64,000 nt of DNA, from contig CAJNOJ010000338.1 in assembly GCA_905250025.1 (NCBI GenBank), positions 19,296 through 83,295 on the forward strand. Reading direction: 5' to 3'. Source of the DNA: Adineta ricciae. Its lineage: Eukaryota; Rotifera; Eurotatoria; Adinetida; Adinetidae. The stretch's first letter is position 1; each line of letters opens with the position of its first letter. The notes under the pieces are model-generated. The model did no database searches. It had not been told where the DNA came from and saw only the letters and a program-made list of their open reading frames with translations. Below, piece by piece: positions 1 through 64,000 of the stretch. Position numbers and translations under genes: made by a program.

Positions 1-31
1 TCATTTCGATAATTGTGAACTGGATGGACGT

Positions 32-133
32 GCTGCGATGGCCGAGTGGTTAAGGCGTCTGACTAGAATCATGAAAATGACTGTTAGTGATCAGATGGGT
101 TCTCCCGCGTAGGTTCGAATCCTACTCGCAGCG
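32..133 (+). tRNA. tRNA-Ser(AGA) with 21-nt intron
   Basis: A class II tRNA. The 7-bp acceptor stem pairs 32-38 with 126-132, and 133 is the discriminator G. The D arm carries the usual GCCGAGTGGTTAAGGC, the T arm (109-125) has a perfect 5-bp stem and a TTCGAAT loop, and there is a long variable arm as expected for serine. The anticodon stem pairs 58-62 with 91-95. The loop reads CT-AGA-A and is interrupted after position 37 by a 21-nt intron at 69-89. The A and B box promoters lie inside the gene, and a run of T (about 141-150) follows as a pol III terminator. Serine is assigned from the anticodon and the long variable arm. Confidence 0.93.
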
Positions 134-2860
134 TTTCTCTCTTTTTTTTTCGCTTATTGAGAGATGAAGTTTCGTGTAATATGACTGACAATTCACACGA
201 AAGAGGAAGAAAGGTTTTTGTTTTATAGTTGTGCTATGTAGAAGACTTCAACCCTTTTCCTCATATGGTATGTGATAGCACGAATGAAACGAAATCCGAA
301 TGAACGATTTGGACCGCGAAGAAAAACCTCGGTGACAATATTTTGGTCGTGGAACTATAGAAATATATATTCAGTCATTTCAAAAATCACCTTTCTTGAA
401 GTTTTAATAAGACGTTAGTAGCATAATAATTGAAGTTCAGTGTATGCTGTAGCGACGTGTACACCTCTGTTCGGAGTAACAAAAAAACGAAAAGTAGAAA
501 ATCATATGAAAGAACCAAAGAGTGATTGTATCGTTCCCCGTCGTCCTCGTTCAGAATCCGAGAAAAGCCTCGACGAACTATTATAAATCAATTTCCAACT
601 TGGATCCCAACAATCAGTGGCCCGAAACGTGGAATAGAGTAGGAACCAGGATTTTCTCCGTCTGATGACAAATACAAAGTGTAATTACAAGCACGATGCC
701 TTGTAAAAAATGTAGTCAAGTCACCATCAAACTCAACTAAACTATTCCCACTGACTGTTGTATGTCGAATTGCATATATAGTCTCATTCATTGGCATCGT
801 GACAGTTGTGTCTGTGAGAAAGAAAGAAAGTTTTCCGGAAAATCATCTGTCCTTAGTTGTCGGTGAATCTTGATTGTTAAACTGCGTAGACAATTTGTAT
901 TTTCGCTGTTTGGCACTAATCGTAGCTGTTATTAGTTGAGATTTGAACGACTAACTCGTCGGTGAGCACAGTGGATTCGAAAAACATTGACAAAAACACA
1001 AAAGTCAGTTGAATTGATAGATGATATTCATATGCATTTTCTGGAACATGTCAACTTGTTTTTTTTTGTTTTCGATAATAATAACATTTTGTCTGCTAAA
1101 ATCGTGCTATTGTTACAGGCACAACATTTCTTTTAGGTTTTCTAACACCCTAGATCATCCATCTGATGTTCAATAAGACCTAATTGTATTAATTCGAGAG
1201 ATAGTATTCATATCCGATCAATATTCTTGTTCATCGAGAAAATAACTTAAATTTTCATCGAAATATACAAAGAGATTTGAGATTCGCGTTTGATCGATTT
1301 GAATAACAAAGAAAACTGCTTTTGTATCTGTATTATCAAGAGCGAGATAACTCATTGAAAGATTTTTATCACCACTTGTAGATTAAAAAACCATTGAGTG
1401 CAATCAGATCTCGTTCATTTTATTAAATTCTTCAATCTCTATCCAATAGACACTAAAAAATGATCAAAATTTTGCTTTGAATATCTTTCATTTCTCTGTT
1501 GATATTGTATGACGGTAGTTTTGTAATTGAAGCTTTGTTGAATATTCGATATAAAAACAACGATCTCGAGTGTATCACTAAGTTGGCAAACATTTTCCAT
1601 AATGAGGATTAGTAAAGGATTTCACCACAAGATCAAATAGACAATCATCGATGTATCGCTTTTCTCTTGTCTTCATAGAAAGAACATTTGAATCCATTGA
1701 TTGTCGTAAATGAGACTTTTCATCATGTTTCTATTTCGAAAGAGAGAAACGAAACAACAACAAATGACAATGACGCATACGTTAAGAAATATCATCAAGA
1801 TTGATTTGTTTTTGCCATTCCTATACGATGTGAAATAAACACGTTTTAGATCAGAAAAAAAGAAGAAATACATTCTTATAGAACTTCTTCTTTTTCCTTC
1901 CATTTGGTTTTTGATGAAATAAACATACAACAGATTCGTTATTATCTTTCGAATGGAGTGAAAAAATGAACAGGAATAAACTTTAGAATCAAGAATATGA
2001 TTTCGTAGTAAATATCATCGAGAGTGTGTTGCAACGATCACATATATATCGTGTGCATGAACACTCAGATTCTTTGTAATTTTATCGTTTTTTTCCTTTC
2101 TTTATGTTTTAGTAGATAAATTTAATTTTTCTTTTGATAAAAACCAAAAAGATTTGAAAAAAGATCAATTCTTTTCAATTATTGAAGTTTTGTAGGCGGT
2201 TACATTGTAACAATATCTTGTTGTAAAGAAAAGTATAATATATTTCAATTTCTGAAATTCAATGATGTTAATACTTCTGTCATAATAACGAATGCGTATT
2301 CAAGTCAACTGATTTAACAAAGAGCCAAAAAATGATGTTTTCTGTAACATTCAATCATTCTGCATTTTTTATATATTCTAAGGAATTAATCGAGAAAAAT
2401 TCGAAACAAACTGCTGTGCTTTGAGTTATGCAATGTCAAGCATAATATTCTCAAATATGACATTTGATCATTTATCATTGCTAAAATTGTGTAGAACTCA
2501 AAATAACGATGCATTATGAAAGCCGGTTAAAAATCTGAACAATTTTCCATTTGTCCTATTAATATCCCTATCAAAGTTCTCTCGAACATAATTTCAAAAG
2601 TGTATCAATCTGTATTTCGATGACGTATCTAAATATTATATTTATACTCAATAATGATTCATTACTCTAAACTAAATAACACACCGTATATTTTTCGCCA
2701 CATTTGCGTATCGATTTTTTCTTTATCACGCACGAGGGTACGATGTTGAGGGAAAAAACGATATTATACACATTTTCACAAGGCTGTTGGTTATATATTT
2801 GTATCAATCAAACATTGTTACATAAATCGAATATAAAAACTATTCGGAAAGGAAATTTAA
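134..2860. other. AT-rich non-coding stretch, copy 1
   Basis: No gene is supported here apart from a weak 69-codon reading frame at 588-797. The stretch aligns throughout with 4915-7609 of copy 2, with many substitutions and small indels. Other short reading frames are broken between the two copies, which argues against coding. Sequence near 2690-2860 is well kept between copies and probably holds the kinase promoter and 5' UTR. Confidence 0.7.
588..797 (-). CDS. small open reading frame of unknown function
   Basis: A 69-codon frame with an ATG at 797 and TGA at 588. I do not recognise it. The amino-acid sequence is not low-complexity and the middle part (RHRACNYTLYLSSDGEN) is largely kept in copy 2, so it may be an exon or remnant of a secreted protein. 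In copy 2 the first ATG is ACG and an Arg codon has become TGA, so that allele cannot make the same product. It may be an exon of a larger decayed gene, or chance. Confidence 0.22.
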   Translation of the reverse strand: MPMNETIYAIRHTTVSGNSLVEFDGDLTTFFTRHRACNYTLYLSSDGENPGSYSIPRFGPLIVGIQVGN

Positions 2861-3880
2861 ATGGCAAAACATTATCATGTGTTTGGAATAGGCGATGCGT
2901 TTGTTAATATAGAAATGAATGTAACTGATAATGATCTTGAGAACATAGAAATTGGAAAAGGTCGAATGACATTTGTCAATGAAAATCGACAACAAGAATT
3001 ACTCTATTGTCTTCGTCGTCATTTACTTCATTCAAAACGAACGAATGGAGGTTCTACACTTAATGCTATTCTTGCAATTGCTCAATTCGGTGGTCAAACA
3101 TTCTATTCATGTCAAGTTGGAAATGATGATAATGGTCGATTTTATTTAGAAAATCTTCAAACAGCAGGTATTGACTATCATCATAACGAAAATCATGAAG
3201 ATGAAGGTACAACAGGAACGTGTTTAATTTTAACAACACCTGATAATAAACATACTCATTGCATATTTGTTGGTGTTAATGAAATCCAATCTGAATATGA
3301 TATTTTATCAGATGTTGTTGTTGCATCAGATTATGTTTATTTCGAAGCTTATATGGTTGCATCTATATCGACTTTTACGAGTGTTATTCGTGTATGTGAA
3401 ATAGCTCGTGTTAATAATGTTAAAATAGCTATGAATTTCTCTGATTCAGACATCATTATGAATTATCATGATCGTCTATGTGAAATATTAAAGAAACCGA
3501 TTGATTTATTATTTTGTAATCGAACTGAAGCAATTAGTTGGTGTCAAACCGATGAGATTGATATTGTTATTGATAAATTGAAATTAATTGCTCGTACATT
3601 TGTTATTACTCGTGGTGTCAAAGGTGCATTAGTTTATGATGGTACTCAATTGCATGATATTGCATCTCAACAAATAGATACAAACGATACAAGAGGAGCA
3701 GGCGATATGTTTGCAGGTGCATTTCTATTTGGTATTACACATGAACAAGATTATCTTTCAGCAGGACATTTAGCAAATCTTGCGGCTGCAACAGTTATTT
3801 CGAATAATGGATCACGTTTATCTATTGACAAACAAAAACAGATATTAGTACTAGATAATCATCTTCAAAAAAAAACATGA
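2861..3880 (+). CDS. PfkB-family sugar/nucleoside kinase (adenosine kinase-like), copy 1
   Basis: An intronless 339-residue protein of the ribokinase/PfkB fold, expected to phosphorylate a sugar or nucleoside with ATP in the cytosol. The N-terminal signature is FGIGDAFVNIEM, followed by KGRMTFVNE, a substrate-side GGSTLN near residues 63-68, and AQFGGQTFYSCQVGNDDNG. The PfkB signature near the C-terminus is GAGDMFAGAF at about 279-288, with Asp282 as the expected catalytic base and the anion-hole glycines present. Length fits the family. The layout, including VITRGVKGALVYDG and FLFGITH, resembles bacterial adenosine kinase-type PfkB proteins more than animal ADK, and there are no introns, which suggests gene transfer. 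The start is the ATG shared by both copies; they differ at few residues. The exact substrate is not proven. Confidence 0.9.
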   Translation: MAKHYHVFGIGDAFVNIEMNVTDNDLENIEIGKGRMTFVNENRQQELLYCLRRHLLHSKRTNGGSTLNAILAIAQFGGQTFYSCQVGNDDNGRFYLENLQTAGIDYHHNENHEDEGTTGTCLILTTPDNKHTHCIFVGVNEIQSEYDILSDVVVASDYVYFEAYMVASISTFTSVIRVCEIARVNNVKIAMNFSDSDIIMNYHDRLCEILKKPIDLLFCNRTEAISWCQTDEIDIVIDKLKLIARTFVITRGVKGALVYDGTQLHDIASQQIDTNDTRGAGDMFAGAFLFGITHEQDYLSAGHLANLAAATVISNNGSRLSIDKQKQILVLDNHLQKKT

Positions 3881-4876
3881 TTGTATTGGAAAGTAGTATA
3901 TAAAAGGTTTCCATAAAAGGAAAAAATTCATACCCGAAATGGATGAGTTTTGTCAGTGTTCAATAACTTTTATGTTGACAACTAAATTCACTGGTGAACT
4001 GTGTGGATGAAACATAATACTTTAGTAGTTGTATAATCATGAGACACTGGTCCAATGAATCAAAATTCTATGATATTCAAGATAAAACCTTGATCAATCT
4101 AATAGTATTCGTGTAGTGAGGAATATGTCAACGCTTAAAACGCGTTACGCTTCTTGTGGTATTTTCTTTTTCCGACACATTCTCATATACAAGAATCATT
4201 GAGATCCATCATATTAGATATTATGACAAATCAGCATACCGTCTTTCGGCCGAAAAAGAGGGAGATATATGAAGTTAATGCTCTTTTACAACATGTGACG
4301 TTTTCCCAATGACTCCATTGGTCATAATATCTTGATTTTCTAGAATCGTAAAACAATTATCAATAACTATTTCTTCAATAGACAGACCAAACAAAGTCAG
4401 TATTGGATTTGTATTCTCAATGACTGTCCAGTCAAATAAATAAGTTCTTTTGTAATAAGCTTTCGATGTTTGTCCTATTCGACGTTAGTGTACTCGATCT
4501 TTCACGACGACCAATTATTATTTCAAAAAAGTGGTAATTCAGTATGGACAAGTTCTTATTTTTCAATATAATACAAACATAGTTTGTTTATTATTATGAG
4601 AAAGACTTGAAACAAAAGCAAAATTAAATCATCGAAGAAGTTCTCTAATAAAAGTGATTCTACTGAATAATGTCGAAAGTAAAAATATCGAATTTAAAAA
4701 GATCGAAAATAAAAAAATATCGAATACGCAAATTATACAAACATCGAAAAATGGACAAGGTGCGAATGATTTAGTTTGAGAAAGGCATTGTTCTTCACCC
4801 TCACCCTCAATCTTACACATCTATCTGCACTCTCTTCTTTGTTTTCGATGGTTTGATTTTCGATGGTTTGATTTTC
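3881..4876. other. 3' flank of the kinase and haplotype-specific sequence
   Basis: 3881 to about 4290 aligns with 8630-9020 of copy 2. From about 4290 to 4876 there is no counterpart in copy 2, so this part is haplotype-specific. The end contains a 15-bp direct repeat (gatggtttgattttc, twice, 4846-4876). No supported gene. Confidence 0.6.
4687..4876. repeat. 190-nt sequence repeated at 15705-15894 (assembly overlap)
   Basis: By eye this segment is identical to 15705-15894. It ends at the N at 4877, while its partner begins right after the N at 15704. Two copies of a contig end are the simplest explanation: the sequence after 15894 is the true continuation of 4876. A real dispersed repeat is possible but would be a coincidence with both N positions. 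Confidence 0.85.
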
Positions 4877-4877
4877 N
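4877..4877. other. single N, contig join
   Basis: Joins copy 1 to the start of copy 2. Copy 2 begins inside the tRNA-Ser gene, at the base equivalent to about 98. Confidence 0.85.
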
Positions 4878-4914
4878 GGGTTCTCCCGCGTAGGTTCGAA
4901 TCCTACTCGCGGCG
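4878..4914 (+). pseudogene. 3' part of tRNA-Ser, cut by a contig edge
   Basis: Matches 97-133 of the intact tRNA: the end of the variable arm, the whole T arm and the 3' acceptor strand, here TCGCGGC rather than TCGCAGC. The 5' part is absent because the copy-2 contig starts here, so this is probably an intact allele truncated by assembly rather than a true pseudogene. Confidence 0.8.
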
Positions 4915-7609
4915 TTTCTCTTTTTTTTTTTCGTTTATTGAGAGATGAAGTTTCCTGTAATCTAACTGACAATTCACACGAAAGAGGTAAAAAGTTTTTT
5001 TTAATAGTTGTGCTTTTCAGAAGACTTCAACTCTTTTTCTCATGTAATATGCAATAGTACGAACGGAACGAAACCCGAATAAACGATTTGGACCGCGAAG
5101 AAAAATGTCGGTGACAATATTTTGGTCTTGGAACTATAGAAATATATTCAGTCATTTCAAAAATCACTTTCCTGAAGTTTTAATAAGACGTTAGGTAACA
5201 TAATAATTGAAGTTCAGTGTATGCTGCAGCAACTTGTACATCTTTCTTCGAAGTAACAAGAAAACGAAAACTAGAAAATCATACGAAAGAACCAATGAAT
5301 GATTGTATCGTCCTCGTTCAGAAGCCGAGAAAAGTCTCGACAAACTATTGTAAATCTATTTCCAACTTGAATCCAAATAATTAGCGGTCCGAAACGTGGA
5401 ATAGAATAGGAACCAGCATTTTCTCCGTATGATGACAAATAGAAAGTGTAACTACAAGCACGATGCCTTGTAGAAACTGTATTCAAGTCACCATCAAACA
5501 CAACTAAACTATTCCCACTGTCTGTTGTGTTTCAAATTGCATATAGAGTCTCATTCATGGGCGTCGTGACGGTTGTGTCCGTGAGAAAGAAAGAAAGTTT
5601 TCTGGAAAATGATCTATCCTTAGTTGTCGTTGAATTTTGATTATTATTAAACTGTAGACAATTTGTATTTTCGCTATTTGGCACTAATCGTCGCTGAGCA
5701 CAGTACATTCGAAAAACATTGACAAAGACACAAAAGTCAGTTGATTTGATCGATGACAGATTAACCAGTAAATAACGCGAATCGAACGATGCAAAATATT
5801 GTAGCTAACGGAAAATAGAACAATCAACACAATAGTTCTCATATTTATATACATTTTCTGGAACATATCAAAATGTATTTGACCAATAAATACTGTTCAT
5901 ATAGTCCAATAGAAACAATCACATGACAATTATTCTTTTCTTTTCGATAATAGTAACATTTTGTTTGCGAAAACCATGCCATGGTTACAAACACAACATT
6001 TCTTTTAGCTTTTCTAACATCTTAGATCATCCATCTGATGTTCAATTAAATCTAATTGTATTAATTCGAAAGATAGTATTCATATCCGATCAATATTCTT
6101 GTTCATTGAGAAAATAACTTAAATTTTCATCCAAATATACAAAGAAATTTGAAATTCGCGTTTGATAGACTTGAATAACAAAGAAAACTGCTTACGTATC
6201 TTTATTATCGAGAGTGGATAAGACTCATTGAAAGATTTTTATCACCACTTGTAGATTAAAAAACCATTGAGTGCAATTAGATCTCCTTCATTTTATTAAA
6301 TTCTTCGATCTCTATCGAATACACACTAAAAAAAATGATCAAAATTTTGTTTTGAATATCTTTCATTCGATAAAAACAACAATCTCGAGTGTATCACTAA
6401 GTTCGCAAACATTTTCCATAGTGAAGATTAGTAAAAGATTTCACCACAAGATCAATAAGATAATCAGCAATGTATCACTTTTGTATTATCTTCATAGAAA
6501 GAACATTTAAATCCATTGATTATCATAAATGAGACTTTTCCTCATGTTTCTATTTCGAAAGAGAGAAACAAAACAACAAGAAATGACAATGACGTATACG
6601 TTAAGAAATATCATCAAGATTGATTTGTTTTTGTCATTCCTACGATGTGAAATAAACATACAACAGATTCATTATTATCTTTTAAATATGATCATCGAGT
6701 GAAAAATTGAACAGAAATTAACTTTAGAATCAAGAATATGATTTTGTAGTAAATGTCATCGAGAGTGTGTTGCAACAATCACATGTATTATGTGTGTGAA
6801 CAATGCAGATTGTTTGTAATTTTATCGGTTTTTTCCTTTCTTTATGTTTTAGTATATAAATTTAATATTTCTTTTGTTAAAAACGAAAACGATTTGAAAA
6901 AAATGAATTCTTTTTAATTGTTGAAGTTGTAGACGATTACATTGTAAGAATATTTTGTTGTAAAGAAAAGTATGATATAGTTTAATGTTTGTAATTCAAT
7001 GGTGTTAATACTTCTGTCATAATAATGAATGTATATTCAAGTCAACTCATTGAACAAAGAGCTAAAAAAAGAAACAATAATGATGTTTTTTTGTAACATA
7101 AAATCATTCTGCATTTTTTTTATATATTCTAAGGAATTAATCGAGATAAATTAGAAACAAATTGCTGTGCTTTGAGTTACGCAATGTCAAGTCTAATACT
7201 CTCAAATATGACATTTGATCATTTATCATTGATAAAATTGTGTACAACTCAAAATAACGATGCTGTATTATGAAAGCGCGTTAAAAATCTGAAGAATTTT
7301 CCATTTATATTACTATCAAAGTCCTATTGAACATAATTTCAAAAGTATATCAATATATATTTCGATGACGTATCTAAATATTATATTTATACTCAATAAT
7401 GATTCATTACTCTAAACTAAATAACATACCGTATAGTTTTCGCCATATTTGCGTATCGGATTTTTTCTTTATCACGCACAAAGGTATAATGTTGAAGGAA
7501 AAAAACGATATTATACACATTTTCACAAGGTTGTTGGTTATATATTTATATTAACCAAACATTGTTACATAAATCGAATATTAAAACTATATTAGGAAAG
7601 GAAATTTCA
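4915..7609. other. AT-rich non-coding stretch, copy 2
   Basis: Aligns with 134-2860. It lacks some short segments present in copy 1 and has others of its own, for example about 5755-5830. No supported gene apart from the broken small frame at 5271-5558. Confidence 0.65.
5271..5558 (-). pseudogene. copy-2 allele of the small reading frame, with a nonsense codon
   Basis: Equivalent to the frame at 588-797. The internal ATG is kept at 5558, but a codon equivalent to CGA in copy 1 is TGA here, and the copy-1 stop is AGA here, so the frame runs on to 5271. The different fates in the two copies argue that neither is under strong constraint. Confidence 0.25.
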
Positions 7610-8629
7610 ATGGCAAAACATTATCATGTGTTTGGAATAGGCGATGCATTTGTTAATATAGAAATGAATGTAACTGATAATGATCTTGAGAAAATTGAAA
7701 TTGGAAAAGGTCGAATGACATTTGTCAATGAAAACCGACAACACGAATTACTTTATTGTCTTCGTCGTCATTTACTTCATTCAAAACGAACGAGTGGTGG
7801 TTCGACACTTAATGCTATTCTTGCAATTGCTCAATTCGGTGGTCAAACATTCTATTCATGTCAAGTTGGTAATGATGATAATGGTCGATTTTATTTACAA
7901 GATCTTCAAACAGCAGGTATTGATTATCATCATAACGAAAATCATGATGATGAAGGTACTACAGGAACATGTTTAATTTTGACAACACCTGATAGAAAAC
8001 ATACTCATTGCATATTTGTTGGTGTTAATGAAATACAATCTGAATATGATATTTTATCAGATATTGTTGTTGCATCAGATTATGTTTATTTCGAAGCTTA
8101 TATGGTTACATCTATATCGACTTTTACTAATATTATTCGTCTATGTGAAATAGCTCGTGTTAATAATGTTAAAATAGCAATGAAGTTTTCTGATTCAGAT
8201 ATCATTATGAATTATCATGATCGTCTATGTGAAATATTAAAGAATCCGATTGATTTATTATTTTGTAATCGAACTGAAGCAATTAGTTGGTGTCAAACCG
8301 ATGAAATTGATATTGCTGTTGATAAATTGAAATTAATTTCTCGTACATTTGTTATTACTCGTGGTGTCAAAGGTGCATTAGTTTATGATGGTATTCAATT
8401 GCATGATATTGCATCTCAAGAAGTAGATGCAATTGATATTAAAGGAGCAGGTGATATGTTTGCAGGTGCATTTCTATTTGGTATTACACATGCACAAGAT
8501 TATCTTTCAGCAGGACATTTAGCAAATCTTGCAGCTGCAACAGTTATTTTGAATCATGGATCACGTTTATCTATTGACAAACAAAAACAGATATTAGTAC
8601 AAAATAATCATCTACAAAAAACAACATGA
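7610..8629 (+). CDS. PfkB-family sugar/nucleoside kinase (adenosine kinase-like), copy 2
   Basis: The second haplotype copy of the gene at 2861, also 339 residues and intronless. All motifs are kept: FGIGDAFVNIEM at the N-terminus, GGSTLN, VGNDDNG, VITRGVKGALVYDG, and GAGDMFAGAF with the catalytic Asp. Most differences are conservative (for example NDTRGAGD against IDIKGAGD) and many codon differences are silent, which is what two functional alleles under purifying selection would show. The frame is open upstream to 7562, but the ATG at 7610 matches the only start available in copy 1 and is preferred. Confidence 0.9.
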   Translation: MAKHYHVFGIGDAFVNIEMNVTDNDLEKIEIGKGRMTFVNENRQHELLYCLRRHLLHSKRTSGGSTLNAILAIAQFGGQTFYSCQVGNDDNGRFYLQDLQTAGIDYHHNENHDDEGTTGTCLILTTPDRKHTHCIFVGVNEIQSEYDILSDIVVASDYVYFEAYMVTSISTFTNIIRLCEIARVNNVKIAMKFSDSDIIMNYHDRLCEILKNPIDLLFCNRTEAISWCQTDEIDIAVDKLKLISRTFVITRGVKGALVYDGIQLHDIASQEVDAIDIKGAGDMFAGAFLFGITHAQDYLSAGHLANLAAATVILNHGSRLSIDKQKQILVQNNHLQKTT

Positions 8630-10616
8630 TCATATTGTAAAGTAGTATATAAAAGATTATTATAAAAGTAAATAATTCATATCCGCGAAATAGATGAGTT
8701 TTACCAGTTTTCAATAGTTTTTATATTGTGGCAACTAAATTCACTGATGAACTATATGGATGAAACATAATACTTTAGTAGTTGTATAATCATGAGACAC
8801 TGGTTCAATGAATAAAAATTCTATGATATTCAAGATAAAATTTTGATCAATCTAATACTATTTGTATAGTTAAGAATATGTCAACGCTTAGAACGGCTTT
8901 CGCTCTTTGCTATATTTTCTTTTTTCGACACATTCTCATATACAAGAATCATTGATATTCATCATAGTAAATATTATCACAAATCAGTATGCCGTCTTTA
9001 GGTCGAAAAAGAGGGAGAGATGTAAAGATAATACCATTGTTAAAAAAAGTACTATGATAAAAACAATATCTATAGAAATCTATCAAGAATATGATGATGA
9101 TGATGATAAGAATGATCTGAAGAAATTTTTATAAAATATTTTCTAAAATAATATTTATTACTCACCAGAGGAGACATCATTCAACGTAGAACAAACGTTC
9201 TGTTTTGTTTTTCTTTACAATAGGATCTATAGACACAAAAGACAACATTATACTATTATGTGTCAGCGGAATTTTCCATTTGATCTCTTTCATACAAGAG
9301 CAATGAGTTTACGAATGGTTCTTTTTGAACAGACAAACATACCAGGGAAGGTCGAACGTTTTCAAATCAGGTAAAATAAGATTATTGGATGTTCTGGAAA
9401 ACTTTTACTTACTCATATGATATAAACTAGAGTGAATTCAGTCACTAGAAGTTATGATAATGTAATAAATGACTTTCACTTCATGTCGCTTTTCTGGTAT
9501 TTTTATCGTAATATAGAAGTAATGACGCAAAAAGGTTCTCTATTGGTATTCAAATAATGCTCATTCGATCTGACAACGTAAAATTTGATACTGAAGAAAT
9601 TTCAATGGGTGAGTTCAAGTCAGGCTCAAGTCTAACGAGGCTGAGGGCTTCACAGCCTATGAAACATACAGTGCAATGTGTTTTAAAATGCTTCTAAAAA
9701 CACGATTTCACGTGTATTTTATAGAAAGTTGTTGGTTCATAGAATTCAAACACGTTCTTTTTGGCATACTATACCTCGAAGATATTTAACGGGGTAGATC
9801 ATATTGAAATGCACTAATCAATCATTCAGTTGCGACTATGTTGATTTCGAATATTATAGAATTTACGGTCAATGGGTTGATGAAGCGCCTGGTTTTCTCG
9901 AAAACTCGAGCTTCTCAGAAAAAAGGTTTTTCTGATGTTTCCGAATGATAGAAGATATTCAATTCTATATAAGACTTTTCTTCACGCGAACGAAAGTGGT
10001 TCTTAGAGTTATGAGTATGTAAATGTAAATTCTGATGTATCAATTTGAAAGTATCACGACGAAACAAAGATTTAGCTAGAAAGTTTTTTACTAAATAAAT
10101 TCCGTCCATTAAAAACTGATCTATGTGGTCCAGAATTAAATTCTTTATCGAATAAAATTATTTTTATGAAGAAGGCTCATTTGTGTAGAAAGTTATAAAT
10201 AATCCGTTGTCTTTTCGTGCTATAGCTTCACATCGATAGAATACTTCAATTTTCGAAGACAATTTATCCAGATTCATAGTATAATCAGTTGTGATTGACT
10301 AAGATTTTCTTATTTTGAATGTTAAAAATAACTTTTGATGTATCAATGAGTTAGTATATAATTCGAAATTGCGACAAATATTGATAAACGACAAGATCAA
10401 TGTAAAGAATGATTGTTTGATGATGTATTCTGTGAATAAGCATCCGAAAGTTTTCTTTACGCGTAATTTTATAGAAATATGTTAGTATGAGGTGGAATAC
10501 TTAAATTTATTTCTTCAGAGAACTTATTTAATTTCATTAACTATATATTAGTATTTCAGCACATCTTTATCTGCTCTTTGTCTTCATTCGCTTTCATTCT
10601 CATTCTCAAAATTTTC
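8630..10616. other. intergenic stretch between kinase and F-box gene, copy 2
   Basis: 8630-9020 aligns with the 3' flank in copy 1. About 9020-9780 has no counterpart in copy 1; it includes a short GATGATGAT run near 9090. Colinearity returns at about 9780 (equivalent to about 15955) and continues to the F-box gene. No gene is supported. Confidence 0.6.
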
Positions 10617-12332
10617 TTAAAGCCAAAAACTAATAACATAAGAATTATTTTGTAACTTTTCTGTATAGTACATCGTCTTTTTCAGTTCATATAGTTCGTC
10701 TTTGAAGCGTTGGAATTCATTGTATTCTTGTACGTTTTTAATTGAACGCATTTCCACTGTCAAATTTGTTAATTTCTTAAAATCTCTTCTGACAACATTG
10801 ATAAATTCACATAGAGTTCTATAATAATTATCAGCGATAAACAATTGTTTTGAATAGAATTTCAACGTTCTCAAACTTTTTGATAGACCAAGTTTTGATA
10901 GTTCTAAGAAAAATGTCGAATGATAATGGTAATTCGTAATAGCTCCTTGTTCATCTTCATCGGAAAATAAACTCAATTCAAAATGCGTGATCTGTTTTTT
11001 CCTTGCTTTTGATAGCGGCACGATAACCTGTTCGATTTGTTTGATAGCTTTTTCAGTATTCGTCGTTGTTACGAGTAACAAACTGACATTTGTAGAATGT
11101 TGTAAAAGTAGTGATATGAACGAAAGCACATCTATTTTGAGAGTTTCAATATGATAGAAATCAATTCTCTTGAGATTTGAAAATCTTATTTTATCTGATA
11201 ATTGAAGTTTGTTAGGTACAAGTTCATTATAAGCATGAATTCGTAAGTGTTGACAATTGTAAAGATCCTGTGACTTGTAAACCTCTTCAAATGTTAGTGA
11301 GGTCGGTGTGTATTGTAGTAATGGTTGACACTTTTTGAAAGCGTTCCGAGGCTGTGGAATGGGTATCGTAGAAAGTAAGTAGTTCGAATTGCGAAGCGTT
11401 TGAACGTACGGAAAGTACGACGATGTTGGTTTGTATAAAGTATGAATGGAAAATTTGAAAGTTTGAAGATGATCGAAGTTAGAAATTAAATTGTTTAGTT
11501 TGTCGAAATTGGAAAATTGTGGTTCAGCATTTATTACTATTAATGTGAGTGCTCGTAGTTTTTCTTTAAAGAATTCAAGAAACATTTTTATTACATTTAT
11601 TTTCGGTTGAACTTCAGGTTCATCTTCATCTTTGTACTGACCAAATTGTAAGTAAAGTTCTTCTAACTTTTCTGGAAGTTCCCATGAATTATTTGATTGC
11701 AAATTATCGAAGGTGATCATTAGTAAGTCTATCGATATCAAATGTGGCATCAGTTTGAATAGTTTAGACAAAGGTGTAACAGAAGCCAAAGAAATTTGTA
11801 GATGCGTGATCGAAGTTGGCATCCGTGAAACTTCTTCATTAATATCGGATAAACCACGAAAATAAAATAAGTTCAAATCAATTAATTGTGGCAATTCTGA
11901 ATCACAAAGCACGGTTAATACATTGTCATTGGCAAATGAAACTGTGAGTGATGTTAATGAAGGTATTTGAAAGGCTTCATGAAAAAAATTATGTTCATCT
12001 TCTTCTTCGTCGTCGTCGTCGTCGTCTATTATTAATGTTTGTAGATTGTAGAACGAGTGGACTCGATCTTTTAGAAGTTGAAGTTGATGTTGTCCACTGA
12101 TCTTTAGAACTCGAATATTTTCTCTGTATAAAGGAAGAATATACTCGAAAAATAGACAAAATTGTCGATACGAAGGTTTATTTTTGTATGTTAGGTCAAT
12201 TGTATGGGAATATGATTCGAGAATTTGCTCAAACCTCCAATTCAGCTGATTGAATGCGTATAACAGATCAAACTTTTGTAGATAACCAAATATAAATAGT
12301 AGTAATTCATCTGGTAGTTGTTCGAAATGCAT
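10617..12332 (-). CDS. F-box protein, copy 2
   Basis: A 571-residue protein beginning with a canonical F-box (FEQLPDELLLFIFGYL, residues 3-18), the module that binds Skp1 and brings a substrate to an SCF ubiquitin ligase. The rest is rich in Leu, with spaced motifs such as LTSLTVSF and LIDLNLFYFRGL that look like degenerate leucine-rich repeats, the likely substrate-binding part. An acidic run (six Asp, then Glu, about residues 104-114) differs in length and composition from the other copy. The frame is open upstream to 12470, but that part contains a GTTAGT...AG pair upstream of the ATG, so it reads as a 5' UTR intron. The start at 12332 matches the other copy. The substrate is unknown. Confidence 0.85.
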   Translation of the reverse strand: MHFEQLPDELLLFIFGYLQKFDLLYAFNQLNWRFEQILESYSHTIDLTYKNKPSYRQFCLFFEYILPLYRENIRVLKISGQHQLQLLKDRVHSFYNLQTLIIDDDDDDEEEDEHNFFHEAFQIPSLTSLTVSFANDNVLTVLCDSELPQLIDLNLFYFRGLSDINEEVSRMPTSITHLQISLASVTPLSKLFKLMPHLISIDLLMITFDNLQSNNSWELPEKLEELYLQFGQYKDEDEPEVQPKINVIKMFLEFFKEKLRALTLIVINAEPQFSNFDKLNNLISNFDHLQTFKFSIHTLYKPTSSYFPYVQTLRNSNYLLSTIPIPQPRNAFKKCQPLLQYTPTSLTFEEVYKSQDLYNCQHLRIHAYNELVPNKLQLSDKIRFSNLKRIDFYHIETLKIDVLSFISLLLQHSTNVSLLLVTTTNTEKAIKQIEQVIVPLSKARKKQITHFELSLFSDEDEQGAITNYHYHSTFFLELSKLGLSKSLRTLKFYSKQLFIADNYYRTLCEFINVVRRDFKKLTNLTVEMRSIKNVQEYNEFQRFKDELYELKKTMYYTEKLQNNSYVISFWL

Positions 12333-13411
12333 GCCTTTTTTTATGTCACTAAAGAGAAAGTGTGCTATAAGTATATACAATAAGTGAGAAAAAGATATCA
12401 TGACTAACCTATGATGATATTCAGTTGCAGAAAGAACAACCATTGACGTGTTAGTGTCCATAGGTGACACTACATAGCGCTACCTACATAGATTATATGT
12501 ATTATACATAGGTAGACACCAATATATTATTATCGTTTTTCTGTTCTAGTTCTAGATGCTATTCGTTAACTAAGTTATTTTCCTTCTTTCGTTTATGTCG
12601 ATTATGTGGTGTAATGGGTTCAAAACTGGCCATGACAATTGGATCTCACCCTTTAGAACACAATTCTACACATAGTGAAAGATGCATTATTCAAAATCAT
12701 CTCCATCTCCAATACCAACCATTCATTGAATGTTTTCTTTATTTATAAGAAATATAACGAATATTTCTATCACACAGCAACAATCATATGTGCTATAGTA
12801 ATAGTATTTTATTGAAAATAAGAAAAAAATAGATGCATTAATAAAGTGAACGAGGTCATTCACCACAAGAAAAATTAGCTTCAAAATGAGAATAAGAAAG
12901 TTTATATAAGTTTTTGAATTTCATTATTGGTCGTATAGTTTCAAATTCTAAAATAAATGACAGTCTGCATATTGTTATGTATATAGCAAGTCTATACTTA
13001 TAGAAAACTCTCCAAAAGTTAGCGATTTGAAAAAACTTAGATCTTAAATTTTCCCCTATTCTTTTTTTTCTAATAATAATTGAATATGAAGGTGATAATT
13101 GTTTTTACTACACAACAGAAAGTTAAGGCTAGATTTTAAACAGGGTTACCGTGTTAGGATCGACCACTAAATGCCCTCTATAATTTAAGAACCACTTCTC
13201 CATACCTCGCTCGTCTCGTTATTTCCAAAAGTCTATGCTCATGTGGAGAATGTTTTCCATAAATGAATTGATTATAATCCGTAAATAAATGTAGATTTGG
13301 CGAAGTGTATTATCGTAACTCTATTTTAGTCAAAAATAACTTTCTCTGGGATTTTAATCGGACGTGGATGAAACATCTGAAAAGTTATCGGTGAGAAGGA
13401 TCCTGAACTAC
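12333..13411. other. intergenic stretch, copy 2
   Basis: Aligns with 18215-19249. Near 12480-12520 there is a small palindromic insertion relative to the other copy, flanked by CTACCTA and TAGGTAG. No gene is supported. Confidence 0.6.
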
Positions 13412-14554
13412 TCACTTGATTGAGAACAACAATAGTAGTACCAACAGTATTCCATGGGCACCATGATGATTAATATTAGAAATGCTACTAGATGCCATTG
13501 TAGTAGAATTGCCAATAGGGGTAGTTGTAGTAGAATTACCAATAGTGGTAGATGTAGTAGAATTACTACCAAAAACAGTTGTGGAAGTGCTACTAGGAGC
13601 AATGGTGGTAGTAGCGCTGAAAGTAACTGTTGCGGAAGTGCTACTAGAGGCAATGAAAGTAGTGGCGCTTGAAGTAACTGTCGTGGAAGTGCCACTAGAA
13701 GAAGCAGTGGTAGTAGTAGCGCTGGATGTAGCTGTTGTGGAAGTGCTACCAAAAGAGACAGTAGTTGTAGTACCAGCATTGCTACAACAATAATTACAAC
13801 AAGCACTGGCAGCATCAGCAGTTATATTGAAAGGATTAGTAGCAATGTAACTACCTAAACTAGCACAAGTAGAGTAATAGCCAACAGGAACTGTAAAAGT
13901 AGGAAAAGTAATATTGGAAATCGTAATGGTTTGAGTGGTGAACGTCGCAGTAGTAATGTTAGGAATCGTAACGGTCTGAGTTGTAAAAGTCGGAGTAGTG
14001 ATATTGGAAATCGTAATTGTTTGAGTGGTAACTGTCATAGTTGTAAACGTCGGAGTAGTAATGTTGGGAATCGTAATAGTTTGAGTAGTAACATTCACAG
14101 TTGTAAACGTCGGAGTAGTGATATTTGGAACCGTAATGGTTTCAGTGGTCACAGTCATAGTTGTAAAAGTTGGAGTAGTGATATTGGAAATCGTAATTGT
14201 TTGAGTGGTAACTGTCATAGTTGTAAACGTCGGAGTAGTAATGTTAGGAACCGTAATAGTTTGAGTGGTAAACGTTAAAGTAGTCATATTAGGAGTTTGA
14301 ATAGTGGAAATAGTTGGAACACTGAAACCAGGACATGTACAACTACGATAACCGTTGCCATTACCATTAATAACATACCCACCTAGACAATTACCATCAT
14401 CGTTACCATCACTACACCCAGCAGTATTACAACTAGCACTGTTAGGTCCGTTTCCTGGAGTAACATAACAATTACAACCGGCTGGAGGGTCGCCGTTTGT
14501 TGGATGCAAAGCTAAAAGCAATGCGACAAAGACAACTGTTTTGCCTTGAATCAT
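13412..14554 (-). CDS. mucin-like, probably GPI-anchored surface protein, copy 2
   Basis: A 380-residue protein with a hydrophobic signal peptide (residues about 1-21, VVFVALLLALH), a Cys-rich segment (GCNCYVTPG to CTCPGF, about 25-77), and then a Thr-rich domain of about 20-residue repeats on the theme NITTPTFTTMTVTTQTIT (about 88-218). A second short Cys patch (SACCNYCCSN), a Ser/Thr repeat array (about 272-350), and a hydrophobic C-terminal tail after a His-rich turn (ILLVLLLLFSIK) complete it. The tail fits a GPI-attachment signal. Many NIT/NST sequons and dense Thr/Ser predict heavy glycosylation. The role is likely a cell-surface or secreted coat; the partner is unknown. Long open frames on the other strand arise from the repeats. 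Confidence 0.8.
   Translation of the reverse strand: MIQGKTVVFVALLLALHPTNGDPPAGCNCYVTPGNGPNSASCNTAGCSDGNDDGNCLGGYVINGNGNGYRSCTCPGFSVPTISTIQTPNMTTLTFTTQTITVPNITTPTFTTMTVTTQTITISNITTPTFTTMTVTTETITVPNITTPTFTTVNVTTQTITIPNITTPTFTTMTVTTQTITISNITTPTFTTQTVTIPNITTATFTTQTITISNITFPTFTVPVGYYSTCASLGSYIATNPFNITADAASACCNYCCSNAGTTTTVSFGSTSTTATSSATTTTASSSGTSTTVTSSATTFIASSSTSATVTFSATTTIAPSSTSTTVFGSNSTTSTTIGNSTTTTPIGNSTTMASSSISNINHHGAHGILLVLLLLFSIK
13490..13760 (-). repeat. Ser/Thr-encoding tandem repeat inside the mucin-like gene, copy 2
   Basis: Imperfect units of about 15 codons encode SSTSTTVTSSATTT-like peptides. This array differs more between the two haplotypes than the rest of the gene, as expected for a slipping or gene-converting repeat. 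Confidence 0.7.
13900..14293 (-). repeat. 60-nt tandem repeats of the mucin-like gene, copy 2
   Basis: About seven units of roughly 60 nt encode the NITTPTFTTMTVTTQTIT theme. Some units are shortened to about 30 nt (TTPTFTTQTVTIPNI). Confidence 0.8.
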
Positions 14555-15703
14555 TAATGTTGGCTTCTATGTATCGTACTTGAAAGTATGAGGGTAATTA
14601 GTGTAGCGACACACAATTTATTTCTCTACACATAGAAAGCGATCGGAGAGAAAATAAAAAACGAAAACAAACCTGCTCATTTCTACCTCTCATATACATA
14701 TACATATATTTCAGTCTTCCTTTTAACTATGGACACGCCTTTAATATCATCATATTTAGCGACAACAACAAGAATAGCACGCTGTGATACAGTGACGTTT
14801 AAGGATGCACTTTGGTCGTAAGGTAAACAAAACAATAATAAGCTCTTTTACGTAGAGTAGTATGTGATTACTCATACATTTTGAATTTATTGAAACGTAT
14901 GAAAAACACTGAATAAAGAAGATTATTTCTGAAGTGAATATGTGACAAATATTGTTTCATTCAAACAATGATCAGCTGTGCATTGATGAGAACGAGAATA
15001 TGCATAACGATGTTGCAATATGATATAAATTAAGAACTGATTTATCATCTTTGTGTCGTGTATTTCAACAGTGTAAGATTTTATAAATAAAAATGGATCA
15101 TATAGACATCCCAGATGAAACATTGAATAAACAATTGAAGTGAAAATGTATATCTGCAACATAATGTCGGATGTGATGAAGATTTGGATTCAGCTACATA
15201 TGAATAACTGATCCTTTTCTTTTGTAATATTCTTTTCTTCTAATATCTAACGACTAACGAATATTTATTATTCAATTTCGTGTAAAACTTATATTCTGAT
15301 AGTAATGATCAGTCATTTGAAAGTCGATTGGGACGACCGCTTTCAAGTAAAATATACATTAAGATTGAGGGAGAAACGAAAAACATCAACTGTGTGTCGT
15401 ATAATACATCTCGTGAGAATAAATATTTTCTATCTTTGCGAGTGATGACATCATGAGTAACATCACATTTGTTTTTCGAAAACAGAAAAGAGCTATTTTA
15501 TTATATGGATCTCTTTTTGTTTCAAATGACTTAAAGAAAGAAATTAATAACATCTTACGAATTCTGGTGACAAACAGAATTTATTATAATTGAAAATTCA
15601 TTCTATTTCTGTCTCCAACCTATCATTAATTATCGATATTGATAAGATATATATTCTTGTGGAAATCAAACCATATGCAATTTATATATCGATCGTTCTG
15701 AGA
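14555..15703. other. intergenic stretch to the end of the copy-2 contig
   Basis: Aligns with 20390-21558. A 79-codon minus-strand frame at 14923-15162 is shifted in the other copy and is not taken as a gene. The contig ends at 15703. Confidence 0.6.
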
Positions 15704-15704
15704 N
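15704..15704. other. single N, contig join
   Basis: Separates copy 2 from the continuation of copy 1, which starts with the 190-nt overlap of 4687-4876. Confidence 0.85.
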
Positions 15705-15894
15705 ATCGAATTTAAAAAGATCGAAAATAAAAAAATATCGAATACGCAAATTATACAAACATCGAAAAATGGACAAGGTGCGAATGATTTAGTTTGAGAA
15801 AGGCATTGTTCTTCACCCTCACCCTCAATCTTACACATCTATCTGCACTCTCTTCTTTGTTTTCGATGGTTTGATTTTCGATGGTTTGATTTTC
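15705..15894. repeat. 190-nt sequence identical to 4687-4876
   Basis: Overlap of two contig ends; see 4687-4876. Confidence 0.85.
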
Positions 15895-16507
15895 GATATT
15901 TTTCCTTTCGACATTTTAATATTTCGATCAATTTCAGGTTAACCTTTGGCGCACAATTTCTCGAAGATATTTAACGGGTGAATCACATTGAAATGCACTA
16001 ACCAATCATCCGGTTGCGATTATGTTGATTCTGAATATTAAGGTATTTACAATCAATGGGTTGATGAAGCGCCTGGTTTTCTCGAAAATTCGAGCTTCTC
16101 AGAAAAAAGGTTTTTCTGATGTTTCCGGATGATAGAAGATATTCAATTCTATATAAAAACCTATTTTAGTAAACAAGGAAGCTCATTTGTGTATAAAGTT
16201 ATAAACGATCCGTTGTCTTTTCATGCTGGATTCACATCGATAGAATACTTCAATTTTCGAAAACCATTTATCCAGATTCATAGTATAATCAGATGTGATT
16301 GACTAAGATTTTCTTGTTTTGAGTGTTAAAAATAAGTTTTTATGCATCAGTGAATTAGCATATAATTCAAGATTACGATAAGATCAATCTAAGAATGATT
16401 GTTTGATGATGTATTCTGTGAATAAGCATTAGAGAGTTTTCTTTACGTAATTTTGTAGAATCTGGCCTTTGCCTTCATTCACTTTCGCCCTCATTCTCAA
16501 AATTTTC
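15895..16507. other. intergenic stretch, copy 1
   Basis: The first 60 bases have no copy-2 counterpart; from about 15955 it aligns with 9780-10616. No gene is supported. Confidence 0.6.
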
Positions 16508-18214
16508 TTAAAGCCAAAAACTAATATTATAAAAATCATTTTGTAACTTTTCTGTATAGTACATCGTCTTTTTCAGCTCATGTAGTTCGTCTTTGAAGAG
16601 TTCGAATTCATTGTAATCTTGTACGATTTTAATTGAACGCATTTCCACTGTCAAATTCGTTAATTTCTTAAAATCTCTTCTGACAACATTGATAAATTCA
16701 CGTAGGGTTCCATAATATTTATCAACGGTAAACAATTGTTCTGAATAGAATTTCAACGTTCTCAAACTTCTTGATAGACCAAGTTTCGATAGTTCTAAGA
16801 AAAATGTCGAATGATAATGGTAGTTCGTAATAGCTCCTTGTTCATCTTCATCGGAAAATAAACTCAATTCAAAATGTGTGATCTGTTTTTTCCTTGCTTT
16901 TGATAGCGGCACGAGAACCTGTTCGATTTGTTTGATAGCTTTTTCAGTATTCGTCGTTGTTACGTGTAACAAACTGACATTTGTAGAATGTTGTAAAAGT
17001 AGTGATATAAACGAAAGCACATCCATTTTGAGAGCTTCAATATGATAGAAATCGATTCTCTTGAGATTTAGAAATCTTATTTTATCCGATAATTGAAGTT
17101 TGTTAGGTACAAGTTCGTTATAAGTATGAATTCGTAAGTGTTGACAATTGTAAAGATCCTGCGACTTGTAAACCTCTTCAAATGACAGTGAGGTCGGTGT
17201 GTATTGTAGCAATGGTTGACACTTTTTGAAAGCGTTCCGCGGCTGAGGTATGGGCATCGTAGAGAGTAAGTAGTTCGAATTGCGAAACGTTTGAACATAT
17301 GGAAAGTGCGACGATGTTGGTTTGTATAAAGTATGGATGGAAAATTTGAAAGTTTGAAGATGATCGAAGTTAGAAATTAAGTTGTTTAATTGGTCGAAAT
17401 TGGAAAACTCTGGTTCAGCATTTATTACTATTAATGTGAGTGCTCGTAGTTTTTCTTTAAAACATTCAAGAAACGTTTGTATTACATTTATTTTCGGCTG
17501 AACTTCAGGTTCGTCTTCATCATTGTACTGACCAAATTGTAAGTAAAGTTCTTCTAATTTTTCTGGAAGTTCCCATGAATTATTTGATTGCAAATTATCG
17601 AAGGTGATCATTAATAAATCTATCGATATCAGATGTGGCATCAATTTGAATAGTTTAGACAAAGGCGTAACAGAAGCCAAAGAAATTTGTAGATGCGTGA
17701 TCGAAGTTGGCATCCGTGAAACTTCTTCATTAATATCGGATAAACCACGAAAATAAAATAAGTTCAAATCAATTAACTGTGGCAATTCTGAATCACAAAG
17801 CACGGTTAATACATTGTCATCGGCAAATGAAACTGTGAGTGATGTTAGTGACGGCATTTGAAAAGCTTCATGAAAAAAATTCTGTTGATCTTCTTCTTCT
17901 TCTTCGTCTATTACTAATGTTTGTAGATTGTAGAACGAGTGGACTCGATCTTTTAGAAGTTGAAGTTGATGTTGTCCACTGATCTTTAGAACTCGAATAT
18001 TTTCTTTGTATAAAGGAAGAATATACTCGATAAATAGACGAAATTGTCGATACGAAGGTTTATTTTTGTATGTTAGATCAATTGTACGGGAATATGATTC
18101 GAGAATTTGCTCAAGCCTCCGATTCAGCTGATTGAATGCGTATAACAGATCAAACTTTTGTAGATAACCAAATATAAATAGTAGTAATTCATCTGGTAGT
18201 TGTTCGAAATGCAT
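16508..18214 (-). CDS. F-box protein, copy 1
   Basis: The 568-residue allele of the gene at 10617. The F-box (FEQLPDELLLFIFGYL) is identical in both copies, and the Leu-rich body is nearly the same, with scattered replacements. The acidic run is shorter and made of Glu (five Glu, then Asp). The ATG at 18214 follows a stretch that contains the same putative 5' UTR intron acceptor. Both alleles are intact, so both are probably functional SCF adaptor subunits. Confidence 0.85.
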   Translation of the reverse strand: MHFEQLPDELLLFIFGYLQKFDLLYAFNQLNRRLEQILESYSRTIDLTYKNKPSYRQFRLFIEYILPLYKENIRVLKISGQHQLQLLKDRVHSFYNLQTLVIDEEEEEDQQNFFHEAFQMPSLTSLTVSFADDNVLTVLCDSELPQLIDLNLFYFRGLSDINEEVSRMPTSITHLQISLASVTPLSKLFKLMPHLISIDLLMITFDNLQSNNSWELPEKLEELYLQFGQYNDEDEPEVQPKINVIQTFLECFKEKLRALTLIVINAEPEFSNFDQLNNLISNFDHLQTFKFSIHTLYKPTSSHFPYVQTFRNSNYLLSTMPIPQPRNAFKKCQPLLQYTPTSLSFEEVYKSQDLYNCQHLRIHTYNELVPNKLQLSDKIRFLNLKRIDFYHIEALKMDVLSFISLLLQHSTNVSLLHVTTTNTEKAIKQIEQVLVPLSKARKKQITHFELSLFSDEDEQGAITNYHYHSTFFLELSKLGLSRSLRTLKFYSEQLFTVDKYYGTLREFINVVRRDFKKLTNLTVEMRSIKIVQDYNEFELFKDELHELKKTMYYTEKLQNDFYNISFWL

Positions 18215-19249
18215 GCCTTTTTTATGTCACTAAAAAGAAAGTGTGCTATAAGTATAAATAATAAGTGAGAAAGAGAACAAGGTATCACGAGTGACCTATG
18301 ATGACTAAGTTGCAGAAAGAACAACCATTGGCGTGTTAATGTCCATAGATGACATTACATTGCGCTAGTTACATAGATGAACACCAATATATTACTTTCG
18401 TTTATGTCGATTATGTGGTGTAATGGGTTCAAAATTGGCCATGACAATTGGATCTCACCTTTTAGAACACAATTCTACACATAGTGGAAGATGCACTATG
18501 CATTTTCTGGTTCCCCATTTGCATTATTCAAAATCATCTACATCCCCAATACCAACCATTCATTGAATGTTTTCTTTATTTATAAGAAATGTAACGAATA
18601 TTTCTATCACACAGCAACAACCATATGTGCTATAGTAATGGTATTTTATTCAAAATAAGAAACAAACAGATACATTAATAAAGTGAACGAAGCCATTCGC
18701 CACAAGAAAAATTAGCTGCAAAATGAGAATAAGAAAGTTTATATGAGTTTTTAAATTTCATTATTGGTCGTATGGTTTCAAATTCTAAAATAAATGACAG
18801 TCTGCATATTGTTATGTATATAACAAGTCTATATTTATAGGGAACTCTCCAAAAGTTAGCGATTTGAAAAAACTTCGATCTTAAATTTTTCCCTATTCTT
18901 TTCTTTCTAATCATAATTGAATATGAAGGTAATAATTGTTTTTACTACACAACAGAAAGTTAAGACTAGATTGTAAACAGGATTACCGTGTTAGGATCAA
19001 CCACTAAATGCTCTCTATAATTTAAGAACCACTTCTCCATACCTCGCTCGTCTCGTTATTTCCAAAAGTCTATGCTCATGTGAAGAATGTTTTCCATAAA
19101 TGAATTGATTATAATTCGTAAATAAATGTAGATTTGGCGAAGTGTTCTTATCGTAACTCTATTTTAGTCAAAAATAACTTTCTCTAGGATTTTTATCGGA
19201 CGTGAATGAAACATCTGAAAAGTTATCGGTGAGAAGGATCCTGAACTAC
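18215..19249. other. intergenic stretch, copy 1
   Basis: Aligns with 12333-13411; nothing further is seen. Confidence 0.6.
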
Positions 19250-20389
19250 TCACTTGATTGAGAACAACAATAGTAATACCAACAGTATTCCATGGACACC
19301 ATGATGATTAGTATTAGAAATGCTACTAGATGCCACTGTAGTAGAATTGCCAATAGGGGTAGTTGTATTAGAATTACCAATAGTGGTAGACGTAGTAGAA
19401 TTACTACCAGAAACAGTTGTGGAAGTGCTACTAGGAGCAATGGTGGTAGTAGCGGTGGAAGTAACTGTTGCAGAGGTGCTACTAAGAGCAACGGTGGTAG
19501 TAATGCTGGAGGTAACTGTTGCGGAAGTGCTACTAGGAGTAACGGTGGTAGTAACGCTGGAGGTAACTGTTGTGGAAGTGCTTCCAAAAGAGACAGTAGT
19601 TGTAGTACCAGCATTGCTACAACAATAATTACAACAAGCACTAGCAGCATCAGCAGTTATATTGAAAGGATTAGTAGCAATGTAACTACCTAAACTAGCA
19701 CAAGTAGAGTAATAGCCAACAGGAACTGTAAAAGTAGGAAAAGTAATATTGGAAATCGTAATGGTTTGAGTGGTGAAAGTCGCAGTAGTTATGTTAGGAA
19801 TCGTAACGGTCTGAGTTGTAAAAGTCGGAGTAGTGATATTGGAAATTGTAATGGTTTGAGTGGTAACTGTCATAGTTGTAAACGTCGGAGTAGTAATGTT
19901 GGGAATCGTAATAGTTTCAGTAGTAACAGTCATAGTTGTAAACGTCGGGGTAGTGATATTTGGAACCGTAATGGTTTCAGTGGTCAAAGTCATAGTTGTA
20001 AAAGTTGGAGTAGTGACATCGGGACTCGTAATGGTTTGAGTGGTAACTGTCATAGTTGTAAACGTCGGAGTAGTAATGTTAGGAACCGTAATGGTTTGAG
20101 TCGTAAACGTTAAAGTAGTCATATTGGGACTTTGAATAGTAGAAATAGTTGGAACACTGAAGCCAGGACACGCACAACTACGATAACCGTTGCCATTACC
20201 ATTAATCACATATCCTCCTAGACAATTACCATCATCGTTACCAGCACTACACCCAGCCGTATTACAACTAGCACTGTTAGGTGCATTTCCTGGAGTAACA
20301 TAGCAATTACAACCGGCTGGAGGGTCGCCGTTTGTCAGATGCAGAGCTAAAAGCAATGCGAGAAAGGCAACTGTTTTACCTTGAATCAT
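19250..20389 (-). CDS. mucin-like, probably GPI-anchored surface protein, copy 1
   Basis: The 379-residue allele of the gene at 13412, with the same order: signal peptide, Cys-rich head (GCNCYVTPG), 20-residue Thr repeats, Cys patch (SACCNYCCSN), Ser/Thr array and hydrophobic GPI-type tail (ILLVLLLLFSIK). The head and tail are nearly identical between copies. The Ser/Thr array differs in unit sequence (for example SSTSATVTSSITTTV) while total length stays within one residue. Confidence 0.8.
   Translation of the reverse strand: MIQGKTVAFLALLLALHLTNGDPPAGCNCYVTPGNAPNSASCNTAGCSAGNDDGNCLGGYVINGNGNGYRSCACPGFSVPTISTIQSPNMTTLTFTTQTITVPNITTPTFTTMTVTTQTITSPDVTTPTFTTMTLTTETITVPNITTPTFTTMTVTTETITIPNITTPTFTTMTVTTQTITISNITTPTFTTQTVTIPNITTATFTTQTITISNITFPTFTVPVGYYSTCASLGSYIATNPFNITADAASACCNYCCSNAGTTTTVSFGSTSTTVTSSVTTTVTPSSTSATVTSSITTTVALSSTSATVTSTATTTIAPSSTSTTVSGSNSTTSTTIGNSNTTTPIGNSTTVASSSISNTNHHGVHGILLVLLLLFSIK
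19735..20128 (-). repeat. 60-nt tandem repeats of the mucin-like gene, copy 1
   Basis: The same repeat type and number as 13900-14293, with different unit variants (for example SPDVTTPTFTT). Confidence 0.8.
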
Positions 20390-21689
20390 TAATGTTGGCT
20401 TCTATGTATCGCACTTGAAAGTATGAGGACAATTAGTGTAGCGATACACAATTTATTTCTCTACACATAGAAAGTGATCGGAGAGAAAATAAAAATCGAA
20501 AACAAACCTGCCCATTTCTACCTCTCATATACATATATTTTGGTCTTCCTTTTAACTACGGACACGCCTTTGATATCATCATATTTAGTGACAACAACAA
20601 GAATAGCACGCTGTGATACAGTGACGCTTAAGGATGCACTTTGATCGTAAGGTAAACAAAACAAAAATAAGCTCTTTTACGTAGAGTAGTATGTGTTTAC
20701 TCATACATTTTGAATTTATTGAAACGTGTGAACACTGGATAAAGAAGATTACTTATGAACTGAATATGTGACAAATATTTGTTCATCCAAGCAATGATCA
20801 GCTGTGCATTGATGAGAACGAGAATATGCACAACGATGTTGAAATATGATATAAATTAACAACTAATTTGCCATCTTTGTGTCGTTGATTTCTAGTGCGA
20901 TGTTTTATAAATGAAAATGAATCATATAGACGTTCCAGATGAAACATGGAATAAACAATTGAAGTGAAAATGTACATCTGCAACGTAGTGTCGAATGTGA
21001 TGAGGATTTGGATTCAGTTGCACATGAATAATTGATCCTTTTCTTTTGTAATACTCTTTTCCTCTAATATCTAACGACTGACGAGTATTTATTATTCAAT
21101 CTCCAGGAAAGCTTAATTTCTGACAGTAATGATCATTCTTTAAAAGTCGATTGACACGACCACTTCCAGGTAAAATATACATTAAGATTGAGAGAGAAAC
21201 GAAAAACATCAACTGTGTATCGTATAAATTAATACGTCTTGTGAGAATCAATATTTTCTATCTTCGCGAGCGATGACATCATGAGTAACATCACATTTGT
21301 TTTTCGAAAACAGAAAAGAGCTATTTTATTATATGGATCTCTTTTTGTTTCAAATGACTTAAAGAAAGAAATTAATAACATCTTACAGATTCTGGTGACA
21401 CACAGAATTTATTATAATTGAAAATTCATTCTATTTCTGTCTCCAACCTATCAGTAATAGAAAATAAATGAATCAAATTCATTAATTATCGATATCGATA
21501 AGATATATATTCTAGTAGAAATCAAACCATATGCAATTTATATATCGATCGTTCTGAGGATGAAAGTAAACTTGAAATAAATTGAGTAATATTCATTCTT
21601 GAACAACACATGTGCGATAATGTATTCGTTATTATTATATATTATTTAGAACATTTATTTCAACAATTTGACTTTCTCAAATAGAATAA
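20390..21689. other. intergenic stretch, copy 1
   Basis: Aligns with copy 2 up to about 21558, where the copy-2 contig ended. No gene is supported. Confidence 0.6.
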
Positions 21690-23050
21690 ATTTCTCTTTA
21701 ATCTTTTCATTATTGTAAATTAGATAAATACAACAAATAAAGAGATAAAGGAAAATATCTAAAGAATAAAAAGTTAAAAGAAAAGAAAAATCTACTCGAT
21801 TAATTTGATGAATTAATTGATTTGTTCGTAATCGAAGTGTATCGGTTGTATAAAAAGATTTTTCACGCATTTGTTGATCTTTTTTCTTCTTGAATTTCCC
21901 ATTCTGATCGTTTTCGCATTCCTAAAAAGATGAAAAATTCATTTAAAAAAATGATTTTATTCATCAATTTTACTCGTCCATCGAAGAAAATTTAAAAAAC
22001 GAACATTTTGTAAAAATCATCGTTTTCTTTCATTTTTTCAGTGAGAAATTTTATTGAAAAAGATTTTTTTTTCTTCATTTGTACGTGATGATTTGAAGTA
22101 ATGACAATAAAATGAAATTTGATCTCTCAAATCAAATCAACAGAATTTCTTTTGTCAGGATTTTCAAATGACAAAATCTCATTTTACACAAAGATTTCAA
22201 ATTTCTTTTTTAGGTGAAAATTTGTGAAGAAAATAAAGAAATTAAATTGTTTTTTTTATTAAATAAGAAAAAATTTATTTTAAAATTTCAAAATTTTCAT
22301 TTGAGAAAATCAAAGAAAAGATTTATTTTCAATTTGAAATCTTAATTAACAATTTAATTCTTCTTTTTGTTTTCTCAATTTTGATAAAAATCAAATTAAT
22401 TATTTCAATTCTCATCTTTTCACAAAACACAATTTATCATTTTTTCAAATCTTCACAACAAAAATCAAAATAATCATCGTTATTCAAATCATTTTCTAAT
22501 CATAAAACTTCATTTCAGCAACTTTTCAATACAATTACATTTTCATCAATAAAATAAAATATTCTCTGATTTTCACATCTAAAATTACATTCAAATACTT
22601 CGCATTATCATTTATAACAATGACTTTTTCACTCATTATGGAAATTATTTGAGAAGTTTCTACGAAAGAAAATGAGAAGAATTTTATTACAATTTGAAAT
22701 CGAATGAAGAAATACAAAGAAAAACATCAGTTTGCATTTCAAATTGTTTTCTTTACTTCAGCAAATATCTCTGAACAATTTCCTGTTTTTGAACAAATTT
22801 CAATGAATTGATTAAGAAAAAAGATCAATAAGGAGAGTCTCAAATCACTTTGAAAGACAAAATCATCGATGAACTAAAGAGAAAATTCACATAAAATACA
22901 AAAGAAAATCTCAAATAAGAAAATAAAAGAAGATCAGAAATGAAATGTTTTTGTGCATTTTTGAAACAAAATTTGAGAGAAGTGACACAATTTTCCAGAT
23001 TATTTGAATCAATTTATGTATCGACAAGATGTTTGTATTGTGTTTGAGAT
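21690..23050 (-). pseudogene. remnant of the polycystin-like locus, internal part missing
   Basis: 21690-22000 matches the 3' end of the intact gene (about 24745-25110), including the terminal coding exon with TTDTLRLRTNQ and the preceding splice sites. About 22570-23050 matches the 5' flank of the intact gene (about 33655-34150). Only about 570 nt of AT-rich sequence lies between, against about 8.5 kb in the intact copy, so the NHL, REJ, PLAT and channel exons are absent. The 3' exon also has one extra base in an A run (near 21883 on the plus strand, six T against five), which shifts the frame. It is read as a deletion allele of the gene at 24826; an old paralogue is the alternative. Confidence 0.7.
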
Positions 23051-23752
23051 GGTTAAAAAGATATTTCTGGGCAAAACAACATATGAACCAAAAGAAAAAA
23101 TGTTCGCCTCCATTTCTATGAAATTTAACACAAATATGAAGATCTTATCAAATCGATCATGATGAAGGTGAAAGGATGGATCTATCAACTATCAATCTAC
23201 TCATTCTCGCCAGACAAAACTGTATTCCATAATTCTGCACTGCCATCTATTTGATCCATTCGAGAGCTGTGAATGAAGCTATACAATCCGTTACTGAATC
23301 TTTGAATTACAATATTTCATAGATCGGATTAGTAATCTTGATTTTGCATTTGACGTTCCATACACATTATATACAATAGAGAAGCTATGAGAAAATTTTG
23401 TAGAAATGACAATGAATAGTAGAAGCACCATCATCTTTTCCATTCTGCTCTTTTTCACATTGAGATATTATCGATAATGAACAACACGAGTACTTTCACT
23501 TTTCTCTGCCAGTGTTAAATCTACTACTTTTTCATAATATAAACAAAAGAAGAGATCAGGAACATAAGCACACTTCTCTTCTTACGATGAACTCTTTGTG
23601 GATGTTCATCAGTATGTCTGAACTGTATGACACCGAAACAGAAGGTTCTGCTCCCCTTTTTAAAGGAAATCGCAGTACAATTTGTACTGATATTTGTGTA
23701 GTTCTTAATTTTAGAATAAAGATTGTTCAATATTGAGCTGAGAAAAGCACAA
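23051..23752. other. intergenic stretch
   Basis: No homology to the other copy is seen beyond about 23050. Overlapping short frames on both strands near 23512-23736 show no recognisable domain. Confidence 0.5.
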
Positions 23753-23823
23753 GCTACTGTAGTATAATAGTAGTATCACGGTTTGTCGGACCGAAGATCA
23801 GGGTTCGATTCCCTGCAGTAGCG
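23753..23823 (+). tRNA. tRNA-Asp(GTC)-like, possibly degenerate
   Basis: The 7-bp acceptor GCTACTG/CAGTAGC and the T arm (CAGGG-TTCGATT-CCCTG) pair perfectly, with discriminator G at 23823. The anticodon loop reads TT-GTC-GG, giving aspartate. The D arm has the Asp-like GTAT...GTAT form. Weak points: the D loop is short (AATAGTA) and lacks the usual GG, and the first anticodon-stem pair is A-A. It could be a working tRNA-Asp variant or a decaying copy. Confidence 0.7.
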
Positions 23824-24825
23824 CGATATCTTTTTTCATTTCATCATTCACTAATTATTTGTAACATAATGATTCATTTCGTACAATAATTGCATCATAT
23901 TATGTGTACAGAACACAAACATTACTTTTCGTTCTATGAATATGACTCATGTGTGTTTTCATATCTATCATTGTAGTCTACATTATGCATATGAATTCAT
24001 GCCAATAGTTAGTTGACTTTTCTTTTTGCGTAATCTTCTTCCTTTNTTTTCTGATTTGTATTTTCATTCGATAAAATGAAATATTTGGAATCAAAAGAGA
24101 TTCGATTGAAATTGTCTTTTGAACAACTTCAACTAAACCTTCTGGTTTATTTATCGATAAAAACAACATCATTTATGTTTATCAAATAAGAAACAAATCC
24201 AATTGAGATTTGATCGAATGAGAATAACATTCCGATGAAAATAATTTTATTTTATTTATAAATTATCTCGGTATCGTTTTTGTGACAATACGAGATGAGT
24301 TTTATGTTGATAATGAAACTTTTCATCAAGTGGAAAAGTGATGAAACAAAAGGAATTGTTGTAATGAAATACAAATGAACATTCGATTATCTTTCTCTTT
24401 CGAATCGAATATTTATCGATGTTCATTCGAAAATTTCCATTTGGAAAATCAAAAGAATCAACGAGAACAGAAAAAACAACAAAATCGTCTTTTGATGAAA
24501 CAATTTCAAATTCTCTTTTTCCTCTTAATACGACGAATAATCGTGTTTTTCGATCAAAATCCAAATAGTTTTTCACATTTAGTTGAATTTAAATAAAAGA
24601 ATCGATTTTTCTCAATGAATCTCATTGTTCCTTTGAAAAAGACTATTTTCAGTACATTCCGGTGTGAATGACGATTTCATTTTCATTTAATATAAATGAA
24701 TTTCAAAGAAAAGATTCAATTTGTGTTTTCAATGAAGAAATATTTTGTTCGATAATCTTTATTATTGAAAATTCGATAAAATAAAACAAATAAAGCGATA
24801 AATGAGAAAAGAAAAAGAATTTGTT
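23824..24825. other. intergenic stretch with a contig join
   Basis: The N at 24046 separates contigs. The 106-codon minus-strand frame at 24256-24576 has no recognisable domain and is mirrored by a frame on the other strand, so it is not called. Homology to the deletion allele begins near 24745. Confidence 0.5.
24046..24046. other. single N, contig join
   Basis: Joins copy 1 (which carries the deletion allele) to the contig with the intact polycystin-like gene. No overlapping sequence is visible on the two sides. Confidence 0.8.
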
Positions 24826-27800
24826 TTAGACATTTGTTGTTCGTTGATTAAAATAAATCTGAAATGAGAAATTGGAAAAGAAAAGCAAAGAAAAGAGATT
24901 TCGTACTCGATTAATTTGATTGACGAATTGATTTGTTCGTAATCGAAGTGTATCGGTTGTGTGGAAATATTTCTCACGCATTTGTTGATCTTTTTCTTCT
25001 TGAATTTCCGATTCTGGTCGTTTTCTTATTCCTAAAACAAAGATTTGTAGAAAAGATTCTTCCATTGACGAATTTCACCTGTCCATTGAAGAAATTTCTT
25101 CGTTAAGTATGAAAATACTTCCGGATCTTCGATGACTTTTTCCCGCGCGAGTCGAAAATTCTCGTTGATAATTGATAAAAAGATACTTAAGCAAATGAAA
25201 ACAACGAGAAGAGTAAATAAAGTTAAAGAAAATGGCCCAAGAAATGTTCCCGCACGAGATAATTCATCCGAATCGAATTTCATTAAAATCATTTCAAATA
25301 ACATTTGTGATGTGTCGAATAAAGTTGAACAGGATTGGATTTTTGAAAGAAAAAGAAGATAAAATAAACAAAGAAATGAAATGAAAAGAATTGAAAACAT
25401 CAATGAAAATGAAACGAATTCTTTTGTTGATAAACGAAGTGTTTCTGCGAATAAAGATAAACGACGATTAAATCGACATAAATGAAGAAGTTTAATTGTG
25501 CCAAAGAAACAAGAAAAACCATAAAAATAATTCAAAAGATCGTTGAAATAAACAGATTCTTCTAAATTTAGAAAAACATCACCTTGACTTTCACGAAATA
25601 ATTTTCCAATTTCTTTTCCAATTTGAAATCGAACGAAATAAATTCCAATTGATGAAATCGAACAAATGATCAGACCGAGATCGATTATCGACCAAAATTC
25701 AATGAAATATTTCCATTTGAAATTGACAATCGATCGAATTTCATTGAAAATCATATAAAGAATCAACAATAAGTAAATGATTGTACAAATTAATTGAGAA
25801 AATGACGTAAAAGCTGAAAAGAAAAGATGAGATTTGTCTTTTTAAAAGAAAAATTACCGTAAAAATGAATTGGTTCAAATCGAGATTGAAAATCAATATT
25901 TCCTGTTGAATCAAATTGTGTTTGAAGTTTCACAAAAGTAAATAAATTCACATTTGGATTATAAAGTGACATTTGGATTTGAATTTCACGTGTTTGTTGA
26001 TCAATCCATTGGAATCGATGAAGTTCGGAAAGATTTCCTCGAAGATCTTTCATTGAACCACGAAATTCATAAATGTATCCACGATCTTTGGATTTGTATT
26101 GAAATGATTGAGAAATTGATGAAGAAAATAACGAAGTGGAATGTTCAAACCATCCAGGAGAAAATGAACGTTTTTCTTCATTTGACAAACTCAAATCATT
26201 TCGACAAATTGAATTTAATTTGATTCGTTTTGGACAAAGTTCTGTTCGAATTCGTGATTGTTTCATCAACGCCCAACCGAGAAGTCGATTTGAAGTGTCA
26301 TTGAGATGTCCACGGAGATATTCCACATTCTTTCCATTGTACCATTTGTGTGCACGAATCTTTCCAATAAAATCTTCTTCTAACCATTCCCAATACTCAT
26401 TCACTGATGAGATTTCCACTGGGAATGATTTTTGAAGATGTCGAACTTGAAACGAAGCGTTTTCATTATGATTTGAATAAACAATTACGAAGAGAAGAGA
26501 AAGAAAACAAATCGAAAAGAGAATTTCTCGAATAATTTTCCACATTTGAAGTTCACGAAGACGAATTTGTCGAGCACAAGCGATTTCATTTGGAGTTAAT
26601 CGATTAGGACGAGTCGATGGAAGAATTTCAATTGATGAATGAAGATTTTCTTCATCTTTATTCAACATTAATTGATTTTCATCAAAATATTCTTTCAATT
26701 CTTCATCTTCATTCGGTGATTTTCGACAAAAAAATGCAAAAAATATTGCCAAAGATAAAATCTATTCGAAAAAGAGACTCAGTTGGGAGGAAATGAAAGA
26801 GGATCGTTACTTTAATTGGTTCGGTGAGAAGAATCGATGAGAAGAATGACGAAAGAACTGAAATCAACCATTGTTGACTTTTCACATCACCAAATTCAAT
26901 TCCACGTACGATGATAAAGAATATCGAAATGAGAAATAATAGAAAAGAAATTCCATACGCAACAAATAAAAACCACCAAGGAAATCTAAATGAACATTTC
27001 TTCTTCTTCTTCCAGATTGGATTCGTTCGTTGATGACGAGATCGAAGACGACGAAAGAATTGAATTAACAAAAGACTTGGAATTAACGAAATCAATTCAC
27101 TCGTAATGCCAATGAGAATTTCATCGGATGTGATGGAAAATGTTCCAAATGAAAGATTTGTTGAATTTTTCACTTTTGCTTCATTTCGGAGATCATAAAA
27201 CATAATATTTGAAAGCATTGAAATAAAAAATAAAACAAAACAACAAGTACATCGTTGAACACGTGAAAATTGATTCGACGGTGGACGAGCAAAGATTGAA
27301 AACCATAAATGTTCATCAGAGAAATTATGAAAAGCTTTTTTTGCTAAAATAAATGAAAATTTCTTCTTTTCTTCTTCATTTGCACTTGGAAATATTCGTT
27401 CGATTTTTCCATCATCTTTTTCCACTGCAAACCATCGTTGAGAAATGAAATGAAATGTTTCCATTGTTTGTAAATCACGAATAATTATATATTTAAGAAA
27501 CCAAGATGCAAAGGAATCTTTTCCCGAATTGTCGTGCCAAATATGAAGACAATTTAATGATCCCAATGGTTTTCGAACTTTCATAACAAATGAATCAATT
27601 CCACCACGTTGAAAAATTTCTCTTTTTGAATCATCAAATGTTCGAATATGAGTTTTGTCATTTTCACCATGTAAAATAAAATGAACCTTGGATTTTGTTC
27701 CTGAATCTTTTCGATGACCAGTAAAAACAATTAATTCATAAAAATAATTGTCAAATGATCGATTATCAGATAAAGGTGTTACGCCCAATTTTTCCGAATC

Positions 27801-30800
27801 TTTTTTATCATATTTTCGTGCATAAATCATCAAAATAATATAAATAAGAATAACAATGATCACAGTTAAGTAAATTGTTTTGTTTTTGTGAAATTCGACA
27901 TTGTGAAAAACATAATTCCAATCGATCGTCTCAGGTAAAATCACAAATCCACTTGCGAATTTTGTTAAATGTGTAGAAAAACATTCGGTTTCATAATGAT
28001 TTGTTTGTGATCCAACGATTAATCCATCGGATTTCCATTGATTTTGTTGATTAAGATAAAAACAGCCAGATGTGTAAATTCTCGTTTGATAATCTGAAGT
28101 GAAATGAACTGGATCAATTGGAATTGGAAGAGTTTCATTTGAACAGAATTCATTGGATTCGAATGAAGTCAATTCGCGTAAACCAAATACGAATGTTCGA
28201 TGATCAATTGTTTGTTGATTGTCGAGAAATAAAGGAGAATTGTGAAGAGATGAACAAAACAATTTCCATCCATCGATTTCATTCATCGATCGATTTAATC
28301 GAGGAATTTGATCAAATTTATAAATTAATAAATAAGATAAATTCACATCGATTGGTTGAAATTCGAGATGAATGGAAATTGGTAAAGAAGATGAAATATT
28401 CACAAAATGATAATGAAATGTTTGATTATGATAAGAAGAATTAAATGTTGAAACATTATGAGAAATCATTGGTGAAATCACAACATTTGGATCTCGTGGA
28501 ATTCTCAAACGAATTGGATTTTGTTTTGTTGTTTCAAATGGAATTTCATTTCCATTTCGATCAAGAATTGTCAATGAAATCATCGTCGAAAGATTCGTAT
28601 TGGTATTTGTATCATAAATGGCTAATCGTTCCATCATTGATCTTAAGAGAAGAACAGATGAATTGTTTTGAAGAGAAGATTTGACATTCGATGGAAAATG
28701 AATTTCTGCTCTTCCAACTTGTTTCATCGATTTGTTTGAAATTGATTCGATTGAAATTGATTCGAATGAAATAAATGTTTCTGGTGTATCGATGATCATC
28801 TTCTGTCCAACATTTAAATGAATATTAAACGATGAAGTGACCAATGAAATCATTTCATCGACTTTCTCAATTATTTCTTTTGCCAATTTTTCTTGATAAA
28901 ATCGATTTCGATTTTCATTGATTTTCTCCATTGACAAATCGTTTCCATCAACGAATAATTCTTTCAAACAATGAAGATTTCATTTGAAGAGGTGAAAACA
29001 TTCTCAACTTACTCAAATTTGACCAATCAGAATCCAAATTTGTATCATAATCATCAGGGATTCTCGTTGAACTCTGAAAATCAGATTTTAAGAGATTTGT
29101 CCTTTGTTGTAAAACTCCGTTGACACCCTAAATCGATCATTTCAATATCAATAAAGAAAGGAAATCAGTTTACGGTTAAAATATTGGCAGAACATTGAAG
29201 AAGTTGTTGACCTGTCATTTGAATATCTTCATACGGAACTTTATTTGATAAAGAATGAAGATCTTTCGATAATTGGGAACATTTTTGTGTCACGATCATC
29301 TTTCAATGGAAAATAAATGAGAAAATAAGGTGAGAAAATGTTGAGATTTACGAGAGTTTGTCTTGTTAATTGATTTGTTGTTTCGGTGAGTTGAATTAAC
29401 GTTGATAATTGTAATTTCATACTTTCAATTGTCATCGGACGAATGTTTCTTATGAATTCACTTAAATTCTCTCGAAATTCTGCTTGAAAATTCATTTGTT
29501 CGTTGAATTCTTTCATTGCTGATTGATTGGAGAGAAAATCATTTGGAGAAGTTCGATTTTGTCCCAATGAAGAAACAGAAATTTGTGTTGATGAAATTCC
29601 ATCTGAAGAAGAAAGAAAAAATTCAATTGAAAGAAAAGATTTTACATTACTTTGCGTCGCTTTTTCACGATTTTCATTGGTCATTTGATTAAATTGTTGA
29701 GAAATTGAACTAATGATTTGTCCAATGGAATTTTGATCGTGATTTTCATGTAATTCAACTAATAAACCTTTTGTTTCTTGTGAAATGACGGAAATAGTTG
29801 ATGAAATGTTAAATTCAGTGATTGAATTCATTAAATCACGAATTTGAACAAGAAGATGAAGATTTCCACTTGGTAAACGAACAGTGAAATTGGAAATTGG
29901 AGAAAAAGCAACGATTGTTCGTTTTGTTGGATCTTTTGACCAATCTAAAAGAAAGAATCGTAGAGAAGAGAAGATTTCTTTCGTTGATTTTCTTTACAAA
30001 ACAAAGAATAATCTTTGATATTATCTTCGATTTGCCAATCGAGACATTTGATTTGAAATAAAGTTTCGATCGTTCCATTGATTCGATCGATTGAACAAGT
30101 TCCATTCGATGGTTTAGAATTGATTTTAAAATTCAATGCACTAACGCTTATTTCATCGGCAAATGAATAAACAACTTCATATCGCCAATAAATTATCTCA
30201 GGATGAATCAAAAATAAATCATTTGTTGAAGTGAAATTCTTCGTTGTTTCTCCTTTCAATTCAAATCAATTTCATCAAATTCAAAAAGAAAAATGAAAAT
30301 TTTACCGTAAAACCACGAAGAATTCCTCAGAGAGAATAAAATCCATTGAGTTGAATTTTGTGATGGATAATAAATATTCCATTGAATAATTTCATTTAAA
30401 CGACAATTTCGATAACAAAATGAATACAAAGCGACTTGTGTTGTTGGATTTATCAATTGATATTCGAGATTTGATGAACAAAGTGTTGAAATGACACATC
30501 TAAAGACAAAGAAAAGATATGTGAAACATGAAATTATCTAAAGAATTTACCCGATGATGATCATTGGTCTTTTCAAATCTTTAATTTGAACAAGAACAAA
30601 ACCAGATGCATAAATTGTCACATTTCGACGATTATTCATTTGGACCATAAATTGATATGTTTCATTTAATTGAAACGAATTCGAAAATATTCTTATTGAA
30701 GATTCTTTCGGAACTCTTCTTCCGACAAATTCGTATTTTGATGAATTGAATAAACACGAAAGATCTGACGAATCATTCGATGATTGTGCATTCGTTGTGA

Positions 30801-33656
30801 ATTCACCTTGAATTTCATATGTTTTATAACTTCGACAAAAATATCGATAAACCCAATCCTAAAAGAAAATGTCAAAAACAGATTCACAAGAGAAGAAACT
30901 CACTGTAGAATTAAATTCAAAACCATCAGGATCAATGGAATAATTTCCTGGATTTAAATAAAGATCTTCTTCATAACCAGATGTGATCATCGATGTTCCT
31001 AATGGAACAAGATTTGCAGTGATTCCTGTTGGATTAATTTGAATATAAATTGATTTTGATGATCGAATATGAAGATAATCTTTCAATTGAATATGAAGAG
31101 TAAATTCATAAATTCCATATGGAATTGTTATTGAAGGAATGTACAAATCAGTTCGGGTGAAATCAATCGAATCGAACAAAAGTTCATTTGTACAGTTTTT
31201 TGTACAATTTCGGATTTTCCATTGAGATTTTATTTCAAATGATTTTGAACATTCGAATTGAATTTTGGATAAAATATAAAAATCACGATTTCGACGAATT
31301 TGAATTGGTGATGAAAATGTTGAATGAGGAATTAAATCAATTTCAACACTGGAACATTTTTCTACTCAAATAAAATATTCGATTTTATTCAAATATTTCA
31401 ATTTTTACTTTCGATTTTTGGAAAATTTGTCGAAATTTGGTTCATTGTTGTGGAAAAAATTGTTGTTTCTTCTTTTATCGCTACAAATGAACAACTTTGA
31501 TTCGATTAAAAGGATTTTTATCAATGAAATTATCGAACTTTGTTGACTTTGTAAGATGTTTTCAATCGTTGTCATTTCATCTAAAATTTCAAAGGAGAAA
31601 TAAAAGGTTTTTCGGGAAATTTAACAAACTTTGTTGCATTTTTTTTGTTGTTTCAATAAATGAAGAGTTTTCTACAAATGAAAAAACAAAGATTTCGCTT
31701 CTTTAGTCACTTTTTCACTTACGACACGAAGTTTTTTCAAAATTAAACTTTTGAATTCGATGATTTCCATTATCAATAACAAAAATATTTCCATCAATGT
31801 CAAAACTCAGAGTAAATGGGGAGGATAATTGATCAGACTGTGAACCTTTTCCATCGCATCCAACTAAACATCGAAAACCATTCGCATCTTCTCTAATTAT
31901 ACGACCTTTTCCAGATTCCGCAATGAAAAAATATTTTTGTGCATCGAGAACAATTCCACTTGGAAGATTGAGTGTAAATGTGACGGATGAAGATCCGTTT
32001 CCCACTTTCGTTTTTCCATTTAACTGTCCAACTTCAAATTGTTGGATACGATTATTGCTATAATCTGCCACATATAAATCGAAATTCACATCAACAAATA
32101 TTCCATAAGGATGATAAAGTTGGTTGAGAGCAGAACCTCGAGCGCCATTTCCAGCAACAATTTTTGGTTTCAAATCAACATCGTTCAACCATCTCTTCAT
32201 CACTTTGTGTTTATTGAGCATTGAACAATACAACGAATTATTTTGATCGACAAACAACCCAAAACATTGAGAATCAACACTCATGACAGTGATGAAACTT
32301 TCATTTCGTTGATTCCATTGATTAACTTGATTGTTCGACCAACCATTATCGATAAAAATATCTCCAACATTTGTCACAAATATCGACAATGATTCGACGA
32401 AATTCCCCGAAATGTTTTTTGTTGGATTTGAACTTTGATTGGCCCAGATTAGAATTTGTTTTGTATCCATATTGAATGAATAGATTGTGTTGTTTGTGTT
32501 TATAAAAAGAGCACGGGGATTTGCTCCAATAATGTTTCGATCAGCAAAAGTAATTGCAGATTTATTCCAAGTTGCATTTGAACAAAATTTCGGTTGATTA
32601 AACGAAAGAGCTGAAATTGAATGAAGAAATCTGTAAAATGACTATGAAAGTTGAAGTTAGGAAATCTCGGAAGAAACTTTGAGTCTGATTCATTGATTAG
32701 AAAAGGAATGTTTAAACTAAATCATTGTAAAATCCTGTTAAGTTCTCAAAATTCTGTGAAAAAGTCGTTGATAATCGAATATCAAAGACGAAAGGATAAT
32801 TTCTGAAAGAAATAAAGTAATTATCACTAGTCTCTTTTGGATTTACTTTTCAACAAAATGTAATTCTGAAAGAATGATATCGGACGGATGAGTTTCGAAC
32901 TGTTCTTCGGCACCAAAGATATTTGCAAAAAATCTTTCTTTACCTATTGTCTCTTCGTTATGTCAGATTGTTTCAAGTCTGTTTGATACCGTAAATTTGA
33001 CTCCTCTCATTGACAGAACTTAAAACTCGACTATAGAAAAAGTGTATCTTAACGAGAACAGTACCAATTGATCATTGTCATGTGTCTTTGACTAAATTAT
33101 CGATGTTTTCAAAGTTTATGTAGTTGGACATGGAAATGTCATCGATTTAGATAAAAATATTGTCAAATATTGATTTTGATTTACCTTGCGAAATTCGTGG
33201 AAAAGCTGTTTGATCTAAATGAATGAAAAAAATCCAATTGAGAATTTCATCTGATTTCCTTTTCAAAATTTTCTCTTGAAATTAAACAAACCCAAACTTC
33301 ATTTTTCTTTACAGAAAACTGGAAGAGTACAATATCCTGATTCTAATCTGCCTGCTATTACATGAAAACGAGGTTTTTATTTAAAGGAATCGCTGTGCAA
33401 CATTTAGCGAAAAAGAACCTTGTGCGCTTATTTGGAGATTTCAAGGACAGACTGATGACCTGTTTACCTGAATTTGTTCGAACAGTTGATAAAAATCCTT
33501 CAGTTGTCATTGGAAAAGCTGTTTGAGAAAGAAAACAAAAATCACTTTTTAATGAAAACTAATTTCAACAAACTTTCTTCGATCTTCGTCGTTGTCAAGG
33601 AAACAGTTGATAATTCACCTGAAATGAAGAAGACAATTTCACGCANTTGACGCCAT
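24826..33656 (-). CDS. polycystin-1-like channel/receptor with an NHL beta-propeller ectodomain
   Basis: A large multi-exon membrane protein. In order: a signal-peptide-like exon next to the N (33619-33645; a candidate ATG at 33656 lies across the gap); two small phase-1 exons (33468-33518, 33185-33214); an NHL-repeat exon (31723-32610); and REJ-type exons from 31361 to about 29240. The GAIN/GPS region follows (28967 onward; HLTKFA with the HLT cleavage triplet), then PLAT (about 27700-27300, FYELIVFTGHR), multi-pass membrane segments, the polycystin/TOP domain (26752-25790) and the pore region (25769-25090, with FDSDELSRAG and SIINENF). The NHL-to-REJ junction keeps frame: the donor GTAAGT after 31723 joins the acceptor before 31361. 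The last exon is 24826-24858, after a 48-nt intron. Polycystin-1 relatives sense ligands or force and gate cation flow. The usual LRR, WSC and PKD repeats are not seen. Exon details between 29,000 and 30,500 are approximate. Confidence 0.82.
33646..33646. other. single N, contig join in the first exon region of the polycystin-like gene
   Basis: The sequence on one side ends in a signal-peptide-like exon and the other side offers an ATG (33656-33654, minus strand), so the two contigs are probably truly adjacent here with a small gap. Confidence 0.7.
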
Positions 33657-35619
33657 TTGTTATTCACACCTAAATTACATCCAAATATTTCCCATCGTCA
33701 TTTGTAACGATGACTTTTTCACTGATTATGGAAATTAGTTGAGAATTCCGCTCAATTGTGTAGGAAATCAAAGATTCTAATGGAATTTCAGAAGTTTGTA
33801 CGAAAGAAAATGAGAAGAATTTTGTTACAATTTGAAATCGAATGGAGAAATACAAAGAAAAACATCAGTTTACATTTCACATTGTTTTCTTTACTTTCAG
33901 CAAATATCTCTGAACAATTTCTGGTTTTTGAACAAATCTCAACGAATTGATTAAGAAAAAACATCAATAAGGAGGGAATCGAATCACATTGAAAGAGAAA
34001 ATCTCAAATGTGAAAACAAAAAAAGATCAGAAGTGAAATGTCTTTACGCATTTCGAAACAGAACTTGAGAGAAATGAGACAATTTTCGAGATTATTTGGA
34101 TCAATTTATATGTCGAGAAGATGATTGTATTGTGTTTGAGAGAGGGTTTTCAGATATATCAACAAATACCCCATTGATTGTTGATAATAAATCGAATGAG
34201 AAATTGAATAAAACTCATTGTTGAAGTTGAATATGAATAACTGAAAACTGATGATTTATAACATTTGTAATAACGAACAAATGGAGATGAAATAGTTCCA
34301 TCATCATTTCTTTAATTCGAATCAAAAGTAAAGCATTCCGAGAAAAAAGATGATGATATTGAATTATAAACAAGAAGTATTTTGATAAAACATTGATTGT
34401 TCAATGAAATTGTATTGAATTGATAAGTATTTCTTCGAATAATAACATTTCATTGTTGATAAAAAGAAGAGAATTTATTTGCATATTTCATAATATGATT
34501 TGATTGACAATGACTGATTGATAATACCAAAAGGATTTCGAAAACAAAATCACCAATCGAATTTTCATCATTGAATTTCAAGAAAAAAGAAAAGGAAATT
34601 TCAGTTCAAATGCAAATCTTTTCTTTAGTTTAACAAAAGAAAAAGAAATTTTTCGGTGATCATTGTTCATTCTCCGTTTAGTTCTCAAAAGAAAAGATTT
34701 GTATTTTTTAAATCTAGGATTCATTGTTCGTTCATATTCAATAACGTTTCTTCAATGACACATTTTCAAAATTCGAAAAGAGAAAATTTTGTGTAAGAAG
34801 TTCAAAAATGCGAAAAATCCTTTTTCAAATTGGAAAAATCATCGCTTAAGTAAACAATCGAATGTAGAGATGGAAGAAGTACAAAAAAAGTGAAAACAAA
34901 AGTAATGAATATGAGAAATTCGTTTCGATGAAATTTCGATTCATAGCAAAGATTTACATGTTCGATCAATTTGTTATTGTTCGAACTAAAAACAATTTCA
35001 ATTAGTAAAATGGAAGAAATCTTCATTTTGAATAATTTACTTAAGAATTCCTTGTCGTTCGAAAGTTCATAACGATAAGAAAATACTTGTATTCGGTAAA
35101 TTAAGTGATTCAATCGATTCGTCGTTCACCAACATAATTAGTGATTGTTCCAAGATGTGGGAAAAATCAATGTTATAAAATTTATAAAAATAAACAATGT
35201 GAAATGAATGTCACGGACTCCAGTATACTTATCAACTTATGGACAAAGGATCATTTAGAAGTTGAAGTACTTCCAAAACAAAATGCAACGCGCTCACTTC
35301 TGATTGATTGATTATTCACTAATGAGAAGAGAAATGTAGAGTTGAGTTAGACATCGGTAACGATTGATGATTTTTATCGGATTTTAATAGATTATATTTG
35401 TTAATCCATTCATATAGACACATTTCTAACTTTCATCTTTTTCTCGCGTGTGTTTTGTTCTCGCTGAAAAATGTTTTGGAATTAATTTTGTCTTTTTTTT
35501 GTCGCGGGTGTGTAATTGAAAACTTGTTTAAAAAGCAACAAATTAATGAAATCTTTTATTTATGTTCAACAAATGAAGGAAAACTTGGCAATTGAACAGA
35601 AAGATCCAACAATAGTTGT
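33657..35619. other. upstream flank of the polycystin-like gene and AT-rich intergenic DNA
   Basis: 33657-34150 matches 22570-23050. A 103-codon minus-strand frame at 34802-35113 contains a hydrophobic stretch but I do not recognise it and it has no homologous partner here. Nothing else is supported. Confidence 0.5.
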
Positions 35620-36947
35620 AATGAGCTGATGATGAAATCGTTGTGTTCCTTGTCATTTCAATGCTGTATGTTGTAGAATAGTAAACACTTGAAATATCGC
35701 AAATGAAAGTTATTTTGAACAAAATAAAAAAAGAAATCGATTCACCTCGTTCGAGAAGAACTTTGAAATAGATTCGGAGGAATATAATCAGTATAATCGT
35801 ATGAAATTGAAGTTGCAAAACCAACTCGGTTTAGTCGAATTGAAAGAAAAAAGTCGCCAAGAATCTAAAAATTTCCTATGGGTGAACTGTTGAAAACACT
35901 ATAACAAATAAATTGATGATTTTCATAAGTAATTAAGAAACATTGTAAAACAGAGAGAACAAATGTTTGTCCAGCGGAAAATCTTCTTGTGCGCGACTTG
36001 AACAAACCATTTTATATTAAAGAACAATTGAAATTTCAAAATAGAATAACTTAAGAATTTACCAATCCAACAGTAGGAATCATATGTTGTACCAAGAACT
36101 AAATTTAAACGTTCAATTTCATCAGCTTTCAAAAGAAACTCATTAAAAAACCACTTGACAGAAAAGAATTTTCTTCTACTGATTCATTTGAAATTGCCAA
36201 TAGCCTTGTTTCGTTACATTAATATATGTAATTGCTCCGAGATATTTCTCGGTGTCGACATCACCAAAAATTAAATCACCACCGGGTCTTGCGGTATAAT
36301 CTCTAAAATATTCATTTCAGCAGGTTTTCATTTCTGAAATTGTTGAAATAAAAACTGAAAATCGGTTTCGGAATCAAATTTTGTATCCACATATTGAAGA
36401 ACAAAGGCATTTCACCCCCAGTTGCATAATTTGAATATGCTAAACCCAACAGTCCATCGCTTATCTCATTAAAAATACTCATAGAAAACTAATTTCCAGC
36501 TGATGAATATGTTATCGATGCACTTGCATTGTAAAGTTGAAGATTTCCTTTTGAAAACAAATGAATTTGTTGTTGAAAATCAAACAATTCAGTTTACGAC
36601 ATGAAGATGAACATTTTGTCGATGCAATCCAGAGATCAGATGATCCCGTATCAAAATCAACCTGAAATATTTGAGCAGGAGTCCCGACAGAGGTCGTGCC
36701 AGTCCAAAAAAACTTAACAATGAAACTCAAAGTGGGAAAACACAGTTTTGTGTATCTTACATTCATTTTATTCGTAAGCAGTTCAATCCCTGACAGACTT
36801 TTCGAATTGAACTTTGACGGAGAAATATGTTGACATCGAACTCTTGAACAATAATGTTCTTTTAAATCGAATGATTTGCTCATTACCTTGACAAATCGTT
36901 GCAATTGATGAGTAAAGCCAATAAAATAATGACAGAAAACGAAACAT
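35620..36947 (-). pseudogene. pepsin-family (A1) aspartic protease, decayed
   Basis: Starts with a signal-peptide exon (ATG at 36947, FRFLSLFYWLY). A propeptide-like part and the N-lobe follow (GTTSVGTPAQIFQ and the first catalytic motif FDTGSSDLWIAS, about 36630-36710). Downstream exons carry ISDGLLGLAYSNYATGG (near 36440-36470), GGDLIFGDVD (near 36260-36280), GYWQFQMN (36185-36210) and ADEIERLNLVLGTTYD (near 36085-36130). Between GYWQFQMN and ADEIERLNL the family has the second catalytic Asp (DTG); here that stretch is absent and contains stops. A degraded C-terminal strand (YYSTTYSIEMTRNT) lies near 35650-35690 out of frame. An active two-lobe enzyme is not possible from this copy, so it is called a pseudogene. 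Confidence 0.75.
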
Positions 36948-38556
36948 TATAAGATATTCCTTGTTTGGAATTTTTTTTCAAGTACTTTGAAAAATAATTC
37001 TCTTAATGACTTTTCATATAATGAAACAAACAACAATGCACTTTTTTTTTGCATTCGGATCATCGTTGAGTCTCTCATCTATTTTGTAAAAAGTGTATAA
37101 ATATCACTGATATCCAATTCTCGATAGTAGACATGGACAATCATCCATTTCGTCCAGGTAAAATATGTTAAATTATTACCTAATGTAACGAAACCGATAT
37201 TGAACTTACGTGACATGTTGTGAAAACATTACGTTCCGTCTCGGGGATGGGTTCGTTGAAATATGAACTAAAATGCCAGATGAAATCAATGAAGCTGATC
37301 GGACTGATACTAAAGAAGAATTCGGTCTGGAATTAATAGAAAACAATCCTATATCAAATATAAAGTAAGTAACTAATGTTGTCGTTGCACTCGAAGAAAA
37401 CTAGTATATTCGAAAAGAAACGACAGAAAAACGTGCTATTTTAGAAATATGTTCAATTGTGACACTGTCGACATCGAATCTTTATTATATATAAGACTGC
37501 ATTAAAGTTCCGCCTCGACCGTCATCACCATAGATGACATATCCCGATTAGTTGAGGAATCAATTTACGTTTAGTGTAAATGAAATATTTTGCGAAGATG
37601 TTAGGTTATAATTATTAGTCTGATCAGGAAAATCTCATTGAGACTAACGATTCGTAATTGAATGTCGTATTTGATTGGCACACGTCATTCCGTATACAAT
37701 CGGAGTTACTAAAGAAAATTTGAAATGAAAACATACTTTCACTTTAATAAAAAATGTATCGTTGGAATATGTATGTGAATGTTATTGACGAATAAAATGA
37801 ATAAAATTGACCATAGAGAGAAAGAAAATCTTCTGAGAAGTATTTTATTCATTCAATAATTGATGTTAATGTCTTCGAATTCTTGATTAATTCTGTATGA
37901 TTGATATCATTTTTATAAACTGAATAACTTCTCATAGGAATAATTTTGAGTTTTACCGTTAGAAGATTCGACTTCAACGAAAATGACTCTTTCTCTTTTT
38001 CTTCCCTTTTGATGAATTAGTGGATAATAGTAAGTTGAATATGAGTATCAAAATCTGAGTTCTAAATAGAAACAACGTCGTGCATTTACATTTATTAGTT
38101 TTAGAGTACCATAAAGATATTCTTCGTTCAGTTTAAACTCAATTTATTCCTCAATGTGAAAATTCGAATAGTCTTTCGAATGATTTTGTATAGTTTAACG
38201 TTAATAAGATCGAACAATTCAGTGAAAAGTCTAGTGAAAAAATGTCAAGATAAGCTGCTTTGTAGTTGTTTTAAAATAACTGTTGTGTTTGGAATAATCA
38301 TCTGCTGATCGATGAAGTCTTTGTCTTTGAAGTGTGACATTTCGTTACATAAACGATCAATTTAATGAATCTATCGAATTGGAATAGAGGAAAATGAACA
38401 GAGTTTCGTGTTTGTGAATTGAAATAGATGATATGAAAAGTTTTTATTGTATATCGATTTCTTTGAATCAAAGTAATTGTTACATCAACAAGAATAAACG
38501 AATGAATCTCTTTGTCGATTCTTTTCTTTGTCATTTTTCGTCCGAGATAAAGAAGT
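36948..38556. other. intergenic stretch
   Basis: Short open segments on the plus strand with good donor sites occur at 37133-37158 (ATGGACAATC then GTAAAATA) and about 37272-37365 (MPDEINEADR, then GTAAGT). They may be exons of a decayed gene, but no family is recognised. The rest is AT-rich without signal. Confidence 0.4.
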
Positions 38557-39597
38557 TTATTTCCCTTTGAATATTAATTTAAGTAATTCCTGTCGAAAGA
38601 TTCGTCCGGTCAACGTGTAAACAAAAAACATTACCGAGTTGTTAAAATACGTCATTAAGATAAAAATTTGAGCCAGAAAATTCTCTATTTCTTTACGTTC
38701 TACCGACTTATCGGTGTACACAGTTAATGAAGAATAAAGTTTATAAACACCCATGGGAGAACTGAAGATAATCAGGATTCCAACCTAAAACAACGCACAA
38801 ACAAAGATTTAGCTCACCAATAGCACCACTGTTAGACTTACTTGTACAAATAACATTGTCATAATTTGTAAATCTTGTTTTCGAACTTGGGTTCTTGGAA
38901 TTGATTCACTTGGAGATTGATTTGTTGTTGCCACTTGTCTACGACTTCGTCGGCGATTTCTCAAAGTTAAATAACTAAAAATGATCATCAAACAAATGGG
39001 AATTGTTGTAAAAAAGATCATTAATAGAAGTCCATCAACAACTTGACACGCAGTTGAAGTTGTATAACACGAACCAACGGAGTCGACATGTCCGTTATTA
39101 AAACAGTAAAATGCTTCAACATAGATCAAACATCCAACGAAAGTCACGACGTAGATCGATCGATAAACTATTTTCTGATTACAAAGATTTCGAAGAGAAG
39201 CCGAAAGTGATGAACTACAATATCGATCAAAACATGCAAGTGTAATGAACCAAGATGAACAATAAAGTAAAAGATACGTAAGAAAATATCGGATTTTACA
39301 TAAGATTGAGAAATAAGATGTATAATCAAGATTATATCCATTTAAGAAGCGAGTTATTAAACCAATATAAAGCACTAAGAGACTGACGACTGTTGTTGAT
39401 AGTAAATATTGAACACAGGAGTTTTTTCGTAGAGTTTTTCGAGTGAAAATAATAATATTCAGGATATTTCCAAATGTGCCTATGATTAACAATGGAATCG
39501 GAACATAACGATTGATTATCGCCGAACTCCAATTCCAATAGGATGATGATGATGACGATGCATTCAACATTTTTTTCAAGAAAAATACTCTTCTCAC
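38557..39597 (-). CDS. class A (rhodopsin-like) 7TM receptor
   Basis: Two exons, 39597-38842 and 38784-38557, with a 57-nt GT-AG intron (38785-38841), giving 327 residues. TM1 carries the GN motif (LIIGTFGNILNIIIF), TM3 ends in the DRY-type CFDRYCSS, and TM5 (MIFFTTIPICLMIIFSYL) is followed by a basic third loop. TM6 spans the intron. TM7 reads NNSVMFFVYTLTG, the form common in invertebrate peptide-type receptors. The N-terminus has a NAS sequon and no signal peptide. It should couple an extracellular ligand, possibly a neuropeptide, to G proteins at the plasma membrane; the ligand is not predictable here. ATG codons at 39597 and 9 codons later are both possible starts. Confidence 0.85.
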
Positions 39598-39817
39598 GGA
39601 GTTTCCAAGATTGAATGATCATCTCGTAACCAGAGAAAGACTCTTTATCTTCTTTTAACAATTAGATTCATTTATTCAATTCATTATCAACACGTCGTTT
39701 CCGTTCTCGGAATAGATCGTACTTTACGCACGACATCACGCAGTTTATTCATTTTGTCGAGCTCTGACTTTGATGAGCTATAGAATCCAGTGCAAACATA
39801 ATGAAAGTCAACGCAAA

Positions 39818-41032
39818 TCACAAGCGATTGTCTTCGCATTGACACAACTGACAATCAGCTTCCCCCGAATGACTATGACAATAGTCAGCGCCACGATCAG
39901 CGTAAAACTCTTCCATATAAACAGTGCGAGGATAGACCATGTATCGACTTCGAGTGCAGGAAGCATCTTTAAGTTGTATGTAAGTCTTGCGAGAGCCATT
40001 TGGTTGCCAAGACCAATCACGACAACGACCACATGTGACACAAGCGCGCCCTTGGCATTGAAGTTTCTTGTTAGAATACACGGATTTGGGTTTTGGCGCA
40101 TGAGTTTCAGAGATTTCTGAACAAAAGAATTTTATTGGAAATGTTTTCTCGTTTTGCAAGTGGAGTTACCTTTTTTCGACGACGATGGCTTCTTTGCTTG
40201 TTTTTCGTGCGAGCTCGATGCGGCTGGCGAAGGTAAGGCATGTTCCAAGTCACTAAGATCGAAAGGATCTGCCAGCATTTTGTACGGCGGTGTGATTTCT
40301 CGAAGATGCACGATGTTCAAACCGTCACCCGAAATAAACTTATCAACGACTTCAAGATAAATACCTGGTGGAAGGAGAATTTCGTCTTCGTGTTGAAAGT
40401 ATGAATGCTCTCGAATAAGTTTGCCTCGATTGCTCTCAATCGAGAACATGGTTCGGGCACCCGAGGTTCCAGCATACTGTGGAGATTGGAGTACACTAAT
40501 CGATGAACTGCACGAGCTCACACCCCACCAGGCGAGTTGTTTTCCTTTTGGATAGAGAGCACTGAGATCTTCAGGAATACCACGCCAAAGAACCTGTTTA
40601 GTAGGTCTGAAAAACAAATCGTATAGCTTTCGGCGACAGATATTCCTTTACTTACGGTAACTTGAATAATGCTGTAAGAAATAGTTTCAAGTATCTAAAC
40701 CATGGCTGAAGTTTTCGACGATCCGCCAAACGTAGGCTTCGATTGAGCACAGCGTAAAGACTATTGTCATGCACTTGCCATTCCATGGTGTATAAATGAA
40801 TGGAAGCCGATTCGTCTTGACTTAGTCCATCTTTTGCGTCTTTCGAGTTCAACTTCGCGATCAAGATGTTCTGTTGCAATTCTTTATCGATGATGCTTTC
40901 CAATGGCTTACAAGCTTCTTCCAAAGATACTAATGGTTCATTTTCATATCCCGATATCGGTTGAAGTAATTGCTTCGGCTCGTCTTGAATTCTCTCTTTC
41001 AATCGTGGATTTACGTCAACGACTGCTGCCAT
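39818..41032 (-). CDS. R-S-E mono-ADP-ribosyltransferase with a Cys-rich C-terminal tail
   Basis: Three exons (41032-40656, 40606-40170, 40116-39818) with GT-AG introns of 49 and 53 nt give a 370-residue protein in a continuous frame. The ART signature is complete: Arg134 in QVLWRGI, Ser in WWGVSSCSSS (about 154-161), and Glu199-x-Glu201 in HEDEILLPPG. It should transfer ADP-ribose from NAD to protein, most likely to Arg, given the E-x-E motif. No signal peptide is seen. A basic Ser/Lys-rich linker follows, and then a C-terminal module with six or more Cys and several His (CQGRACVTCGRCRDW, later CHSHSG and CQLCQC), perhaps zinc-binding. It is divergently placed to the NHL-EGF gene, 611 bp away. 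The targets are unknown. Confidence 0.85.
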
Positions 41033-41643
41033 GTATTTTCAATCAATCTCTATTCTTTGATATGTATGGTGCAAGAAAAATGGAGAGCACAAAAAAACAA
41101 ATGGTGCAATAACACCCTCACCAATCGTGTTTTCTTTTCAATTCTACGCTTTGTGTTGCCATCAGAACATGCTTAACAACATATTGTTGTAGTCAAACAA
41201 ATAACAATGAAAAAACAACTTTTCACATATGCCGATGCGGAATTATCTTGTGGAGTTAACAGACGTTGTAGAACTAACAGAGGGCAAAGTCCGTTTCCTC
41301 ATTGATAATGAAGTACATATTCACGGCATCACGCCACTTTTATTCTGTGAAAGAAAGGTTATTTATGATTTATTGATTTGATCTTCTACGTAACAACGGT
41401 TATTTTATTTACCGATTTCTCGATCTCGATTGTACCGAGAAGAAAATTTGAATTCCGAGGGATTTTATTTGATTTCTCCAGTTTGATGACGTATAGAATG
41501 TAATATCAAATATCATTTGAAGGTGTAATCAATCAAACATATTTGTTTTCATTACGGAAAGAAACATTGAATGATTTCTCGCTTCTTTCGATTGACAACA
41601 GTATAAAAAAAAGGAAAAAGTTTATTCAAAAAGAAAAAACATC
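41033..41643. other. divergent intergenic region
   Basis: Lies between the starts of the ADP-ribosyltransferase and the NHL-EGF gene, so it probably holds both promoters. No gene is seen. Confidence 0.5.
41602..41608 (+). promoter_or_regulatory. TATA-like box of the NHL-EGF gene
   Basis: TATAAAA, 36 bases before the ATG at 41644, which would imply a very short 5' UTR. In AT-rich DNA this may be chance. Confidence 0.3.
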
Positions 41644-44237
41644 ATGTTTTTATTGAAAATTCTCAGCTTATGCTTGATCATCCATAAACCTAAAGGTGAC
41701 ATAATTTTATCTACACGAGCATCATGGAATCAAACTGGTATTACTATAATCGGATCGTTAAACACAACAAACAATGCTTCATCGTTCGAAATTTCTTCTT
41801 CTTATGATATGTCAATGTCCTATGGCGATCGACTGTATATCAGTGATACAAGTCATGATCGGATTTTAATTGTTGACATCAATTCTCCTAATGACGTGTC
41901 AGCGATTGGCTCTGGCCCAAATGGTTCACTCGGTTCATTCGACGCACCGTTTGGAATCTCCACAACGAACACTTCGCTCTATGTTATTGACTTTGGTAAT
42001 AATCGTGTTCAGAAAATGTTACTGAATGGCTCCGATCCGATTCGAGTCGCTAGTATTGCTCGTCTGGATCGACCTCACAATATTTTCGTTGATAATAACG
42101 ATAATATCTATCTCAGTGATACTTTCAATCATTCCGTATGGCTTTTTCTTTCAAATGGAACGAATGGAACGATCATTGCAGGTGATACAACCTATGGTTC
42201 AGATGATAATCAACTCGCTTTTCCCAATGGAATCTTTGTCAATTCCAATGGTACTCTATATATCGCAGATCTTGGAAATAATCGAGTTATGAAATGGTAC
42301 GCAGGAGCTTCGTCCGGTATTCGTGTCGCAGGAAACGGAACACGTGGCAGTAGTTTAGCACAACTTAACTCTCCCATATATGTTCTTGTCGACACGAATG
42401 AATATGTCTATGTTAGTGATGCTTGGAACCATAGGATTATGCGTTGGGCACCAAATGCGACAGTTGGAGAATGTATCATTGCTTGTACAGGGAAAAAAGG
42501 CTCGTCTGAAACGCAACTATACTTTCCAAATTCTCTAGCACTCGATAGTCAAAATTCACTGTATGTTGGTGATTATTCAAACAATCGAGTGCAAAAATTT
42601 CAATACCAAATTCCATTTTATAATCAACCAGAATTGAGCCCATGTGCGGCGTGGAGTTCAGTAGGAACGACATTTGTCGATAATGAAACAATTGGAGCAA
42701 GACCTTTTGGGTTGTTTATTGACATTAAGAATACAATTTACATTCCTGAACGAGCATTAAATCGTGTGCAAATCTGGATGGAAGGAAGTGCAACTCCGAC
42801 ATTAAATATCACATTTAACTTAAGCAATCCGATGTCGGTCTTTGTCACGAGTGTCGGAGATGTTTATGTTGATAATGGTTCATCAGGAAAACGAGTTGAT
42901 CGGTGGATGGTGAATGCAACGATAGATGTCCCTGCGATGTATGTTCAAGATTCTTGTTACAGTGTGTTTGTTGATAACAACAATAGTTTTTATTGTTCGT
43001 TGGGTAATCTTCATAAAGTTATGAAAAAAACGATGAATTATGTAGCGAATCAGACGGTTCTGGTAGCTGGAAATGGTACTGCCGGATCGGGATCATATAT
43101 GTTAAATTCTCCTCGAGGAATTTATGTTGATAAGACATACAATTTGTATCTTGCCGATTGTGGGAACGATCGAATACAATTTTACCAATCTGGTCGATTG
43201 AATGGAACGACAATTGTCGGACAAAGTGCGAATAATTCTTTCGATCTCGATTGTCCAACAGGAATTATCGTTGATAATAATGGATATTTGTTTATATCTG
43301 ATTCGCAGAATAATCGCATCATTGCATCGAGTTCATATGGTTTTCGTTGCATCATTGGATGTACAAATTCTGAATTGAACCATCCACAGATGATTAGTTT
43401 TGACAAATACGGCAATTTATTCGTTGTTGATACTTATAACCATCGAATTCAAAAATTTTATTTGATAATCAATACGTGTGGTAAAACATTCAGTAAAAAG
43501 ATATCTTTTCAACTAAATCTCTATTTCATTTAGTTTCTCAATCGTTAACAACGTTTGTGGCAACAGGTTGTCTAAATTCGTCTACTTTCGGTGTGTATTG
43601 TAATGCATTAAGTAATCCTTGTGCTGCATTGAACCCATGTCAAAATAATGGAACTTGCAATCTCAGCAATACAACATCTCTTGGTTATAGTTGCTCGTGT
43701 CCCGTTGGTTTTAACGGTAGTCAATGTGAATATAATAATCGACCGTGTCAATCGAATATTTGTTGGAATAATGGGATTTGTAATGAAACATCGCCAACGA
43801 CATATTCGTGTGTATGTGCTGCTGGATGGGAAGGAAAGAATTGTCAGACAAAAATCGATTTTTGTCAAGGGATTACTTGTCAAAATAATGGAGTTTGTCG
43901 TTCGAGATATTTGAATTATACGTGTGAATGTCTTAGTCAAAGTTATTCAGGTCGATTCTGTGAAATAACATCAACATCAGTGCAAACACGTCAACGAGTG
44001 GCGAAATCATTTGGTATCATTGCAATCATTGTCTTAATCTGTACTGTTTTATTCATCCTTACTCTCGATGTTATAAAATATATCTGTGGTATTGATGTGA
44101 CTGGAAAAGAACTGGAGAAGATCCGCGAAGAAAAACAATTAAAAAAACAAGAACGTTCATCGAATCGTCGCCACAGAAAATCACAATCGAAATATGTCAA
44201 AAGACGCATTCCGATTATTATTATCTCCATTATTTAA
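41644..44237 (+). CDS. secreted-face NHL-repeat, EGF-like, single-pass membrane protein
   Basis: Two exons (41644-43480, 43534-44237) with a 53-nt GT-AG intron give 846 residues. A signal peptide (about 1-19, MFLLKILSLCLII) is followed by two NHL beta-propeller regions (about 55-330 and 345-610) built from repeats such as LYIADLGNNRVMKW, with many N-glycosylation sequons (NGT, NGS, NTS). Three EGF-like modules follow, each with six Cys (CQNNGTC, CWNNGIC, CQNNGVC), then a transmembrane helix (GIIAIIVLICTVLFILTL) and a basic cytoplasmic tail. It is probably an extracellular recognition or adhesion protein at the cell surface. The second propeller closely resembles the NHL exon of the polycystin-like gene (FCS/PCAAW start, DSCYSVFVDNNNSFYCS, GFRCIIGC), so the two share an ancestor. 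Confidence 0.9.
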
Positions 44238-46176
44238 AATTCTTTCTCTGTATCCTTGTAAATGTATTGCTAATAAAATATTTTCCTTTTCTATATCGCG
44301 GAAGATTAAATATTGATTTATGGTCTGAGTTTTGCAGGACAATATCCCAAGTGGCACAAACGATCCATTGACGTTGGTCATTCATCATTTCTGGAAGGCA
44401 TAATATTAGCTGAGGTATTAGGATAATCATTCATTTCTTGTAACGCACTTCTCTAAAATTATACGCAATTCAAGTTTTCATCCTTCTATCTTTTACTCTG
44501 ATCAATAAAGTATCAGGTACGTTAGATTCTTCACACAATTGCGCGAGAGAATGCATTTTAAAGAACTCATCTCCAATAATTAATCGCGAATTAAAACATT
44601 TTGATTCCAATCATGAACAGTACTTATCAATGTTGGGGTAGTTTTGTTCATTAAATTCAAAAAATCAAATTGTGAAAGCATCATTGATTGAGAATGAAGT
44701 TGGAATCGAGGATACAGTTAAGGTGGGATGAAGATGAGGTCCGAACTGAGGGTAGAGGGCGAACAAGTAAAGGAAGAAAGAATAGCTTGTAAAGGGTGAG
44801 GACAAAATGCGGATGGAAGTTGACACTTCATAAGCAGTAGAACTATCGAACAATTATGGGGTGGGCATATTATGTGCGTTTGTGGATGAAATCTGAAGCT
44901 GATACAGTTTTATTGGATCCAAAGGACAAGATGATATTGTGCGTGGAAATAGTACAGCTGTGGCGTAGAGAAAGAGAAAATCAGCCTGGAAATTTGTAGT
45001 CTATTTTGTTTTTATGCTCTATTTTAGAGAACTGTTTGCGTGGTTTGTGCGGGTAAGACAGTAGACTCCGTTCAACAACAAGTCACAATTACAATTCCCA
45101 GTGAATACACTTCTCAAACGTGAGGCGTGCTGTCGAAAGAGTAATTCCTGGTTTTTTTAATTAAGGCTGTGAGGTAAATAGAATCATATACATAGTCAAT
45201 AGAATGCGTTTTATATCATAGCTAACATTACGTGGATTTGCGCTAAGCAGTTGCAAAAGAACTGGAACTGCTGAACCCGTCTCTCATCAGGTTATGCGAA
45301 ACGAGTTTGTGCATAACGTCAAGTAGGTTGATGGGTATGAATTATGCGGTGTATCGAACTGAGAAGTATGAATGTAAGACTAGCTCTGGAGGAAGAAGGA
45401 GTCAGAGATGAGCGCAGGTACGTGATAAAAAGTACGCTGCAGTAACGGAATAAGAGGAGAAATGTGTTGGAATGCGATCCAGCAGCATTAATTTAGGTTT
45501 TCGAGACACATGAATGAATCGAACGGTACTTTTAGTTTCCCGATCTTTTGCCCTCACACAATATGAAATAATGAACTATAGTTTATGGTTGCTCACAAAC
45601 GAGTATGCCTCAACAGAAAATCGCAGATGAATGGGCTTGAGAAGAGTGAGCGTTGTCGATTAGCAGCGGCGAGTGGGGAGTTGCGGACCGAAGGGACGCC
45701 GACGACCCGTTGTAGACAAAGCCCGACGGTATGACTATGCTCGTACCCAAAAGTGAAGGATTTCACGTGAATGGTCCCCAGTCATCGGAGATACTAATGC
45801 AGAGTGGAAGTCTTCATGAAGAAGAAACTGAAGTATAGGTTTGTGAAAGCGGAACAAGCACAGTCAGTCGAGGGTCTAGTCCGCAGCAATGCTAGTCACA
45901 TGCTATCCATTGTCATGTTACTTAAGCCGTCTGAAGAGTCCTCTAGCAGGAACAAAATTATGATCATGAAAGCTAGATTGATTCGCGCCTATCCTCAAAA
46001 TGAGTCCCTTAAGCACGGATGAAACGCGTCGTGGTCTGCTTTACTCACCCACACTCTCACCTACGTGAGTACGAAAAAGACAAATGAAGAAAGCAATGAA
46101 AGTGACGCCAATATTGGCGCATCCAAGACATTTTATGAAAAAAATCAAGGAGAAAAGCACTCAGACTAATGAGTTC
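44238..46176. other. intergenic stretch with an unusual G-rich part
   Basis: From about 44690 to 46080 the base composition is clearly richer in G and C than the flanks (for example 45640-45760). No rRNA, tRNA, transposase or conserved protein frame is recognised. A 72-codon frame at 45804-46022 has no known domain. It may be an old insertion. Confidence 0.45.
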
Positions 46177-47428
46177 TCACTCTGAAGCAAGTTCTTTCTT
46201 AATAAACTTCAACGCACTAAACATGTTCACATTTTCCAGATAGATAATTATCAAATCAACTGATTGTTTGATATTGGTCACCTTGAACATTGTCGTAGGT
46301 AGAAGCAAGACTTCCTTCTCATCCTCGTATTCAGAAACGCATGGCAAGTTGTCCGACAACCTGTACAATGCAATCGCCGTGTCACATAGTTCAGGGAAAA
46401 TTAAAAACCATGAGAACACGCTTTTTGTCGGTCACAATTGACGGACCGATGAATTGCCGGGCTACCTGTTCTTCAAGTGATGTCGAACAAAAGGAAGATG
46501 TTCTGATAAGACTGCTCTTGTTGTGTAATGCCCATTGGTATGCTTTCAGATCTTCATTTGTCATCGTCAGTCCACGAAACGATTGACCTTGAAATGTTCG
46601 ATCCTCGAGCGATTGCAACCGCAATAGAAGAGGCATAAAGAGAACATCACTGTTGTTCCGATTAAGACTCTTATAGAAAGGCGTTTCAAGCGAGTACAAC
46701 CGGAGAAGTGGCTCGAGTTTTTTTTTCTTGGCATATTGTAAGAATAATTTTCGAGCTTTACGATATTCCAAATGAGTCGTTGGAATGCTACCGTGAATGG
46801 CTGCTTGCAGTTGTCTCGTCATAATTTTTTCCGTATTTTCCTGCCAAAAGAATAATTTGCATGCCGCCTTCATAGGTATTTGATCTAAAGGATTTGTCAA
46901 GAACTTTCTTCGGAAATTTGCATAACTAATATACGAGTCCACCATATTACGGTGTATATCTACCCAATCACTACTCGGCTTTGTTTCTGGCACGTGATCT
47001 TGGCTGTTTGTAGGAGCAGTCGTGTCAAAAAGAGAACTAACATCGTCATGTGAACAAAATCTGTTGTATCCAGGACGCTGGAACAGCTGCCGGATCTGAT
47101 TGGTAGATGCTTCCTGATACGCGGTCAGTCCATATCTGTTTTTTCGGTGACGAATAACACCGTATTCGTTCAAAAGGAGATGCACTATTTGACTGTGACC
47201 AAAGAAAGCGGCAGCATGAAGAGCAGTGGATCCGTTCGGTTCGAGTTGATTCATGTCAGAAAAGTGCTGTGTAGACAGAATTTGTCGCGTTGCTTGTACA
47301 TCGCCATTGCGACAAGACCAGTAGAGTAAACTTGCTTCACCTATTCTAGGAGTATCACGAGAGGCATTTGTGCTGCTTTCGTTGCCCATTTTTTTCAAGT
47401 TGTGCAACTTATTCCAAAGCTTGTGCAC
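46177..47428 (-). CDS. ankyrin-repeat ADP-ribosyltransferase, one frameshift
   Basis: The N-terminal part has ankyrin repeats (SLLYWSCRNGDVQATRQIL; GSTALHAAAFFGHSQIVHLLL, given here as two short motifs), a linker, and an R-S-E ADP-ribosyltransferase domain. The domain carries Arg in FRGLTMTNEDL, the Ser motif FCSTSLEEQ, and Glu-x-Glu in EDEKEVLLLP. The first frame stops at 46391 with TGA just before the strand that leads to the E-x-E motif. The rest continues in the next frame to 46177, so one base is extra within the AATTTTCCC region (about 46394-46412). This may be a real null mutation or an assembly error. The second in-frame ATG (47389) starts MGNESS, a good N-myristoylation signal, and may be the true start, placing the enzyme at membranes. 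Confidence 0.78.
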
Positions 47429-48653
47429 AGATTTTATAGAGTTGATGTTGCTAATAAAATAATTGTTCAGTTAATGACACAGAACGGTAGTTCTTCTCTA
47501 GATGAGTCAGTTCTTATCACACTTAACAATTCATACATGGGAAAAAGCCAACCACTCATGACACATTATTTTCATGGAGAACATACACATCATGATTGAT
47601 ACTTCCGTTTACACACTCGACCGTAAACAAGCGAGATGCATACAGATACAGGTGCACGCAGACATTGGTGAGTTGGGTAGAATAGCTTGGAAGAAAAAGA
47701 ATTTACCTTTCACATTGGGAAAATGTACAAAGTAAATGAAAACACACATAAATTCATTATGCTTACTCATGGCTCGTACTCAGATACGTTGAGTAGCTAC
47801 ACTAACCCTGTAGCACTTGAACACATAAGAAACTTACATTTTTCTTTTTAATCGAAACAATAGAAATGCATACTTGAATATATAAGATAACTCTCGACGG
47901 CTGTGAGGGCTATTTACTGGATGAGTTTTACTACAAAAATTTAATTCTGAACTACTTACGATTCGGACTTCGACCTTGTTTATGAGTCATCATCAAGTAC
48001 GTCCGGAATTTCCAAGGACGCTGCATAAAATTAAATCCGAGCTCCGAAGAAAGCTATGAGAGTCAATTAATACGACTTCTAACATCAGTCTAGTGTTAAG
48101 ATATAACTCCACTTCTTTATGAGTAACAATTTGAGAACAAATTTGACGAGATTAACAGCAGCTTTGAACTTAATTTTTCATTTGATTCGAACAAGTTGAT
48201 TTCGAATCGACAAATAATAATAAATTTATTTGATAAAATATTCTCTTCATAAGGAAATAATCAAATGAATATGAGCATGCAATCTGTCGACGTTTCAAAG
48301 GCTAATTCTTTCATTACCGAGACCAGGTGTTGAATGATTCATGAACAATGCAATCAAAGAGAACGACGAGAAAGTCAAACTATATGCCCTATATCCAATC
48401 ACAAACTATATCAGCATTTTCACCATAGATTTATTCTCCTCTCAGTAAAAGTGACGACATAATTCTACTTTTTCTCAAAACCTATAAAACTATTTTCATT
48501 GAACATACACGAGGACACTTCACTTAGCTTTTCTTTTTCGTTTTATTTCATTCTTTTTCCAAAATGCATTCATTCAACAGTTGGTATTTCAATGACAGTA
48601 CGCGCAATGAGACAATAAACTAATCCCATCACAAGCCCAGTCATCAAATGATT
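47429..48653. other. intergenic stretch
   Basis: AT-rich, with no recognisable gene or repeat. Confidence 0.45.
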
Positions 48654-49234
48654 GATAAATCTGTTGAGAATCTGAACATTTCTTTGAATTGCGAATTCAA
48701 CGGAATTCCAGAGCCGATAATTTCATCGTTTCAATCGTAGATCATTTCGGTTCATCCGATGATAAACCAGTAGCACAGTAATTGTTTAATAAATCTATTA
48801 GAAAATTTAATACACGATCAAATCATGAATTGAATAACTTGATTGTGTCAACCGTAGATGACTCCGATACGTCTAATGATAAATCGATCGACAAATTGAA
48901 TACTCGACCAAATTGTAAATTGGACAAAACATCAGCAATTAATTTGATTGTTGCATTCGAAGATCATTTAGTTATGTTTGCCAGTAAACCAACAGAACAA
49001 TAGGCAATCGATAAAACCATTGAGAATTCGATTGGTTTCTCCAATTGCGAAGTGAATATAACATCAGCAGATAGGTTGAATTTGTCAACCAATAGTCAAT
49101 CAAATCAAATCGATAGCTTTTATATTCTGACTGGTAAGAGTCCAGTAGATATCTATGATGCGATCTATGAACACGAATTCATTCCAATTGATTCAACTGT
49201 TAATCGTTTATACAAAGATTATTCCCTTTTCTGA
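48654..49234 (+). repeat. degenerate direct repeats of a decayed coding sequence
   Basis: Four copies of a roughly 48-nt unit start near 48654, 48786, 48880 and 49010. They translate to the theme DKSI(E/D)(N/K)LN-x4-NCELN, followed by segments like NLIVSTVDD-x3-ND. The frame is open at 48782-49003 and 49052-49234 but is broken between and before these. Probably a fragment of a repetitive protein gene; no family is recognised. Confidence 0.5.
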
Positions 49235-50833
49235 AAGAAAGGGTTATAGCGTCATAAATCTGATCGTTCAAATGCAAAAAGTTTGCTTGTTTGCATAATC
49301 CAATCAGATTGCAGCATCCAATAAATGAATGAAAATTTAACCATGGTCATTACCAAACGATTGTGGAAAGGTTTTCGGGGTCGAGGATCATGAATTAGAC
49401 ATCACGTTTGGAAGGTTGTCAATCTCATGGCATAATAGAACGGATATCAAACTGTTCGATGTGTAGCGCTGCGTTGAAGAAATAGTTTGTGGAAATCAAT
49501 GTAAGACCTGTATGAAACGTATATAAAAGGCGTATTAAGAGTTTAGAAGCTTTTTACTAAATGATTTTGGTGCGTGTGTTAGAGATTCCTCTATGAAGAG
49601 CATTGTGGGCTATAGTGTTGCCGAAATATATTTCAGTCAATGACGAAAAGGGATCAACGAAATAAATCCCTGGCATCGTGATGGAAGGAAAGAAGACACG
49701 TGGAAAAATCGAAATTCATTTTTTTTATCAGATTCTGCGTTTTTTGTTTATTCTGTTATAGTGGGATGAAGATCCGCTTCTACTGATCGCAATTAATATC
49801 GAGGAGAAAGACATAAAATATGCAACATTGTACAACGACAATTAAACTAACTTTGAATGATAAACATATTGAACGAAGTAAAGGTTTGCAAAAAAGCACG
49901 CTTGTCGTTCTCAAATTATTTCTTTGATTCTCATTTGAACCCTCATTGATGTTTTCGACGTTTTCACTTTGGATATGTAAAGTGTGTAAAGGTTTCCATA
50001 TTTCTTCTATGCTATCAAAGCGAAGATTACCAAGTATTCAACTAATAAAGTAATAAACATGTTGAAATTATTTTTGTTTGGACATCATTGCAAATGAAAT
50101 ACAGTTTACAAGATCTTCCCATGCTACAAGACATTCTAGAATCTATATATATGATATGCGGTGACTCTTCGTTAGACCTGAGGTCTTTTTATATTGGAGC
50201 GGATAGGTTTAGATAGATCGGTAGTCAGTTAGAATATAGGCAAGGAGAACTCCGAGATAACATACATAGATTGCGCTTTTGCATCATTATGAAGAATAAG
50301 AGGTAAGAATGTCCTACTGAACAAGTACATGTGAAAAAAACATAAATCTGTTATCTATTTATGCTGCACTTTTTTTGAATGTAAAGTCGATTTATTCTTA
50401 GCGGCGCGACCAGTGAACAGGCCAATGGAGAAGGATGGAATGTGTGAATTCGTGAGTATATAGATCGACACGTACGATGTCGCCCAGGACGTAATAGTTT
50501 ATAGAACAATTATTCCTAAGCAATTTAGGTGATATAGAGATCTTTACTCAAAGCGAAATCATAAGCTTCATACACGAAAGCTGCTTTTCGCTGGTTTGGT
50601 TACATTATAGAAATTGATCTACATTTTGATTAGCCAATTATTTGTCATTGTGCGTCGACGTCGATTGTTTTAAGGAGAGCAAATGGTCTACTCTACTTCT
50701 CATGTAACGTATCCCTGGTCTGCGTTGTGTGGCAATTCATTATGCATAACTATAGTATGATCTCTATCGAAAAACGATTTGTTTATATACCTGAATTTTT
50801 TAATATGGAATGTGTGTAAGGTATGATGTTTAA
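49235..50833. other. intergenic stretch
   Basis: Nothing is recognised. A T-rich run lies near 49720-49760. Confidence 0.4.
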
Positions 50834-51060
50834 TTCCAGGTCGATCATTCCGGCGACTGGATCTGTTGAAATCTGAGTCGGTTCCGGCACAGTTTTCGCC
50901 GATTCCAGCAGGTTCCTTGCCGCCGAGTTCTGGCTGGAATTGCACAGGAAATATCCGAGCAGTTCCTGACCGTTTCCAGCTCGAAGTTTGCATGAAACGG
51001 TCAGGAAATGACTGGAACCTATGTTTGAACTTCCGGCCGGAACCGACCGTGCCATAATAA
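50834..51060. mobile_element. GC-rich nested inverted-repeat (fold-back) element, possible MITE
   Basis: A sharply GC-richer island in AT-rich DNA. A perfect 14-bp inverted repeat (50963-50976 with 50994-51007, TTCCTGACCGTTTC) forms a hairpin with a 17-nt loop. A perfect 12-bp pair (GTCGGTTCCGGC at 50877-50888 with GCCGGAACCGAC at 51036-51047) encloses it. Several shorter TTCC(A)G/CTGGAA pairs lie between. No transposase is present. Non-autonomous element or regulatory hairpin are both possible. 51061-51491 downstream holds no gene. Confidence 0.5.
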
Positions 51061-51491
51061 CCTGGGAGCAAATGTGAAAAGTTGTTATAAAAATACAACA
51101 ATATTTCAAGAAAAAAACTTAATTAGCAGAAAGATCTATTCGATATTTCAACAATCCACTCAGAACTAACGATAGGACTAGAAATTATTTCTGTTAGATG
51201 AAAAGCGTTATCTTTTTGTCCAGTTTCAAAAGAAAAAAAATGATATCTGCGTATATATGATATCTACATATATAAAAGATCACGATTAATTCTCTTGCAA
51301 TAGTTGGATAAAGATTAAAGAAATCTTTTAATTTGATATCGAATTCTTTCTCACCTAATCAGCTTAGGGAATAATCCGTGATTTGCCATTTTCAATTGAT
51401 TTTTATAGCTATGACTGTCATTCATTTATACATTTAAAAATCACATTAAAATAGTCTGTTGAGTATAGTGTGATAAATTGATTTATATCAT

Positions 51492-54400
51492 TCACACAAT
51501 CACGTCAATTTCTTCACGTTGAAGATCACGAGCAAGAATATCAACAAACTTGTCACTCAAATCTAGCGCAGCACTGAGATCTGTTTCCTCAAAATTTGTG
51601 ATATGAGTTTTAAAAACTGATGCCATTGTATTTGGATACGTGCCAATTTTCATTAATTTATATCGTATTTTTTTATCGTTGAGCGAAGCACTAATTCCTT
51701 CGATCGTAAGACCGCAGGGACAACCGGCGGGCCAATGATCGCCTCCACTTGTATACAGAATTCCGTGCGGTGGCGCATCAGCAATATGAACAATATATTT
51801 CAGCGCACTCGAATCACGCCATCGGGTATTCATCACAGCATCGTTTAGTCCGTCGAGAACAGCCTTAAGAAAGTTTTTTTTAATTAAAAAGACCCAAAGT
51901 AAATGGCTTAGATTTCTTACTTCTGGTCCATCTCCACCGCCAGTAGCCTGAATACTATCAACATATTTCATGATAGCTGTAGAATCTGATAAATTCTCAG
52001 GATTTGAGTTAGTTACAAATGAAGTGTCTTGAGGAGGATGATCGCGATAAGCAACGAAACGAAACTTTACGTCTTTGATCACCTTTGTTGCGCCAATAAT
52101 GCGATGAACAGTTTTCTTCGACTCAATAATATACGAACTCATCGAACCAGTTGCGTCACAACAAAAGACAATATCGAGTTTATCAACAACATCATGTTTA
52201 CATTTGAAAACGTGATCGCCACTATGCCAAGCGTTCGCTATACAAAAGTTCGGCGAATCATCGATGTGGGAAGGATGTGGGCAGAAGAAAGAGCACGCAT
52301 TAACAATGCCTAGGATATCATCGTTGTATGGTACACTCCAGCCGAGTGAATGCCAGTAAGCTTCACATAACCAGAGATCATATTTTCGATCTTGATATGG
52401 ATACCATGAATCGTCTGAATGTCTTGCATAGGAATACAGTTTACCAGCACATCCATGTTCACCTGGGCATGGCTTAAGATGAAAATGCGAACGTCCGCGA
52501 CGTTCACATGATTCACTACAAATTTCCGGCTTACAAGATTCACCAGGTTTATATTCGTGTGATCTTCCATCTACTTTGATCACTACTGATTTTGACTCAC
52601 TATGTTTAGATACAAAAACATTACATTCTTTATTTCGATGAGTATTAGTGTGATGATACGACTCTAGATGCTTGTTTGGAAGTTGACAAAAACTACGACA
52701 CTCTGGACATTGATAGCCACAACGATGTTCGATTTTACAATTGTGAGCTTGAGTACCATGAGTAAGAGTATGAATAGGAATAGGTAGAATACACTTTGAA
52801 CGAGTTGGTTTTGGTTCATAGAATTTGTATGGAAATGTATTCATGGCGTTTTCCCATTGTTTCTCAATAATATCATATCCGATTGAGCAAACACCTTCTT
52901 GAATACAATCATATGCGCATGAATGTTCGTTTTCACAAACATGATAGTCAATAATAAGTTCGCCCATCTTGAGCTTATTCTTTTTCGCATCGTCAATTAA
53001 TCGTTGATGAGCATGATTAACGAATATACAACGTCGACGGCACTCTAGAATTTGACAGGAAAATGGACAAACTGTTTCAGTACAAATATGATCTTTGTGG
53101 TCTATTTGTGCATCAAACGCGCAGTTTTTGTCGCATTTTGGGTACTGTGAACACTTTTGCGCACAGTAGTGTCGATTAGTGCAGTCATGTACATCCTGAT
53201 TGTCATGATCGACCTCCAGAGAACAAAGTAGCATACATGTTGTCGTTTTCGTACATGGTTTTCCACAAGTATGACCATCATTACAACGATGTTTGTCTTC
53301 ATGGCCATACAATTGAAAACAAGTATTTACTCCATTGCATAGTTCACACGGTGCTCTACAAATATGATCTGTTTCACAGTTACAATCATCGCGGTGATCG
53401 AATCTACTGTTGCACAAGCGTCGACAGCGATGACAGGAACGTAAACATAATCGCATCGACTGACCAAATTGAACTAATCTCGTCTTCAGTGCTGTTTCAA
53501 AATCTTTAATATCTGCTGTGTAGGTAGGATCATTAGTTAATTGATTACGAACGTGTGAGACTATAAACGCAACTCTATGTTCTAGCGTGATTGTTTGTAC
53601 TTTACTCAGATTAGTCAACCATGTATTGTGATGTGCTTCTTGATATTTACAATCGAAATGATTCTCTATCAACTGAATAAGTGTGTTAATCATTTTGAAA
53701 GATTCTTCTTTTTTATCTGAATCAAGTATGGTAAAGTAAAAATCGATAACTTCATTGCCATCCGTGAAGTTTAATCTTTCTTGATCGACTATAATTTTGT
53801 CTTCAATATTCGGATTAGCCAATTGCTGAACATGAATGGTTAATTTGTCACACGTAGAGAACTGATTTCCGCCTTGAGCCATCATCACATACGCTTCGCG
53901 TTCCAATCGTGAAAAAGCCATCTTTAATCGATGGATATCCATGACTGTATCATCATCAGTATGAACTTGTGCTAGAGTCAGTTTAAGGCTTTCTAGAAAA
54001 TCACGTCCCGTACTCCAGCGAAATGGTAAACTGATGATCATCTTGCGAACCAGCTCAATTTCAGCATCAAAAACACGGTTTTCAAAGTGATGGAGGCACT
54101 GACCGACAATTTTCCCACCAAACAGTTTTTCTAAGTATCCGGAACGATTACTTCCTGCTTGTTGCCGAACATTACTAATAAGTTCGACATAAGCTCCCTC
54201 AGCATCTTGTGATGATACGTCTCGAATGACCATCATTAGATGTCCTTTGAACAATTGAGAGCCTTTCACTCTATCACAGCTCTTGGCGAAATTACTAAAT
54301 AGCTGATTGAGGTGTCGGTTGAATGAGAGATCTTGATTAAGGAGAAAAACGTCAGTTACGGCAGCAAGTGTTAGACATAATTTCATCTCTTCTATATCAT

Positions 54401-57400
54401 TTCGCCGAGTAGAGAATAGACCTTCGCAATCAAGAACCACAACGACTTCATTGTGGAGAAAAGCTACTGAGAGCCAAATTCCATCTGTACATCTTGTAGA
54501 AGCCACGTTGAAACGAGTACCAGTTACACGATTTAAAAAGTAGGATTTACCTAAAGTGATCAAGAAACCGTGTTTAAGGGGTTGCAAAGCTAGCGTATTT
54601 ACATCTAAATGGTACAAAATATCATTTGCATCCTTAGTCTTGAGTATTCCTATTTGCACACATTCTTTAAAGAGCGTAGTAAAAACCGAGGTAATTGATA
54701 CGATATGCATTCAACTTTCCGAATAAGCTGTAAGACATATTTTCGCTCTTCACAATTTAACGTATGAATTCTCTATCTTTTAATCAGTTGATCAGACTTC
54801 GTAAAAGAATAAAATATTCACATATATGTTTGATGTGTTCATCTAACCCAGCGACTTAAGTAAACTCATAAGTCTGACTTGCAGATTAAAAATAACAGCT
54901 TCAACTTTTTTCAAAACTGACATACGCTTGATGTCAGTTGTAATCGAATTCCATTCTACTCAAGTGAGATTCCTGAAATATTTTGTTCATAGGTTAAAAC
55001 TATCGAAAAGTTGAGATAGTCTCCTACCCCACTACACTCCATTGATTTGTGTAGCATGTAGAAAATTGATGATCATGTGACTTACCTCCACTTTGTCGAC
55101 CGACGATTGCAATTACTTTCACTGGTTGAGCACATTCTAATAATAGCTGCTCGTATGAACCTATTCGGGTCAGTTCTGTAATACATTGAATAAGACCGGT
55201 TTTATTGTCTTTCGAAATTTTCCATGCAACAATATCATTGGTAATATTTCGTCCGTCCTGTAATGGGAACATATTAGATTCTTCAATTGTGGCAACATGA
55301 ATTGGTACACGTGTTTCAATAATTCGTCGCATATCATGTAGTGAAATTTGCTATAATCGGCGAAATATTATTTTCCACTCAGGTTCATCTGTAAATGATT
55401 CAATCTCTAAGGTCATTCCAACCGTGTATAAATGAGTAAAATATGTATGTAGTTTATTTGGTGTTGGAAAAAGCTTTTCAGGTAAAATCAGAACGATTTG
55501 TGTTTTGCAAGGACTCCCAATAGAATCTGACGATGGACCAAACTTTCTTTGGGCTATGTAGAAAATGTCAAGCACCGGAAAGCCTCTAACTTGTTGTGAT
55601 TCATCTCGGTGTACTTCAAGCGTGCGTGTAGCTGACAAACCTCGCAATAAAAACACTGTGACGTTACTCTTTTTATCAAGAAGAGTGACATAAGTGTTCG
55701 TTTGATCAGCAAAACTTTTAAATCCAACAAAACTAAGTGGTTCAATAATTGGTAAAGTACCAGTTTTGGTCCATGTTAAATCGTATATGTCAACTGATGT
55801 TTTACACTGGAGCAAAATACACTTACCCGTGGAAATTACATCTAGAGCAAAATATATTGATTCAGGATCACCTGTTGGACTCAACTCGACTTTTTTAATG
55901 TAAGTATCTTCGTTTACTCGACGACAGACATGTTTCATAGTTTCATTAATATATCGATATTCGATAAGATTTGATTGTTCGTCGAAAAAGAGAATGGAAT
56001 CACTGCCGTATAAGAAGCAAGCCGTTTCAATATGAATCAGGACTTTTGGAGATCCATCTTTATCAAATAGATCTTCGACTATCTTATCATATAAAGTGTG
56101 CACAGGAGTCGGTGCTTGTAAGCAGCCAGTTCGCTCATCCATCTTGCCACGCTCTACCCGCCTATTGAGATTGTCATATATAAAATAGATATTTGATTTT
56201 TCGTTCATGAGAAATTTGGTAACTGGCGACGAGAGTCGTCGAGCCAATTCTAATTCCGGATTGTCTGCACGAGAAAAATTGAAATAATAAAGTGATGACT
56301 TCCCAGGTGGAAAATTACTCAAACTAAGATATCCAATTTTGTTTGATACAAAGAAAAGTTGAGATAGCCGAGGATTTTCTATCGAACCCGCCTCGCGTAT
56401 TTTTAATTGAAAAGGTTTTCGACTTATTTTGAAATCACCAACATTGGCTTCGACATCAATTATCGGATTGATTTCGTAAAAATTACAGTTCAAATCGAAG
56501 TGAGACGTATGCGTGGTTTTCTGTGCACGTTGGTTTAACCAAAGAACAAGTTCATTAATGGAGGATTGTCGAATGTCTTTTTGTGAGTCAGTTAGCGATA
56601 CGTCTCGCTTTTGTAAATATTTTTGCCAGGATTTCTTGATGTCATCATACAGCTGGCTATTGCGGTCCTTGTGCATCATATATTGAAGGCTTTCTGGTTC
56701 ATATTTCTGTAATAATTCTTGTAATTCGTATATTTTGTCCGAGCAGTTGCCCACTTGATGTATTGATTTGACAATATAATCAACTGTAACACAAGAAGAT
56801 GAACATTTCGTTCCCGATTTTGTATAATCTGAAATCGATGTTTCTAGTGAATTTGAAAGGTCTCTTCCAACAGATGATCCGCAGGAATCCTTTTTGAATT
56901 CTTGTCCGTTATAGTATTTCAAGCAAGAATGATCTTTAAATTGCTTAACAAGCTGTTTAATATATTGTTCATTAGCCTTCACTAGATTATCGCGCGTTAT
57001 CGATTGGTAGCGTTCATGTATTTCATCGAGAAGCGTAACAAAGGCGGCATGTTCTTCATCAGGTATAAACTCGCGAAATACTTTCATAGCACGATCTTTC
57101 AAAGTGCTAAATAAATCCGGCTTAAACCATGAACCTTCCACGTATGTAATAGCCTTGTCATAATCAATGGGCTTATTTGAGTTCCTGTACGAGTTCTCAA
57201 GATCTTTTGATGAAACTATAATTTCTTTTTTCTTACTTTCAGTGTTACTATGTAGATGATGCATGTAAAGAAATTGAGTATGATCTTGTAAAACGCGTAT
57301 CTGAGTATCGCATCGGCTTTCTAAACTATTGTGCCTATCACGACAGTTGTCAATATGGGGTGGTACTTGACTATTGTTTAATTGTGAAATGGAAATTGTC

Positions 57401-57960
57401 TCATTTGGACGAACACTACGTTCTTGCAAATGTACGGTAGTATTCACTGTATCTTGAAATGGGTTGGTTGTGTTTGTTTCGTTCTCAATACCATCCGGAG
57501 GAATAACCACAATCCTTTCGCATACGTCGAGCATGTATCGTACATAATCAACAGCTAGTGCGGTTGGAGATAATGGGCCTGACCAAAGTGTTGATCCTGG
57601 TGGACAATATAAGAACGCTACCTGATTGAAGTTCTTCACTAAAAGTAAGCTTTCTCTCGCTTCATGAATTGTATTTGTTGTTACTGGCAATGCTAACTGA
57701 GACGTGCTATCATCCAGCAAATGTTGTAATACTTCCTGTGATTTGTCTTGTGTAATATTAAGAAATTGACTCGCAGCATTAGTTACTTCTTTTGCATCGC
57801 CGATAAAACCTACACAAGTTATTTTACCAGCATCCAGAGAAAATTGGCTGAAGAATTTCGAAAATTCGTCGGCATTGTACTTGATCTTCTTTAATTTATA
57901 TTCGCTTGAGATATCCTCAAATGTCTCAAACACTTTGGCGTATGTTAACGTAGCGTCCAT
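51492..57960 (-). CDS. large GBP/VLIG-type GTPase with Cys-rich region and VWA domain; one internal TAG
   Basis: Exons 57960-55086, 54550-51921 and 51863-51492 add up to 1959 codons in one frame, interrupted by TAG at codon 870 (55351-55353). The N-terminal ~870 residues have no domain I recognise; a part near 540-860 looks propeller-like. The GTPase starts at a P-loop split by an intron (GRQSGGKS, residues 954-961), then RCTDGIWL and DCEGLFS, a guanylate-binding-protein/very-large-inducible-GTPase pattern. A long Cys/His-rich region follows, with repeated HxC/CxxxC pairs (for example HICRAPCELC, HTCGKPC, HYCAQKC), probably zinc-binding. The C-terminal VWA domain has the MIDAS motif CDATGSMSS and ADAPPHG. 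The 57-nt segment 51864-51920 begins GTAAG, ends AG, and interrupts the VWA sequence between GGDGPE and AVLDGL, so it is an intron although it has no stop. The family resembles inducible defence GTPases; the role here is inferred. Confidence 0.75.
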
Positions 57961-59294
57961 TCAACAAAATTTTATTTTAAAAGAAAAACAAGGAAATGGC
58001 CAGTAGAAGTGTCACTAAATGATACACCGACAGTGACTGACTCTTTTTTTATATAGATTATTCACTATGAGTTTCTTCCAACATGCTTATCAGAAGAAGA
58101 ATAGGTAAACATATTTCTTTTTCACCACACTTATGTGTATGTCGCATTCAGCAGAGTGAATCATCAACAGTTGTTTTTTCTTATCTTTCAAACTTTATAG
58201 TTTTATTATACGTTGTTGTCGTGGGACAATTTTCAAATTTATGAAACCGTTCTTTAAGAATGCAATGACAATATACTCATTGTTCTTTTTAAGTAAGCAA
58301 ATAGCCAATCAATATTTATAGGTAATGAACGTGAAGACGGATAAGAGACGTATAAACCGAGAGTCGAAGTGTTCCTATTCTCTCAAGCAATATGCTGAAA
58401 GTTAAATTTAGAATCTTCAATATGTTAGAGTAAATGCATTTACTTTATGGAATTAAAACGTTATATTCCCATCCTGAAAGCATGAGTATAATAAACCGAA
58501 AATGGGATACTGAGGGTATGAGGGTGAATAAAATGATCGAAACCAATGTCATCAAAATCAATGCCTGAACAATGAGTTCTAATTGCAAAAACAAGTCTAA
58601 TAGAAATAAAAGAATTTTATTCGAAGCATTCAGAGAAATTCGATTAGTTTCAGCGAGTGTTTTGACTCTTTTAGAACTATGGGACTAAAGCGAATCATTC
58701 ATCGAATACATTTTACATCTCGAATATTCGATTTTATCTCACTGTCAGAACAGCAAAGTAGATAAACTGCATCAGTTCGTTCTTGTCTTCAAGTCTAGAT
58801 GGATTTTTGTAAGAGAATGATCGTTTTCTCAAGAAGTATCATCGTAGTCACAGTACAACAGAATGTTTTTCGAATCAAATGTCGGCAGTCATGTCAAAAG
58901 CTGTTTTACGATTAGCTTGTATATCCTTCCGCCTATCGTAAAAGATCTTCGTGTGATCGTGAGGTATAACCTTGGGATCCTATTGACTCAATAAACACAT
59001 ACTGAATTTGATGGATGGGAGAGGAGTGAGTGTAAAAGTAATGCCATTCATTCTCGAAATAATTGTGAAGTGAAAGACAAAAATCGAATCGTTTGAAAAC
59101 AATATTAGTCGAAATGCTACCAAAAATATTCAAATGTGGACGAATGTGTTTGTCTTCGAATGAAAGAAACGAAATTTCTCAACAGATAAACAACATTCGA
59201 AAGTTCTATGATAAGATTTGCATTCTGCTGTTGACAAATACCAAACGTTTATCATTTATACGGCAACAGAATATGTTGGAAACTTTCTTTTGTC
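57961..59294. other. divergent intergenic region
   Basis: Lies between the starts of the GTPase gene and the caspase-NHL gene. Small frames at 58933-59332 have no recognised domain. It probably contains both promoters. Confidence 0.45.
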
Positions 59295-61216
59295 ATGGCG
59301 CGTGCAGAATATCGAAACGATTCTCGTCGTAAATTGGCTTTGATAATCGGAAATGGTGATTATGTCATGGGAAGATCTTTATTCAATACAACAAATGATG
59401 CAAAACGAATGACAAATGTTTTAAAACATCTTGGATTTGTTATTCATGGAGGTGAACCGAAACTAAATGTAACTTTCGATGAATTTGCCGTGACTTTGAC
59501 GAGTTTTATTTGTTCAATCGGACCAAACGATTTGGTTTTGTTTTATTATTCTGGACATGGAATTCAATGGGAGGTAAATTAGTCTAATAATACCACTTTC
59601 TCTTTCTATTTTCTTCTTTCTCTCGTACAGGATCAAAACTATTTGATTCCAGTGGATAATTTCAAAGAGGAAAATAATCGAAGAGTCGAACTGAGTGGAA
59701 TAGATTTAAAAAGACACGCGATCAATGCACAAACTTTTCTGAATACTCTCGATGATCGGGATCCATTTGCAATTTTATTTTTCTTGGATTGTTGTCGAAC
59801 ATACCATTTAAGACATGAAGAATTACGGAAAAATCGATCAAAAGGTGATCTGTCTACTCATTTTCAGGGATTAAGATTAATGCCTTTGAAGATTGGTTCA
59901 TTAATTGCATTTGCTTGTGCACCTGGAACAACCGCGGATGATGGAAATAGTGAAGAGAAGAATGGATTATTTACAAAACATCTTTTGAGACATCTTTCAA
60001 CATCGGAGGAAGATATTTTCGGAATATTAACGAATGTAACAAAAGGAGTTGTTGAAGAATCGAACAAACATCAAATTCCACATGTCACATTTTCGTTAAC
60101 TGAAAAGATTTTCTTATTCAATGAAAAGCAAAGTAAAGATCAAATCAAAGAGAAATATATCAGGATAGAGAAGGACTAGATAGGTGTATAGTCATTGTTG
60201 GTCTCACTTAATACGAAATTGGCTCTACTGGATATTTACGTTTCGAAAATGGAACCGAGAAGATTCTTCAACAAAATTTTTTGAAGATTGTTTTTTTTGT
60301 TTCGATTTTCAAATCATTTTCGACTCTTTCTTCTTAAGTAGAAAGCAAATTCAACAAATGGAAACAAAAAGGAACAACTGTAGCAGGAGGATATGGAAAA
60401 GGTCACGAATTAAATCAGCTCTGGCATCCAATTGGAATTTTCATTGGCAAACGCCTAAATCTGTTTATTGCTGATTATCATAATCATCGAATCATTCGAT
60501 GGAAACCAAATGAAAGTCAAGGAACGATCGTGGCAGGTGGAAAAGGAATGAATCAATTAAATTGCCCAACATATGTGATTGTGGATGAAGAAAATGATTC
60601 ATTGATTATTGCTGATAATGGAAACAAACGAGTGGTTCGATGGTGGAATGAGAATGAACAAGAAGTTCTCATTGATAATATTCAATGTTGTCGATTGACC
60701 ATGGATCGAGATGGATTGCTTTATGTTTCGGATTGGAATAAACATGAAGTGAGAAGATGGAAAATAGGAGAAAAAGGTCGAGGAAAAGTAGTTGCTGGTG
60801 GAAATGGAGAAGGAGATCAACTGAATCAACTGAATTCTCCCGGTTTTATCTTTGTGGATGATGAAGAATCTGTTTATGTTTCAGATTATGAAAATCATCG
60901 TGTGATGAAATGGAGAAAAGGCGCAAAGGAAGGAATTGTTGTTGCGGGAGGGAACGGTTGTGGAAATCATCCGAATCAACTGAATGGTCCTCAAGGAATT
61001 TGTGTTGACAAGTTTGGTTGCATTTATGTTGCCGATTGGGGAAATGATCGAATAATGCGTTGGTGTAAGGGTGACAGAGAAGGTGAAATCATTGTTGGCG
61101 GAAATGAATCAAATCAGTTGTGTTTTCCGATGGATATTTCATTTGATGTTAAAGGAAATTTGTATGTTACTAATTATGGAGATCATCGCATCACAAGATT
61201 CGACTTATATTCTTGA
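59295..61216 (+). CDS. caspase-like (peptidase C14, paracaspase type) protease fused to an NHL beta-propeller
   Basis: Exons 59295-59573, 59631-60132 and 60339-61216 give 552 residues in frame (introns of 57 and 206 nt). The N-terminal protease domain starts KLALIIGNGDY, has the catalytic His88 in FYYSGHG and the Cys148 in FFLDCCR, with YLIPVD and FACAPGTTADD after them. The DCCR form and the LIPVD strand resemble paracaspases and C14 enzymes with Arg/Lys preference more than Asp-specific caspases. No signal peptide is present. The C-terminal part (about 262-552) is an NHL propeller of about six blades (GIFIGKRLNLFIADYHNHR, IYVADWGNDRIMRW). The second intron is the least certain: it uses A|GTAAAG and AAG| with stops inside, and keeps frame. 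The propeller may sense a ligand that controls the protease; this is inference. Confidence 0.85.
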
Positions 61217-61399
61217 AATCGATTTCGAAAATACAATTATCTGAAGAAATAAATGATTTTTCCTTTCAATCGAAATCATGCGAATGACTTTTCGTCGGAT
61301 GATGTCGGCACATTTATGATGATGACATTGTAGATATAAAAAATGGCCAAATGGATGTGAGTTGTAAGATAAAAAATCCACACAATTCTTTCAGACAAT

Positions 61400-61943
61400 G
61401 GAAACAAAATGCAACTGTAAAAAGTTTTTCATAATAATACGAACCATTGACTCGATCATTTGTATTGGCATTGAATTGTACTGAACCAGACACACCAAGA
61501 AATTCGATTGCATTTAATAAAAAGTTTTAATGAACAAAACGACGATAAAAACAAGGTGAAGATCCAATAAATGTTGAACACGAAGAAGTATTTAACGATG
61601 AGTAGATTTGTTGTAGAGACTTAATCAATGTCCATGTCGCATCAAATGCAAATAATGTATAATTGCTCATTTTTTCTAAAGTTAGATAAGTTTCAGGTTC
61701 ATATTGCGACCAAATTTCGTCAGCCTCATTCAATAACGTGCTGTTTATTGGTTCATTGACAATAACACTCGTCACAGGCTCAATAGTAAGTAGTTCAATC
61801 AGATTTTCACGAACAGTTTCATTAAAAGAGTCTAATGGGATGTTCGTACTCGATGTACATGTGAGTTGTAGATCAACAATATTCAATTGAAGTGCATCTT
61901 GTATAATCGAGATTGTGTAGTTCGATTCAGTCCATACAACCAC
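61400..61943 (-). pseudogene. fragment of a receptor-family ligand-binding (ANF/GABA-B-type) domain
   Basis: 138 codons end in TAA at 61527, and the same frame continues past it with IEFLGVSGSVQFNANT and YYYEKLFT, the typical C-terminal part of a periplasmic-binding-like receptor ectodomain. The part before the stop has LFAFDATWTLIKSL and Cys pairs that fit the same domain. There is no upstream half, no seven-helix region and a premature stop, so it is a truncated remnant. Sequons are frequent, as expected for an ectodomain. Confidence 0.65.
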
Positions 61944-62185
61944 AATTAAAGTTGAACTTTGTGTTAAGATCTAGTACTTGGAAACTATTCCCTGATAAAT
62001 GAGTGATTGGTTCGATTCATGAAAAAAGAAGAATCCTTTTCTTGTATTAATTCTCGCGTGGGACACAATGCTATGATCTAGGTGAGGGTCAGTAATAACC
62101 ACAGTGCCCTATTTGTTTTTCACTGTATCTGAATACACTCAACAATGGAACAATTCTCTCAGAAAAGGGTCGGCGAATCCATAGG
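61944..62185. other. spacer between two pseudogenes
   Basis: Nothing recognised. Confidence 0.4.
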
Positions 62186-63359
62186 ATGAGCGTTACTTGT
62201 GATACTTGTAATCGGAAACAATTCAAACTTCTCTTATACTTGAATGCCAATACTGCATATGTACTGGTTGTGTTAACATATCAACAATATGCGACAGGAG
62301 CATTCTTATTCATCGTCAATGATCCTAAGAAGGTTGAATTTAAAACTATCAGTGAGTCATATTGGATAGACAACGATGAAAGACAAATTTTTCTTCGTAT
62401 CAAATAGATAAATCATCAATAATTTACTCAGTGTATTCATCAACATTGAATGCAAGTAGTCAAACATATACTCGATGTTTTCTTGTACCTACAGTTTACT
62501 ACGAAACGTTCAAATGAATGTTTTCATCTAGGCGGATTCTATAATATTAGAAGTGCAAGTGATTATGAGCTGTACGGATATTTTTATGAAGAAAATTTCG
62601 ATTCGTTTATAATCTATCAACAAATTTAATTGAAGAAAGTGATACCGACTGTTCTCCTGAAGGATTTCGATTTTTTCGTAAATTCACTACTGACACAATG
62701 TACATCTTAGATGTTACTATATTTACTTCGAAAGTCACAGGTTCATTCGCAATCTTCGTATCTGGTCCGGTGAATGTAACTCTCGAACGTACAGGTATGC
62801 AGTTTTGCTTTCTCATGATCCTGCCAGTAAAAAATACTTGTTGAACAAATGTTTAGTTCAAAATTCCGGCAGTTGATATGTTGGGAATATGTGTAATATG
62901 CACGTCGAAGGTATTTGGTTGACTCTTGATAATATTTTAGGTCATGTGATCAATAAAACCAAAATATTTCATCAACAACCATTTTCATTGAAGATTAGTT
63001 CGACTATGGCAATAATTATGTTCGTTGCAGACTTGATAAACGACGTTTTGTGTTTAATCACACTTGAAAATAGGAAATTACGAGAAATGGGATGTGGACT
63101 GCATCTTTTCATCTAATCGCCTATCTTTCTTCTTACAATTTCGATGCTCTTAGCAAAGTTTTGGTTTACTGTTTCTACTCAAATGAACATCTCGATTCGC
63201 CTGTCGATACTCAATGATGAATTCAAATCAATGGGATTTCCTTTCAAGTTTTTCTTCCATTCGAATAATTGCTTAAATGGATGTGTAGCCTGTGAACAAC
63301 CTGTTTATGTCCTTAAGTTGACAGACAAAATCCTTTCTTTTTCAAATAAAAAATGTTGA
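62186..63359 (+). pseudogene. decayed orphan 7TM receptor with repeated ectodomain modules
   Basis: 62186-62407 encodes one beta-rich ectodomain module (LLLYLNANTAYVLVVLTY, FLFIVNDPKKV). 62533-62795 encodes a second (YNIRSASDYELYGYFY, then FTTDTMYILDVTIFTS, FAIFVSGPVNVTLERT) with a frameshift near 62611. 62889-63359 encodes the first membrane helices of a 7TM receptor (SLKISSTMAIIMFVADLIN, LREMGCGLHLF), then an in-frame TAA at 63114-63116, then LLAKFWFTVSTQMN and LNGCVACEQPVYVLKLTDK before the last stop. Order and motifs resemble bdelloid adhesion-type orphan receptors, as far as I recall them. Frame breaks and the missing remaining helices make it a pseudogene. Confidence 0.6.
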
Positions 63360-63863
63360 TTGGTACGATCTAATCGAAAGTAGAGTTGTCCTTTGATGAG
63401 GTAACGTCACTACAGCGTAACGGTGACTCGTATTATTCGTAATGTTTTTATCTTCGTTCTCTTCTTCTTCTCTGACACAAGTATCTATTTACAACGGATA
63501 CTACGTTCCTTTCGTCCACGTTTCCTTTTCCCCTGTAGCATATTTCGTAAGTAATTAGTCAACGATTTCTCTGTAAGCATTTGAGATTTGAACATCAAAT
63601 TAGTATAGAATTTATAAGGAAGGAAATGAGTTATAGAAAACGAATAGAATGGAATGATTGATGAAACAAGCTCTGACTTGATATGATTAATTACCGTCTT
63701 TTTTTTCTCACAGAATGAAATTTACATAGAAGAAATCAATCGTTGTGATGCAACACGATTGAAGTGAATTTTTCTTTGCAACTTTCATCAAATGTCAAAA
63801 ATCTCCGAATTTAATTTCAGATATTTATCCTAAAATCGAGTTTCCTTCATAGAAAAAAAACCA
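63360..63863. other. upstream region of the right-edge gene
   Basis: AT-rich, pyrimidine-rich runs near 63460 and 63700. Probably promoter and 5' UTR; no gene. Confidence 0.4.
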
Positions 63864-64000
63864 ATGGCATTATCGACACGACCTTGTGCATTTCGTCAAT
63901 GCAGACAACCATGTCGAGCGTTATGTTTATTTTGTACTCAATATCTATGTCGTGAACATTTCGATAATCACGATCATTCGATTAATGCACAAATTCCAAC
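63864..64000 (+). CDS. start of a Cys/His-rich (B-box-like) zinc-binding protein, cut by the window edge
   Basis: ATG at 63864, open to the end of the window, 45 complete codons. The spacing of Cys and His (CAFRQCRQPCRALCLFC, then YLCREHFDNHDH) fits a small zinc-binding module of the B-box kind at the N-terminus. The rest lies outside the window, so the partner domain is unknown. Confidence 0.55.
   Translation, partial: MALSTRPCAFRQCRQPCRALCLFCTQYLCREHFDNHDHSINAQIP

Follow-up and report, generated by a model that had tools for sequence, protein, structure and literature searches.

Does an NHL propeller at this locus belong to the same protein as a polycystin-1-type channel, and if so, what sort of receptor do the two form? 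We examine these questions in the window, by which we mean the whole analysed stretch of 64,000 nucleotides. We consider it quite probable that the gene encodes a polycystin-1-family receptor, consisting of one or more NHL propellers, Thr-rich linkers, a REJ domain, a GPS region, a first transmembrane segment (TM1), a PLAT domain, further transmembrane segments, a polycystin domain and a TRPP fold, with one face of the propeller being variable. The missing 5' NHL exon, the size of the family and the hypervariable face are new relative to the original prediction.

One predicted spliced gene

The NHL exon lies on the minus strand (32610-31723, 888 bp, phase 1-1) and is followed by a GTAAGT donor at 31722, the next acceptor AG standing before 31361, where a REJ exon opens. 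Since both sides are in phase 1, the two exons join in frame (C|AA = Gln), just as had been predicted, and the reading frame stays open throughout the spliced model, which has 14 exons, GT-AG at all junctions, 2277 aa and zero internal stops. The REJ domain starts in exon 2 (30904-31361) and runs through exons 3 (30551-30858), 4 (30306-30499) and 5 (29998-30252) into exon 6 (29651-29944), where the match ends. Between REJ and GPS lie exons 7 (29352-29602), 8 (29174-29299) and 9 (29013-29127). Exon 10 (26811-28960) holds the pre-GPS region, a putative GPS with an HLT motif, TM1, PLAT and the part from TM2 onwards, while exon 11 (25858-26761) contributes transmembrane segments and the polycystin (TOP) domain, exon 12 (25079-25813) the channel segments S2-S6, exon 13 (24907-25031) the C-terminal tail, and exon 14 (24826-24858) the final codons and the stop, all on the minus strand. 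Besides the spliced model, these assignments are based on Pfam for exons 1-6 and 10-12, on paralogue splice sites for exons 2-11, 13 and 14, on hydropathy for exon 10, on a PDB sequence search for exon 12, and on selection and structure for the NHL exon.

A Pfam search of the 2277-aa model recovered most of the expected domains, namely REJ (PF02010, 1.6e-34, residues 328-787), PKD_channel (PF08016, 3.7e-33) together with Polycystin_dom (PF20519, 1.1e-19), PLAT (PF01477, 3.2e-14, residues 1372-1486, flanked by hydrophobic segments at 1325 and 1533) and NHL (PF01436, 1.3e-9). The GPS stayed under the cut-off (PF01825, 19.6 bits vs 22.5); there is a Cys-rich stretch that closes in HLT at 1293, ahead of TM1 at 1325, and this HLT is kept in the paralogous copies C323 and C267. 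The hydropathy scan gives 10 clear segments, the polycystin-1 family pattern being 11 transmembrane segments, and the channel region matches 17 PDB sequences of polycystin-2, 2L1 and PKD1L3 (best 7.2e-24). PKD repeats, LRR, WSC and lectin domains, which many but not all family members have in their ectodomain, gave no Pfam match at E<=1 in this model, which is without its 5' end. Because of that incomplete end, and because SpREJ members vary, this result does not disqualify the protein from the PKD1 family.

It is highly improbable that there are instead two adjacent genes here, one for a secreted NHL protein and one for a separate REJ-polycystin, with a merely coincidental in-frame splice. 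Such an arrangement would fit with the stop codon that the open frame meets in the intron, only a few bases beyond the NHL exon, with one AATAAA in this 361-bp NHL-REJ intron, and with the loss of the junction positions in copy C924; as the aligned positions there are not GT/AG, C924 is silent on the junction. The other paralogues in the same genome (labelled C323, C267, C600, C188 and so on) argue for a single protein. C323 is collinear with the window gene (94.2% over 8.3 kb) and keeps GT-AG at 13/13 introns, and the splice sites of the NHL-REJ junction are kept both there and in C267, a copy that deviates from GT/AG at the positions aligned to the exon 4 donor and the exon 5 acceptor and that carries a 56-bp insertion in exon 7. 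In C600 (479 aa) and C188 (531 aa), NHL and REJ even lie within one uninterrupted ORF. In C164, C506 and C646 the NHL exon closes at a GT donor and REJ opens after an AG, and in C255 (L059) a run of Ns separates the NHL exons from the later ones.

The same adjacency is found genome-wide. Of the 58 REJ N-termini (those of 103 REJ matches that start at profile position 20 or less), 29 are preceded on the same strand by an NHL exon at a distance of at most 6 kb, compared with 0/58 on the opposite strand and 0.18 expected. Of the PLAT-exon cores, obtained by merging 102 fragments with gaps under 1500 bp, 25/50 have an upstream NHL exon on their own strand and 1/50 on the opposite one, and NHL, PLAT exon and PKD_channel follow in order in 13 of the 50. 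These counts are lower bounds, since the NHL exons used were the 133 scored among 1401 candidates. By eye, no convincing leader was found between NHL and REJ, and it is the NHL exons of C924, C456, C493 and C600 that carry one. Transcripts ending after the NHL exon or beginning at the REJ exon are thus unlikely, and a single protein of polycystin-1 type with an NHL ectodomain, as originally proposed, accounts for the splice, the paralogues and the adjacency.

The 5' end and the cassette exons

The gene had been placed at 24826-33656. The lower end of this span stands, with the last exon at 24858-24826 and the stop at 24826; the gene start, on the other hand, is absent up to 33656. A single N at 33646 marks a probable assembly join, where the similarity to C924, C493 and C456 breaks. 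At the matching point, C924 and C493 contain about 2 kb of extra sequence, in which an ATG and a hydrophobic leader open the reading frame of an additional NHL exon. The same leader-bearing start is present in C456, whose contig stops inside that NHL exon. Judging from these copies, the first NHL exon of the window gene was probably lost at the join. We have also considered 34141-33660 as the first coding exon. This segment is conserved in C267 and C924, but it has frame-breaking indels and no ORF common to these copies, and it is therefore taken as non-coding.

Short Thr-rich phase-1 cassette exons likely flank the NHL exon on both sides. The candidates, identified by eye on the minus strand and all of phase 1-1, are in the NHL-REJ linker 31409-31480 (72 bp, Thr-rich) and 31630-31671 (42 bp), both kept in C323 and C267, and upstream of NHL 33185-33214 (30 bp), 33468-33518 (51 bp) and 33574-33618 (45 bp), kept in C493 and C924.

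Selection on one face of the predicted propeller

Relative to C323, omega is 0.21-0.31 for the core and 1.09 for the NHL exon, both computed after leaving out any codon that contained a gap, an N or a stop. One stop was skipped in the comparison with C323, in exon 10, and it is probably an alignment-phase artefact, as none was found in C323 itself; four were skipped against C267 (one in exons 3-7, two in exon 12 and one in exons 13-14, the last being perhaps the gene's own stop). For the NHL exon of five copies, a set that omits C456 (partial) and the second module of C924 (60% identity), the M1a/M2a comparison gives 2dlnL of 107.5 with a tree and 121.2 with a star phylogeny, and with three copies 63.4 (star), against 0-8 for the core exons. 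Null simulations, with parameters set by hand close to the fitted values, reach at most 6.8 in 15 runs. The NHL exon of the window subfamily is thus under strong diversifying selection and the core under purifying selection. This does not extend to all NHL modules, a generalization ruled out by the NHL pairs C325 and C188, which have no comparable excess of diversifying change.

The NHL exon is predicted to fold as a six-bladed propeller (AlphaFold2 pLDDT 94.3, pTM 0.92), for which Foldseek gives E 1.0e-16 to Pizza6. Sites with P>0.95 make up 18 of 88 residues in the BC/DA loops, 3 of 125 in the strands and 0 of 82 on the AB/CD side, to which residues 1-18 and 289-295 were assigned. In other words, 18 of the 21 top sites fall in loops on one face of the predicted propeller and none in the loops of the other. 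With similar pS, pN/pS is 2.33 for the BC/DA face and 0.29 for the other one, and on this structural model the diversifying selection is concentrated on a single predicted face.

That the NHL exon changes fast simply by being unconstrained and decaying, with change not favoured, is very unlikely. The whole-exon omega near 1 would agree with it, and C267 and C924 are indeed broken in other parts. However, M2a puts 59% of the NHL codons at omega near 0, the NHL exons of C323 and C267 have zero stops and zero indels, and the changes keep to one face.

Another option considered was that the main source of the diversity is gene conversion or chimeric assembly involving the more than 100 NHL exons, the propeller having a fixed adhesive or structural role. 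The modules do share blocks, such as the LGAV tract in C323 and in the second module of C924, and homology breaks and Ns adjoin NHL exons. Distant donors should, however, lift synonymous change in the variable loops, where pS is 0.089 vs 0.075-0.081 elsewhere, and null simulations with recombination reach 2dlnL of at most 4.4 (11 runs). We consider this explanation unlikely, and conversion may instead be a route by which variants spread.

The channel part and known systems

The prediction that the NHL module is linked to a cation channel holds insofar as the channel fold is in the same predicted protein. The pore has Met-Lys at the position aligned to the Gly-Asp of PKD2L1, and for that reason the protein probably contributes one subunit to a mixed channel and is less likely to form a channel by itself. 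The signature of a PKD2-type subunit (Gly-Asp filter; no REJ, GPS or PLAT) is absent, with REJ and PLAT present. An adhesion or signalling receptor without a part in ion conduction would agree with this filter, and paralogue C600 ends at the GPS, but the channel (omega 0.25) and the polycystin domain (0.21) are under purifying selection relative to C323. Partner channels may moreover exist, because 35 of the best 50 of 90 PKD_channel matches have no NHL exon within 15 kb upstream among the matches listed (135 of 150 NHL rows). Furthermore, PKD1L3, likewise of PKD1 type and with a lysine in its filter, though perhaps in another register, belongs to an active 1:3 complex with PKD2L1 (PMC8357825), and it suggests a 1:3 mixed channel here too. 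A non-conducting receptor is accordingly rather unlikely. PKD1L3 differs in having no NHL, and it scores far below the PKD2-type chains in the PDB sequence search with the window channel.

Most likely, the sequence encodes a recognition receptor that is variable and is linked to a TRPP subunit of PKD1 type. The variable face would bind ligands that differ or shift over time, be they microbial, self/non-self or environmental; REJ and GPS would relay binding to the membrane part, which, to go by the Met-Lys filter, may be the odd one among the subunits of a heteromeric PKD1/PKD2-type cation channel. As a fast-changing propeller face appears to be joined to a channel protein and the layout is repeated in many sister genes, the gene may be a member of a receptor family, as yet undescribed, that serves in sensing or in self/non-self recognition. 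A wider proposal, which we put forward tentatively and at somewhat less than even chances, is a repertoire in which hypervariable NHL propellers, carried as symmetric phase-1 exons, are fitted to polycystin-1 cores and, as the same module, to EGF-type receptors. It would be an undescribed non-self or allorecognition system signalling by TRPP ion flux, and it would owe its diversity to duplication, to the exchange of modules and to selection at a small number of residues in each blade.

What polycystin-1 proteins naturally bind has been asked for a long time, and the question becomes testable here, since selection marks the individual residues of the face that likely does the binding. REJ-type receptors are usually read, in sea urchins, in terms of sperm-egg recognition. 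Should the animal be an asexual bdelloid, their fast evolution is not explicable in this way, and immunity, self-recognition or chemosensing would be indicated instead.

The closest relatives are the polycystin-1/PKD1 family including SpREJ, which shares the order REJ, GPS (putative in the window gene), PLAT, polycystin domain and TRPP fold. The ectodomains of sea urchin SpREJ contain C-type lectin, EGF, SUEL, PKD repeats, WSC and Ser-rich regions (PMC1934368); NHL has 0 occurrences in that text, and the window gene has NHL propellers in the lectin/EGF/WSC place. An NHL version of polycystin-1 is not known to have been described, in line with a literature search, which gave none among the matches listed; a paper on rotifer lectins (PMC8878817) has 0 occurrences of NHL, PLAT, REJ, PKD, polycyst and ion channel. 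In the same genome, NHL-EGF receptors (window 41596-44237; C758) have the same NHL module and a leader-like start, with EGF repeats and one hydrophobic segment (C758, by eye) replacing the REJ-polycystin part. The same six-bladed propeller occurs in TRIM2/3/71, Thin, the PknD sensor and the designed Pizza proteins; these matches belong to ubiquitin ligases or kinases or are designed proteins, and in no case are they joined to a REJ-polycystin core.

In its way of working, the window gene would resemble the fungal NLRs with WD-repeat propellers, including HET-D and HET-R, for which PMC4986451 describes diversifying selection at four positions per repeat on the interaction surface of the propeller. 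Both are gene families with a variable propeller surface, but the fungal propeller is WD, not NHL, and the proteins are intracellular, not membrane channels. The likeness is convergence, not kinship, and the window gene provides an animal parallel to the fungal recognition receptors, on another propeller and in a membrane channel protein.

The NHL-REJ junction and the gene model

A polycystin-type gene on the minus strand was rebuilt from the sequence as a chain of 14 exons separated by 13 introns, all of them GT-AG. The exon encoding the NHL beta-propeller (32610-31723) is followed by exons 2 to 13 (31361-30904, 30858-30551, 30499-30306, 30252-29998, 29944-29651, 29602-29352, 29299-29174, 29127-29013, 28960-26811, 26761-25858, 25813-25079 and 25031-24907) and by exon 14 with the stop (24858-24826). 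The original prediction of an in-frame join between the NHL and REJ exons (31723/31361), within one chain reaching the channel, agrees with this model, whose spliced product has 2277 residues and no internal stop. As for the domains expected in this protein, NHL (1.3e-9), REJ (1.6e-34), PLAT (3.2e-14), Polycystin_dom (1.1e-19) and PKD_channel (3.7e-33) are matched in Pfam, whereas GPS reaches 19.6 bits against a curated cut-off of 22.5; its HLT is present, ending a Cys-rich stretch 32 residues ahead of TM1 that is common to the related copies on contigs C267 and C323 of the same genome (other copies are named likewise, C338 being the window's own).

As judged from the sequence, the NHL exon and the REJ-to-channel core are most likely one gene and not two, because splice sites are kept in the copies, NHL and REJ share single ORFs in paralogues, the two are adjacent across the genome, and no convincing leader between them was seen by eye. 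C323 is collinear with the window at 94.2% from 33063 to 24733, with every splice site kept and with exon indels of one 3-bp and, in the last exon, one single-base change. Both the donor after NHL and the acceptor before REJ are intact in C267, and the 361-bp intron there is 96.4% identical to that of the window. In C924 the positions aligned to the junction are not GT and AG, and GTAATT lies 3 bases further. The NHL exon donors of more distant copies read GTATGT (C164), GTGAGT (C506) and GTAAGC (C646), and REJ starts after AG in all three. The intron is gone from C600, where a single 479-aa ORF holds NHL (1.1e-14) and REJ (5.8e-16); C188 has a second such ORF of 531 aa (1.9e-11 and 2.7e-10).

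Genome-wide, an NHL exon ends within 6 kb upstream on the same strand of 29 of the 58 REJ N-termini (25 within 1.5 kb), while uniform placement predicts 0.18; the controls gave 0/58 for NHL upstream on the opposite strand and 4/58 for NHL downstream on the same strand. Anchoring the count on the PLAT exon puts NHL within 12 kb upstream in 25 of 50 cores, against 3 with NHL downstream and 1 with NHL upstream on the other strand, and within 8 kb in 24 of 50 (expected 0.20, strand-flipped 0). The order NHL, PLAT exon, PKD_channel is found in 13/50 cores. An NHL exon lies no further than 15 kb upstream of 15 of the best 50 PKD_channel matches (strand-flipped 0); for the other 35, none is listed upstream.

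The 5' end and incomplete copies

In contrast to the NHL-REJ interval, leaders do stand ahead of certain NHL exons: MN[FI]SFCLLWIFIQRIST, in frame, in C924, C456 and C493, and a different hydrophobic leader before the first NHL exon of C600. Single Ns stand in the window at 4877, 15704, 24046 and 33646. At the last of these, similarity to other copies jumps, an extra ~1.9 kb in C924 and ~2.1 kb in C493 containing another NHL exon; C456 matches the window to 33647 and then enters such an exon, inside which the contig ends. For C323 and C267, Ns (at 81454 and as a run at 11240-11273, respectively) mark breaks that lie no more than a few bases from the end of similarity to the window. We infer that the near identity of the NHL modules caused the assembly to break, and that the complete protein would start with one more NHL propeller. 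Among the four long copies read (C338, C323, C267, C924), none runs whole from ATG to stop: the start is present in C924, but its channel exon has frame-breaking gaps, and the pore exon of C267 contains a stop.

Downstream, at 21777-23134 (-), a copy of the family's 5' non-coding block (matching 33663-34141) adjoins a copy of the last exons (21777-21992). This remnant, separated from the main gene by the N at 24046, has the appearance of a tandem copy that was collapsed or deleted. The C600 paralogue (23518-28436, -) has lost several introns while seemingly retaining others and extends no further than the GPS motif; it is possibly a shortened form without the channel.

The NHL module and its neighbours

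Symmetric phase 1-1 exons are a classic mark of extracellular exon shuffling. The 888-bp NHL exon is of this kind, as apparently (by eye) are the short Thr-rich exons flanking it (42, 72, 30, 51 and 45 bp). Matches to the module number at least 133 across the genome. Blocks are common to modules of different positions, suggesting exchange between them; one example is the LGAV tract, which C323 shares with the second module of C924. One ORF of C758 contains three propellers. NHL is named among the expanded families of Adineta vaga (PMC3846280), and polycystin does not occur in the available text of that 2013 paper.

A second receptor gene at 41596-44237 (+) has a leader-like start; its 645-aa ORF containing two NHL propellers is followed by an ORF with EGF repeats and a hydrophobic segment (NHL 1.5e-38, EGF 1.7e-14). 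By its predicted domains it is the NHL module reused in a different receptor class (NHL-NHL-EGF). At 59583-61216 (+), a caspase-like domain (Peptidase_C14, 3.7e-17) adjoins an NHL propeller ORF (1.9e-29). No leader was seen, and the two may together encode an intracellular caspase-NHL protein. A rhodopsin-type 7TM receptor ORF (7tm_1, 2e-10) lies at 38809-39618 (-). In the ORF list, 10617-14566 and 16508-20401 form an apparent duplication ~5.9 kb apart, with ORFs that we take to be F-box-like and Thr-rich mucin-like present twice; a presumably sugar-kinase-like ORF is similarly in two copies (2861-3880 and 7496-8629). The Ns at 4877 and 15704 fall between the duplicated ORF copies.

Pore, proposed working and known parallels

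The PKD2L1 filter Leu-Gly-Asp aligns to Leu-Met-Lys in the window protein, C323 and C267. In the 1:3 PKD1L3/PKD2L1 complex, a single PKD1L3 subunit brings Lys into an otherwise Asp filter (PMC8357825). Because of these two points, we infer that the window protein would form a mixed channel together with PKD2-type subunits.

By kind the protein is a member of the polycystin-1 family with an apparently new ectodomain: the open-licence PMC papers listed for NHL with polycystin, REJ, rotifer, bdelloid or Adineta gave no sign, as listed, of a description of the architecture. Automatic protein-database annotation may already include such proteins. The architecture, the family, the constraint on the core and the hypervariable face of the propeller, its side under diversifying selection, are established computationally, and it is this face that would surprise a specialist. 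Most likely the protein is a recognition receptor that would bind varying ligands with this face, and recognition would be coupled via REJ and GPS to the TRPP-type channel.

For the hypervariable NHL face, the fungal NLR family that includes HET-D and HET-R offers the closest working parallel: there, diversifying selection acts on four positions per WD repeat, at the interaction surface of the propeller (PMC4986451). Positive selection has also been reported for coral tachylectin-2, a propeller lectin (PMC2880987), and, in sea urchin REJ proteins, for their lectin domains (PMC1934368).
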